Position numbers and translations under genes: made by a program. Shown here one piece after another: positions 1 through 41,175 of a stretch of 41,175 bases of DNA (position 1 is its first letter; each line of letters begins with the position of its first letter). Source of the DNA: a virus; the IMG/VR virus record IMGVR_UViG_3300046536_000116, positions 1 to 41,175 of that record. The stretch is one strand, 5' to 3'. The notes beneath the pieces were generated by a model that ran no database searches, was not told the origin of the DNA, and was given only the letters and a program-made list of their open reading frames with translations.

Positions 1-7
1 CTTGGAA

Positions 8-29
8 AGTTGTTGCGTACCAACAACTT
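8..29. repeat. Inverted repeat (hairpin) at the left end
   Basis: AAGTTGTTG is followed by the loop CGTAC and then CAACAACTT, a perfect 9-bp stem. It resembles stem III of the downstream hammerheads in sequence and loop size and is preceded by GGA. No CTGATGA core follows, so it is not a complete ribozyme. Confidence 0.6.
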
Positions 30-58
30 CAGCGCAACAGCTCTGCCTCAGCCTCAGG

Positions 59-94
59 CTCAAGATCGACATCACGCTCAAGATCGACATCACG
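59..94. repeat. Tandem 18-bp direct repeat
   Basis: The 18-bp unit CTCAAGATCGACATCACG occurs twice without interruption (59-76 and 77-94). Each unit carries the octamer CAAGATCG, which recurs at 98, 342, 617 and 2597 and inverted at 146 and 307. The likely role is protein binding in the control region. Confidence 0.8.
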
Positions 95-97
95 GAC

Positions 98-127
98 CAA
101 GATCGTTACCCGTCGGTAACTTATAAC
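98..127 (+). promoter_or_regulatory. CAAGATCG plus dyad upstream of a TATAAC box
   Basis: CAAGATCG (98-105) runs into the dyad GTTACC-CGTC-GGTAAC (105-120). This is followed directly by TATAAC (122-127), a good -10-like hexamer. No strong -35 hexamer is seen at the right distance. The arrangement suggests an operator next to a promoter. The same octamer-plus-dyad design recurs at 2597-2622. Confidence 0.45.
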
Positions 128-262
128 GGGCCTCTCCCGAGAAGTCGATCTTGACCCACACTAGGACCTGCCCTCGACCCCTACGGCCGTCTACGGTGTG
201 TTGACGCACGCGCAACACACACTCTAGGCCCCAGCCTACCCGAGCCGAGCCGGGCGACGGCT

Positions 263-363
263 ACGGAGAGTAACGAAACCAGAAGCTCCAGTTACGGAGA
301 GTAGTTCGATCTTGGTCCGGCTACGGAGAGTAACCGAAACACAAGATCGTTGTTACTCTCCGT
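263..363. repeat. Repeated ACGGAGAGTAAC boxes
   Basis: ACGGAGAGTAAC is found at 263-274 and 323-334, a close variant (ACGGAGAGTAGT) at 294-305, and the exact inverse GTTACTCTCCGT at 352-363. The inverted copy overlaps the -35 to spacer region of the promoter-like site at 350-377. This pattern is typical of repeated binding sites for one regulator. Which protein binds is unknown. Confidence 0.6.
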
Positions 364-377
364 CAACCATTTATAAC
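350..377 (+). promoter_or_regulatory. Candidate early promoter
   Basis: TTGTTA (350-355), a 16-bp spacer and TATAAC (372-377) resemble a housekeeping-sigma promoter. The inverted ACGGAGAGTAAC box overlaps the -35 end and CAAGATCG lies just upstream (342-349). The position fits a start for the early operon, giving a leader of about 280 nt to the first hammerhead. Confidence 0.5.
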
Positions 378-657
378 GGTTTGGTCTCGTTTAGGTAACG
401 AAACGGTAACTTCGGGCGCTCATCCCTGTTGGAGCAGGTAGGTTCTCTCTCGAACGTGAACGTGGACGCCGGGACCGACCGGCTGGCCAGCCTGGGTATG
501 AGCCGGGTGCCGCTGAACCTCAGGCGGCAGTGAGTCGGTACGATGAGGCGATCAGGCCCCGTTGAACTGAAGGCCCCGAGTCTGTGGGGCGCGCAGGGAA
601 AGCGGCTGGGACCTACCAAGATCGTAACTAACTCAAGAGAGTGAATCCTCCCTCCAA

Positions 658-766
658 TGACGAAACGTTGGGGCGTCGCATCAGTCGTCCGGTCAGCACC
701 GCGAACCGCACGCCGCGAACCTCAACGTCCATCGGAACCAAGGCCCAGTCCGATGCTGATGAGTCG
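658..766 (+). ncRNA. Type II hammerhead ribozyme 1 (extended stem III)
   Basis: Stem II is TGAC/GTCG (658-661 with 763-766). The core is GAAA (662-665) and CTGATGA (756-762). Stem III is CGTTGGGG with CCTCAACG (666-673 with 720-727, one GU pair) and carries a 46-nt apical insertion, unlike the 3-5 nt loops of most copies. The GTC triplet is 727-729, with predicted cleavage at 729/730. Stem I is CATCGG/CCGATG. It lies just before the first gene and has no gene upstream, so cutting here would trim the operon leader. Confidence 0.8.
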
Positions 767-793
767 GGCCACAATCCCTTGGAGGGAAACGAA

Positions 794-1231
794 ATGAACG
801 CCAACACCACTGTTCTGAAGACCAACGCTGGCCGCCACTTCCACCTGTTCGCTGACTGCGCTGCCCTGGAGACTGGGCGCCGCAACAGTGAGAAGGCTGG
901 CCGTGAGATCCACGTTGAGATGTGGGTGCCGTTCGCAGAGGCCATCGATGACGCCATGTTCGGCTGCATCGCGTGCCACAAGCGTGCGGGCGTGAGCCTT
1001 GCTCCTGAGGCCGACCGCAAGGCAGTCTACGCAGCGCGCGCCGCTGCTCGGCTGGCCAAGCGTGAGGCCAAGGCTGCGGCTCTGGCTGCCAAGGCCACCC
1101 CGGTGGCTGAGGTCACCGTCGTGGTCGAGACGCCTGCTGTTGTCGACACCATCGATGCTGACGTGGAGCGCATGCTCAACGCCATCATCACCTACCTGTC
1201 GCAGTTTGGCCTGACGGTCGCTGCGGCTTGA
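794..1231 (+). CDS. Small zinc-binding-like protein with Ala-rich C-terminus, unknown function
   Basis: A 145-residue protein. The ATG at 794 is chosen because GGAGGG (781-786) lies 7 nt upstream; the frame is open further upstream but that part is hammerhead 1. The first 65 residues contain HFHLFADC and CIACHKRAG, a possible H/C metal-binding arrangement. The remainder is rich in alanine and lysine (probably helical), followed by a short hydrophobic C-terminal stretch. It is the first gene of the early operon and its TGA provides the first base of hammerhead 2. I do not recognise a family. Confidence 0.8.
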   Translation: MNANTTVLKTNAGRHFHLFADCAALETGRRNSEKAGREIHVEMWVPFAEAIDDAMFGCIACHKRAGVSLAPEADRKAVYAARAAARLAKREAKAAALAAKATPVAEVTVVVETPAVVDTIDADVERMLNAIITYLSQFGLTVAAA

Positions 1232-1291
1232 GGCGAAACTCGTTGCCTAGCAACGAGTCCACCGGCTTGGTATGCCGGTGCTGATGAGCCT
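1231..1291 (+). ncRNA. Type II hammerhead ribozyme 2
   Basis: Stem II is AGGC/GCCT (1231-1234 with 1288-1291), GAAA is 1235-1238, and stem III is CTCGTTG/CAACGAG closed by loop CCTAG. The GTC triplet is 1257-1259 with predicted cleavage at 1259/1260. Stem I is CACCGGC/GCCGGTG (7 bp) with loop TTGGTAT, and CTGATGA is 1281-1287. The A of the upstream TGA stop codon is the first base of stem II. All core bases match the hammerhead consensus. Confidence 0.92.
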
Positions 1292-1309
1292 ACCAACTTG
1301 GAGGATGAA

Positions 1310-1486
1310 ATGGAAGACACTGGCCGAGTGTGGTTCATCGTTGAAGGTGACGTTGACCTGCTGACAGTCGAGCCCACCGGGCTTGACTATGAGACCTGGA
1401 CAGAAGCCAAGGATGAAGATGGTGACCTCTGGTATCTCTCAGATACTGGGACGGTGCTGTCTGCTGATGAGTTCTTTGGCGAGTGA
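1310..1486 (+). CDS. Small acidic protein, unknown function
   Basis: A 58-residue, strongly acidic protein (many Asp/Glu) with no recognised family. The ATG at 1310 follows GGAGG (1300-1304) by 5 nt, the standard spacing in this operon. It stands alone between hammerheads 2 and 3, and its TGA overlaps the first base of hammerhead 3. Small acidic early proteins of phages often bind host enzymes, but nothing here shows a target. Confidence 0.8.
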   Translation: MEDTGRVWFIVEGDVDLLTVEPTGLDYETWTEAKDEDGDLWYLSDTGTVLSADEFFGE

Positions 1487-1546
1487 GGCGAAACACGTTG
1501 GGAGCCAACGTGTCCGGTGACTTGGTATGTCACCGCTGATGAGCCT
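1486..1546 (+). ncRNA. Type II hammerhead ribozyme 3
   Basis: Stem II AGGC/GCCT (1486-1489 with 1543-1546); GAAA 1490-1493; stem III CACGTTGG/CCAACGTG with loop GAG; GTC 1512-1514, predicted cleavage 1514/1515; stem I CGGTGAC/GTCACCG with the same TTGGTAT loop as copy 2; CTGATGA 1536-1542. The upstream TGA shares its last base with stem II. Confidence 0.92.
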
Positions 1547-1565
1547 ACCAAACTGGAGGATGACA

Positions 1566-1757
1566 ATGGACAGAATCCGCAAGTGCATGCGATGCGGACA
1601 GCCGTTCACGTTGGGCCCCAAGCAGTCGTTCACCACGACCACTTGCCCCACGTGTCGTGAAGTCCAGGACCGCCACCAGTCGGCGGCCAGGCTTGACCGC
1701 AAGGTCAACCGTGGCCTCCAGGGTGGCTTCCCTAAGCCACCCAACTTGAGGTGGTGA
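1566..1757 (+). CDS. Small zinc-ribbon-like protein
   Basis: A 63-residue basic protein with two CxxC pairs, CMRC near the N-terminus and CPTC about 20 residues later, as in small zinc ribbons. The C-terminal third is rich in Arg/Lys. The ATG at 1566 is chosen for the GGAGG site at 1556-1560; in-frame starts upstream lie inside hammerhead 3. It may bind nucleic acid or a host protein. The exact role is unknown. Confidence 0.8.
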   Translation: MDRIRKCMRCGQPFTLGPKQSFTTTTCPTCREVQDRHQSAARLDRKVNRGLQGGFPKPPNLRW

Positions 1758-1816
1758 GGCGAAACTTGTTGCAGCGCAACAAGTCCATGGGGTTGAGCAT
1801 CCCATGCTGATGAGCC
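1758..1816 (+). ncRNA. Type II hammerhead ribozyme 4
   Basis: Stem II GGC/GCC (1758-1760 with 1814-1816); GAAA 1761-1764; stem III CTTGTTGC/GCAACAAG with loop AGC; GTC 1783-1785, predicted cleavage 1785/1786; stem I CATGGG/CCCATG with a 9-nt loop; CTGATGA 1807-1813. It directly abuts the TGA stop at 1755-1757. Confidence 0.9.
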
Positions 1817-1837
1817 GCTCACAATTTGGAGGATGAG

Positions 1838-1993
1838 ATGAACAAGTACACGATCCACCTGGTGAACGGTGATGGTGTTGTTGTGCGTGGTGTCATGACC
1901 ACCAGCGACGACACCGTGACGGTCACTGAGAAGGGTGGCAAGGCATACGTGTTCCCAAGCGCATCTGTCCTGTACTGGACGGTGTCAGCCTGA
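1838..1993 (+). CDS. Small protein, unknown function
   Basis: A 51-residue protein starting at ATG 1838, 5 nt after GGAGG in the stretch that follows hammerhead 4. It contains beta-prone Val/Thr-rich segments (VVVRGVMTTSDDTVTVTE) and no cysteine, membrane segment or known motif. Its TGA overlaps the ATG of the next gene (TGATG), so the two are translationally coupled and share one ribozyme-bounded unit. Confidence 0.75.
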   Translation: MNKYTIHLVNGDGVVVRGVMTTSDDTVTVTEKGGKAYVFPSASVLYWTVSA

Positions 1994-2139
1994 TGGCCAC
2001 GACGCACGACGTGTTCACGTGCCACTGCCACGAGACTTGCTCGTGGTGCACGGAGCCAGTGCTGAACAGCAGTCTGCGCGAGACCAACGATGGTGCGCGT
2101 ATCTGTCGTGCTTGCTGGGCAGTGTACACCAGCAAGTGA
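1993..2139 (+). CDS. Tiny cysteine-rich (zinc finger-like) protein
   Basis: A 48-residue protein coupled to the preceding gene by TGATG. It has many Cys/His (CHCHETCSWC, then CRAC), suggesting one or two bound zinc ions. No family is recognised. It ends 1 nt before hammerhead 5. With the neighbours at 794 and 1566 it belongs to a group of small putative zinc-binding early proteins. Confidence 0.75.
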   Translation: MATTHDVFTCHCHETCSWCTEPVLNSSLRETNDGARICRACWAVYTSK

Positions 2140-2140
2140 T

Positions 2141-2201
2141 GGCGAAACCTGTTGCGAGACAACAGGTCTGCGGGTGATGGGCAACCCCGCACTGATGAGC
2201 C
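2141..2201 (+). ncRNA. Type II hammerhead ribozyme 5
   Basis: Stem II GGC/GCC (2141-2143 with 2199-2201); GAAA 2144-2147; stem III CCTGTTG/CAACAGG with loop CGAGA; GTC 2166-2168, predicted cleavage 2168/2169; stem I TGCGGG/CCCGCA with an 11-nt loop; CTGATGA 2192-2198. The upstream TGA (2137-2139) is 1 nt away. Confidence 0.9.
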
Positions 2202-2222
2202 GCCCAACAATGGAGGATGACA

Positions 2223-2474
2223 ATGGCAGGCGATTACACGGGACCTGGACACCGCTTGGTGTCTGGTGAGGTCCCAGCCGTTGGGATGCGCGTGATGAAC
2301 AATGACCTCCGATGGGGTGTCATCGTTGAAGTTGCCGATCCTGACGGTCACCAGACCTGCGGATGGTACTGCTTGGCTTGGCACAAGGTTCAGGTTGATG
2401 GCCAGAGTGGCACGAGCAGTTTTAATTGTGACCGTTTGACCACGGTTGACAACATCCGCGTGAACCGTCGCTGA
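2223..2474 (+). CDS. Small protein, unknown function
   Basis: An 83-residue protein. An ATG at 2217 lies inside the GGAGG site, so the ATG at 2223 (6 nt after GGAGG) is preferred. It has a beta-rich look, with PAVGMRVMNNDLRWGVIVEV and several aromatic residues near the middle, as in small SH3-like or KOW-like folds, but no confident match. It stands alone between hammerheads 5 and 6. Confidence 0.78.
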   Translation: MAGDYTGPGHRLVSGEVPAVGMRVMNNDLRWGVIVEVADPDGHQTCGWYCLAWHKVQVDGQSGTSSFNCDRLTTVDNIRVNRR

Positions 2475-2476
2475 CA

Positions 2477-2533
2477 GGACGAAACACCATGACTACCATG
2501 GTGTCGCGGCATCATGTGCCGCCTGATGAGTCC
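2477..2533 (+). ncRNA. Type II hammerhead ribozyme 6
   Basis: Stem II GGAC/GTCC (2477-2480 with 2530-2533); GAAA 2481-2484; stem III CACCATG/CATGGTG with loop ACTAC; GTC 2503-2505, predicted cleavage 2505/2506; stem I GCGGCA/TGCCGC with loop TCATG; CTGATGA 2523-2529. The TGA stop ends 2 nt upstream. Unlike other copies, a further 111 nt of structured leader follows before the next gene. Confidence 0.92.
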
Positions 2534-2596
2534 ACAATAAAACTCATGAGTCTAGGACCTACCCAGGCCGGTCCGGCTGGCGTAGGCTCCGCGTAG

Positions 2597-2622
2597 CAAG
2601 ATCGTTTCCGATGGTCGGAAAC
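2597..2622 (+). promoter_or_regulatory. CAAGATCG plus dyad element in the leader of the 2645 gene
   Basis: CAAGATCG (2597-2604) runs into GTTTCCGA-TGG-TCGGAAAC, a perfect 8-bp inverted repeat (2604-2622). This repeats the octamer-plus-dyad design at 98-120. The upstream part (about 2554-2582) can also form an imperfect GC-rich hairpin. It could be an operator or promoter element inside the operon, or a structured 5' leader. Confidence 0.45.
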
Positions 2623-2644
2623 GTGTTGTGAATTGGAGGATGGA

Positions 2645-3169
2645 ATGACAGAGACCACTGTCAAGGCACCAACGGCTGAGGCCGATGGCGCCACCGAGGC
2701 AGAGGCTGCGGCCACACCTGAGAAGCCTGCGAAGACCATGCAGGAGAAGGTGACCGCAGCCATGCAGCGGCCCATGCCTGAGTTCCACGTTGACTTTGTC
2801 AACTGGCTCTCTGGCTACGGCGTGGACGACATTGACCTGCGGTCGGTGCTCGCTACGATGTCGCTGTACAACGTGTTCCGTGCCACGCCTGAGTTCATCG
2901 CCAAGCGCGATGCAGTGAAGGCTGACCGGGCCACGAAGACCAAGCCTGAGAAGGATCTCAGCACGCTCACGCCTGCTGAGGCCAAGGCTGAACTGGAGAA
3001 GATCCAGGCGGCTCAGGTTGCAGCGCAACAGCGTCAGGCCAAGCAGGCCGAGCGTGCCGCTGCGATCCAGGCGATGCTGGCTGAGGCTGGCGTCAGCACC
3101 GCATCGGATGCCGATGGCGAGGCGGTCGATGAGGTTGCGGTCGATGAGGAGACTGCCGAGGCTTTCTAG
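2645..3169 (+). CDS. Ala/Glu-rich helical protein, unknown function
   Basis: A 174-residue protein. The ATG at 2645 follows GGAGG by 5 nt. The N-terminal 35 residues are low-complexity Ala/Glu/Pro, the centre (FHVDFVNWLSGYGVDD) looks folded, and residues from about 105 to 150 are a long Ala/Gln/Lys helix, probably a coiled coil, before an acidic tail. No family recognised. It has its own leader with a dyad and is followed by a strong hairpin, so it may be expressed differently from its neighbours. Confidence 0.82.
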   Translation: MTETTVKAPTAEADGATEAEAAATPEKPAKTMQEKVTAAMQRPMPEFHVDFVNWLSGYGVDDIDLRSVLATMSLYNVFRATPEFIAKRDAVKADRATKTKPEKDLSTLTPAEAKAELEKIQAAQVAAQQRQAKQAERAAAIQAMLAEAGVSTASDADGEAVDEVAVDEETAEAF

Positions 3170-3182
3170 CCCAAGCAGCACG

Positions 3183-3215
3183 GTGGGCCCCAGGGTGACG
3201 CGCCCTGGGGCTCAC
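3183..3215 (+). terminator. Strong hairpin, possible terminator
   Basis: GTGGGCCCCAGGG and CCCTGGGGCTCAC form a 13-bp stem with one GU pair and a 7-nt loop. There is no T-run after it, which is common for actinobacterial hairpin terminators but makes the call uncertain. It lies between the 2645 gene and hammerhead 7, where it could cut down read-through or protect a 3' end. Confidence 0.55.
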
Positions 3216-3228
3216 CCCGCATGTCACA

Positions 3229-3285
3229 GGACGAAACTTGTTGCCTAGCAACAAGTCCAGCGCTAGTTGCGCTGCTGACGAGTCC
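3229..3285 (+). ncRNA. Type II hammerhead ribozyme 7 (U7C variant)
   Basis: Stem II GGAC/GTCC (3229-3232 with 3282-3285); GAAA 3233-3236; stem III CTTGTTG/CAACAAG with loop CCTAG; GTC 3255-3257, predicted cleavage 3257/3258; stem I CAGCGC/GCGCTG with loop TAGTT; core CTGACGA (3275-3281). The change falls at core position 7, the one position known to vary in hammerheads. It is separated from the upstream stop codon by about 60 nt that include the hairpin at 3183-3215. Confidence 0.88.
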
Positions 3286-3312
3286 AGATTGACTTCAATT
3301 GGAGGATTAGTA

Positions 3313-3768
3313 ATGCGTGCCGCCAAGATTATCATCACCATTGGTGCTCTCGTGACCGTTGCGGGCATTGCCCTCACGGCATGCGGGGCCAGTGGCGCGA
3401 CCAACTCGCCTGCCGTCAGCACGACGCCGGTGGCCGAGCAGTCGCAGGCACCGGACATGACGACAGGGCAGCAGAACGCTGTTCAGTCGGCGCAGTCCTA
3501 CTTGGACATGGGCAGTGGCTTCAGCCAGGCCGGTCTGATGGAGCAGTTGACCTCCACCTCAGGTGAAGGCTTCAGCAAGGCAGACGCAACGTTTGCTATC
3601 AACAACATCAAGCCGGACTGGAATGAGCAGGCTGTGCTCAGCGCCAAGGGTTACATGAAGATGGGCGGCTTCAGCCGTGCGTCGCTGCTTGAGCAGTTGA
3701 CGTCCAAGGCTGGTGCCGGCTTCACCCAGGCGCAGGCGCTTCACGCGCTGAAGGCTGTTGGGTACTGA
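3313..3768 (+). CDS. Ltp-like superinfection-exclusion lipoprotein
   Basis: A 151-residue predicted lipoprotein. The start is ATG 3313, 7 nt after GGAGG. Residues 1-23 form a signal peptide with a lipobox LTAC (Cys24), then a Ser/Thr/Pro-rich linker, then two copies of the Ltp helical repeat (about 55-98 and 102-151; key pieces AVQSAQSYLDMG, FSQAGLMEQLT and AVLSAKGYMKMG, FSRASLLEQLT, GFTQAQALHAL). Ltp of phage TP-J34 is membrane-anchored and blocks DNA injection by related phages through the tape-measure protein. By family this gene should guard the infected cell against superinfection. It has its own ribozyme-bounded unit. Confidence 0.88.
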   Translation: MRAAKIIITIGALVTVAGIALTACGASGATNSPAVSTTPVAEQSQAPDMTTGQQNAVQSAQSYLDMGSGFSQAGLMEQLTSTSGEGFSKADATFAINNIKPDWNEQAVLSAKGYMKMGGFSRASLLEQLTSKAGAGFTQAQALHALKAVGY

Positions 3769-3771
3769 ACA

Positions 3772-3828
3772 GGACGAAACCCCATGCGCGCCATGGGGTC
3801 CGCACGTGAAGCGTGCGCTGATGAGTCC
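3772..3828 (+). ncRNA. Type II hammerhead ribozyme 8
   Basis: Stem II GGAC/GTCC (3772-3775 with 3825-3828); GAAA 3776-3779; stem III CCCCATG/CATGGGG with loop CGCGC; GTC 3798-3800, predicted cleavage 3800/3801; stem I CGCACG/CGTGCG with loop TGAAG; CTGATGA 3818-3824. The Ltp gene's TGA is 3 nt upstream. Confidence 0.92.
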
Positions 3829-3850
3829 ATCAGAAAGTCAAGGAGGATGA

Positions 3851-4111
3851 ATGAGTGCGATGATCACCGAGGATTGGCAGATCGCATTGTTTGCGCTTCA
3901 GCAGGCAAAGCATCGGCTGCGTCTGGAGATCAACACTGGCATGCGCTTCAAGTCAAGCACCGTGAAAGCGTTGCGGAGTCTGGGATACACCAGCGCTCGC
4001 AACAACGTTGGCGCGCTGACTGACCTGGAGTACATGCTTGAGAAGATCGCAGACGGCAAGATGGTCTACGACAGCAGCACTCACCGATGGAAGGATGTTG
4101 GCGATGTCTGA
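3851..4111 (+). CDS. Small protein, unknown function
   Basis: An 86-residue protein. ATG 3851 lies 4 nt after GGAGG. It is mixed alpha-helical, with Lys/Arg-rich central residues (LRLEINTGMRFKSSTVKALR) that could bind nucleic acid. It reads as one folded domain with no known motif. It overlaps the next gene by 8 nt, so both are coupled inside the unit between hammerheads 8 and 9. Confidence 0.78.
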   Translation: MSAMITEDWQIALFALQQAKHRLRLEINTGMRFKSSTVKALRSLGYTSARNNVGALTDLEYMLEKIADGKMVYDSSTHRWKDVGDV

Positions 4112-4346
4112 GCAGCCGATTGTCGAGCAGCCTGAGAAGGGCAAAGACACATTCGTGGATGAGATTCCTGACTGTGACTTCGACAGCCCTGAAGAGCAGG
4201 CCAAGGCAACGGTCGATGGTGCGACCATCTTTGGCTACTGGGCGAACATGTGCAACTTCCACTGGCTGCAGTACGGTCGTGGGCTGGGCACTGGTGTCGG
4301 GCAGCGGCTTCACCCGCTTGCTGAGAAGCCTGAGGGTTGGGAGTAA
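4104..4346 (+). CDS. Small acidic protein, unknown function
   Basis: An 80-residue protein starting at ATG 4104 inside the end of the previous gene; a longer upstream frame exists but would overlap most of that gene. The N-terminal half is acidic and the C-terminal half is aromatic (FGYWANMCNFHWLQYG). No family recognised. It ends with TAA 2 nt before hammerhead 9. Confidence 0.75.
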   Translation: MSEQPIVEQPEKGKDTFVDEIPDCDFDSPEEQAKATVDGATIFGYWANMCNFHWLQYGRGLGTGVGQRLHPLAEKPEGWE

Positions 4347-4348
4347 CA

Positions 4349-4405
4349 GGACGAAACCTCATGCTAGCCATGAGGTCGCAGGCTGAATGCCTGCCTGATG
4401 AGTCC
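4349..4405 (+). ncRNA. Type II hammerhead ribozyme 9
   Basis: Stem II GGAC/GTCC (4349-4352 with 4402-4405); GAAA 4353-4356; stem III CCTCATG/CATGAGG with loop CTAGC; GTC 4375-4377, predicted cleavage 4377/4378; stem I GCAGGC/GCCTGC with loop TGAAT; CTGATGA 4395-4401. Confidence 0.92.
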
Positions 4406-4427
4406 AGATTGACTTGTGGAGGATGAA

Positions 4428-4619
4428 ATGTACGAGACCAGAGACGTCAGCCACCTCACCCTCAAAGCCGACAGCGATGTCGTCCGTGAGCAGGTCATCC
4501 GAATCAACCTTGATTCAATTGACATCGCTGAGAATGTCGACACCGTGCGTCTCGCCGTGATGACCTCTCGTGGTCGGGTGCGGTCGATGGTGTTCCGGCG
4601 TGATCAGGTGGTGTTCTGA
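4428..4619 (+). CDS. Small protein, unknown function
   Basis: A 63-residue protein. ATG 4428 follows GGAGG by 5 nt. Alternating hydrophobic and charged residues (VRLAVMTSRGRVRSMVFRR) suggest a small beta-sheet protein. No cysteine or membrane segment. The next gene starts immediately after its TGA, so they form a two-gene unit. Confidence 0.78.
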   Translation: MYETRDVSHLTLKADSDVVREQVIRINLDSIDIAENVDTVRLAVMTSRGRVRSMVFRRDQVVF

Positions 4620-4862
4620 ATGGCCACGTTGCGCAGCCCCAACGAGTTGGTTGAGGCTGGCATCGAAATCATGTTGGACGGCAAGGCGCCAGCCAATCGT
4701 GATGAGCAGGTGATGCTGATGAACTTCATGGCAGCAAACATCGCCCATGGAGTTGAGCCTGCTGCCTGCAGGTTGATGAAGACACTGTACGGAGACCACT
4801 TTGGTCTCCTCACAGATGACGATGTCGAGCGCATCGCTCTGTACCAGCAAGGTCTGAAGTAA
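4620..4862 (+). CDS. Small helical protein, unknown function
   Basis: An 80-residue protein that starts at the base after the preceding stop and so depends on coupled translation. It is predicted mainly helical and ends in DDVERIALYQQGLK. No family recognised. TAA is followed 2 nt later by hammerhead 10. Confidence 0.78.
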   Translation: MATLRSPNELVEAGIEIMLDGKAPANRDEQVMLMNFMAANIAHGVEPAACRLMKTLYGDHFGLLTDDDVERIALYQQGLK

Positions 4863-4864
4863 CA

Positions 4865-4921
4865 GGACGAAACCTGTTGGTAGCCAACAGGTCCGTGGGT
4901 AAGGCCCACGCTGATGAGTCC
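4865..4921 (+). ncRNA. Type II hammerhead ribozyme 10
   Basis: Stem II GGAC/GTCC (4865-4868 with 4918-4921); GAAA 4869-4872; stem III CCTGTTG/CAACAGG with loop GTAGC; GTC 4891-4893, predicted cleavage 4893/4894; stem I CGTGGG/CCCACG with loop TAAGG; CTGATGA 4911-4917. Confidence 0.92.
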
Positions 4922-4946
4922 AGGTTGACTTGCGTTGGAGGACAAA

Positions 4947-5513
4947 GTGGCATCAATCAAGTGCGGCAATTGCGGACAGAGCCATGAATCAACGGCCCAG
5001 GTCCGTACGTGCTACGCCACCCCCGCAGTGCCCAAGATCACGTCCAATCAAATGGGCTACCTGCAAAGTCTGATCACCTCACGCGTGACGCCAGATGGCA
5101 TCAATGGTGAGATGCTCCGTGACTTGAGCAAGGTTGAGGCCAGCAAACTGATCGACAAGATGCTGGGTCAGCCGTTTGTGACCAACGCTGGGCTCATCCC
5201 AGATGACATCCCCGATGGGCGCTATGCGTTCATCGAGGACAAGGTCGCAAGGTTCTACAGGGTCACGACAGACAAGCGGAACAACAGGAAAGTCCAGCGA
5301 GTGCTGGGTGCTCCTGGTGACTTCAGGTACATGCCGATCCCAAGAACAGAAGCACAGAAAGTCATCACGATCATCAAGGATGACCCTGCGCTTCACAGCC
5401 AGCTGTTTGGCCATGTTGTTGGGGCGTGCGGGGTGTGTGGCAGCCCATTGACCGATCCTGAGAGCATTGAACTCGGCATCGGTCCCATCTGCGCAGGCAA
5501 GATGGCTTGGTGA
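4947..5513 (+). CDS. DUF6011-like protein with zinc ribbons at both ends
   Basis: A 188-residue protein. The GTG at 4947 is chosen because GGAGG lies 5 nt upstream; the in-frame TTG at 4935 is inside that site. The N-terminus has a CxxC pair (KCGNCGQSH). The C-terminus has CGVCGSPLTDPESIELGIG followed by PICAG, which matches my memory of the DUF6011 signature, a small zinc-binding module found in many actinophage and bacterial proteins. The middle (about 35-155) has a helix-rich part, then a beta-rich part. The role is not established; nucleic acid binding is a reasonable guess. Confidence 0.82.
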   Translation: MASIKCGNCGQSHESTAQVRTCYATPAVPKITSNQMGYLQSLITSRVTPDGINGEMLRDLSKVEASKLIDKMLGQPFVTNAGLIPDDIPDGRYAFIEDKVARFYRVTTDKRNNRKVQRVLGAPGDFRYMPIPRTEAQKVITIIKDDPALHSQLFGHVVGACGVCGSPLTDPESIELGIGPICAGKMAW

Positions 5514-5571
5514 GGTCGAAACCTGTTGCCTAGCAACAGGTCCGTGGCTAAAGAGCCATGCTGAAGAGACC
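5514..5571 (+). ncRNA. Type II hammerhead ribozyme 11 (U7A variant)
   Basis: Stem II GGTC/GACC (5514-5517 with 5568-5571), a compensated change from the GGAC/GTCC of other copies; GAAA 5518-5521; stem III CCTGTTG/CAACAGG with loop CCTAG; GTC 5540-5542, predicted cleavage 5542/5543; stem I CGTGGCT/AGCCATG with one GU pair; core CTGAAGA (5561-5567), again altered only at position 7. It abuts the upstream TGA directly. Confidence 0.88.
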
Positions 5572-5588
5572 GGGAGGATTGGTGTTCA

Positions 5589-5807
5589 GTGAACGACAGC
5601 AGCAACAGAACGGTGGGTCATGCGAGCAAGCGTGCGCGTGGCTTCAAGGGCAGGCTTACCGTCGTGCCCAAGCCTCAGCCGGCAATCACAATCAAGCCGG
5701 ACCCACTGGCGTGGCGCACGGCTGTGCAACTTGCTGGTGGCGACCACAGCCGGTGCGTCGCTCAGAGTGACGGAACAGTCATGATCTACAACAACTCTGT
5801 GAGGTAG
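5589..5807 (+). CDS. Small basic protein, unknown function
   Basis: A 72-residue protein from GTG 5589, 11 nt after a GGAGG site, a longer spacing than usual here. The other frame open over this stretch ends at 5770 and looks like a shadow. The N-terminal half is basic (ASKRARGFKGR) and the rest is mixed, ending in QSDGTVMIYNNSVR. No family recognised. It is the first of three small genes between hammerheads 11 and 12. Confidence 0.68.
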   Translation: MNDSSNRTVGHASKRARGFKGRLTVVPKPQPAITIKPDPLAWRTAVQLAGGDHSRCVAQSDGTVMIYNNSVR

Positions 5808-5809
5808 CA

Positions 5810-5983
5810 ATGCCTGAAACGCAGAAGCACAAGTTGAGCCTGTTCCGAGGCAAGGATGGGTGGACAAGCGCCTGTCTTTGTGGATGGGTCGGCAGGGTCA
5901 GCGGCAGTCGCACATATGCTGAGAATGACGGCGATGATCACATGATCGCTGTCACTCGCAGCGAGCCAGATGAGGTGGCGTGA
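5810..5983 (+). CDS. Small protein with a CxC motif, unknown function
   Basis: A 57-residue protein starting at ATG 5810, 2 nt after the previous stop. It contains WTSACLCGWVGRVSGS, a pattern seen in small phage proteins with a single Cys pair and aromatic residues, followed by an acidic/His segment (DGDDHM). It overlaps the next start codon by TGATG. Confidence 0.7.
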   Translation: MPETQKHKLSLFRGKDGWTSACLCGWVGRVSGSRTYAENDGDDHMIAVTRSEPDEVA

Positions 5984-6189
5984 TGCCCAAGTACATGATC
6001 ATCTACAGGCTGCGAGATTCAGACGAGTGGCTGATGAACATGGCCTACTTCACGAATCACATTGGCGTGTTTGAGTATGACATGATCTTCACCATTCGCA
6101 CTGAGAATGGCGATGACAGTGTTCGTGTCATTGACTTGAACAAGGGCAATGTGACGAGTGAGATCAAGGATCCACGTTTGCCCAAGTAA
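5983..6189 (+). CDS. Small protein, unknown function
   Basis: A 68-residue protein starting at ATG 5983 within the TGATG junction. It is beta-rich, with aromatic and hydrophobic strands (YMIIYRLRDSDEWLMNMAYF, then VFEYDMIFTIRT). It may form a small barrel or sheet. No known motif. TAA is followed 2 nt later by hammerhead 12. Confidence 0.75.
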   Translation: MPKYMIIYRLRDSDEWLMNMAYFTNHIGVFEYDMIFTIRTENGDDSVRVIDLNKGNVTSEIKDPRLPK

Positions 6190-6191
6190 CA

Positions 6192-6246
6192 GGTCGAAAC
6201 GCGCCAGCCAGGCGCGTCGCTGGGTCGGGCCCAGCCTGATGAGACC
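6192..6246 (+). ncRNA. Type II hammerhead ribozyme 12
   Basis: Stem II GGTC/GACC (6192-6195 with 6243-6246); GAAA 6196-6199; stem III CGCGCC/GGCGCG with loop AGCCA, entirely different in sequence from other copies but fully paired; GTC 6216-6218, predicted cleavage 6218/6219; stem I GCTGGG/CCCAGC with loop TCGGG; CTGATGA 6236-6242. Confidence 0.92.
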
Positions 6247-6270
6247 ATCAGAAACCCATTGGAGGGCATG

Positions 6271-8088
6271 ATGAATCGCGACAACAAAGTTGTCGTGGAT
6301 GTAGACCTTGGTGAGAACAAAGTCATCACCATGTCTGCTTATCAAGAGGCTGATCCAGACAAATTCAAGGCGGCTGGTTTCTCTTGGCAGAAGACCACCA
6401 GAATGTGGCGAGCGCCACTGACGATGGACTCATGTCGAGCGTTGCGTCGTGAGTTTGGCAATCGGCTTGTTCTGTCGCCAGAGATCACTGCGTGGGCGAC
6501 AGCACAGAAGCAGGCAGATGCTGAGTTGCGTGAACTCGCCAAGGCTTCAGCCGCGACACTGACGGTCACGCCGACCCTTGCTCCCGCAATGGCCAAGTTG
6601 ATGGACAACCGCACCTATGAGCAAGTGGGCGCTCAATTCATCAACAAAGCGAATGGCAATGTGCTCATCGCTGATGAGCCAGGGCTGGGCAAGACTCTTG
6701 AGGCCATCAGTGGTCTCATGGAGGCTGGTCGGTGGGGTGGACCGATCTTGATTGCGGCTCCAATGACAAGCCTGCGGCCAACATGGCTGCGTGAACTGAC
6801 AAGGTTCACACCCGATGCTCACATCACGATTGGTGTCCCACCAACTCGTGACAGCGCAGCGGCCAGGCGAGAGTTGTTGGAGCGGTGGCTTTCTGCGTAC
6901 CTTGCGACGCCAGACGAGCCACACATCCTGGTGATCAACGCTGAGATGGTCAGGACGGCTGCGGAGAAGTTCCCAGTCATCGCTGGCATCACCTGGAACG
7001 CAATCATCCTTGACGAAAGCCACAAGTATCTCAGTGGCATTCGGAGTGCGCAGAATCTCACCTTGACTGGTGAGGCGATGTTGGCTCTCAAGGGTGACTT
7101 CAAGATCGCACTGAGTGGAACGCCCATGCGGGGCAAGCCTCGGAATTTGTGGGGCACGCTCCACTGGCTCAGGCCAAAGCAGTACACGTCATTCTGGCGT
7201 TGGGCTGGCCAGTACCTTGTCGTTGAGGAAGGCAAGTACGGCAAGATCGTGGGTGGTTTGAAGCCAGGCGTTGAGGCTGACTTGTACCACAGCCTGGACG
7301 GAATCATGTTGCGGCGCACCAAGTCTGAGGTGGTCAAGGAATTGCCACCGAAGCAGCACATTGATGTGATGTGCGACATGACAAAGGAACAAGCACGGCA
7401 GTACAAGCAGATGGAAGAGAAGTCATACACCGAATTGGGCGATGAGCGAATCACCGCTGCGGGTGTGCTGGCAATCATGACTCGCCTGAAGCAGATGGCA
7501 TCGTGTGCATGGGAGCCTGGGCCTGCTGGTAAGCCCAAGCCGCTCATGAACGCCAAGATGTCTGGCAAGGCGGCCATGATTGAGCAGATGCTCATCGAGC
7601 GTGGCATTGCTGGTGATGCCAGAGAGGGTGACGGCAAGATCGTCATTGCCTCTCAGTTCACAGAGATTGTGGACTCACTTGAGAAGTTCCTGGCCGAGAT
7701 CAAGGTGCCTACCATGAAGATTACGGGTGCCGTGAAGGAGAGCAGGCGGCTGGAGGTCACCCAAGACTTCCAGTCAGTCGGTGGACCACGAGTGCTGCTT
7801 ATGAACACCATGGCTGGTGGCGTGAGCATCACTCTGGATGAGCACTGCGATGAATTGATCATCATTGACGAGACGTGGGTGCCGGACGACCAGGAACAAC
7901 TGGAAGATCGGATTCACCGCGTCTCCCGCATTCACCAGGTGATGATCTACAGGTTGCTCACGACCGACACTGTTGATGAAGAGATTGATGGCGTCAACAT
8001 TGCGAAGGATCAAGTCCAGAAGCAATTGCTTGATGGACGTCGTGGAGTGGAATTGGCCAAGCGGCTACTGGGAGGACAAGCAGCGTGA
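6271..8088 (+). CDS. SNF2-family DNA helicase/translocase
   Basis: A 605-residue superfamily 2 ATPase. ATG 6271 is chosen for its 5-nt distance from GGAGG; the ATG at 6268 is an alternative. Residues 20-60 form a small N-terminal region (FKAAGFSWQKTTRMWRAPL) like the substrate-binding modules before some HARP/SMARCAL1-type helicases. Motif I is DEPGLGKT (135-142), motif II is DESH (248-251), and motif VI is QLEDRIHRVSR near 543-553. Such enzymes move on double-stranded DNA and remodel forks or displace proteins. It is the only large gene in the hammerhead operon and opens a four-gene unit between hammerheads 12 and 13. Confidence 0.9.
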   Translation: MNRDNKVVVDVDLGENKVITMSAYQEADPDKFKAAGFSWQKTTRMWRAPLTMDSCRALRREFGNRLVLSPEITAWATAQKQADAELRELAKASAATLTVTPTLAPAMAKLMDNRTYEQVGAQFINKANGNVLIADEPGLGKTLEAISGLMEAGRWGGPILIAAPMTSLRPTWLRELTRFTPDAHITIGVPPTRDSAAARRELLERWLSAYLATPDEPHILVINAEMVRTAAEKFPVIAGITWNAIILDESHKYLSGIRSAQNLTLTGEAMLALKGDFKIALSGTPMRGKPRNLWGTLHWLRPKQYTSFWRWAGQYLVVEEGKYGKIVGGLKPGVEADLYHSLDGIMLRRTKSEVVKELPPKQHIDVMCDMTKEQARQYKQMEEKSYTELGDERITAAGVLAIMTRLKQMASCAWEPGPAGKPKPLMNAKMSGKAAMIEQMLIERGIAGDAREGDGKIVIASQFTEIVDSLEKFLAEIKVPTMKITGAVKESRRLEVTQDFQSVGGPRVLLMNTMAGGVSITLDEHCDELIIIDETWVPDDQEQLEDRIHRVSRIHQVMIYRLLTTDTVDEEIDGVNIAKDQVQKQLLDGRRGVELAKRLLGGQAA

Positions 8089-8264
8089 GCGAGTTGACAA
8101 GGTGTAACTTCTGTATCCTCAACAACATCATCAGACGCTACAGTGGGTCTGGGATCAAGGTTGGGCTCCAGCCTGCTGAGGATGGCTCTGGCTGGATGGA
8201 AGTTTGGGTGGCTGGCCAGCGCCAGGCATCGTTCATGGAATTGACCGATCACTGCGTCTGCTGA
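8085..8264 (+). CDS. Small CxxC protein, unknown function
   Basis: A 59-residue protein from GTG 8085, overlapping the helicase stop (GTGA). It begins MSELTRCNFC and ends DHCVC, so two Cys pairs at the ends could hold one zinc ion. No family recognised. The overlap suggests coupling to the helicase. Confidence 0.7.
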   Translation: MSELTRCNFCILNNIIRRYSGSGIKVGLQPAEDGSGWMEVWVAGQRQASFMELTDHCVC

Positions 8265-8273
8265 GGAGAAGAA

Positions 8274-8432
8274 ATGGCTGGACGTTCTGGCACCTCTGTT
8301 CTGCTGAAGTTCTTCGGCAAGATCGACCCAACACAGACTCTTCAGGCATTTGCTGATGAGACGCACGACCTGTCTGACCGTGACTTTGAGCAATTGAAGT
8401 CAGGCATTGAGAGCGGCACCTTCACCTACTAG
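8274..8432 (+). CDS. Small protein, unknown function
   Basis: A 52-residue protein starting at ATG 8274 behind GAGGAG. It has a hydrophobic start (SVLLKFFGKI) and an acidic C-terminal half (DETHDLSDRDFEQLKSGIE). This composition resembles small phage proteins of unknown role. It is the third gene of the helicase unit. Confidence 0.68.
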   Translation: MAGRSGTSVLLKFFGKIDPTQTLQAFADETHDLSDRDFEQLKSGIESGTFTY

Positions 8433-8447
8433 GTCATGGGAGGCAAC

Positions 8448-8534
8448 ATGATCAAGTGGTGGCGCAGGCGTCGTGCTCGCCGTCGTGCCGAGTATGAGGC
8501 ATGGGTCAAGTACGACAGTCAGCCATACGACTGA
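8448..8534 (+). CDS. Tiny arginine-rich protein
   Basis: A 28-residue peptide from ATG 8448 with GGAGG 6 nt upstream. It begins MIKWWRRRRARRRAEYEAW, a run of tryptophan and arginine like nucleic-acid-binding or membrane-active peptides. A similar tiny peptide is encoded at 25482. Its TGA directly abuts hammerhead 13, as real genes do elsewhere in the operon, which supports the call. Confidence 0.65.
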   Translation: MIKWWRRRRARRRAEYEAWVKYDSQPYD

Positions 8535-8602
8535 GGACGAAACCTGTTGAGGGCCAACAACTCTCAGCAGGTCGCTGGCTACCTGGCCAGCCTGATGAGT
8601 CC
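8535..8602 (+). ncRNA. Type II hammerhead ribozyme 13
   Basis: Stem II GGAC/GTCC (8535-8538 with 8599-8602); GAAA 8539-8542; stem III CCTGTTGAG/CTCAGCAGG (9 bp, one GU pair) with a longer 11-nt loop; GTC 8571-8573, predicted cleavage 8573/8574; stem I GCTGGC/GCCAGC with loop TACCTG; CTGATGA 8592-8598. It is the last copy found in the window and directly abuts the upstream TGA. Confidence 0.88.
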
Positions 8603-8621
8603 AAATGGGAGGGTGAAGAAA

Positions 8622-8888
8622 GTGAACAACGAACGACGCAAGAAGATTGCTGAGGTTCAGGCCAAGTTAGAGGCAATCAGCATCATCAACCTGGTGCCTG
8701 AACTCCAGGTCCTGCTTGAAGAAGAGCAGTCCTACGTGGACAACATGCCTGAGTCATTGTCAGGCAGCGAGCGTGCGAGCATGGCTGAAGAGGCTGTGAA
8801 TGCGCTCGATGAGGCAGTGTCCAATCTTGAGGATGCTGCCAACACGCTCCAGGCGTCCATCGACGCACTGACCGATGCGGGTGCGTGA
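8622..8888 (+). CDS. Coiled-coil small protein
   Basis: An 88-residue acidic protein. GTG 8622 is chosen because GGAGG ends 9 nt upstream; in-frame starts further up lie in hammerhead 13. Almost the whole length is heptad-like helix (LEAISIINLVPELQVLLEEE, then DEAVSNLEDAANTLQASID), so it probably forms a dimeric coiled coil. No cysteine. It shares TGATG with the next gene and opens a four-gene unit. Confidence 0.75.
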   Translation: MNNERRKKIAEVQAKLEAISIINLVPELQVLLEEEQSYVDNMPESLSGSERASMAEEAVNALDEAVSNLEDAANTLQASIDALTDAGA

Positions 8889-9154
8889 TGGCCATACCCG
8901 CAGAGACGTTCACCATTGAGTATCAGATTGTTCCTGATAATGGTGAGCCATTCCCAATTGAACAAATGCAATTCTTCATCGACGGTGTCCCTGAGGACTG
9001 GGCCGTCTGTGAGGCCTGCGGCAAGGAGTGCACTGAAGGCTTCAACGGTGAAGTTGTTACCTGCACAGCATGCACGTTGCACTTCCTGTTCATGAGTGGC
9101 GATGTTCGCATTGTCTCATTCAATGGACAGCCAATCAAGATGGCTGGTGCGTAA
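8888..9154 (+). CDS. Small zinc-ribbon protein
   Basis: An 88-residue protein with two CxxC pairs, CEAC and CTAC, about 20 residues apart in the second half (residues about 40-65): a zinc ribbon. The first 38 residues are acidic and beta-prone. ATG 8888 overlaps the previous stop and TAATG couples it to the next gene. Function unknown. Confidence 0.75.
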   Translation: MAIPAETFTIEYQIVPDNGEPFPIEQMQFFIDGVPEDWAVCEACGKECTEGFNGEVVTCTACTLHFLFMSGDVRIVSFNGQPIKMAGA

Positions 9155-9375
9155 TGGCCATCGTGGAGGGTGTTGAATGCCCAAGAGGGCATGCGATTGA
9201 GTACAACGGCAATTACTTCTGTGTCACTGGTTGCTGGGTCATGGGTGAGGAGAGAAGCAAGTTCAACAAGCACATCATCAGGACCTACTTGCTTCAGGTC
9301 TACAACGATCCCAGGTCCACACCATCAGTCAAGGAAATGGTGCTTCACTACCTGAAGGAATACGCAGATGAGTGA
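9154..9375 (+). CDS. Small Cys/His protein, unknown function
   Basis: A 73-residue protein coupled to the previous one by TAATG. The N-terminal third has ECPRGHAIEYNGNYFCVTGC, a likely metal-binding knuckle, and the rest is helical (SKFNKHIIRTYLLQVY, then KEMVLHYLKEY). It could be a small DNA- or protein-binding factor. It overlaps the next gene by 8 nt. Confidence 0.75.
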   Translation: MAIVEGVECPRGHAIEYNGNYFCVTGCWVMGEERSKFNKHIIRTYLLQVYNDPRSTPSVKEMVLHYLKEYADE

Positions 9376-9871
9376 TGACAACGGGGTGCGTGGCTTCAAC
9401 AGCATGGAGGAAGCGTTTGCCTACATGGCTGAACAGCGTGAGCGTGCTGATGCAGGTGTTGTGCCTCTCCAGCGCACTTTGCTGGATGGGCAAGAGCATT
9501 GGTACTACACTGAATACTTCGGCCTGGCTATTGCAGGCTACATCCCCACCGTGGAAAGTCTCGTTGAAATTGAGCGAGGCTATTACGACATGACCGATCC
9601 GATGGACAAAGCCGAGTTTGAGTACACGGCAAACATGATGCGGAACATGGTCCACAACAACATCGTCCAGGTCAAGGCTTACTCCACGGTGGAGCCAAAT
9701 GGCGAGCCTGGCAGCACTCATGTGGTTGCCTGTTTGCCAATCACTGAAGAGGCATTTGACGAGTTCATCGCCAATGGCTTCAGAATGGGCAAGGACACAC
9801 CCACGCTCATTCGCAATGTCGTGGATGCAATGTCCACGATCGGAGAACAGATGGGAGAGGCTGGCAAATAA
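9368..9871 (+). CDS. Acidic protein, unknown function
   Basis: A 167-residue protein starting at ATG 9368 within the end of the previous gene. It is acidic with mixed helix and sheet, including FNSMEEAFAYMAEQRERAD near the start and repeated Met/Glu-rich helices. No catalytic motif recognised. It is the last gene of the early operon; a new promoter follows about 25 nt after its TAA. Confidence 0.78.
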   Translation: MSDDNGVRGFNSMEEAFAYMAEQRERADAGVVPLQRTLLDGQEHWYYTEYFGLAIAGYIPTVESLVEIERGYYDMTDPMDKAEFEYTANMMRNMVHNNIVQVKAYSTVEPNGEPGSTHVVACLPITEEAFDEFIANGFRMGKDTPTLIRNVVDAMSTIGEQMGEAGK

Positions 9872-9925
9872 CAGAATAAATAGACGCCGAAATACCTTGA
9901 TCCAACAGGGGAAACCCGGTAGAAT
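9868..9925 (+). promoter_or_regulatory. Promoter P1 of the replication operon
   Basis: TTGATC (9897-9902), an exact 17-bp spacer and TAGAAT (9920-9925) form a good housekeeping-type promoter. Directly upstream is an AT-rich segment ATAACAGAATAAAT (9868-9881) and a CGCCGAAA box. Both recur almost unchanged upstream of the structural operon at 26425, so the pair may be coordinately controlled. Transcription would start near 9932, about 20 nt before the next gene. Confidence 0.72.
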
Positions 9926-9951
9926 AGCCCTAGTGGACAGGAAGGAAACCG

Positions 9952-10161
9952 TTGGCGAGCAACGATGAAGTGCTTGAGGCCATTGCGAGCCTCAAGGCTC
10001 ATTCAGACAAGATGTTCCTAGCGCAAGACAGCCAATTCAGCGCTTTGTCTTACTTGCTTGAGCAGCAGACAAGGCGCTTGGACGAACAGGTGAAGTTGAT
10101 TGATCGCCTGCTGCTGCGCAACCACCAACTCCACATGGAAAGTTTGAAACGTGGCCGCTGA
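9952..10161 (+). CDS. Small coiled-coil protein
   Basis: A 69-residue protein from TTG 9952, 4 nt after AGGAAGGA. The protein is largely one long helix (SALSYLLEQQTRRLDEQVKL) ending in basic residues, and probably dimerises as a coiled coil. No family recognised. It is the first gene after promoter P1. Confidence 0.7.
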   Translation: MASNDEVLEAIASLKAHSDKMFLAQDSQFSALSYLLEQQTRRLDEQVKLIDRLLLRNHQLHMESLKRGR

Positions 10162-10384
10162 TAGCATCCTGCTCCTCAATGCGTGGTGTCCGATGCATGA
10201 GGAGACAGACAAGGATGGCAACAGGATCAAGTTCACGTCCAAGGTACGGCTCCAATTCGTTGAGTTGCCGGCTGACCCGGTGTACGATGCTTGGGTCTGC
10301 TCACTGCCGCCTGATGAATGCTCATGGTTCATCTTGGTAACCAAGGGTTCCACTCGTGCTGGTGACTTCATGAGTCAATCATGA
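10151..10384 (+). CDS. Small protein, unknown function
   Basis: A 77-residue protein from GTG 10151, overlapping the previous gene by 11 nt. It is beta-rich (IKFTSKVRLQFVELPADPVY) with three scattered cysteines. It overlaps the next gene's ATG (ATGA), which couples it to the nuclease. Confidence 0.72.
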   Translation: MAADSILLLNAWCPMHEETDKDGNRIKFTSKVRLQFVELPADPVYDAWVCSLPPDECSWFILVTKGSTRAGDFMSQS

Positions 10385-11379
10385 GCGACCTCATCGTGAT
10401 CCGCACGAGCGAGCGAGCGGCACTGAAGCGCTGTCCCCAGCGTTGGTGGTGGGGCTGGCGTGAAGGCTGGAAGCCCAAACGGCCAGCAGATGCTTTATGG
10501 TTCGGAAGTGGCGTTCACCTTGCGCTCGCAAAGTGGTATTTGCGGGGTGGCGAACGGGGCCCAACACCCGCAGAAACATGGGCGCGATGGGTTGTTGATG
10601 AGGAGCGATACATCAAGACCCAAGGTGTGCTGATCGATGAGACAAAGTGGATCAGTGCGCGTGACCTTGGCTTTGCCATGCTCATGGACTATGTTGATAC
10701 GTATGGCAAAGATGACAACTGGGACGTCATCGCGACAGAGCAGCCGTTTCAGGTTCGCATCCAGGCAGCCCATGTGCCTGGTGGCTACATCATCTTCAGC
10801 GGCACATTTGACGGGGTGTATCGTGACCTCGTGGATGGCTCGCTGTGGTTGATGGAACACAAGACAGCCAGTGGCTTTCCAAACATTGGCTTCTTGGAGT
10901 TGGACGATCAAGCCTCTGGCTATTTCATGGCAGCCGAGATCACGTTGCGGCACAAGGGTTTGATCAGTGAGCACGAGCATTTGTCTGGCATCATGTACAA
11001 CTATCTTCGCAAAAAGATGCCCGATGATCGGCCAAAGGATGCACAAGGCCGAGCACTCAACAAAGATGGGTCAATCAGCAAGCAACAAGATGTGGCGCGC
11101 TACATGAGGCATCCTGTGTGGCGGTCTGTGGAACAAAGGCAACGGACAAAGCAGGCCATCATCAATGAGGCCGAGTTGATGGTGATGTACAGAGAGCACA
11201 GGCTGTCCATTACCAAGACTCCAACTCAGGACTGCACATTCTGTCCATTCTTCCAGATGTGTCAATTGCATGAATCTGACGCAGACTGGATGGAGTTCAG
11301 GGACGCCATGTTTGATCGGCGTGATCCCTACAGTGACCATCGGCTCGCAATCAAATCAGCCGGATCGGAGGTGATTTGA
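10381..11379 (+). CDS. Cas4/RecB-like PD-(D/E)XK exonuclease with Fe-S cysteines
   Basis: A 332-residue nuclease. Cys18 near the N-terminus and the trio Cys285, Cys288 and Cys294 (CTFCPFFQMC) form the four-cysteine set that binds a 4Fe-4S cluster in Cas4 and AddB. The catalytic core is visible as GTFDGV (Asp144) and EHK (Glu159, Lys161), followed by a QxxxY-type DQASGYF. Family members degrade or resect DNA ends from 5' or 3' termini. Next to a Sak4-like ATPase and a putative single-strand binding protein, it probably makes single-stranded tails for phage recombination. Confidence 0.9.
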   Translation: MSDLIVIRTSERAALKRCPQRWWWGWREGWKPKRPADALWFGSGVHLALAKWYLRGGERGPTPAETWARWVVDEERYIKTQGVLIDETKWISARDLGFAMLMDYVDTYGKDDNWDVIATEQPFQVRIQAAHVPGGYIIFSGTFDGVYRDLVDGSLWLMEHKTASGFPNIGFLELDDQASGYFMAAEITLRHKGLISEHEHLSGIMYNYLRKKMPDDRPKDAQGRALNKDGSISKQQDVARYMRHPVWRSVEQRQRTKQAIINEAELMVMYREHRLSITKTPTQDCTFCPFFQMCQLHESDADWMEFRDAMFDRRDPYSDHRLAIKSAGSEVI

Positions 11380-11380
11380 A

Positions 11381-11596
11381 GTGGCACGACACAGCGCAAC
11401 CACTCGCGGTCTGAATGACCTGGCGAGCCTAAAGAGCAGGCTTGCTCGTGACTACGGCTTTGGCCGCGTCAGTTGGGACGACTTTGAGTTCATCAACATT
11501 CGGTTGAATGAGGTTGAGGGCCGTCTTGTTGAGATGGCAGCCAACGACCCAACTCGACTGATTGAGGAGGCACGGCGTGACAACAGCGTCGCCTAG
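11381..11596 (+). CDS. Small helical protein, unknown function
   Basis: A 71-residue protein from GTG 11381, 9 nt after GGAGG. It is basic at the N-terminus (SLKSRLARDYGFGR) and acidic afterwards. It resembles small accessory proteins found between recombination genes, but no family is recognised. It overlaps the next gene by 20 nt. Confidence 0.75.
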   Translation: MARHSATTRGLNDLASLKSRLARDYGFGRVSWDDFEFINIRLNEVEGRLVEMAANDPTRLIEEARRDNSVA

Positions 11597-12473
11597 CACC
11601 ACCGGCCTACCAGAAGCCATTATTTCACTTGAGGCGTATGACGAATCCATCAACATGATGATCGTCGCTGAGAGTGGATGGGGCAAGACGGTAATGGCCG
11701 GCACCGCAGATCAGCGCAAGACAGATGGTCCCAGGGCTCTGTTCCTAGCGACAGAGACTGGGACCATTTCTGCTGCTCGGGCAGGCTCGACAGCCAACAT
11801 GTGGCCCATCAAGCAGTGGTCTGATCTTGTTGAGGCATATGCCTATCTCACCCAGGGTGATGGGATGGAGAAGTTTCAGTGGGTGCTGCTGGACAGCGTC
11901 ACTGAGATGCAGAAACTTTCCATGGACGACTCTTTGCGGAGGGCAGTTGACTCCAGCAAGGGCACGCGTGACCCTGACGTGCCTCAGATTCAAGATCACC
12001 TCAAGGTCCAGCAGCAGACGCTGAACATGTTGAGGCGCTTTAACGAATTGCCCATCAACTGTCTGTACACGGCTTTGCCGTTGCGGCTGGATGATGAGGA
12101 GGGCAACCCATACTTCCTGCCGGCACTCGATGGCAAGCAGGGTGGGATCGCTCAGCAGGCCATGGGCTACATGCATGTTGTAGGACATGGTGTCAAGCGC
12201 AACATCAAGGTCACAGTCGATGGGGCTGAGAAGACCAAGATGGTGCGGCGCGTGTACTTCCAGAGCAATGGCCCATACAAGGCCAAGGACAGGTACGGTG
12301 TGCTTGGTCGGTTCCTGGATGACCCGACCATTCCCCGCATCGAGGAATTGATCAACAAAGACAAGCCCAAGGACGCAATGCGGATCGCCCACACTGTCAC
12401 GCCTGTCCTGGCCATTCCATCGGCTCAGGTTGGCGAGATTGTGGACGCCGAGATAGTCAGTGATGAGTACTGA
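11577..12473 (+). CDS. Sak4-like RecA-fold ATPase (recombinase)
   Basis: A 298-residue protein. GTG 11577 is chosen for GAGGAGG 6 nt upstream. The Walker A is AESGWGKT (31-38) and the Walker B-like strand is WVLLDS (about 96-101). This is the compact RecA-like core of phage Sak4/AAA_24 proteins, which pair single-stranded DNA with help from a phage SSB. Position between a Cas4/RecB-like nuclease and an SSB-tailed protein fits a recombination module. The C-terminal part carries charged residues and ends acidic. Confidence 0.85.
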   Translation: MTTASPSTTGLPEAIISLEAYDESINMMIVAESGWGKTVMAGTADQRKTDGPRALFLATETGTISAARAGSTANMWPIKQWSDLVEAYAYLTQGDGMEKFQWVLLDSVTEMQKLSMDDSLRRAVDSSKGTRDPDVPQIQDHLKVQQQTLNMLRRFNELPINCLYTALPLRLDDEEGNPYFLPALDGKQGGIAQQAMGYMHVVGHGVKRNIKVTVDGAEKTKMVRRVYFQSNGPYKAKDRYGVLGRFLDDPTIPRIEELINKDKPKDAMRIAHTVTPVLAIPSAQVGEIVDAEIVSDEY

Positions 12474-12708
12474 GCAAAGTGCTGTCACCGCTGTGTCTGT
12501 CTTTCAATCGGCATATCCGGTGTACATTCACTACTTCTCACAGGCCAAAGGTGGCGTGACTATCGTGTCACGCTACCCAACAAAGGGTTGTTTGGTTGTC
12601 AAGACAACGCTGGGCAAGGAGGTGTTTGAGGACACGACATACTTCAGGAACGACAGTGCTGTTTGGCGCTTTGCCAAGAAGGTTGGCAAACCCTATGAGG
12701 AGGCTTGA
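12463..12708 (+). CDS. Small protein, unknown function
   Basis: An 81-residue protein from ATG 12463, inside the end of the Sak4-like gene. It is beta-rich and basic (GGVTIVSRYPTKGCLVVKTT) with a short helix near the end. Position suggests an accessory of the recombination module. It overlaps the next gene by TGATG. Confidence 0.75.
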   Translation: MSTEQSAVTAVSVFQSAYPVYIHYFSQAKGGVTIVSRYPTKGCLVVKTTLGKEVFEDTTYFRNDSAVWRFAKKVGKPYEEA

Positions 12709-13319
12709 TGCCCAAAGTAATCATCGACACCAGTGGCGTACCAGAGGGCAATTTCCAGCCCTATGATGGGCCCATCCCGCCTAAGGGTCTGTACAAGGCA
12801 GTCTGGAAGCGTGGATGGTGGACCAAGAGCAGCACGGACAAGCCGATGATCAAACTGCTCTTTGTCCTTGAGACGGACAACGCGCAGAAGAAGCAATTCA
12901 ACGGCTGCCCACTCTTCCACAACATCACGTACGAGGCATCAACGATGTGGAAGATGAAGGAATTGTTCAATGCGCTGAATGCGGGCGCCAAGGCCGGCAT
13001 CGACTACGATGACAAGGGTGATGTCAAGCGAATTGGCCGAGCGCAGCCAGGCAAGACATTTCTGCTCATCCACAGCGATGTGGGCTCGTGGAAGGGACAG
13101 GCACGTGCGGAAATCTCAGCCCTAGCACCACTTCCAAGGGCAGAGGGTGAAGAGGAAGTTGAGTCGTTTGAGGACGACGGTGAAGAGGCCACGGCATTTG
13201 AGGATGCCCAAGGCGTCGACATGAGCGCAGGCGATGAGTTCAGTGGTGAGGACATGGGCGATCCATGGGCCACGCCAAGTGGCGGCATCCCAGAGCAAAC
13301 AGATGAGCCACCGTTCTAG
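12708..13319 (+). CDS. Candidate single-stranded DNA-binding protein with SSB-like acidic tail
   Basis: A 203-residue protein. Residues 1-140 look like a compact beta-rich domain (PPKGLYKAVWKRGWW, LLFVLETDN); this and the position next to a Sak4-like ATPase resemble DUF669-like or SSB-type phage proteins. The last 60 residues are strongly acidic and end in TDEPPF, very like the DDIPF tip that bacterial SSB uses to recruit partners. I infer that it coats single-stranded DNA. The family is not certain. Confidence 0.68.
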   Translation: MPKVIIDTSGVPEGNFQPYDGPIPPKGLYKAVWKRGWWTKSSTDKPMIKLLFVLETDNAQKKQFNGCPLFHNITYEASTMWKMKELFNALNAGAKAGIDYDDKGDVKRIGRAQPGKTFLLIHSDVGSWKGQARAEISALAPLPRAEGEEEVESFEDDGEEATAFEDAQGVDMSAGDEFSGEDMGDPWATPSGGIPEQTDEPPF

Positions 13320-13326
13320 CAACAAT

Positions 13327-13357
13327 TGGCTGGGTGGCCTAGCAAGCCACCCAGCCA
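13327..13357 (+). terminator. Perfect 12-bp hairpin after the recombination module
   Basis: TGGCTGGGTGGC and GCCACCCAGCCA form a 12-bp perfect stem with the 7-nt loop CTAGCAA, 8 nt after the SSB-like gene's stop. No T-run follows. It may attenuate transcription or stabilise the upstream mRNA; its loop resembles the stem III loops of the hammerheads by chance or descent. Confidence 0.55.
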
Positions 13358-13376
13358 CCAAACCAACGGGAATCAA

Positions 13377-14063
13377 ATGATGAAAGTTCACCTGCCATAC
13401 GCAGATTGGAAACTCAATGCTGCCATTCTTGACGACAGGGTCCTTGACATCCAATGCAATCACACGGTCACGATCCTGGAGACCATACTAGGCAAGACAA
13501 AGGGCTGGCAGTGGCATCCTGGTGTCACCATGTGGATGGGGCACGAGGACTTTCTGGCTCAGCAGTCTTTCCTGTTCTACAAACAGTGGGCTGATCTCGG
13601 CTACCCAGACCACTGGACAAAGCGGCTCAACAAACTTGGTTACTTCAAGGGACACACCCAACCAGAGAAGCCATGGTGGTGGGGCCACAAGCATTTCCAC
13701 GAGACGAACAAGTCAGCGTTGCTGAGGATGAATCCTCAGTGGTACCAACAGTTCTTTGTGGGCGTGCCCAATGATCTGACTGAGTGGTGGCCAGCACGTG
13801 AGCCAGGTCACTGGCGATATGGGCCACAGCCTCAGCCTGGTGGCGGCTTTGACTACATCATTGATGGCAAGCCCATCTACAAGTCTGTCAAGACGATGCC
13901 CCAGGAGGCATTTGTGCAGCACGCAAATGTCTTCCACAATTTGATGCCTGATTTGAAGACAGGCGTCCCTGAGAACCTCAACGACACGATGCGCGAGATT
14001 CTTGTTGCGCTGCATGATCGGTTCCACAAGCAAAGGGTGTACATCAGTCACGACCATTCGTGA
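13377..14063 (+). CDS. Pyr_excise/MSMEG_6728-like protein
   Basis: A 228-residue protein. The start is ATG 13377 (or ATG 13380). The N-terminus MMKVHLPYADWKLNAAILDD, then GWQWHPGVTMWMGHEDFL and WADLGYPDHW match the MSMEG_6728 group related to T4 pyrimidine-dimer glycosylase (Pyr_excise): Leu-Pro-Tyr start, WxxHP and MWxGHED. T4-type enzymes cut damaged pyrimidine dimers; the actinobacterial relatives are less studied. It may repair or process phage or host DNA. Residues from 110 on are Trp/His-rich and could be a separate domain. Confidence 0.72.
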   Translation: MMKVHLPYADWKLNAAILDDRVLDIQCNHTVTILETILGKTKGWQWHPGVTMWMGHEDFLAQQSFLFYKQWADLGYPDHWTKRLNKLGYFKGHTQPEKPWWWGHKHFHETNKSALLRMNPQWYQQFFVGVPNDLTEWWPAREPGHWRYGPQPQPGGGFDYIIDGKPIYKSVKTMPQEAFVQHANVFHNLMPDLKTGVPENLNDTMREILVALHDRFHKQRVYISHDHS

Positions 14064-14072
14064 GGTGGGCCT

Positions 14073-14903
14073 ATGTCGAGCGTTGCGGTATTGGGCTGTG
14101 GACCTGCGGGGTTGTTGGTCGCTCATGCGGCCCAACTCAGTGGCCACGGTGTCACGATCTTCAGCAGGAAAGTCAGGAGCCCCATGGAAGGTGCGCAGTA
14201 TATGCACACCGACATTCCAGGGCTCAAGGCACCCCAGCCGATGATCCTCAAGTACAGCCTCATCGGCTCTATCGATGAGTACCGTGCCAAGGTGTATGGT
14301 GCGGGTGACCCGGACATCGTTGTCTCACCTGAGCAATTTCTTGGTGAGCACAAATGCTGGGATATCAGGGCTATGTACAATCGGCTCTGGATGCACTGGG
14401 AAGGGCACATCGTCAACTTTGTCGTGACACAGGCGTCAATCGCGACAATTGTTGAGAGCCATGACTTCACGTTCAGCAGCATCCCATCGACGGCACTGTG
14501 TCGATTCGGCAATCACACTGAGAGTCCGCACAAGTTTGACTATGTGCCCGTGTGGATTGATGGAATGTGGAGTGGGCCGACACCAGCCGAAGATCCAGGG
14601 CTGTGGGGCCTCACCCCGCATGTGGTGCTTTGTAATGGGCTGAAGGCAGACCCAGGACGAACATTGCTAACAGGTTGGTACCGCACAAGTCACATTTATG
14701 GCCACAATAACACCGAGTGGTCATCGCCATCGCTCATTCCAGAGCACAGGCAAGTGGCGGAGAATCTCTGGCGAGTGCGAAAGCCCATAGGTACCAACTG
14801 TGATTGCTGGTCTGAGGTCATCAGGGTTGGGCGCTATGGCGCATGGAAGAAAGGTGTGCTGTCTCACGAAGCGTTCAATGTGGCCTTGGAAGTCCTGTCG
14901 TGA
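14073..14903 (+). CDS. FAD/NAD(P)-binding oxidoreductase
   Basis: A 276-residue protein from ATG 14073, behind GAGGTGGG. The N-terminus VAVLGCGPAGLLVAHAAQ is a dinucleotide-binding Rossmann motif (GxGPAG). The rest lacks a familiar second cofactor motif but has many aromatic residues and cysteines. It is shorter than most flavin monooxygenases. Lying among nucleotide-handling genes, it might act on a base or nucleotide. The substrate is unknown. Its stop overlaps the next gene's GTG. Confidence 0.75.
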   Translation: MSSVAVLGCGPAGLLVAHAAQLSGHGVTIFSRKVRSPMEGAQYMHTDIPGLKAPQPMILKYSLIGSIDEYRAKVYGAGDPDIVVSPEQFLGEHKCWDIRAMYNRLWMHWEGHIVNFVVTQASIATIVESHDFTFSSIPSTALCRFGNHTESPHKFDYVPVWIDGMWSGPTPAEDPGLWGLTPHVVLCNGLKADPGRTLLTGWYRTSHIYGHNNTEWSSPSLIPEHRQVAENLWRVRKPIGTNCDCWSEVIRVGRYGAWKKGVLSHEAFNVALEVLS

Positions 14904-15514
14904 AACCTGTTGTCGCCATTGACATTGACGGCACGCTTGGGGATCACTATGAGTGGACGCACAGGTTCGCTGAAATGTGGACGGGGCATGAGATCAAGTA
15001 CAACCCCCACGCAGGGTGGACAATCCCCAAGACCAAGTTTCAATTCCACAAAGCGTTGGGTGTGAGCAAGAGCACGTACAGGCAGATCAAGTTGGCATAC
15101 CGACAGGGTGGCATGAAGCGTTCGATGCCTTGCTTCCCAGGTGCCGATGAGTTGACGCGTGGCTTGCGCAAGAATGGCGTTGAGGTGTGGATCTGTACCA
15201 CTCGGCCATATCTGAGGTTGGATGGGATTGACCCTGATACACGACACTGGTTGCGTCGCAATCACATCCAGTTTGACAATTTGCTTTATGGCGAGCGCAA
15301 GTATTACGATCTTGTGAAACTTGTTGACCGCCAACGTGTTGCGTGTGTTCTTGATGATCTGCCTGAGATGTGCGAGCAGGCAATGCGTTGTCATCTCACG
15401 GCAGTGCTCGCAGACCAACCCCACAATGTTGATTCGCCATGGACAGGGCCACGAGCATTTGACTTGGTCCATGCCTTTCAACTGATCATGGAGGCTGTGG
15501 ATGGACAGAGGTGA
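14900..15514 (+). CDS. HAD-superfamily phosphatase, nucleotidase-like
   Basis: A 204-residue protein from GTG 14900, overlapping the previous TGA. It begins KPVVAIDIDGTLGD, the HAD motif I with nucleophile Asp8 and Asp10. Later ICTTRPY is a HAD motif II-like Thr segment and VACVLDDLP is a motif IV-like Asp pair. The architecture is like 5'(3')-deoxyribonucleotidases or kinase-linked phosphatase domains. In a phage nucleotide cluster it may dephosphorylate nucleotides. Confidence 0.82.
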   Translation: MKPVVAIDIDGTLGDHYEWTHRFAEMWTGHEIKYNPHAGWTIPKTKFQFHKALGVSKSTYRQIKLAYRQGGMKRSMPCFPGADELTRGLRKNGVEVWICTTRPYLRLDGIDPDTRHWLRRNHIQFDNLLYGERKYYDLVKLVDRQRVACVLDDLPEMCEQAMRCHLTAVLADQPHNVDSPWTGPRAFDLVHAFQLIMEAVDGQR

Positions 15515-15836
15515 TGTGACGAGTGGCGAGTACATCGTCAACTTCCTGTTGCCTGAGTGGGAGGATTACTTCTCAGAGAAGCAGGGTGACTACCAGGGTG
15601 CCCATCAAGAGTTGGGCGTTGCCGCTCAATTCGTGGACATCAACCGCAAGGTTGTGAAGTTGCGGCGTGCTCTCTGGGAGGGCATTCCGTTGACCGGTGA
15701 GCAGCCGCGTGAGATTCTCATGGACCTCATCGGCCACTGCTTCCTCACAATTGACCTACTGGATGAGGAAGCGAATGCTGTTGAAGCGCAAGCAGAAACG
15801 CCAACGATCATCGCCACCTTGGTGGTCGATGAGTAA
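15501..15836 (+). CDS. Nucleotide-modification-associated domain (DUF1599-like) protein
   Basis: A 111-residue protein from ATG 15501, overlapping the HAD gene by 14 nt. The segment FVDINRKVVKLRRALWEG, then EILMDLIGHCFLTIDL resembles DUF1599, which comparative work places next to genes for modified nucleotides. It is mainly helical, as in all-alpha nucleotide pyrophosphohydrolase relatives. This link is from memory of the motif and should be tested. Together with MazG, ThyX and the FAD enzyme it suggests a nucleotide pool or base-modification function. Confidence 0.6.
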   Translation: MDRGDVTSGEYIVNFLLPEWEDYFSEKQGDYQGAHQELGVAAQFVDINRKVVKLRRALWEGIPLTGEQPREILMDLIGHCFLTIDLLDEEANAVEAQAETPTIIATLVVDE

Positions 15837-15939
15837 CACCTACTTCATGTTCATCATGTTGGCGCTCGCCATGTTGTTCGCAGTCCTCATTATCTTGATT
15901 GGAGTTGAGATAATGCAACCAGGAAGGCCACCATCGTGA
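15829..15939 (+). CDS. Tiny membrane protein
   Basis: A 36-residue protein from ATG 15829, 8 nt inside the end of the previous gene. Residues 5-28 form one hydrophobic membrane segment (YFMFIMLALAMLFAVLIILI), and the tail QPGRPPS is short and polar. No known function; such small phage membrane proteins often affect host membranes or other proteins. It overlaps the MazG gene's start by GTGA. Confidence 0.65.
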   Translation: MSNTYFMFIMLALAMLFAVLIILIGVEIMQPGRPPS

Positions 15940-16280
15940 CCACATTCTTTGAGTACCAAGAGCAGACACGTGAGACAGCCATCTACCCTGGCGCAATGAA
16001 GGCAGACATGGATGCTGTCTCCTACACAGTTCTCGGCCTCATCGGTGAGGCTGGTGAACTCGCCAATACCTACAAGAAGGTGATGCGCGATGACAACTAC
16101 ATCATCACGCCGGACCGCATGGAGCGCATGGCTGGCGAGATTGGCGATGTACTTTGGTACGCTGCCAGGCTCAGTGATGAGTTGGGATTGAACCTCAATG
16201 TCATCGCGCTGGACAACCTGTTCAAACTGAAGGACCGCCAGAAGCGTGGGACACTGCCTGGCTCTGGTGACACCAGGTGA
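15936..16280 (+). CDS. MazG-like nucleotide pyrophosphohydrolase
   Basis: A 114-residue protein from GTG 15936. It contains VLGLIGEAGELANTYKK and GEIGDVLWYAARLSDELGL, which provide the E-x-x-E and E-x-x-D magnesium ligands of MazG enzymes. MazG hydrolyses NTPs or dNTPs to monophosphates and can lower ppGpp or odd nucleotides during infection. Its place beside HAD, DUF1599-like and ThyX genes supports nucleotide control. Confidence 0.85.
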   Translation: MTTFFEYQEQTRETAIYPGAMKADMDAVSYTVLGLIGEAGELANTYKKVMRDDNYIITPDRMERMAGEIGDVLWYAARLSDELGLNLNVIALDNLFKLKDRQKRGTLPGSGDTR

Positions 16281-16480
16281 TCCAAATCACAATGGACATG
16301 GGTGTCACCCACAGCGAGTTTGGGCCTCACGATGAACTGTGGATCTTGACCGACAATGGCTGGTACGGCATGGCTGGGCATCGTGCCCACAACCAAGACG
16401 TCATCGAGCCCGTTGGTTGGTGGTGTGAGGCCAAGCGTGAAGAGTTGTTGGCCCGCCTGGCAATTCGGGTCCGGGCATGA
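16277..16480 (+). CDS. Small protein, unknown function
   Basis: A 67-residue protein from GTG 16277, overlapping MazG by 4 nt. It has a Trp- and His-rich centre (HDELWILTDNGWYGMAGHRA) and a basic C-terminus. No known motif. The next gene starts inside it. Confidence 0.72.
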   Translation: MIQITMDMGVTHSEFGPHDELWILTDNGWYGMAGHRAHNQDVIEPVGWWCEAKREELLARLAIRVRA

Positions 16481-16578
16481 GAGCCAACCTCTCATTCGCA
16501 TTTGCGATCTTGGCATTGATCCTGGCCATCATCGCAATTGTTATGGCAATGAGGCAGAAGAAGGGAGGTGATAAATAA
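16477..16578 (+). CDS. Tiny membrane protein
   Basis: A 33-residue protein from ATG 16477. Residues 5-25 are a single hydrophobic segment (LSFAFAILALILAIIAIVMA) followed by a positive tail (MRQKKGGDK), so the C-terminus is probably cytoplasmic. Its function is unknown. TAATG couples it to the next gene, which also has GGAGG. Confidence 0.62.
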   Translation: MRANLSFAFAILALILAIIAIVMAMRQKKGGDK

Positions 16579-16838
16579 TGGCTGAGCACAGGGCAAGTGA
16601 CATGCCGACCGATGAGCAAGTTGTTGCCTTGCTCGCATCGACCTACAAGTTGATGAAGTGGATGGACAAGTCATTCAAGGAGAACAGGCCATTCTTCGTG
16701 CTGGACAAGGTGCGTTGGATGATCGATGAACGCCCCATGCAAATGGATGGCGTCTCATACTCTGAAATGCGCGAGTACATCAGAGACTTCATGGAGCGCA
16801 GGCTCCATGAGCCCACACCAAAGGGAGAGGATTACTGA
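16578..16838 (+). CDS. Small protein, unknown function
   Basis: An 86-residue mixed helical protein from ATG 16578, with GGAGG 9-10 nt upstream. It contains LASTYKLMKWMDKSFKENRP and a C-terminal acidic/arginine-rich helix. No known motif. It shares TGATG with the next gene. Confidence 0.74.
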   Translation: MAEHRASDMPTDEQVVALLASTYKLMKWMDKSFKENRPFFVLDKVRWMIDERPMQMDGVSYSEMREYIRDFMERRLHEPTPKGEDY

Positions 16839-17074
16839 TGGGACAAGAGTACAACATCATGGTCAAGGGCAAGTTGAAGATGGATGACCCGACCAACGAT
16901 GTCACAACGGAGGATGTCCAGCGTGTCTTGATGGAGGTGCTTGACACCACTGACGTCACCGTTGAGGTGGACAACCCCGAGTACGATGACAACGACGACG
17001 ACAGCGATGAGCCAGAGCAGGTCGATGTCGTCGGCACATTCAACGTTGAGTCGGTTGAAGTAACGGAGGTGTAG
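16838..17074 (+). CDS. Small acidic protein, unknown function
   Basis: A 78-residue protein from ATG 16838. The second half is very acidic (DNPEYDDNDDDSDEPEQ). Acidic small proteins of this kind can mimic DNA or bind host proteins, but no target is evident. The next gene has its own GGAGG site (17065-17069). Confidence 0.72.
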   Translation: MGQEYNIMVKGKLKMDDPTNDVTTEDVQRVLMEVLDTTDVTVEVDNPEYDDNDDDSDEPEQVDVVGTFNVESVEVTEV

Positions 17075-17077
17075 CCC

Positions 17078-17338
17078 ATGCCGATGCGGGGTGGTGACGA
17101 TCCGTACGCACTGTACAACGTCAAGCGTGGCGAGGCAATTGCCTTGTTGCGTACCATGAGGATTCTCTGGGCAGAGCACAGGCACGATGAGTTCCATGTG
17201 CTCTGGCAGAGCCTTGATGATGAGGCCAAGGAGATTGTCTTCACGGTTTGCTTCTCACTACTGCTCCAGGCGACTGAAATGCAGATACACGTCATTGAGA
17301 TGATGACAGGTGAGGAGCATGGGGATGTCCAGGACTGA
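17078..17338 (+). CDS. Small helical protein, unknown function
   Basis: An 86-residue protein from ATG 17078, 8 nt after GGAGG. It is helical, with the hydrophobic stretch EIVFTVCFSLLLQATEMQIH near the centre and acidic ends. It overlaps the DNA polymerase start, suggesting coupled translation. No known motif. Confidence 0.73.
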   Translation: MPMRGGDDPYALYNVKRGEAIALLRTMRILWAEHRHDEFHVLWQSLDDEAKEIVFTVCFSLLLQATEMQIHVIEMMTGEEHGDVQD

Positions 17339-20300
17339 CTTTGTGTCACTCCACACTCACACGACATACTCATATGGCGACGGACACGGGCAGCCCATGA
17401 ACTTTGCGACACGGGCAGCGGAGTTGGGCCACCCCGCATTGGCGCTCACCGAACATGGCAATGTGAGTAGTCATGTGAAGCACGAGCAAGCCTGTAGCGC
17501 CAACAACATCCAGCCGATCTATGGGTGTGAGTTGTACACACGCGATGAGCCGAACATGCACAAATTCCACCTCATTGCGTTGGCGATGAACCAGCAAGGC
17601 TACAAGGATTTGCTGTCACTTGTGTCAGCATCGTGGCGCAATTTCTACTACTTCCCCACGACAACATCCGGCATGATGAGCGAGTTTGGAGGTGATCTCA
17701 TTGTCCTCAGTGGATGTCTTGGTAGTGCCATCGCGTGCCGAGCGTTGGGCGGCAAGGGCATTGAGAGTGCCGATGCTGGGGGATTATCTGCTGCCCTTGG
17801 TGTGGCCAAAGCGATGGAGCGCAGATTTGGTGACCGCTATTATCTTGAGGTCCAAGCATTCCCAGAATTGCCCAGGACCAAGCGGCTCAACCAACTTCTT
17901 GTCAAGGTGCATGAGGAGACTGGCATTCCGATGGTCGTCACGTTGGATGCTCACTATCCAACGCCAGATGACAAAGGGATGCACAGCCTTGTCCATGCCA
18001 TCAGTCGTGGTGGCGCGGCAGGCAAGAAAACTGTTGACCAGCAAGAGGAATCCTGGAACTACCAGGTACCAATGACTTTGTTTGACAGACAAAGTGTTGG
18101 GCGCAGATTGGCGGCTGCGGGTGTCGATGACCGACGGCTCGTGAGCCAATGCTTGGACAACACGCTGGAGATTGCGCAGCGATGTGAAGTGACGTTGCCC
18201 AAGATGCATCAAATGGTGTACCCATTGCCACCTGGTGTGGTGAAGCCTGAGGACCTGTTGTGGGAATGGTTGCGTGATGGGTGGCGCTACCGTGACATGA
18301 ACCACAATTTGGCGCCAGGCATGACGGCTGCTGACTACACGGCCAGGTTGAATCGTGAGGTTGGCCTGGCCATCAAGCAAGGCTTTGTGGATTACTTCTT
18401 GGTGATGAGCGACGTTGTGCGATGGGCCAAGGGTCAGCAGATAGTTGTTGGCCCGGCACGTGGTTCGGCTGCTGCATCGTTGATGTGCTACTTGCTTCGC
18501 ATCACTGAGATTGACCCATTGTTCTACAGTCAAATGTACTTTGAGAGGTTCATGGACCCGAACAGGACAGACATCCCTGACATCGACCTGGACTTTGATG
18601 ATGAGCGGCGTGATGAGATCAGGCTGTATCTCTCGCGTAAGTACGGCAGTGATCATGTTGGTAACATTGGGACTTTCACCAAGTACAAGGGTCGCATCGC
18701 GCTTGATGATGTGGCCAGGGTGACCAAGGTTCCATTGGCTGAAGTGACGCGGCTCAAGGAGTTTGTCATTGAGCGGTCATCTGGTGACTCTCGTGTGAGC
18801 AACACGCTTGAGGACACCATCGAACAATTCCCAATGGCCAGGGCAATCTATGAGCGCAATCCATCGTTGTCACAGGCGTTGGACCTTGAAGGCATGTTGA
18901 AGAGCATGGGTGTTCACGCTGCGGGGTTGGTCATCAGCGACCAGCCGTTGACTGATGTTGCTGCGTTGTACACCCGTGAGATCAAGAGCAAGATACCAGG
19001 TGGTAAGCCTCGCAAATTGTCTGTGCTGTCTGTGGACAAATATGATGCTGCTTACCTGGGCATGATGAAGGTGGACATCCTTGGTCTCACCACGTTGGGG
19101 CTCATCAGGATTTGTCTTGAAATGACAGGCATGACGCTTGATGAGTTGTATGGCCTGCCCATGGATGATGAGCGAATCATCGATGCGTTTCGTCGGTGCG
19201 ACGTCAAGGGCATTTTCCAGTTTGAGGGCCGGACCACCCGCAGTGTCGTTGCTGAATTGAAGCCAGACAACTTCCAGGAATTGGTCGATATCAATGCGTT
19301 GAGTCGGCCAGGCCCATACCACTCGGGCACAACGTTGGACTACATCAACTCCAAGTGGGGCAAATGGAACAGATCTGATGTGCGCAACGCATGGACGTTC
19401 AACGAGGACATCGAACGCATATGCGGCTACACAAAGTTCCAGATCATCTACCAGGAGCAGATGCTGGCCATTTGTCGTGAGATTGGCAACTTTGGTTGGC
19501 AGCATGCTGGTGAGATGCGCAAGATGATCTCACTCAAATATGGCGAGGCAGCGATGAACAGCAAGCGTGCGTTGTTCATCGAGGGTGCGTTGGCCAATGG
19601 CCTTGATGAGCATTTGGCTGACTTGATCTTCAAGCGCATCGTGACTGCTGGTCAGTACGCATTCAACTTGGCGCACAGCGTCTCATACTCGATGCTTGGG
19701 TATTGGGCGATGTACTTCAAGGTGTACCATCCAGCAGTGTTCTATGCGGCATCGTTGCGCAAGACGGACAAGGCCAAGTGGGCAAACCTCATGCGGGACA
19801 TGCTTGATCCCAAATTTGCGGGTTTGCGGGTGGGTGGTGATCGACTGACCGTGGGCGCAATTGACATCAACAAGTCGAGCATCACTTGGACGGTGGATCA
19901 GGAGCGTGGCATCATCCTTCCTGGCTTTGCTCAAATTCCAGGCATCGGTGTCAAGATGGGTGCCGAGATTGCTGTTGAGCGCAAGATGGCTAGGGACATG
20001 GGCCAGACATGGGACTGGACGGCCATTGGCACAATCAAGGGCATCGGCCCCAAGAAGTTGGAGGTGTTGCGCGAGTGGGCGACAAAGGATGACCCATTTG
20101 GCGTGACATCGTTGCACATCAGCCTTGAGGAAATCAGGATGATGTTGCGTGCTGGCCAATTGATCGACGGTGGCGGGGCCATGCTTCCCGCACCCAGCCA
20201 CAAGAGTGAAGATTTGCCGTTTGACATGGGTGTGCAATTCTATGACGAGCATGGAAACGCCATGTGGGGCAATGAGGAACGGCTGCCTGTCACGTGGATT

Positions 20301-20600
20301 GGGCGAGTGAAAGAGCGCAACTTGCGAGACATGTTTGAGGAGTACAGGACACGTGAAGGCAGCGACCTTGACCCCGCAAGCATTAGGCACCCAGAGAAGA
20401 AACTCAGCATGATCATGTATGCCTATGACGACACCGATGAGATCAACTTGCGTGTGTCACGGTACAAGTTTGATCAATTCAAAGACACATTGATGAAGAT
20501 CAGACTGGACCATGACGTCGTTGTTGTCGACGGCTACAAGACAAGATCGTTTGGCCGCAAGGTTGAGATCAACCGCATGTGGCTCATTGATCCAGATTGA
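17325..20600 (+). CDS. dnaE: DNA polymerase III alpha subunit (DnaE type)
   Basis: A 1091-residue C-family DNA polymerase. ATG 17325 is chosen over nearby ATGs because GAGGAG lies 8 nt upstream. The N-terminal PHP domain begins SLHTHTTYSYGDG (His10, His12) with EHGN later. The palm has GPARGSAAAS and the catalytic PDIDLDF (Asp419, Asp421, Asp423). Next come the fingers (MGVHAAGLVIS), and helix-hairpin-helix segments IPGIG and IKGIGPKK near 870-915. The length is slightly below cellular DnaE, with a shorter C-terminus. It should replicate the phage genome. Phages with this enzyme usually also carry primase-helicase genes, as here. Confidence 0.95.
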   Translation: MSRTDFVSLHTHTTYSYGDGHGQPMNFATRAAELGHPALALTEHGNVSSHVKHEQACSANNIQPIYGCELYTRDEPNMHKFHLIALAMNQQGYKDLLSLVSASWRNFYYFPTTTSGMMSEFGGDLIVLSGCLGSAIACRALGGKGIESADAGGLSAALGVAKAMERRFGDRYYLEVQAFPELPRTKRLNQLLVKVHEETGIPMVVTLDAHYPTPDDKGMHSLVHAISRGGAAGKKTVDQQEESWNYQVPMTLFDRQSVGRRLAAAGVDDRRLVSQCLDNTLEIAQRCEVTLPKMHQMVYPLPPGVVKPEDLLWEWLRDGWRYRDMNHNLAPGMTAADYTARLNREVGLAIKQGFVDYFLVMSDVVRWAKGQQIVVGPARGSAAASLMCYLLRITEIDPLFYSQMYFERFMDPNRTDIPDIDLDFDDERRDEIRLYLSRKYGSDHVGNIGTFTKYKGRIALDDVARVTKVPLAEVTRLKEFVIERSSGDSRVSNTLEDTIEQFPMARAIYERNPSLSQALDLEGMLKSMGVHAAGLVISDQPLTDVAALYTREIKSKIPGGKPRKLSVLSVDKYDAAYLGMMKVDILGLTTLGLIRICLEMTGMTLDELYGLPMDDERIIDAFRRCDVKGIFQFEGRTTRSVVAELKPDNFQELVDINALSRPGPYHSGTTLDYINSKWGKWNRSDVRNAWTFNEDIERICGYTKFQIIYQEQMLAICREIGNFGWQHAGEMRKMISLKYGEAAMNSKRALFIEGALANGLDEHLADLIFKRIVTAGQYAFNLAHSVSYSMLGYWAMYFKVYHPAVFYAASLRKTDKAKWANLMRDMLDPKFAGLRVGGDRLTVGAIDINKSSITWTVDQERGIILPGFAQIPGIGVKMGAEIAVERKMARDMGQTWDWTAIGTIKGIGPKKLEVLREWATKDDPFGVTSLHISLEEIRMMLRAGQLIDGGGAMLPAPSHKSEDLPFDMGVQFYDEHGNAMWGNEERLPVTWIGRVKERNLRDMFEEYRTREGSDLDPASIRHPEKKLSMIMYAYDDTDEINLRVSRYKFDQFKDTLMKIRLDHDVVVVDGYKTRSFGRKVEINRMWLIDPD

Positions 20601-20610
20601 GGTGGCGGCC

Positions 20611-21648
20611 ATGTGGCGGCGCAACAAGAAACAGGCTGCTGTCTTTGAGCAGCCAATCCATGTTCACACAATCCCAGTGGAGGCAAGCGTGTCAGACAGA
20701 CAAGATGTTTCAATTTGGTCAAGGGCGTCTGACCAGGTTGACACCAACCCATTGTTGCGTGATGTCGCGTTCAACAAGCACTCACGCAACTTTGCTCCCG
20801 GCGGCGCAGACATCGTGTCGCCAACTGCCCAAGGCATAAACCAGGTTGGCATCGATGGCATTGGTGTCAAGTTGGTTCAAGGCCTGCCTGCTGAGCGCGA
20901 TGTCGCACGTGTCATCTGGAAGGGTCAGCAAGCAACGAAAGGCGTTGATATCTCTGACGATTCAGCGATGGACGCGGCAATTGGCGACGACCCTGAGGGT
21001 TGGCAGGAAATGTTCAAGGGTGGCCTACAAACGGCCATGGAAGCATTCGTGCTCGTGTTTGAGGTGTCGGGGGCGTCACGTACATGTACGCACCAAATTG
21101 TGAGGTCACGGCGAGCAGGCTTTCACCAGCAGTCGCAACGTGCGGGGTCATATGTGACTGAGGATGGCATTGGCACCAACGTGCGGGTACCTGAGAGCGT
21201 CAGACGAGCCATGGTGGCGGATGGTGACGTTGCTGACGCATGGCAGGAAGCGTTGTACTGGTCGCGTCGTGCGTACCGTTTGGCTTGTGAAGCCGATGTG
21301 TCGTACCAAGACGCCAGGTACATCTTGCCTGAGGGCACAACGAATTACATCATGTGTGAGTACACGCTTCGTGAGTTTCTCAACGTGTACGCATATCGCG
21401 CATGTTCGATGTTCTCCTGGGAGATCACGCACGTTGTTCGTGAGATGGGCAAGTTGCTCGTGGCGGACAGTCCTTGGCTAGTTGGGACAGGTGGCGATCC
21501 CAAGATCAGTTGTGAACGGTCAAGTGGCCCGGCTGAATTGGGTGGCCACATGTGCACCTTCCAGGGTTGGGAAAGGGTCGAATCACAATGCGCGTTCCCT
21601 TGGGCCGTCGAGTCGAATCGGACGTTCAAGCCCCGGTCCAACATCTGA
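20611..21648 (+). CDS. thyX: ThyX-like flavin-dependent thymidylate synthase with altered signature
   Basis: A 345-residue protein from ATG 20611. FEVSGASRTCTHQIVRSRR, then AGFHQQSQRAG, matches the ThyX region, and LREFLNVYAYRACSMFSWEI matches its C-terminal helix. The hallmark RHR-x7-S is here R165-S166-R167 with Ser175, so the central His is replaced by Ser. ThyX makes dTMP from dUMP with FAD and folate; the change may alter activity or substrate. About 100 extra N-terminal residues precede the core region. Its end is overlapped by a small gene at 21588. Confidence 0.85.
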   Translation: MWRRNKKQAAVFEQPIHVHTIPVEASVSDRQDVSIWSRASDQVDTNPLLRDVAFNKHSRNFAPGGADIVSPTAQGINQVGIDGIGVKLVQGLPAERDVARVIWKGQQATKGVDISDDSAMDAAIGDDPEGWQEMFKGGLQTAMEAFVLVFEVSGASRTCTHQIVRSRRAGFHQQSQRAGSYVTEDGIGTNVRVPESVRRAMVADGDVADAWQEALYWSRRAYRLACEADVSYQDARYILPEGTTNYIMCEYTLREFLNVYAYRACSMFSWEITHVVREMGKLLVADSPWLVGTGGDPKISCERSSGPAELGGHMCTFQGWERVESQCAFPWAVESNRTFKPRSNI

Positions 21649-21776
21649 GAGTTTGTGACAGCGGGACGCACAAATGGATGACAGTGGTGAGTGCTGGAAC
21701 TGTTGCCCGGCAGTGTGTTTACTGTCACATCTGGGAGTACGCAGACCCAAGTGAGGAGCACACGTCGTGGACATAA
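21588..21776 (+). CDS. Small CxxC protein overlapping thyX
   Basis: A 62-residue frame. ATG 21588 gives a 61-nt overlap with the ThyX-like gene; AAAGGG lies about 10 nt upstream. The frame also opens further upstream. It contains VCDSGTHKWMTVV, then CVYCHIW, typical of small phage zinc ribbons (C..H...C..C). A later in-frame ATG (21678) would miss the first cysteine, so I prefer the long overlap. The start remains uncertain. Confidence 0.55.
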   Translation: MRVPLGRRVESDVQAPVQHLRVCDSGTHKWMTVVSAGTVARQCVYCHIWEYADPSEEHTSWT

Positions 21777-22024
21777 AGACACCACAAGAATGTCGTGATG
21801 CTTGGGCCTTGTCAGCAGCGTGGGCGCGACAGGATCAAGAAGGCTATGCAGCGCTGTTGACGCCGTACATGGATGACAGGCAAAAGGCATTTGAACTCAT
21901 CAGTGCTTTCTCGATGATGTTTGCTCAGACATACGCGATGTTTCTGGATGTTCCCATGGAAACAATTCATGAGGGACTTGAAGTTGCCTTAGCACAATTG
22001 GTGCTACAGGAGGATGGTGGATAG
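21767..22024 (+). CDS. Small helical protein, unknown function
   Basis: An 85-residue protein from GTG 21767, behind GAGGAG. It is mostly helical (QECRDAWALSAAWARQDQE, then FELISAFSMMFAQTYAMFLD) and acidic at the end. No known motif. It ends in TAGTG, which overlaps the primase start, and the next gene has GGAGG before it. Confidence 0.75.
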   Translation: MDIKTPQECRDAWALSAAWARQDQEGYAALLTPYMDDRQKAFELISAFSMMFAQTYAMFLDVPMETIHEGLEVALAQLVLQEDGG

Positions 22025-24708
22025 TGCCTGCTCACACCGACTGGAGAAATGTCACAGTCAATGAAGCCTGGTATCAGGCGCGACAGGCTGAGTTGACACC
22101 GGTGACTGCTGATGGCTTGTGTAAGGCTCGTGGATTCCCCACCACAGAGCGCATGCTCAATGCCTTGTCGAGAGGTGTTGGCTGGCATGGTGGGGAGCAA
22201 CGTTGGGTGATTCCATTGCCCAACATTCACGGCAACATCTACCAAGCCAAGTTGTGGCGTAACTACACAGCTGAAGCCCAAAAGAAATACAGGTGGATGA
22301 CTGCGGGTGGGCCACGAGCCGCTGAATTGTCGGTGAGTGGTGAACCTGTTGGGCGGCTGTTTGATTTGCCATGGGTGATCGAACACGCCGACAGCGCAAA
22401 GGGTGGCGGCTGGTTGTGGTTCCTGGAAGGCGAATGGGACGTCATCATGGCCCGCATTGGCGGGCTCGCAGCCACGTGTAGCATTCTGGGTGCCGGTGCT
22501 AGCACTCCTTGGTTGCTAGACGAGTTTGGAGGTGAAGAGACAGCAAGGTCTTTGCTCATGCGCTTCAAAGGCATCGGCATCGTGTATGACACCGATAATG
22601 CTGGTGACGTTGGCGTGCTCAAGATGAGCAAGACACTTGAAACAATGTGCGACAAGTTGGCAATTGACGCGCACCACCCAGAGTGGCACGGAATCAGGGC
22701 TGTCGATTTGCGACAGTCGGAATGGTACAAAGGTGAACAAGGCTGGGACTTCAGTGACTTTGTCCATGCTGCCATTGCTGCGAAGCAAGGTGGTCGTGCG
22801 CCGAAGTGGCTTGTGTCTTCTGTTGAAGGCACAGATGAATCAGGTCATGTCTTCATTGCAGCAATGTTTGGCCTTGACCCTTTGGATTCATCTCAGCCAT
22901 CGCTTGACACAGTGTTTGTTGATCGTGAAGGCATCAAGACCATCGACATCAAGGACATTCTTGATGCTGGGTTCCGCTACGCTGTCTCATCGGGCACCCG
23001 CAACCAGGGCATCTTTCACGCTGGACAAAAGGCTTTGCGGGGTGGTTGGCGCTACGATGAATTGGTGGATGAACAGGCTGGTGAAAGGTACGTTGAAACA
23101 GTGAATGTGATGTTCCCTGACAGGGAGCCATTCACAGTTGCTGAGGCGTATGAGCAACTCAAGCGATCTTTCCTGCTCTACAAAGGCCAGGTCAATTTGG
23201 CCGATGACATCGCCAACATGAAGCGCATTTACTACTACTTCCCATTTGTCATGGTCCACCCAAATCGTGGTTGGTTGTGGTGGTCTGGCGAGCACTGGGA
23301 GGCAGGCGAGTTGCAGGTGTGGGATCATGTGCGTCGCATCCCTGAGAAGATTGATGAAGAGTCATCGCGTATGTTTCAGGCTGGTGATCCATTGACTGCT
23401 GCGACGCTCAAGAAGTGGGCCAAGCAGTGTCGCAACGATCATAAACACCGAATCATGATGAACATGGCCAAGACATCATTGTTGTTCCACCCGAACAAGG
23501 ATTTGGGCGAGGCTTGGGACGGCAATCCAATGATGCTTGGCATGCCACACGGCGTGCTTGACCTGTCTGATGGCCGAATTATGACAGGTGCTATTGCTCG
23601 GGACAAGTTCTGCTCAATGACGACGCGTGGAACAGTGGCCTCGCCTGATGAAATTGACAGTGATCCTGACCTGAAAAGGTGTTGGGAGCGCTGGCAATCA
23701 TTGCTGGATGACTGGTTGCCGGACAAGGACACCCGCGAAACAGTGCAAGAAATCATGGGCACCTCGATGGTTGGTCGCCTGGACGAGCACATTTGGGTGT
23801 TTCAGTCAACAGGGCGTGGTGGCAAAAGCACGTTGCTCGATGCTTGCAAGATCGCAATGGGCGATTATCGGTATGAGATCAGTGGTCCTGTCGTCACAAA
23901 TAAGGCCACAGACAACAGCAAATCGTCAGCCATTGCGGGCCTGGATGGAAAGCGCCTCATCGTGATCAGTGAAGTTGGCGGTCGCATGCTTGATGCTGAG
24001 ATGTTGAAGCAGTTGACAGGCGAGACAGAGACCATGGGTAGAGCAATGCGGTCAAATCCTCAGCCAGTGCAGAATGTGGGCTCATACTTCATCATGACCA
24101 ACCATGCTGTTGACCTCCATGGCGACCAGTCAGAAGCGTTGCGTGGACGGCTTGTCATCGTGCCATTTGTGCGACGGTTTGTCGACCACACCAGGTTGGG
24201 TGAGCAGGAATATCGGTCAGCACGTGCCGAAGGCTCAGTGCTTGAACGCTCGGACCAAGTCAAGCACATTGCGATGGGTCGTGAACCTGGCTGGGAACGC
24301 ATGCCTGACGCAGTGCTAACTTGGATGTTCAATGGTTGGGAGCGAGTGCGGGAGCGTGGGCACGTCGTGTTCTCTGAGGCAATGACGTCAATCACGAACC
24401 GTGTGTGGGCTGAAAGTGATTGGCTAACAACGTACTTCACTGAGTCGGGGCTGTGGGTGCCTGATGGCTTCACTGTGGTATCAACACCTGGCCTCACGCA
24501 GAATATCAGTGATTGGGCACTCTCGACTGACCAGGAGGAATTGAACAAAATGCTGTTGCGCAATCCTTCACAGGTCGTTGCTGAGCAGCTGAAGAAGATG
24601 GAAGGCCGTGGATATCAGTTTGTCGGCAAAAGCACCAGGGCATTGTGGATGAATGGGAAGCGACAGGTAAATGCCTGGAGAGTACCGTGGACATTTATCG
24701 GTGGTTGA
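22024..24708 (+). CDS. Phage primase-helicase (TOPRIM plus SF3/D5-type ATPase)
   Basis: An 894-residue protein from GTG 22024 with GGAGG upstream. The N-terminal TOPRIM-like domain shows FLEGEWDV (Glu135) and YDTDNAG (Asp189, Asp191), used to make RNA primers. A long middle region leads to the D5/P4-like superfamily 3 helicase: Walker A GRGGKST (597-603), Walker B-like KRLIVISEVGG, and sensor-type SYFIMTNHAVDL. Such proteins unwind DNA and prime at the phage fork, here together with the DnaE-type polymerase. A repeat-rich gap follows the gene. Confidence 0.9.
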   Translation: MPAHTDWRNVTVNEAWYQARQAELTPVTADGLCKARGFPTTERMLNALSRGVGWHGGEQRWVIPLPNIHGNIYQAKLWRNYTAEAQKKYRWMTAGGPRAAELSVSGEPVGRLFDLPWVIEHADSAKGGGWLWFLEGEWDVIMARIGGLAATCSILGAGASTPWLLDEFGGEETARSLLMRFKGIGIVYDTDNAGDVGVLKMSKTLETMCDKLAIDAHHPEWHGIRAVDLRQSEWYKGEQGWDFSDFVHAAIAAKQGGRAPKWLVSSVEGTDESGHVFIAAMFGLDPLDSSQPSLDTVFVDREGIKTIDIKDILDAGFRYAVSSGTRNQGIFHAGQKALRGGWRYDELVDEQAGERYVETVNVMFPDREPFTVAEAYEQLKRSFLLYKGQVNLADDIANMKRIYYYFPFVMVHPNRGWLWWSGEHWEAGELQVWDHVRRIPEKIDEESSRMFQAGDPLTAATLKKWAKQCRNDHKHRIMMNMAKTSLLFHPNKDLGEAWDGNPMMLGMPHGVLDLSDGRIMTGAIARDKFCSMTTRGTVASPDEIDSDPDLKRCWERWQSLLDDWLPDKDTRETVQEIMGTSMVGRLDEHIWVFQSTGRGGKSTLLDACKIAMGDYRYEISGPVVTNKATDNSKSSAIAGLDGKRLIVISEVGGRMLDAEMLKQLTGETETMGRAMRSNPQPVQNVGSYFIMTNHAVDLHGDQSEALRGRLVIVPFVRRFVDHTRLGEQEYRSARAEGSVLERSDQVKHIAMGREPGWERMPDAVLTWMFNGWERVRERGHVVFSEAMTSITNRVWAESDWLTTYFTESGLWVPDGFTVVSTPGLTQNISDWALSTDQEELNKMLLRNPSQVVAEQLKKMEGRGYQFVGKSTRALWMNGKRQVNAWRVPWTFIGG

Positions 24709-24985
24709 GGCGGATACCAGAACACCCGAAAACACTGCTACAACACGTGAAAACGTGTTGGTATCCGCGCTATCCGCCGTTCGCTCTACTATACACGTAA
24801 GTCTGTCGGCCTCTTATCGCAACACATGTTGGATATTCCAATAAGAGATAACAGAATCGGGGCGACTGGTAATAGGGAAAGCGGCGGATACGGCGGATAT
24901 GCCCTGGTCGGAGTATGTTCAAGGTAGATACGCGGCAGGGACTGAGCAGATACCGACGGATACAAGGAGGACAACAAGAATCATC
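24709..24985. other. Repeat-rich non-coding gap; possible replication origin or operator
   Basis: No gene is seen in these 277 nt. GGCGGATA occurs at 24709-24716, 24883-24890 and 24892-24899, with the inverse TATCCGCC at 24771-24778. A perfect hairpin CAACACGT-GAAA-ACGTGTTG lies at 24741-24760, the inverted repeat CTCTTAT/ATAAGAG surrounds TTGGATATTCCAA, and ATAACAGAAT (24848-24857) also occurs in both promoter-like elements. Iterons and dyads after a primase-helicase suggest an origin or a regulator-binding site. This is inference from pattern only. Confidence 0.5.
24741..24760. repeat. Perfect 8-bp hairpin with GAAA tetraloop
   Basis: CAACACGT-GAAA-ACGTGTTG. A GNRA tetraloop closes the stem on either strand's RNA reading in the forward direction, so it should be stable in an mRNA. 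It could be a terminator for the replication operon (no T-run) or part of the origin-like region. Confidence 0.6.
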
Positions 24986-25480
24986 ATGGGTACCAACATC
25001 TTTTCAATTGATCCTGGAGGCACGACAGGCTGGGCCTTCATGAAGGACGTTGATATCGCCACCCTCCCGCAAGGCGAATGCGACATCAATGTGATGGCTG
25101 GCCAGATGGGAGGTGATGAGAATCAACAAGCGATTGACTTGTTCAAGATCATTGATTATGCGTGGCCGTGCGCTGTCGTGATTGAGGACTTTGTGCCTCA
25201 AATGCTCAACAAAGAGCGCCACTTCCTGTCACCCGTCCGCATCACCAGTAAGCTGGAATTGTTGCTATGGCAGGTGAATCGGCGTCACGTCAAGCAAATG
25301 CCCAGCATGGCAAAGAGCACGATCAGTGATGAGCATCTCAAGGTTGTGATGATGTTCCAGCCAGGGATGCCACACGCAAATGATGCGTGCCGACATGGGC
25401 TCACATTCTTGCGACGTGTCGTGCGATCGCCATGGTTCTATGACAAGCTGATCGAGCCAATTGGCCTTGATGGGAGTTGA
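24986..25480 (+). CDS. RuvC-like Holliday junction resolvase
   Basis: A 164-residue nuclease of the RNase H fold. ATG 24986 gives the expected N-terminus NIFSIDPGGTTGWA with catalytic Asp9. Later AVVIEDF supplies Glu67, and HANDACRHGL supplies His130, Asp133 and His137, in the order of RuvC-like enzymes. AAGGAGG lies 15 nt upstream, a long spacing; an earlier in-frame ATG at 24899 has no ribosome site. It should cut branched DNA before packaging or during recombination. Confidence 0.85.
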   Translation: MGTNIFSIDPGGTTGWAFMKDVDIATLPQGECDINVMAGQMGGDENQQAIDLFKIIDYAWPCAVVIEDFVPQMLNKERHFLSPVRITSKLELLLWQVNRRHVKQMPSMAKSTISDEHLKVVMMFQPGMPHANDACRHGLTFLRRVVRSPWFYDKLIEPIGLDGS

Positions 25481-25481
25481 T

Positions 25482-25559
25482 GTGTGGAAGCGTTGGAAGG
25501 CATGGCGTCGCAGGCGCTACATGGACGGTGTTGCCAAACGGCTCAAGGAGCAACGATGA
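25482..25559 (+). CDS. Tiny Trp/Arg-rich peptide
   Basis: A 25-residue peptide from GTG 25482 with GGAG about 7 nt upstream. Its sequence starts VWKRWKAWRRRRYMDGV (V read as Met) and resembles the peptide at 8448 in its Trp plus Arg composition. It overlaps the next gene by ATGA. Two other frames are open here, but only this one has matching ribosome spacing, amino acid style and an overlap junction. Confidence 0.5.
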   Translation: MWKRWKAWRRRRYMDGVAKRLKEQR

Positions 25560-25768
25560 CGGTCAAGCCAGGTCAATTGTGCTCTGTGACTGGGCGCAAG
25601 CGATTCCCGAAAGGCACTGCCCTGCATGTGCTCAACGTGTTGAAGGCCAAGTCACGAAATGGCGGCGAGGACAGCCCCGCATATGTCAGTGAATGCTTCT
25701 ACTGCGATGACTGGCACTTGTGGTACTCAAATAGCCAAATGAAGAAGGCTGGTGGCAAAGACAAGTGA
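25556..25768 (+). CDS. Small CxxC protein, unknown function
   Basis: A 70-residue basic protein from ATG 25556 with AAGGAG 5 nt upstream. One cysteine occurs near the start (GQLCSVTGRKRF) and CFYCDDWHLW near the end, so a zinc knuckle is possible. Function unknown. It overlaps the next gene by GTGA. Confidence 0.7.
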   Translation: MTVKPGQLCSVTGRKRFPKGTALHVLNVLKAKSRNGGEDSPAYVSECFYCDDWHLWYSNSQMKKAGGKDK

Positions 25769-26085
25769 AGTGGCAGCAAGTGATTATCAACCCTAGGCTC
25801 AAGACGATGATGGACGCAGATGGCTCCAAGCACGTGATGATCTACAGCTGTCGCGTGAACGATGGTGCGCTGCAAGTCATCATCAGCCAAGACAATGCGT
25901 TGTGGCATTTGTCTATCAGTCACTCTGGTGGGCTGCGGCCATCGCGCTACCCTGTGTGGGATGAGATCACTGATGCGCGATACACGTTGCTACCAAAGGA
26001 CATCACCATGGCGATGATCTTGCCGCCACCAGAGCAGTATGTCAATGTCCATGAGACAACATTCCACCTTTGGGAGATACCGTGA
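25765..26085 (+). CDS. DUF7694-like phage protein
   Basis: A 106-residue protein from GTG 25765, coupled by GTGA. The second half, LWHLSISHSGG, YPVWDEITDAR, then YVNVHETTFHLWEI, matches a pattern I associate with DUF7694, common near phage packaging genes, of unknown function. No catalytic residues are evident. It overlaps the next gene's GTG. Confidence 0.68.
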   Translation: MKWQQVIINPRLKTMMDADGSKHVMIYSCRVNDGALQVIISQDNALWHLSISHSGGLRPSRYPVWDEITDARYTLLPKDITMAMILPPPEQYVNVHETTFHLWEIP

Positions 26086-26393
26086 CCGAGATTGACAGGC
26101 AGCGCTACATCGATGACATGCACGCCATTCAGACAGGCATCGCCATGATGATCGAGCACAACGCAACGACAGGTGCACGCTATGCCGAGATTGAGCCCAA
26201 GCATTTGCGGGTGGGGATCAACAGCGCGATGATTGACACAGGCGCGTTGATGGCGTTGTTGGTCAACAAAGGCTTCATCACAATGGATGAAGTGGATGCC
26301 GCTTTGGCCGACATGGCTGACCGCGATGTTGAGACGTACACCAAGATGGTCAATGATGCGTTGGGTGGTGAAGGCAGGATTCACCTTGGCTAG
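26082..26393 (+). CDS. Helical protein, unknown function
   Basis: A 103-residue protein from GTG 26082, overlapping the previous stop. It is helical and acidic (YIDDMHAIQTGIAMMIEHN, then DEVDAALADMADRD). No known motif. It is the last gene before promoter-like element P2. Confidence 0.74.
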   Translation: MTEIDRQRYIDDMHAIQTGIAMMIEHNATTGARYAEIEPKHLRVGINSAMIDTGALMALLVNKGFITMDEVDAALADMADRDVETYTKMVNDALGGEGRIHLG

Positions 26394-26424
26394 CAACAGG
26401 TTTGACGTTGCCTATGGTGGGGTG

Positions 26425-26483
26425 ATAACAGAATAAATTAGGCCGCCGAAACGCTTGACTACAACAGCCCTATGGCGTAGCGT
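26425..26483 (+). promoter_or_regulatory. Promoter-like element P2 before the structural operon
   Basis: ATAACAGAATAAAT (26425-26438) and CGCCGAAA, then TTGACT (26455-26460), an exact 17-bp spacer and TAGCGT (26478-26483). The upstream part is almost the same as P1 (9868). The -10 is weaker than P1's TAGAAT, which would suit a late promoter needing an activator. A 9-bp inverted repeat (26464-26472 with 26493-26501) covers the spacer and -10. Confidence 0.6.
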
Positions 26484-26501
26484 CCGCGACAGTAGGGCTG
26501 T
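26464..26501. repeat. Inverted repeat across the P2 -10 region
   Basis: ACAGCCCTA and TAGGGCTGT are exact inverted copies separated by 20 nt, enclosing TAGCGT. This may be a repressor operator, or a hairpin at the very start of the late mRNA. Confidence 0.6.
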
Positions 26502-26548
26502 CGGCAATTCCCTGTTGGAAGTCCCGATGTTTCGCTTTGGAGGACAAG

Positions 26549-27049
26549 GTGCCCAGCCCCAATCTGAACCACATCAGCCGATGGGTGGGTCATGCCCAGC
26601 GGCTGAACCCGCATGACCTGGCAATTGCCACATACGTGCACATTCGCATCGTGGAGGAAATGATGGCTGATCTTCAGCAGTCGGTAACTGACCTACAGGT
26701 GGCGGTTCAGGGTGTGAGCGACAGGCTCGCTGCCGGTGGCCAGGACCTGACACAAGCGCTGGCTGACGCGCAGGCGGCAAACGCTGCGCTCCAGGCTGCG
26801 TACCAGCAGCAGCTGTCTGATGACGCTGTCGAGGATGCGCAGTTCCAGGCCACCATCGATGACCTGAACGCGCAACTGGCGACTGCAACTGCTCAGGCCC
26901 AGGCAGCGGCTGACGCAATTCAGACCGAGGTGGCCAACCTGAACAACATCGCTGTCGGCCAGCCGGTCAACCCACCGCCTGTCGATACTGGCCTTGACCC
27001 CAGCCAGGGCGCACCGCCCAGCGATGGCCCAGTCGTCAACCCCGTCTGA
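26549..27049 (+). CDS. Coiled-coil protein with Pro-rich tail, unknown function
   Basis: A 166-residue protein from GTG 26549, 5 nt after GGAGG. Residues 40-130 form a long Ala/Gln/Leu coiled coil (VTDLQVAVQGVSDRLA, then DLNAQLATATAQAQAAAD) and the tail is Pro/Gly/Asp-rich (PVNPPPVDTGLDPSQG). It starts the packaging operon. It resembles small structural or scaffold-like proteins, but nothing proves that. Confidence 0.76.
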   Translation: MPSPNLNHISRWVGHAQRLNPHDLAIATYVHIRIVEEMMADLQQSVTDLQVAVQGVSDRLAAGGQDLTQALADAQAANAALQAAYQQQLSDDAVEDAQFQATIDDLNAQLATATAQAQAAADAIQTEVANLNNIAVGQPVNPPPVDTGLDPSQGAPPSDGPVVNPV

Positions 27050-27068
27050 GAAGGCACGCTGAAACATC

Positions 27069-27623
27069 ATGTCTAGCAGCGTGATTCCGATGCCCCAGCG
27101 CCCGGTGCACAACACCTATGGCGCTGGGCTGGAGTCAGACATCACTGCCTTTGAGGCGCTGTTGTCTGAGGTGCGTCGGTGTCACGCTGCTATTGTTTGG
27201 CTTGAGGGCTATGTGGCCAAATTGCCCGAGTGGGCCGTGTTTGAGGACACAGAAGTGACATGGGGCACAGAGGCTGAGGTCAGCCGCATGGGTCGCCCAC
27301 AAGCGCAGCCAGGCACGTTGAAGTACATGCTTCAAGTTGAGCGCCAGAAGCAACTCAACGGTGGCCGTCGCAAGGCTGGCGTCCACCCCGCAGTACAGCA
27401 ATTGCTCAAAGAGCGGCAGCAGTTGGTCAATGTTTGCACATCAGCATTGCGTGTCGGCGTGGCGCTTGATCAAATTGAGTTGGCTAAGCGCCAGGGTGCG
27501 ATGCTGTTCCAGGCAATGCGCAACTTTGCCCTTGCCACAGGCCAGGACATCGATGATCCTGGCCTGATTGACAAGATGACTGCCGCACTCGACCAAGCGA
27601 TGGTGATGGTCGATGGGCGTTGA
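27069..27623 (+). CDS. Candidate terminase small subunit
   Basis: A 184-residue protein from ATG 27069. It is largely helical, with a basic segment (VERQKQLNGGRRKAGVH) and a C-terminal coiled-coil-like helix. The position directly before, and overlapping by 11 nt, the large terminase is typical of the DNA-recognition small subunit. No sequence motif alone supports this, so the call rests on context. Confidence 0.6.
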   Translation: MSSSVIPMPQRPVHNTYGAGLESDITAFEALLSEVRRCHAAIVWLEGYVAKLPEWAVFEDTEVTWGTEAEVSRMGRPQAQPGTLKYMLQVERQKQLNGGRRKAGVHPAVQQLLKERQQLVNVCTSALRVGVALDQIELAKRQGAMLFQAMRNFALATGQDIDDPGLIDKMTAALDQAMVMVDGR

Positions 27624-29220
27624 GCCAGAAATGATGAATGCTCTCGCGGGCGCACGCGAGGAATCGGCCAAGCACGCACAAAGCCTGAGACTCGTTGGTG
27701 ACCCTGTTGGATGGGCACGCGACAAAGACATTCTGCTTTGGAGCAAGCAGCAAGAGATCATGCTAGCACTGGAGGATCACAACAGGGTGGCTGTGCGCTC
27801 GTGCCACGACAGCGGCAAGTCATTTGTCGCTGCGGTCATTAGCAGCCGCTGGCTTGACGGCCACCCGCAAGGGCAAGCAAGAATTGTGACCACCGCGCCA
27901 ACAATGACGCAGGTGCGTGGCATTTTGTGGGTTGAGATCAACCAATTGCATGAGCGTGCCAACCTGGCTGGCCGCGTGAACCAGACAGAGTGGTGGATCG
28001 GCAGTTACCTGGCGGGCATCGGGCGCAAGCCCAGTGACTACCGGCCTGAGGCGTTCCAAGGTCTGCACGCCAGATGGGTGCTCATTGTCATCGATGAGGC
28101 TAGTGGTGTGAGTGCTAGCCTCATCGATGCTGCCGAGACGTTGGCTACCAACGTGAACGCCAAGATCCTTATGATCGGTAACCCAGATGACCCACAGTCT
28201 GAGTTTGCCAAGATCCACGCTGAGCCCGTCAAATATGGGTACCACACGATCAAGATCAGCGCGTGGGACACACCCAATTTCACGGCTGAGAAGGATGTCT
28301 TGTTGGCCCATGGCGCGCAAGGTGAACTACTGTCTGAGGTCCTGCTCTCCCCGCAATGGGTTGAGAGCCGTCGTCGTGTGTGGGGCGTGGACCACCCATT
28401 CTGGGCGAGCAAGGTAGAGGCTGAATTCCCAAGTCAAGATGCCAATGCGATCGTGAGAATACATGACATCTTGGCGGCGCAGGTTCCGTTTGCTGATCGT
28501 GATAGCCCTAACGGCCATACCCTTGTGGCTCCAACAAGTTTGGGCGTTGATGTCGCAGGCAGCGAGACCGGTGACGAGACAGTCATCAGACTACTCATCG
28601 ATGGCTGCAGGGTTGCTTCAGAATGGCGTGTCAGAACAACCAACCCCAGCGAGATTGCTGACCTGGTTGACATGGCTCAAATGCAAAGTGGCGCTCACAT
28701 TGTCAACATTGACAGCATTGGTATTGGTTGGGGCGTTGTGGGCCTTGTTCGTGAGCGCTTTGCTGCTAGGTTCGTGGGCAATTCTTCGGCTGCTCCTGTG
28801 GTTGTGGCGTTGAACAGTGCGAGCAGCCCCACGACGGCACAGGCAAAGACCATGTACGGCAACCTGCGAGCGCAGTTGTGGTGGGAGTTTGGCCGCATGG
28901 CTTTTCAGAAGGGCCATGTTGACACCAGCGAGGCTGACAACAGGCTTGAACTTGAGGCCCAATTGCTCATGCCCAGGTACTTCATCAACAAAGGCAAGAT
29001 TTGGGTTGAGGCAAAGGATGAGATCCGCAAGCGTCTGGGGCGCTCACCAGACAATGCTGATGCGTTGATCTATTCCACGTACCAATCCAAATCAGCCGGC
29101 ATCGCCAGAATTGCTTCTGGCAGGAACGCCACCCTGCTTGGCGGCAAGCGGTCACCCTCCATGACCACTGGTGGTGCCGGTTCCCTCGTGCCCAGGCTCA
29201 TCAACACTGGGAGACGCTAG
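27613..29220 (+). CDS. terL: Terminase large subunit
   Basis: A 535-residue packaging motor. The Walker A-like CHDSGKS (64-70) lacks the first Gly, as in many terminases; the Walker B is VLIVIDEAS near 155-165. The C-terminal nuclease has LGVDVAGSETGDE and NADALIYST, giving acidic metal ligands. It cuts concatemeric DNA and drives it into the prohead with the small subunit and portal. ATG 27613 lies inside the preceding gene. Confidence 0.92.
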   Translation: MGVEPEMMNALAGAREESAKHAQSLRLVGDPVGWARDKDILLWSKQQEIMLALEDHNRVAVRSCHDSGKSFVAAVISSRWLDGHPQGQARIVTTAPTMTQVRGILWVEINQLHERANLAGRVNQTEWWIGSYLAGIGRKPSDYRPEAFQGLHARWVLIVIDEASGVSASLIDAAETLATNVNAKILMIGNPDDPQSEFAKIHAEPVKYGYHTIKISAWDTPNFTAEKDVLLAHGAQGELLSEVLLSPQWVESRRRVWGVDHPFWASKVEAEFPSQDANAIVRIHDILAAQVPFADRDSPNGHTLVAPTSLGVDVAGSETGDETVIRLLIDGCRVASEWRVRTTNPSEIADLVDMAQMQSGAHIVNIDSIGIGWGVVGLVRERFAARFVGNSSAAPVVVALNSASSPTTAQAKTMYGNLRAQLWWEFGRMAFQKGHVDTSEADNRLELEAQLLMPRYFINKGKIWVEAKDEIRKRLGRSPDNADALIYSTYQSKSAGIARIASGRNATLLGGKRSPSMTTGGAGSLVPRLINTGRR

Positions 29221-29223
29221 CCC

Positions 29224-29550
29224 ATGACCCTCAACGTGTTTCCAGCCACAGCGCGTGTCAACGGCGTGGAGTTCAAGAATTGTCGGGTGCGCACAAACAA
29301 CAGCGCTGATGAGCGGCTTCAGGTTTGGGTCAATTCAAATGGCCAGCCGATGCTTGTGCTTGATGACCTGGTGGTTGAGACACCTGCGCCCTACAACATG
29401 TGGGCGCCCATGCAGGAGCGCACAGGCGTGTACATCACGACAACGAGCAGGGTGGACGTTGCTCAGGCAATGGGGTGTGGTTGTGGATCCCCATTGCGTA
29501 ACATTCCCTCATGGCGAGCATTTGATGAACCTGTGATGGTGACCGCATGA
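29224..29550 (+). CDS. Phage protein of unknown function
   Basis: A 108-residue beta-rich protein from ATG 29224. It has CRVRTNNSADERLQVWVNSN and a CGCGSPLR stretch. Position between terminase and portal suggests a virion or accessory role. No family recognised. It overlaps the next gene by ATGA. Confidence 0.76.
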   Translation: MTLNVFPATARVNGVEFKNCRVRTNNSADERLQVWVNSNGQPMLVLDDLVVETPAPYNMWAPMQERTGVYITTTSRVDVAQAMGCGCGSPLRNIPSWRAFDEPVMVTA

Positions 29551-29852
29551 ACTGGGACATCTGGTACAACTTGCCGCTTTGGTTGATCTTTGTCGTCAAC
29601 ATCGGTGCCGTGCATCGCTTGAGCCGCATCATTGCTCGCGACACGATCACTGAACCCGTGCGCGCGAGGGTCACGGCCAAATGGCATGGGATGCTTGTGA
29701 ACCTCATGCTCTGCATGTGGTGTCTCACGTTCTGGTTTGCCATCATCGCGGTGGCCCTCACTGCCTGGCACACCACCCGCAATTGGTGGTTGGTCATTGC
29801 CTCAATTCTCACGGCTGCTGACATTGCCGGCTTCATGAGTGAGCGAGCGTGA
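29547..29852 (+). CDS. DUF1360-like small membrane protein
   Basis: A 101-residue protein from ATG 29547. It has one membrane segment near 8-25, then RLSRIIARDTITEPVRAR, then a second hydrophobic part with LCMWCLTFWFAIIAV and a third near the end. The RDTIT-PVR plus CxWC-xxFW pair is the DUF1360 pattern seen in actinophages and Gram-positive bacteria. Function unknown; it sits in the inner membrane by prediction. Confidence 0.78.
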   Translation: MNWDIWYNLPLWLIFVVNIGAVHRLSRIIARDTITEPVRARVTAKWHGMLVNLMLCMWCLTFWFAIIAVALTAWHTTRNWWLVIASILTAADIAGFMSERA

Positions 29853-29857
29853 TGTAA

Positions 29858-32467
29858 ATGCCCATCATTGCGCGACGCCCACCGGTCATCAGGCTGGCGA
29901 CACACAATGGCACGGCCACTGAGCCTGTTGTGCGCCATTTGCGACAGCAGCGATCTTGGGCCGCCAGTGCGCAGGTCATCAACCAGGGCAATCGCACTGA
30001 GGCGTCACGCATTCGCAAATTGAAGCAGGGCTGGCAAGAGGAAGCATGGGAGTACCGTGACGCCATTGGTGAGTTGCGTTACGCCACAACGTATCTCGGC
30101 AATGCTGCGCGGCGCATGGTGCTCGTGCCCAGTGCCTATGTCCCTGGCGAGATCAACCCCATTCCGTTGGACGAGATTGACGAATGCCCCAAGCAGGTTG
30201 TCATTGCAGCGCAAGATGCGTTGGACCGCTTGGCCGTTGGTGGGCAAATTGCCGTTGGTGGCATGCTGCGCGACATCACTGAGAACTTTGAGGTTGCGGG
30301 CGAATGCTATTTGATCGGCACCACCGACAAGGAGACCAAGACAGAGCAGTGGGACATCCGTTCAATCAGTGAGGTGTCAATTGACAATGAGGGCAACGTC
30401 ACCATCAAGGATGCGGGCGACACCCAGGGCGTGCCATTGCCCGCTGATGCCTTCATCTCACGACTGTGGTGGCCACACCCACGGCGAAAGGCATTGGCGG
30501 ACAGCCCGTTCAAGGCCATCCTTGACATCTGTGAGGAGTTGCTCATCCTCTCACGCGACATCAGAGCATCTGGCCGAAGCAGACTTGCCAACTCAGGTCT
30601 GCTATTGCTGCCGGACACCCTCACTGTCGTTCGTGCGAACACCGAGGATGATGCCAATGCCCAGGAATCTGGCGATGAATTCTTTGAGGAACTCATGGCC
30701 ACAGCCATGGCTGCAATTCAAGATGAAGGGTCGGCAAGTGCCATTCTGCCGATCGTTGTGCGTGGCCCGACAGATGCGCTAGCAGCGGTCAAGCAAATCA
30801 CGATCAGCCGCCCAGATGTCGTGAACGCAGGCAAGCGCGATGAACTGATCACGCGCATGGCCACGGGCCTGGACCTCCCCGCAGAAGTGTTGACGGGCAA
30901 GAGTGATCTCAACCACTGGACAGCATGGCAGATCAGTGATGACACATTCCGTCACCACATCGAGCCAATCATTCAGGTTGAGACCGATGCGCTGACACTT
31001 GGCTACTACAGGCCTGAACTCATTGCACGCCAGGTTGACCCTGAATGGATCAACCGCATCGTGCTGTGGTATGACCCCACAAACTTGGTCACGCACCCTG
31101 ACCGTGGCAAGGATGCGCTTGATGCCTGGGACCGCATGGCGATCAGTGATGAGAGCCTGCGTGGCTACATGGGCTTTGATGAAGGCGATGCGCCAGAGAC
31201 CATGGAGTTGTTGGAGCGCATGGTCCGGCACGCCAAGACCGTTGACCCAACAATTGCTGCACAAATTGTTGGCCGTTGGGACCCGAGCATCGACATCACA
31301 GAAGCCACCAAGAAGGCGGAGCCGCCGCAAATCAACCTCATGCGGCCTGCGCCTGGAGCCCCACCCGAGGGCAACCCAGAGAACCAGCCCGACGGTGGCG
31401 AGCAAAGCCCACAGGGTCCACCTGAAGCCGCTGGCCCGCAAGAACTTCCTGCGAGTGCCAGCATCATTCGGTGGCCGCAGCGGCAATTGAAGGCGCCAAG
31501 TTACTCGACAAATGGCCATCGTGCGACGATGTCGCAGACAGCCGTTGAGAAGGGCAGCAAGCGGCTCAACGAGATTGACCGTGACCTGCGCACGCGAGTT
31601 CACCAAGGCGTCAATGACCAAATGCGGCGAGCGTTGGAGCGCACAGGCGCAAAGATCAGGACCAAGTTGCAGGCCAACGCTGCCGGGCGTGCGTGGCTGC
31701 GTGACCACAACATGCCGCCCATCGAAATTGCCTTGGGCTTCAGCAAGATTCCCAAGAACATTGTCGCAGCGGCTGGCCTTGACGAGCAGCAACTCATCGA
31801 GCAGTCGTGGGATGAATTGTCCACCCTGTGGGATGAGTGGATGGACTGGGGCGATGACGCCATTCTTCGGCAAATTGCCAAGATGACGGGCATTGACGTC
31901 AACACCATGTTTGCCCACAAGGCTGAACTCAAGTCTGCTGGCGATGAGGGCTGGGGATTCATCAGGCAGCGCCTGACAAGTCTGGCCACAGGCTTCCTGA
32001 GCGACACTGGCGTGGGTGCTGTCGATGAGGCCATCACAACAAGCAGCCTTGTCGACATGGGTGTTGTTCGGCGCGCAATTGGCTACGCAAGTGGTGCGGG
32101 CCAGCAGGACCAGACAAGCGCTGGCCTGAACATTGGCAACGACATGAGTGTCGGGGTCATCCCGCAATTGAGCACAGGGCCCATCGCCCAGGATGCTCTT
32201 GCGAGTGGTGGTCTTGAGGTCGGTGGCTACACCTGGCAGCACGGCTTCACACCGAATCCCTTTGAGCCGCATGAAGAACTTGATGGCGTCGAGTTTGACT
32301 CGTGGACCGATGAGGCCTTGGTCAACAACGAGGCCTGGCCTGATGTGGACTACTTCATGCCTGGCGATCATGATGGTTGCTCGTGCGATTACTTTGTCAA
32401 TTGGCAAGCGCCTGAAGGTGCGTCTGTTGGCGCTGACGCTGGTGAAGGCGATGGTGGCCCAGAATGA
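29858..32467 (+). CDS. Portal protein fused to a MuF-like head morphogenesis domain
   Basis: An 869-residue protein. Residues 1-500 look like an HK97-type portal (EEAWEYRDAIGELRYATTYL, then GLDLPAEVLTGKSDLNHWTA). A Pro/Gln-rich linker follows at about 500-560, then a helical domain, and a C-terminal end with MPGDHDGCSCDYFVNW, like the His/Cys motif of MuF minor head proteins. The portal forms the dodecameric DNA gate; MuF-like domains are delivered inside the head in some phages. One gene does both here. ATG 29858 follows the previous stop by 5 nt. Confidence 0.88.
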   Translation: MPIIARRPPVIRLATHNGTATEPVVRHLRQQRSWAASAQVINQGNRTEASRIRKLKQGWQEEAWEYRDAIGELRYATTYLGNAARRMVLVPSAYVPGEINPIPLDEIDECPKQVVIAAQDALDRLAVGGQIAVGGMLRDITENFEVAGECYLIGTTDKETKTEQWDIRSISEVSIDNEGNVTIKDAGDTQGVPLPADAFISRLWWPHPRRKALADSPFKAILDICEELLILSRDIRASGRSRLANSGLLLLPDTLTVVRANTEDDANAQESGDEFFEELMATAMAAIQDEGSASAILPIVVRGPTDALAAVKQITISRPDVVNAGKRDELITRMATGLDLPAEVLTGKSDLNHWTAWQISDDTFRHHIEPIIQVETDALTLGYYRPELIARQVDPEWINRIVLWYDPTNLVTHPDRGKDALDAWDRMAISDESLRGYMGFDEGDAPETMELLERMVRHAKTVDPTIAAQIVGRWDPSIDITEATKKAEPPQINLMRPAPGAPPEGNPENQPDGGEQSPQGPPEAAGPQELPASASIIRWPQRQLKAPSYSTNGHRATMSQTAVEKGSKRLNEIDRDLRTRVHQGVNDQMRRALERTGAKIRTKLQANAAGRAWLRDHNMPPIEIALGFSKIPKNIVAAAGLDEQQLIEQSWDELSTLWDEWMDWGDDAILRQIAKMTGIDVNTMFAHKAELKSAGDEGWGFIRQRLTSLATGFLSDTGVGAVDEAITTSSLVDMGVVRRAIGYASGAGQQDQTSAGLNIGNDMSVGVIPQLSTGPIAQDALASGGLEVGGYTWQHGFTPNPFEPHEELDGVEFDSWTDEALVNNEAWPDVDYFMPGDHDGCSCDYFVNWQAPEGASVGADAGEGDGGPE

Positions 32468-32811
32468 GCCAAATGCCTGGCGTCTATGACATGACGCTGT
32501 ACCGTGGTGACTCGTACGCATGGCTGTTCGTGCTGTGGGAGAATGCGGCAAAGACGCAACCTGTTGACCTCAGTGATGCTGTTGCCAAAGCCGAGATCAG
32601 GGACAAGCCCGCAGGCACGAACATCACACCGCTGGATTGCACAATTGAAGCAGGCACAAACAAGATCGACGCACAATTGTCTGCCGCTGACTGCCATGGG
32701 CTTCCCAAGGCAGGCACTTGGGATCTTCAGATCACCTTTGGCACTGTTGGCGTTCGCACAGTGCTTGCTGGCAAGGTGACGATCATAAATGACGTGACGG
32801 ACTCTTCATGA
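32464..32811 (+). CDS. Virion-associated protein of unknown function
   Basis: A 115-residue beta-rich protein from ATG 32464, overlapping the portal stop (ATGA). Its [36 protein letters not shown] and GTWDLQITF parts are the pattern of small phage proteins with an Ig-like or BppU-like fold found near tail fibre or head genes. It overlaps the next gene by ATGA. It probably acts as a partner of the collagen-like protein. Confidence 0.65.
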
Positions 32812-34346
32812 CTGAGCCGACACCGCCTGCCTTTGAGTCTCTCGACATTGTCGTGGGGCCAGGGATCAACGTTGTCGACGTCACGCAAACAGGTCAACCT
32901 GCTGTAGAAGTTGTTGAAGCGACAGGTGTTACGCCTGTTGACATCGAAGTTGTTGAGGTGCTCGCGGGTGTTGCTGGCCCACCAGGAATACAAGGACCAC
33001 CAGGGACAAATGGGACAAATGGGACCGATGGAGCGACAGGCCCGGCTGGTCCGCCAGGCCCGCAAGGTGCAAATTCAACTGTTCCTGGCCCACAAGGCCC
33101 ACAGGGTCCAGCCGGACCACAAGGAGCAACAGGTGCCACAGGAGCGCAAGGTGCAATTGGTCCAGCCGGACCCACTGGTAACACAGGCAATACTGGACCT
33201 CAGGGCGTTCAGGGCCCAATTGGCCCAACAGGCGCGACAGGGCCCACTGGTGCCAATTCGACTGTCCCTGGCCCAACAGGACCTCAAGGGGCAAAAGGTG
33301 ACAAAGGCGACACTGGCGCTACGGGTGCCACAGGTGCCGCGTCAACAGTCCCTGGCCCTCAAGGCATTCAGGGAATCACTGGAGACGTTGGCCCGCAAGG
33401 CCCGCAAGGCATTCAAGGCATTCAGGGACCGACTGGCGCAACTGGTGCGACAGGTCCGACAGGCCCTACAGGACCAGGCCCGGCAACGGCAGACATCCAA
33501 GTCTTTAACACGGCAGGCTCATTCACTTGGACAAAGCCTGCCGGCACGCCCCAATTCGTCAGGGTCATCACAATTGGCCCAGGTGGTGCGGGAGGGGCAG
33601 GCAGACGTGGAGCAACGGGCACCCTGAGATCAGGTGGCGGTGCTGGAGGCGCAGGCGGCTTCACTGATCGGACCATCCCCGCAAGCCTTTGCGGGCCAAC
33701 AGAAGCGGTGACAGTCGGGACTGGCGGCTCAGCAACGCCTGGGCAAACGGTAGACAGCAATAATGGTGGGAACGGTGCCAATGGTAGCGGTGCCTCATTC
33801 TTTGGTCTCGCGAGTGGCCAAAGATATGGCACGCGAGGCAGCGCAGGCTTTGGTGGTGGCGGTGGAAATGGTGGCGGATCAGGCTCTGGCGGTGGCTCCG
33901 GTCTAGGACAATTCAATGGTGGCCCTGGTGCAACATCAAGTGCGACAGGTGGCGCAGGACCCCAGCCGGGTAACGGGATTAGCGCACCCGCAGGCGGTGG
34001 AGCAGGCGGTGGCTTGGCCTCAGGCGGCGATGTGCCGACGAATGGTGGAGCAGGTGGAAACACAAACTGGCTCAATGGACTCGGGCAGGCAACGGGTGGC
34101 GTTGCGGGTGGTGCCCTACCGTCTGGTCCAGACTCGGCAACGCAAGGTTATTGCTTGGCGGCGTGGCAAGGTGGAACAGGCGGTGGAGGTGGAGCAAGCA
34201 GTGCGACAGCCGCAGGACAAACTGGCACAGCAGGGATGCAGCCCGGTGGTGGAGGTGGAGGCGGTGGAGCCAGCCTGAATGGCTTTGCCTCTGGTGGTGG
34301 CGGAGCAGGCGGCAATGGGCTCGTTGTCGTGATTACGACATACTGA
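32808..34346 (+). CDS. Collagen-like, glycine-rich fibre protein
   Basis: A 512-residue protein. The first 60 residues are a beta-rich head, then a long Gly-X-Y region (about 60-220) with many GPQ/GPT/GAT triplets, interrupted by three near-copies of GANSTVPGP or GAASTVPGP. Next comes a glycine-rich C-terminal domain ([20 protein letters not shown], then GGG-rich repeats) ending in VVVITTY. Such proteins form trimeric fibres for adsorption or head decoration. It lies between portal and endolysin genes, which is unusual for a tail fibre. Confidence 0.85.
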
Positions 34347-34361
34347 AAGGTGTTGGCTAGC

Positions 34362-34475
34362 ATGAGCGAACAGCCTGAGCAGGACATGCTGGACTTCCCT
34401 GAGCACAGCGAGCCAGAGGACATGGAAAACAACGACGATCAGGCCAATGAGATAGAGGCTGAGCAAGATGGTTGA
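34362..34475 (+). CDS. Tiny acidic protein
   Basis: A 37-residue very acidic peptide from ATG 34362 (LDFPEHSEPEDMENNDDQA), with only a weak AAAGG site upstream. It overlaps the endolysin start by 8 nt. It may be a small gene or a translational-coupling leader for the lysin gene. Confidence 0.5.
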   Translation: MSEQPEQDMLDFPEHSEPEDMENNDDQANEIEAEQDG

Positions 34476-35154
34476 CACCAGTTACAACGGCTGGGTTGCG
34501 AGCCCCAACCCTGGCGTCATCGGCGTCCAGCCATTTGTCATCGCCGGTGCCTCATTCCCGCAGGGCATGAAGGGTGGCGATGTTGCCACCGTGCTTGGCT
34601 ATGTGTTCAACCAAATGCATTTGCGTGTTGAACCGATCCATCCTGGTTGGTGCTGGGGCTACTCGTACAGGCCAAACGTCAACAACCCCAGGGTGTTGTC
34701 GTGCCACGCAAGCGCAACGGCTGGCGACTGGAATGCGCCTGACCACCCCAATGGGGCGAGCGGCACATTCACGCCGAACCAGGTTGGGATCATTCGCAAC
34801 ATTCTCCGTGAGGTCAGTTATTCTGTGCGATGGGGTGGTGACTTCAGCGGCAAGAAGGATGAGATGCACTTTGAGATCTGTGTCTCTGCATCAACTCTCG
34901 CACCCATCGCTGCTCGCCTCAGTGGCACAACGCCCAGGCCACCAAGGCCATCAATTCTGGATGAGGAAGTGGAAGCAATGCTGCTTCAGCGACAGTCAGA
35001 CAAGAAAGGAATGCTCATCGTCGGTGGCAAGGCTGTTTGGGTCACCACCGGTGCCGACTATTCTGCCATGGATGCTGGTGGTCTGCCGGCAGCCGTCGTG
35101 AGTGATGCCTTGTTCGCCAGTGTGATCAAGGCTCTGGGTCAGCCCGTAGGATAG
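34468..35154 (+). CDS. Endolysin, M15-type peptidase
   Basis: A 228-residue cell-wall peptidase from ATG 34468. NPRVLSCHASATAGDWNAP (His80, Asp87) and DEMHFEI (His134) give the zinc ligands of the M15 D,D-/L-Ala-D-Glu peptidases. The C-terminal 60 residues (RQSDKKGMLIVGGKAVWVTT) are likely a wall-binding part. It should cut peptide cross-links to release phage, together with the next gene. Its place inside the head-gene cluster, next to a collagen-like gene, is uncommon. Confidence 0.86.
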   Translation: MVDTSYNGWVASPNPGVIGVQPFVIAGASFPQGMKGGDVATVLGYVFNQMHLRVEPIHPGWCWGYSYRPNVNNPRVLSCHASATAGDWNAPDHPNGASGTFTPNQVGIIRNILREVSYSVRWGGDFSGKKDEMHFEICVSASTLAPIAARLSGTTPRPPRPSILDEEVEAMLLQRQSDKKGMLIVGGKAVWVTTGADYSAMDAGGLPAAVVSDALFASVIKALGQPVG

Positions 35155-35363
35155 TGAATCTGGCCGCGTTCACTGCAACCAATGCGGGCTTCATTCTAGC
35201 CGCAATGGTTATCGCGCCGGCAGTGATTATCTTGGTGGTGCTCGCATTGCGTGGGTACAACATCAAGATCGACCTCACCAGAAGTAATGGTGGATGGTTC
35301 AGCCGCAAGCACAACCACAAAGATGACAATGGGAAGCATGAGGAGGGTGGCACCAATGGGTGA
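35154..35363 (+). CDS. Holin candidate, single membrane segment
   Basis: A 69-residue protein from GTG 35154, overlapping the endolysin stop (TAGTG). Residues 10-33 (GFILAAMVIAPAVIILVVLA) are one membrane segment; the C-terminal half is charged (RKHNHKDDNGKHEEGG). This shape and the position after an endolysin fit a holin, although a single segment is fewer than most. It overlaps the next gene by 8 nt. Confidence 0.62.
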   Translation: MNLAAFTATNAGFILAAMVIAPAVIILVVLALRGYNIKIDLTRSNGGWFSRKHNHKDDNGKHEEGGTNG

Positions 35364-36789
35364 GACCGATGTTGAGGACACAGAGGTGGCTGCCATCGTC
35401 GCAGACGCTGTCCCTGACCTAGTCATCGGTGAGATGCCGGTGGACACGACCAACAGTTTCACCATGCCCGTCATGGTGCTTGAGGGTGCTTGGACTGGGG
35501 ACAACCGCAAGATTGACCCTGGCGTCCTGACGTGGCGCGATCTGCCGCTGCCTGTCATGGCAATCACCAAGACCACCATGGGCCACGAGGATGCGGAATT
35601 GGTCGGCAAATTGACCAGCATCACTCGTGGCGACGCCAACGAGGCAAGCATGACAGACTCGCGCACTGGCGATGCCTACCCTGATGGCACCATGTACCTC
35701 AAGGCTGAAGGTGAGTTTGACTCAGCCGACTGGGCACAAGAGGTCAAGCGGCTTGTCAGCGATGGCTTCTTGCGCGGCGTCAGTGTCGATCTTGGCGATG
35801 TCACCAGTGAACTGGTCATCGTCGATGCTGATGGCAATGAGTCTGAAACAGACTTCTGGGATTGGCTGTTTGGGGATGGTGAGGATGAGGGCACTCTTGG
35901 TGAGAAGATCACAGCAGGTCGTGTCATGGGTGTCACAATTTGTCCCTTCCCTGCCTTTGAGGGTGCCTACATCGAGATCCCAGACGGAGACAGCACTCTC
36001 GTGTCTAGCGCTGCTCCAGCGAGTGACCCCAACGAGCAAGGACCATCGGTGATCAACATGGACAAGCCATTTGCTCGCACAGGCCCAATTGTTGCGGGCG
36101 CTGGTCCGCTTGCGCCGCCAGTCGAGTGGTTCGACAACCCTGGCCTTGATGGCCCAACGCCCATGATGATCGACAAGGCTGGGCGCGTGTTCGGGCATTT
36201 GGCCACATGGAATGAATGCCACACTGGCGTCACGGGTCAATGTGTCCGGGCACCCCGCAGTGCCGCGCAATATGCCTACTTCACGACAGGTGCTGTTCTC
36301 TGTGATGATGGAGAAAGCCTTGTCCCGACAGGTGTCCTCACAATGGGCACCGGTCACGCGGAGATTTGGCAGGATGCGACCGCTGCCAAGGCTCACTATG
36401 ACAACACAGGTACTGCTGTCGCGGATGTCGCTGTCGGCGAGGACAAGTACGGCATTTGGTTCGCTGGAGCATTGCGGCCAGATGTTGGTGACCTCACCAT
36501 TCGCGCATTCCGTGGATCGTCACTTTCTGGCGACTGGCGTCAACGTGGCGGTCGCCTTGAACTTGTTGCCGCGCTTGCGGTAAACGTGCCAGGCTTCCCC
36601 GTGGTGCGTCCGCGTGCTCGCGTGGCTTCTGGGCAGGAACAGGCGCTGGTTGCTGCCGGCATTGTCACAGCCAAGACAGCGCACAAGATGTCCACACAGG
36701 CCCCATCGGCACCTAGTGCTGCAATGCCTGAGAAGTATGAGAGGATGGTGAGGCAGTCACTGCGCGATCGTGTGCATCAGCACAGGTAA
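35356..36789 (+). CDS. Capsid maturation protease
   Basis: A 477-residue protein. ATG 35356 is chosen because GGAGG lies about 9 nt upstream; an upstream open frame overlaps the holin candidate. GHEDAELVGKLTSI, FDSADWAQEVKRLVSDGF, VDLGDVTSELV and VMGVTICPFPAFEGAYIEIP match actinophage capsid proteases, which cut the scaffold domain from the capsid protein. The C-terminal half is long and may act as scaffold or protease partner. It lies directly before the major capsid gene. Confidence 0.82.
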   Translation: MGETDVEDTEVAAIVADAVPDLVIGEMPVDTTNSFTMPVMVLEGAWTGDNRKIDPGVLTWRDLPLPVMAITKTTMGHEDAELVGKLTSITRGDANEASMTDSRTGDAYPDGTMYLKAEGEFDSADWAQEVKRLVSDGFLRGVSVDLGDVTSELVIVDADGNESETDFWDWLFGDGEDEGTLGEKITAGRVMGVTICPFPAFEGAYIEIPDGDSTLVSSAAPASDPNEQGPSVINMDKPFARTGPIVAGAGPLAPPVEWFDNPGLDGPTPMMIDKAGRVFGHLATWNECHTGVTGQCVRAPRSAAQYAYFTTGAVLCDDGESLVPTGVLTMGTGHAEIWQDATAAKAHYDNTGTAVADVAVGEDKYGIWFAGALRPDVGDLTIRAFRGSSLSGDWRQRGGRLELVAALAVNVPGFPVVRPRARVASGQEQALVAAGIVTAKTAHKMSTQAPSAPSAAMPEKYERMVRQSLRDRVHQHR

Positions 36790-36852
36790 GGCAAGTGCCA
36801 CATAGTGGTGCTGACGTCATCCACGATCAAACAAACATGAAAGGCAAGTCTG

Positions 36853-38526
36853 ATGGGACCCAAGCTGAAGGCGAGGCTGGCGACAATCGCCAGCATGAGC
36901 AAGAGTGATCTTGCTCAACTGCGCCTGGACCTCAGGGCTGCCTTTGACCTGATTGACGACAATGGCGGATCGGTCGATGAAATGACCGAGATTGCCGACG
37001 CTGTCGATGAGGTCAAGGCAGAAGAGACCAAGCGCGATGAGGCCGATGCTCTCCGTGACCGTGTGCACGATGACGGTGACGCAGGCGAGCAGGACGACAG
37101 CGAGACCACGCCGGACTATGGCGCGCCTGAGGAAGAGCAGGCACCTGTGGATGCTCCTGCCAACCCCGACACCGTGCCCACGTACGGTGAGCCGAACACT
37201 GGCGATGACGATGGCGACACGGAGCACAGTGATCAGCCTGAGGGCATCGCTGCGTCCACGCGGCCACCGCTCGCTGATGTCAAGCGTGCGCAGAGCACCA
37301 GCCGAAAGGCTGTGCAGCCAACAACTCTCCGCGTCAAGAGCAGGATGGTTGCTGCTGGCGATGTCGCAGGGTTCAGTGCCGGCCAGGAGATCACCACCAC
37401 GCGTGATCTTGCCCTTGCAATTCAGCGCAAGCTGGAAAGCATTGGCCGCAATGGCCCGTCGGGTGACGTGGTTGTCGCGTCCATCCACAAGGAGTACCCT
37501 GCCGAGCGCACGCTGGGCGACGACGCAATGCTCAACGATGAGATGATCGAAAAGGTCGTTGGCGCAGAAGCACTTGTCGCATCTGGTGGGCTTTGCCAGC
37601 CGGTGGCGGTGGACTACGCCATCAACACCATCGGCTCCACGGCACGTCCACTCCAGTCCTCGCTGCCGTCATTTGCGGCAACGCGCGGTGGCCTGCGGTT
37701 CACCCCGCAGCCTCTGCTCGGCACGGTCACGCCGCCCACGCCGTACACCATCGCAATGGATGTTGCAGCGACACCCAAGACGTGCTTCACGATTGTCTGT
37801 GGAACACCTGTTGAGGCTGATGTTTACGGCATCCCGGTGTGCATCAAGGTCGGCAACTTCCAGGGCAGGTTTGCCCCGGAAACCGTTGCAGCGCAGGCAT
37901 CCCTGCTTGATGTCGCGACGGCACGTGTGGCCGAGGCCACGCTGCTCAACGCCATCGACGCAGGCTCGACTGCTGTGACGTCAACAGGAGTCCTGGGCGA
38001 GATCAGGACCATCCTGCCGACCCTGGACCTGCTCAACGCTGGCTACAGGTACCGCAACCGACTGGACAACACCAGCCAGGTTCGGCTTGTTCTGCCGGCA
38101 TGGGTGCGGGACGCTGTGCGCGCAGACCTGGCAATGGAACTGGCGCACGACCGCGATGGCAGCGACAACAACCTGGCGGTCACCGATGCCCAGGTGGACG
38201 CCTACTTCGCATCGCGCAACGTCAGCACGGTGTGGATGCTGGAGGACAAGGCAAACTCGTTCGGCGGTGCCCAGGGCGCAGGTGCCCTGAACGCATGGCC
38301 GAACACGTTTGTTGCGTACTACTACGCAGAAGGCACCTGGCAGTTCCTGGATGGCGGGCGCATCGACCTTGGTGTGACCCGCGACAGCACCCTCAACGCC
38401 ACGAACGACTATGAAATTTGGCGTGAGGACTTTGAGGGCATCGCAAAGCGTGGCGCGGAGTCCCTCAAGTGCACCGTCACCACCCACCCGACAGGCATGT
38501 CGGCAGGCACCCTCCAGGTGGCCTGA
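36853..38526 (+). CDS. Major capsid protein with acidic N-terminal scaffold-like region
   Basis: A 557-residue protein from ATG 36853. Residues 1-160 are very acidic and low-complexity (EQDDSETTPDYGAPEEEQ), as in delta/scaffold domains removed by the protease. The rest fits an HK97-fold capsid: LGDDAMLNDEMIEKV, then SLPSFAATRGGLRF, GRFAPETVAAQASLLDVATA, and QVRLVLPAWVRDAVR near the end of the core. It builds the icosahedral shell. The gene is preceded by a 63-nt leader and followed by a large hairpin. Confidence 0.88.
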   Translation: MGPKLKARLATIASMSKSDLAQLRLDLRAAFDLIDDNGGSVDEMTEIADAVDEVKAEETKRDEADALRDRVHDDGDAGEQDDSETTPDYGAPEEEQAPVDAPANPDTVPTYGEPNTGDDDGDTEHSDQPEGIAASTRPPLADVKRAQSTSRKAVQPTTLRVKSRMVAAGDVAGFSAGQEITTTRDLALAIQRKLESIGRNGPSGDVVVASIHKEYPAERTLGDDAMLNDEMIEKVVGAEALVASGGLCQPVAVDYAINTIGSTARPLQSSLPSFAATRGGLRFTPQPLLGTVTPPTPYTIAMDVAATPKTCFTIVCGTPVEADVYGIPVCIKVGNFQGRFAPETVAAQASLLDVATARVAEATLLNAIDAGSTAVTSTGVLGEIRTILPTLDLLNAGYRYRNRLDNTSQVRLVLPAWVRDAVRADLAMELAHDRDGSDNNLAVTDAQVDAYFASRNVSTVWMLEDKANSFGGAQGAGALNAWPNTFVAYYYAEGTWQFLDGGRIDLGVTRDSTLNATNDYEIWREDFEGIAKRGAESLKCTVTTHPTGMSAGTLQVA

Positions 38527-38537
38527 GCAACTGAGGC

Positions 38538-38604
38538 TGGATGAGAGGTCAGATTGCGCGATGGGGCATGGCGCAGGTGAGAGGGATATCTGGCCTCTCA
38601 TCCA
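38538..38604 (+). terminator. Large 17-bp hairpin after the capsid gene
   Basis: TGGATGAGAGGTCAGAT (38538-38554) pairs with ATCTGGCCTCTCATCCA (38588-38604) over 17 bp with a single GU pair, and an inner stem TGCGC/GCGCA (38555-38559 with 38571-38575) branches from it. No T-run follows, and the next ribosome site GGAGG lies about 7 nt later. It may attenuate transcription, stabilise the abundant capsid mRNA, or regulate the next gene. Confidence 0.7.
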
Positions 38605-38619
38605 CTCAATGGAGGTGAC

Positions 38620-39489
38620 ATGACAACCACAGAATTTGGGATCGGCACGGTTGACAGGGAGTTTGCCCTGGTGGCCGCTGGCCTGCAGATGCCAGTAACG
38701 CCATCGGCTCCAGTGGCAAGCCCGGTCAACCTGGTTCGGTCCTCCCGCATTCCGCCAGATGAGACAAATGGCCGTTGGGTCAATGGGTTTGCCTATCTGC
38801 CTGAGGGCGTTGGCAAACTGACGATGTTCGATGATTGCTCAAACACAGAGCAGACCATCGCTGACATCACACCATTTGTGTCAGACTGGCAGCCATACGT
38901 TCTGAGTGCGCAGTTCAGGTGCTCAACGTTTGGCTTTGACGCGGCTGATTACATGGGCCGCGCAACAAGGCTGCTCGATGCCGCTACACCCAAGATGCTT
39001 GAGGAGGAGTTCTGGAATGGGACTCTTTCGCAGGCAGCAAGCCTGGCAAACACGTGGCTGGAGAAGGCTGGTAGCACAGCGTTCACGGCCACGTCGATGC
39101 GGCAGGCATTCGCCATTTGCGAGCAAGCACTTGGCGATGCGGCATATGGTGGGCGTGGATCAATTCACATGCCACCCTACCTGGTGCCGTACGCGGCATT
39201 TGAGCAGCTGATCAGGCGTGAGGGCAACTTGCTGCTGACAGACAAAGACACCATCGTGGTGCCTGGGTCTGGCTACGGCAAGATGGCCGACGCACCGGCA
39301 GGCTTGCACGTGTATGCCACTGGTATCACTGATGTTCGCCTTGGCGACATCATCGTGACGCCGGACGGTGGCAACATGGCGCAGAGCATCGACAAGGCAA
39401 GCAACACAGTGGTTGTCAAGGCTGAGCGTTACGCATGCGCCAGTTGGGATGAATTGCTGTGGGTCAAGGTAACCGTCACTCTGCCGTGA
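38620..39489 (+). CDS. Virion structural protein, possibly capsid-related
   Basis: A 289-residue protein from ATG 38620, behind GGAGG. It has a beta-rich core (YVLSAQFRCSTFGFDAADYM, IHMPPYLVPYAAFEQLI) and a C-terminal beta segment (VKAERYACASWDELLWVKV). The ending and the alternation resemble capsid-fold proteins or pentamer/vertex proteins, but I cannot confirm that. It lies after the major capsid gene and the hairpin, where its expression may be lower than that of the capsid gene. Confidence 0.68.
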   Translation: MTTTEFGIGTVDREFALVAAGLQMPVTPSAPVASPVNLVRSSRIPPDETNGRWVNGFAYLPEGVGKLTMFDDCSNTEQTIADITPFVSDWQPYVLSAQFRCSTFGFDAADYMGRATRLLDAATPKMLEEEFWNGTLSQAASLANTWLEKAGSTAFTATSMRQAFAICEQALGDAAYGGRGSIHMPPYLVPYAAFEQLIRREGNLLLTDKDTIVVPGSGYGKMADAPAGLHVYATGITDVRLGDIIVTPDGGNMAQSIDKASNTVVVKAERYACASWDELLWVKVTVTLP

Positions 39490-39498
39490 GGAGGACAG

Positions 39499-40374
39499 AT
39501 GGCAAACCTGTGCGGCGCCTCATTGCAGTGTGCCGCTATCCGCGTGACTGAATTGGATGCCGCTGGCGTTCCACAGCCAGGCGCAGCCATGTACGTCACC
39601 GACAATCTGGTGAAGATCGACTTCAACCCTGAGATGGAAACAGGGCAGGAGATCAGCAACAAGAATGCGGCCGGCAACCTGTGTGTTGTCTACCGTTCAC
39701 CAGACATCATGAAGAGGCTGACAATGACCGTTGAGGTCTGCGTCCCTGACCCTGAGTTGGAAGTCCTGCTCAGTGGTGGTGATCTCTTCATGGAGGGCAC
39801 CGGTCCAAGCGCTGAGGTCATGGGTTGGTCCTACCCACCGCTCATGGTTGACCCCACGCCGAACGGGTGCTCCATCGAAGCATGGACACGGTACGTCATC
39901 GATGGCTATCAGGACCCTGATCAGCCATTCATCAGATGGGTGTTCCCTCGCAACAAGCTGCGCAAGGGCAACAGGACCATCGACATCAACGCCATGGCCA
40001 ACGTCTATGAGGGATTTGCAATTGAGAATCCTTCATGGGGCGATGGTCCACTGAATGACTGGGAGTGGGATTCATCCCGAGTCGCTCAGGCTGCATTTGC
40101 GGACAGCGTCCCGACCGTGCAGTGTGGCGGCATGACAGTGCCCACCTCTCCTGGTGCGGCAACTGGTGCTACGGCTGGTGTTCCTGGTGCTTGGACCCCA
40201 AGCGGCGCAACACCTCCAGCCACCGTCGCTGCTCTGATCGCTGGCACGCCCAACACGGTCGTGGCATCGCCAGGCACCGCATGGACGACTGGCCAGTACG
40301 TTCAGACGGCAACGGCTGGTGTCCCTGGCCAGGCGCACTGGAATGGCACCATCTGGGTCACTGGCGTTGCGTGA
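39499..40374 (+). CDS. Virion structural protein with C-terminal Ig-like or decoration domain
   Basis: A 291-residue protein from ATG 39499, preceded by GAGGACAG. Residues 1-215 form one domain (FNPEMETGQEISNKNAAGN, PDIMKRLTMTVEVCVPDPEL), with a C-terminal repeat-like domain VPGAWTPSGATPPATVAALI and VPGQAHWNGTIWVTGVA. The latter is the short domain often attached to tail tube or head proteins. Its position next to the head-tail adaptor gene fits a tail tube or capsid decoration protein. Confidence 0.68.
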   Translation: MANLCGASLQCAAIRVTELDAAGVPQPGAAMYVTDNLVKIDFNPEMETGQEISNKNAAGNLCVVYRSPDIMKRLTMTVEVCVPDPELEVLLSGGDLFMEGTGPSAEVMGWSYPPLMVDPTPNGCSIEAWTRYVIDGYQDPDQPFIRWVFPRNKLRKGNRTIDINAMANVYEGFAIENPSWGDGPLNDWEWDSSRVAQAAFADSVPTVQCGGMTVPTSPGAATGATAGVPGAWTPSGATPPATVAALIAGTPNTVVASPGTAWTTGQYVQTATAGVPGQAHWNGTIWVTGVA

Positions 40375-40383
40375 GGATGAGCC

Positions 40384-41172
40384 ATGGCTACTACAACTGA
40401 CTGGGTGACACTCGACCAGATGATGGAGTACCTGGGGAGTGACGCACCTGACGACACGACTGGTGAGGCACGACTTGCCAACGCAATTTCATCGGCAAGC
40501 GAATCGCTGTATGCGCTGAGTGGGCGCAAGTTTCCTGGCATCCTTCAGGCCACGGTGCGACCCACAGCCCGCATGGAGCAAGTGCCATATCCTGAGCGTC
40601 GTCCAGGGCAAATTGGGTCTTTGTCGTGGCCGAACCAGACGTGGGGTTGGTGCTATGGTGGGTTGCATCTCACCTGTTCCAACCCCACGTCAATTGGTCT
40701 TGGTAGAGGACCAATCATCAGTGTGGAAGAGGTTGTCCTGCATGAAGAAATCCTTGACCCGATCAACTACAGGGTTGAGGATCAGAAGTGGCTCGTGCGC
40801 AGTGACTGCAGTGGCTGGCCAACATGCGGGTGTGAGTCCTGCCATGATCCATTCATGGTGTCCTTCACATTCGGTGAAGAGCCGCCACAATTGGGCATCG
40901 ACGCAGCAACGATCCTGTCCGCTGAGTTGTATCGCGCCAACACACCCAACCAAGTCTGCAAGTTGCCCGTGCGTCTGACGAGCATCACCCGTCAGGGCGT
41001 GACGATGGCCGTCATCGACAGCATGGACTTCTTCAAGAATGGCTTGACGGGCAACTACCAGGTTGACCTGTTCATCAAGACCTTCAACCCTGCTCAGCAG
41101 ATCAGGAAGCCAATTGCGTTCAGCCCGGACATGATAAACACGGGCAGGCGTACCACGTGGCCGACATCGTGA
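40384..41172 (+). CDS. Head-tail adaptor protein
   Basis: A 262-residue protein from ATG 40384, after GAGGATGAGCC. The N-terminus (WVTLDQMMEYLGSDAP, ARLANAISSASESLYALSGRKF) has the helices and GRxF turn of HK97 gp6-like adaptors that bind the portal ring. A cysteine-rich middle (CSGWPTCGCESC) and a C-terminal DLFIKTFNPAQQIRKPIAF follow. The gene is complete, ending in TGA at 41170-41172, with a GAGGA ribosome site for a next gene at the window edge. Confidence 0.78.
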   Translation: MATTTDWVTLDQMMEYLGSDAPDDTTGEARLANAISSASESLYALSGRKFPGILQATVRPTARMEQVPYPERRPGQIGSLSWPNQTWGWCYGGLHLTCSNPTSIGLGRGPIISVEEVVLHEEILDPINYRVEDQKWLVRSDCSGWPTCGCESCHDPFMVSFTFGEEPPQLGIDAATILSAELYRANTPNQVCKLPVRLTSITRQGVTMAVIDSMDFFKNGLTGNYQVDLFIKTFNPAQQIRKPIAFSPDMINTGRRTTWPTS

Positions 41173-41175
41173 GGA

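Follow-up and report, generated by a model that had tools for sequence, protein, structure and literature searches.

We found thirteen complete type II hammerhead ribozymes between the genes of one co-directional operon in a viral contig of 41,175 nucleotides (IMG/VR record IMGVR_UViG_3300046536_000116, analyzed at its full length and here called the window). Almost all of them directly follow a stop codon and shortly precede the next start codon, and we consider it probable that they actively cut the RNA between these genes. The features of the array are listed in Table 1.

Thirteen complete cores on one strand

A descriptor requiring, in order, stem II (≥3 bp), GAAA, stem III (≥4 bp, with A15.1-U16.1 as its closing pair), UH, stem I (≥3 bp) and CUGANGA was run over the whole window. 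The scan returned exactly 13 complete type II cores on the + strand, starting at the first coordinates of the hammerheads in Table 1, and none on the - strand; no match was found on either strand of 100 dinucleotide shuffles. An earlier note, made from the sequence alone, had claimed thirteen full cores of this type, and the scan bears it out, with twelve starts where that note had placed them and the fifth at 2140 instead of 2141. The core CUGANGA ... GAAA ... UH, in the order that leaves stem II open, was present at 13/13 sites, and no further ribozyme was detected past 8602. A coding or chance origin of the cores was ruled out by the shuffles, the strand bias and the covariation described below.

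An Infernal search with the Rfam type II model, which the earlier note had put forward as a check, did return matches, but only two of the thirteen sites, 2140 (41.2 bits) and 1231 (39.3 bits), passed the gathering score of RF02276 (37 bits); 6192 and 3772 were weaker matches, giving four sites in total with E <1. The Rfam model is insensitive for this hammerhead lineage, and since so few sites reach its gathering score, the Infernal/Rfam test by itself would under-report the array. Our own covariance model, built from 11 window copies, scored 12 sites at 55-79 bits and found nothing comparable in the rest of the window; 8535 reached 55.4 bits though absent from the training copies. One further match (6590-6681, 18.8 bits) was dismissed, as it lies inside the helicase gene and has no GAAA. 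Ribozyme 1 (658), with its long inserted stem III, appeared in this model as two weak pieces (14.8 and 7.0 bits); we accept it as a hammerhead because its orthologue in the related contig G019 (IMGVR_UViG_3300047160_000799) has the same layout and compensated stems.

In the alignment of the 11 copies, stem pairs were standard in 196/196 paired cells, and 13 of the 18 stem pairs changed on both sides, which was matched by 0/500 shuffles. Covariation in this alignment was 0.803; shuffles gave 0.185, and sliding the partner strand gave no more than 0.147. The three helices around the core are kept by covariation, which for 658 rests on one orthologue pair. When the sites were folded in context, stems I and III were strongly predicted at most of them, except that stem I was not strongly predicted at 658 in any context or at 3772 with flanks; stem III of 1486 was weaker with 100-nt flanks. 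The 4-bp stem II often went unpredicted in these foldings, which is expected of so short an open stem when tertiary energy is left out. A clear loop I-3' tail pseudoknot was present in the four GGC-type window copies and in none of the others; across the survey described below, such a pseudoknot of at least 4 bp was found in 155 of 972 ribozymes, versus 74 shuffled.

Table 1. Features of the ribozyme array and its leader, in window coordinates
Feature	Position	Strand	Remarks
Leader, non-coding	1..657	+	short direct and inverted repeats CAAGATCG/CGATCTTG and CTACGGAGAGTAAC
ATCCTCCCTCCAA, directly 5' of ribozyme 1 stem II	645..657	+	same sequence in G019
Hammerhead 1, type II, long stem III	658..766	+	predicted cut 729/730
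Shine-Dalgarno region of gene 1, TTGGAGGGA	779..787	+	predicted to be sequestered by upstream complement
Gene 1, 145 aa, no function assigned	794..1231	+	homologues at arrays in G019, G028, L663
Hammerhead 2	1231..1291	+	predicted cut 1259/1260; loop I-3' tail pseudoknot TTGGT/ACCAA
Gene 2, 58 aa	1310..1486	+	
Hammerhead 3	1486..1546	+	predicted cut 1514/1515; pseudoknot TTGGT/ACCAA; G019 orthologue before same gene
Gene 3, 63 aa, zinc-ribbon-like (weak)	1566..1757	+	
Hammerhead 4	1758..1816	+	predicted cut 1785/1786
Genes 4 and 4b	1838..2139	+	stop/start overlap TGATG
Hammerhead 5	2140..2202	+	predicted cut 2168/2169; best RF02276 match, 41.2 bits
Gene 5, 83 aa	2223..2474	+	
Hammerhead 6	2477..2533	+	predicted cut 2505/2506; 111-nt spacer, then next gene; G019 orthologue
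Gene 6, 174 aa	2645..3169	+	
Hammerhead 7	3229..3285	+	predicted cut 3257/3258; 59 nt from stop, sole distant internal one
Gene 7, lipoprotein with Lipoprotein_Ltp repeats, superinfection-exclusion family	3313..3768	+	no G019 match
Hammerhead 8	3772..3828	+	predicted cut 3800/3801; G019 orthologue; stem I unfavoured in context folding
Genes 8 and 8b	3851..4346	+	overlapping
Hammerhead 9	4349..4405	+	predicted cut 4377/4378
Genes 9 and 9b	4428..4862	+	abutting
Hammerhead 10	4865..4921	+	predicted cut 4893/4894; orthologues in G019, G028
Gene 10, 188 aa, DUF6011	4947..5513	+	
Hammerhead 11, N7 = A	5514..5571	+	predicted cut 5542/5543
Genes 11, 11b, 11c	5589..6189	+	
Hammerhead 12	6192..6246	+	predicted cut 6218/6219; orthologues before helicase in G019, G028
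Gene 12, 605-aa DNA helicase	6271..8088	+	then smaller genes up to 8534
Hammerhead 13, long stem III, last of array	8535..8602	+	predicted cut 8573/8574

Ribozymes are anchored to stop codons

We analyzed the position of each ribozyme relative to its neighboring genes. Eleven of the 12 internal ribozymes start at -1 to +3 nt relative to the preceding stop codon (3229 is the exception), and the next start codon follows 17-27 nt past stem II in 12/13, 2477 having the longer spacer. The predicted cuts fall 28-32 nt past the stop in 10/12 and 46-55 nt ahead of the start in 11/13. Gene junctions without a ribozyme lie inside blocks and are mostly overlapping or abutting, and several inter-ribozyme pieces carry 2-4 genes joined in this way. 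This stop-anchored placement, all on the + strand, upholds the proposal that the ribozymes separate the genes of one co-directional operon. The earlier description of an early operon holds as to the operon, while "early" is a reading of its gene content and position.

Recombination and replication genes follow downstream of 8602, and then packaging and structural genes. Among them, a HAD-like protein (14843-15511) matches a PHROG family annotated as polynucleotide kinase; it may have unusual RNA ends as its substrate, or may be a nucleotidase. In positions 1-10000, scans suited only to sigma-70 gave promoter-like and terminator-like sites no more often than expected by chance, and the promoter scan of this region found no transcript start for the operon. 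The unusual spacer after hammerhead 6 (2534-2644) holds an inverted repeat and the leader-like motifs ctaggacct and caagatcg, and is perhaps an internal promoter or operator. The phage host is probably actinobacterial, because of the Lipoprotein_Ltp superinfection-exclusion protein, the DnaE-like polymerase and the helicase, closest to actinophages.

The main rival to gene-by-gene processing is that active ribozymes shut the early genes off, either because the cut ends admit decay or because early and later genes are uncoupled. In its favor, the array ends at 8602, ahead of most replication genes and of every structural gene, and hammerhead cleavage leaves ends unlike those of normal mRNAs. 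However, the ribozymes lie exactly at gene borders, an intact Shine-Dalgarno sequence and start codon stand 17-27 nt downstream in 12/13, and both new ends abut a hairpin, an arrangement that suggests the pieces are kept useful; we regard shut-off as unlikely.

Conservation between related phages

We then compared the array with its relatives. A twin contig (IMGVR_UViG_3300047317_000073) is 100% identical to the window where the two overlap. Gene order is common to the window and G019, with ~30-70% amino-acid identity, and G028 (IMGVR_UViG_3300036832_000364) is more distant. Ribozymes stand ahead of the same genes at 1, 3, 6, 8, 10 and 12 in G019 and at 10 and 12 in G028; across the pairs at these shared junctions, 77 stem pairs were unchanged, 49 had changed on both sides, 1 had changed on one side and 1 was lost. 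Since window genes 5, 7 and 9 have no match in G019 or G028, ribozyme-gene units appear to come and go.

Such turnover touches on another explanation, namely that the elements are structured spacers or DNA homology for cassette swapping, with catalysis incidental or lost. In line with this, genes between conserved ribozymes differ among relatives, and copies within a genome are more alike than copies between genomes (stem III 0.45 vs. 0.36, stem I 0.52 vs. 0.39). Against it, the catalytic core is intact in 13/13 while the stems diverge with compensation, and recombination would favour conserved rather than covarying stems; we therefore give a purely structural role very little credence.

Apart from G002, helicase relatives at 34-40% identity lack an array, so the array is dispensable at this distance and arrays are a lineage trait. 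An ancient association between array and helicase was rejected, as among the 35 helicase loci found arrays were present only in the window's twin and G002. The twin and the window start at different points, and each is without a stretch of the other; the virus genome appears to be larger than either contig and circularly permuted. A near-identity search of the window in phages gave no match. A weak hammerhead-like match with an altered core (L662:7911-7955, 16.6 bits) lies upstream of the G028 gene 1 homologue and is perhaps a decayed first ribozyme.

The same geometry across viral contigs

Strict patterns each matched at least ~120 stretches in viral contigs, and one pattern gave 19 matches in 85,000 bacterial and archaeal genomes. 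The survey sample comprised 613 loci with 975 ribozymes, picked by stem II sequence and multiple hits, and thus shows existence and geometry, not prevalence. The stop-codon-anchored geometry was seen again in hundreds of viral contigs. For 376 ribozymes in other arrays the median distance was 2 nt to the stop and 25 nt to the next start, while random positions were scattered. In arrays of at least three, the upstream ORF ended at -3 to +15 nt in 266/323 (random positions, 34/124), and a start followed 10-45 nt downstream in 305/326 (random positions, 35/76). Ribozymes occurred on both strands in only 2 of 176 multi-ribozyme loci. In one contig (G059, that of L106), the hammerheads of the two strands form separate clusters, apparently two opposite operons, each with ribozymes. 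Two contigs assigned to Phycicoccus jejuensis and Streptomyces iakyrus (L247 and L249) have three hammerheads each with mirrored, identical spacing, and probably represent one phage or a cross-contaminated assembly.

When 100 viral records were searched whole, 35 had at least five ribozymes and 10 had at least nine; the maximum, 12, came from the twin, in which the model fails to detect the 658 copy. Thirteen is the largest array in the ~107 whole records examined, and forms part of a continuum.

Cultured phages were searched with RF02276 and the window model. R4 gave 8-9 hammerheads, phiELB20 8-10, Janus 11, Pablito 9, Hank144 8-9 and Dryad 3-7, while Microbacterium phage Hiddenleaf and Mycobacterium phage Hawkeye gave none. 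Like the window, the R4-like Streptomyces phages (R4, NC_019414; phiELB20; Janus, NC_054660; Pablito; Hank144) and Dryad carry 7-11 type II hammerheads among co-directional genes. In contrast to most window copies, theirs mostly have a GGC/GCC stem II, and there is little gene homology with the window beyond shared families. The stretches read in R4, Janus, Pablito and phiELB20 carry no RNA annotation. Three tiny annotated genes of R4 coincide with ribozymes: gp60.1, gp67.1 and gp75.1 (41762-41845, 44125-44217 and 47073-47174 of NC_019414) overlie hammerhead matches and are probably not genes. The annotated starts of R4 gp72, gp76 and gp81 run through ribozymes.

The leader and the first ribozyme

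In the twin contig, the coding sequence of the structural genes stops just upstream of the leader, of which ~352-536 is 67% identical in G019. The leader motifs CAAGATCG/CGATCTTG and CTACGGAGAGTAAC are possibly operators or promoters. CAAGATCG repeats are also present ahead of the array in G028. A folded leader RNA was unsupported (MFE z-score -0.45), and weak leader matches outside G019, L140 among them, were dropped as coding or unrelated sequence.

Directly upstream of stem II of ribozyme 1, TCCCTCCAA (649-657) is perfectly complementary to TTGGAGGGA, so that the predicted stem II extends past a bulge into a 9-bp helix covering the Shine-Dalgarno sequence of gene 1. G019 keeps both the end of the leader and the Shine-Dalgarno region almost unchanged, whereas its stems I and III have diverged with compensation; the first-gene proteins of the two phages share 55% amino-acid identity. 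Among 975 ribozymes outside the window, G019 alone has the perfect 9-bp helix. A Shine-Dalgarno-hiding helix as a general feature was rejected, since beyond G019 five loci have weaker complements. The helix may simply clamp stem II or may gate translation of gene 1. Many later genes of the array have the ribosome-binding site GGAGGAT, and the leader RNA freed by the predicted cut contains its complement, ATCCTCC. Any fuller regulatory role for ribozyme 1 is conjecture; that it acts as a gate, with ribosome binding excluding ribozyme folding, and that the freed leader could repress or time later genes in trans, we offer as a doubtful but conceivable scheme.

Proposed processing of the operon

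We infer an operon promoter, one long transcript, cutting during infection and a benefit to the phage. A long co-directional transcript would begin in the leader, and a type II hammerhead would fold co-transcriptionally after each stop codon and cut after C17 of GUC. The earlier note had expected about thirteen short mRNAs; thirteen cuts would instead give 14 RNAs, namely the leader RNA, twelve mRNAs carrying one to four genes, and the rest of the transcript. At its 5' end each mRNA would carry a hydroxyl and the stem I hairpin, ~50 nt before the start codon; at its 3' end it would carry the stem III hairpin and a 2',3'-cyclic phosphate, ~30 nt after the stop codon. The most likely benefit would be that protected ends let each block have a lifetime and a level of translation of its own, with a single promoter and without reliance on host RNases, a gain of independent, end-protected mRNAs that we rate at roughly an even chance. 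Gene and ribozyme could then be gained or lost as a cassette. Cutting may be incomplete, because ribosomes ending or starting translation would sit on parts of each ribozyme.

Tandem hammerheads elsewhere make circles (PMC7761336), and by analogy with viroids and retrozymes the ribozymes might cut and religate to give RNAs that are circular, or trimmed and ligated. However, the constant-length repeated unit of retrozymes is absent here, the inter-hammerhead units being coding genes of unequal length, and the protein scan recognized no ligase, save for the HAD protein that matches a kinase-annotated family. Perreault et al. sought circular or spliced products and saw none (PMC3088659). Religation is the least probable reading we considered, and we favor cutting into separate mRNAs.

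Relation to known hammerheads

The idea that hammerhead clusters in phages divide transcripts into gene-sized mRNAs goes back to Perreault et al. (2011); members of the class cleave after C17, small phage clusters do so in vitro, and one triple cluster cleaves in Escherichia coli (PMC3088659). A 2017 review regarded the roles of prokaryotic hammerheads as an open question (PMC6155905). Hammerheads are also bound by aminoglycosides (cited in PMC9239200). The window copies resemble the RF02276 class (PMC3088659) in their full core, open stem II and closed stems I and III, and those with GGC/GCC share the loop I-3' tail pseudoknot described for it; unlike that class, most have a GGAC/GTCC or GGTC/GACC stem II, short stem I loops and scores below the cut-off.

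As in the phage clusters of 2011, several hammerheads lie on one strand between the genes of one operon. In the prophage clusters (the Agrobacterium ardA triple, Azorhizobium and Clostridium scindens), several hammerheads likewise flank single genes and were proposed to process long phage transcripts (PMC3088659). The window differs in having 13 in one operon, stop-codon-anchored and conserved between phages, with a first ribozyme predicted to sequester a Shine-Dalgarno sequence. HHphage of the haloarchaeal viruses HF1/HF2 also lies shortly upstream of a helicase gene on an early transcript, with a mapped 5' end near the cut (PMC3088659), but is a single ribozyme with core insertions in an archaeal host.

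We found no description of large phage hammerhead arrays in the open-access literature. The arrangement and a proposed role for it were already in print in 2011, and arrays of 7-11 lie unannotated in cultured Streptomyces phages. Provisionally, and measured against the open-access literature, the new elements are the array size, the stop-codon rule, the conservation between phages, the arrays of cultured Streptomyces phages and the first ribozyme with its predicted Shine-Dalgarno-hiding helix.

The strict order of stop codon, ribozyme, ribosome-binding site and start codon recurs in hundreds of viral contigs, and the ribozymes at shared junctions are conserved. Because cultured phages carry 7-11 unannotated copies, R4 on Streptomyces coelicolor or Janus on S. 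xanthochromogenes for example, the function of phage ribozymes is directly testable. If ribozyme 1 is indeed a gate, one self-cutting RNA would be both a processing step and a regulator of the early operon. If the cuts occur, these phages would process polycistronic mRNA by RNA catalysis alone, and would offer a ready-made toolkit for building multi-gene operons.
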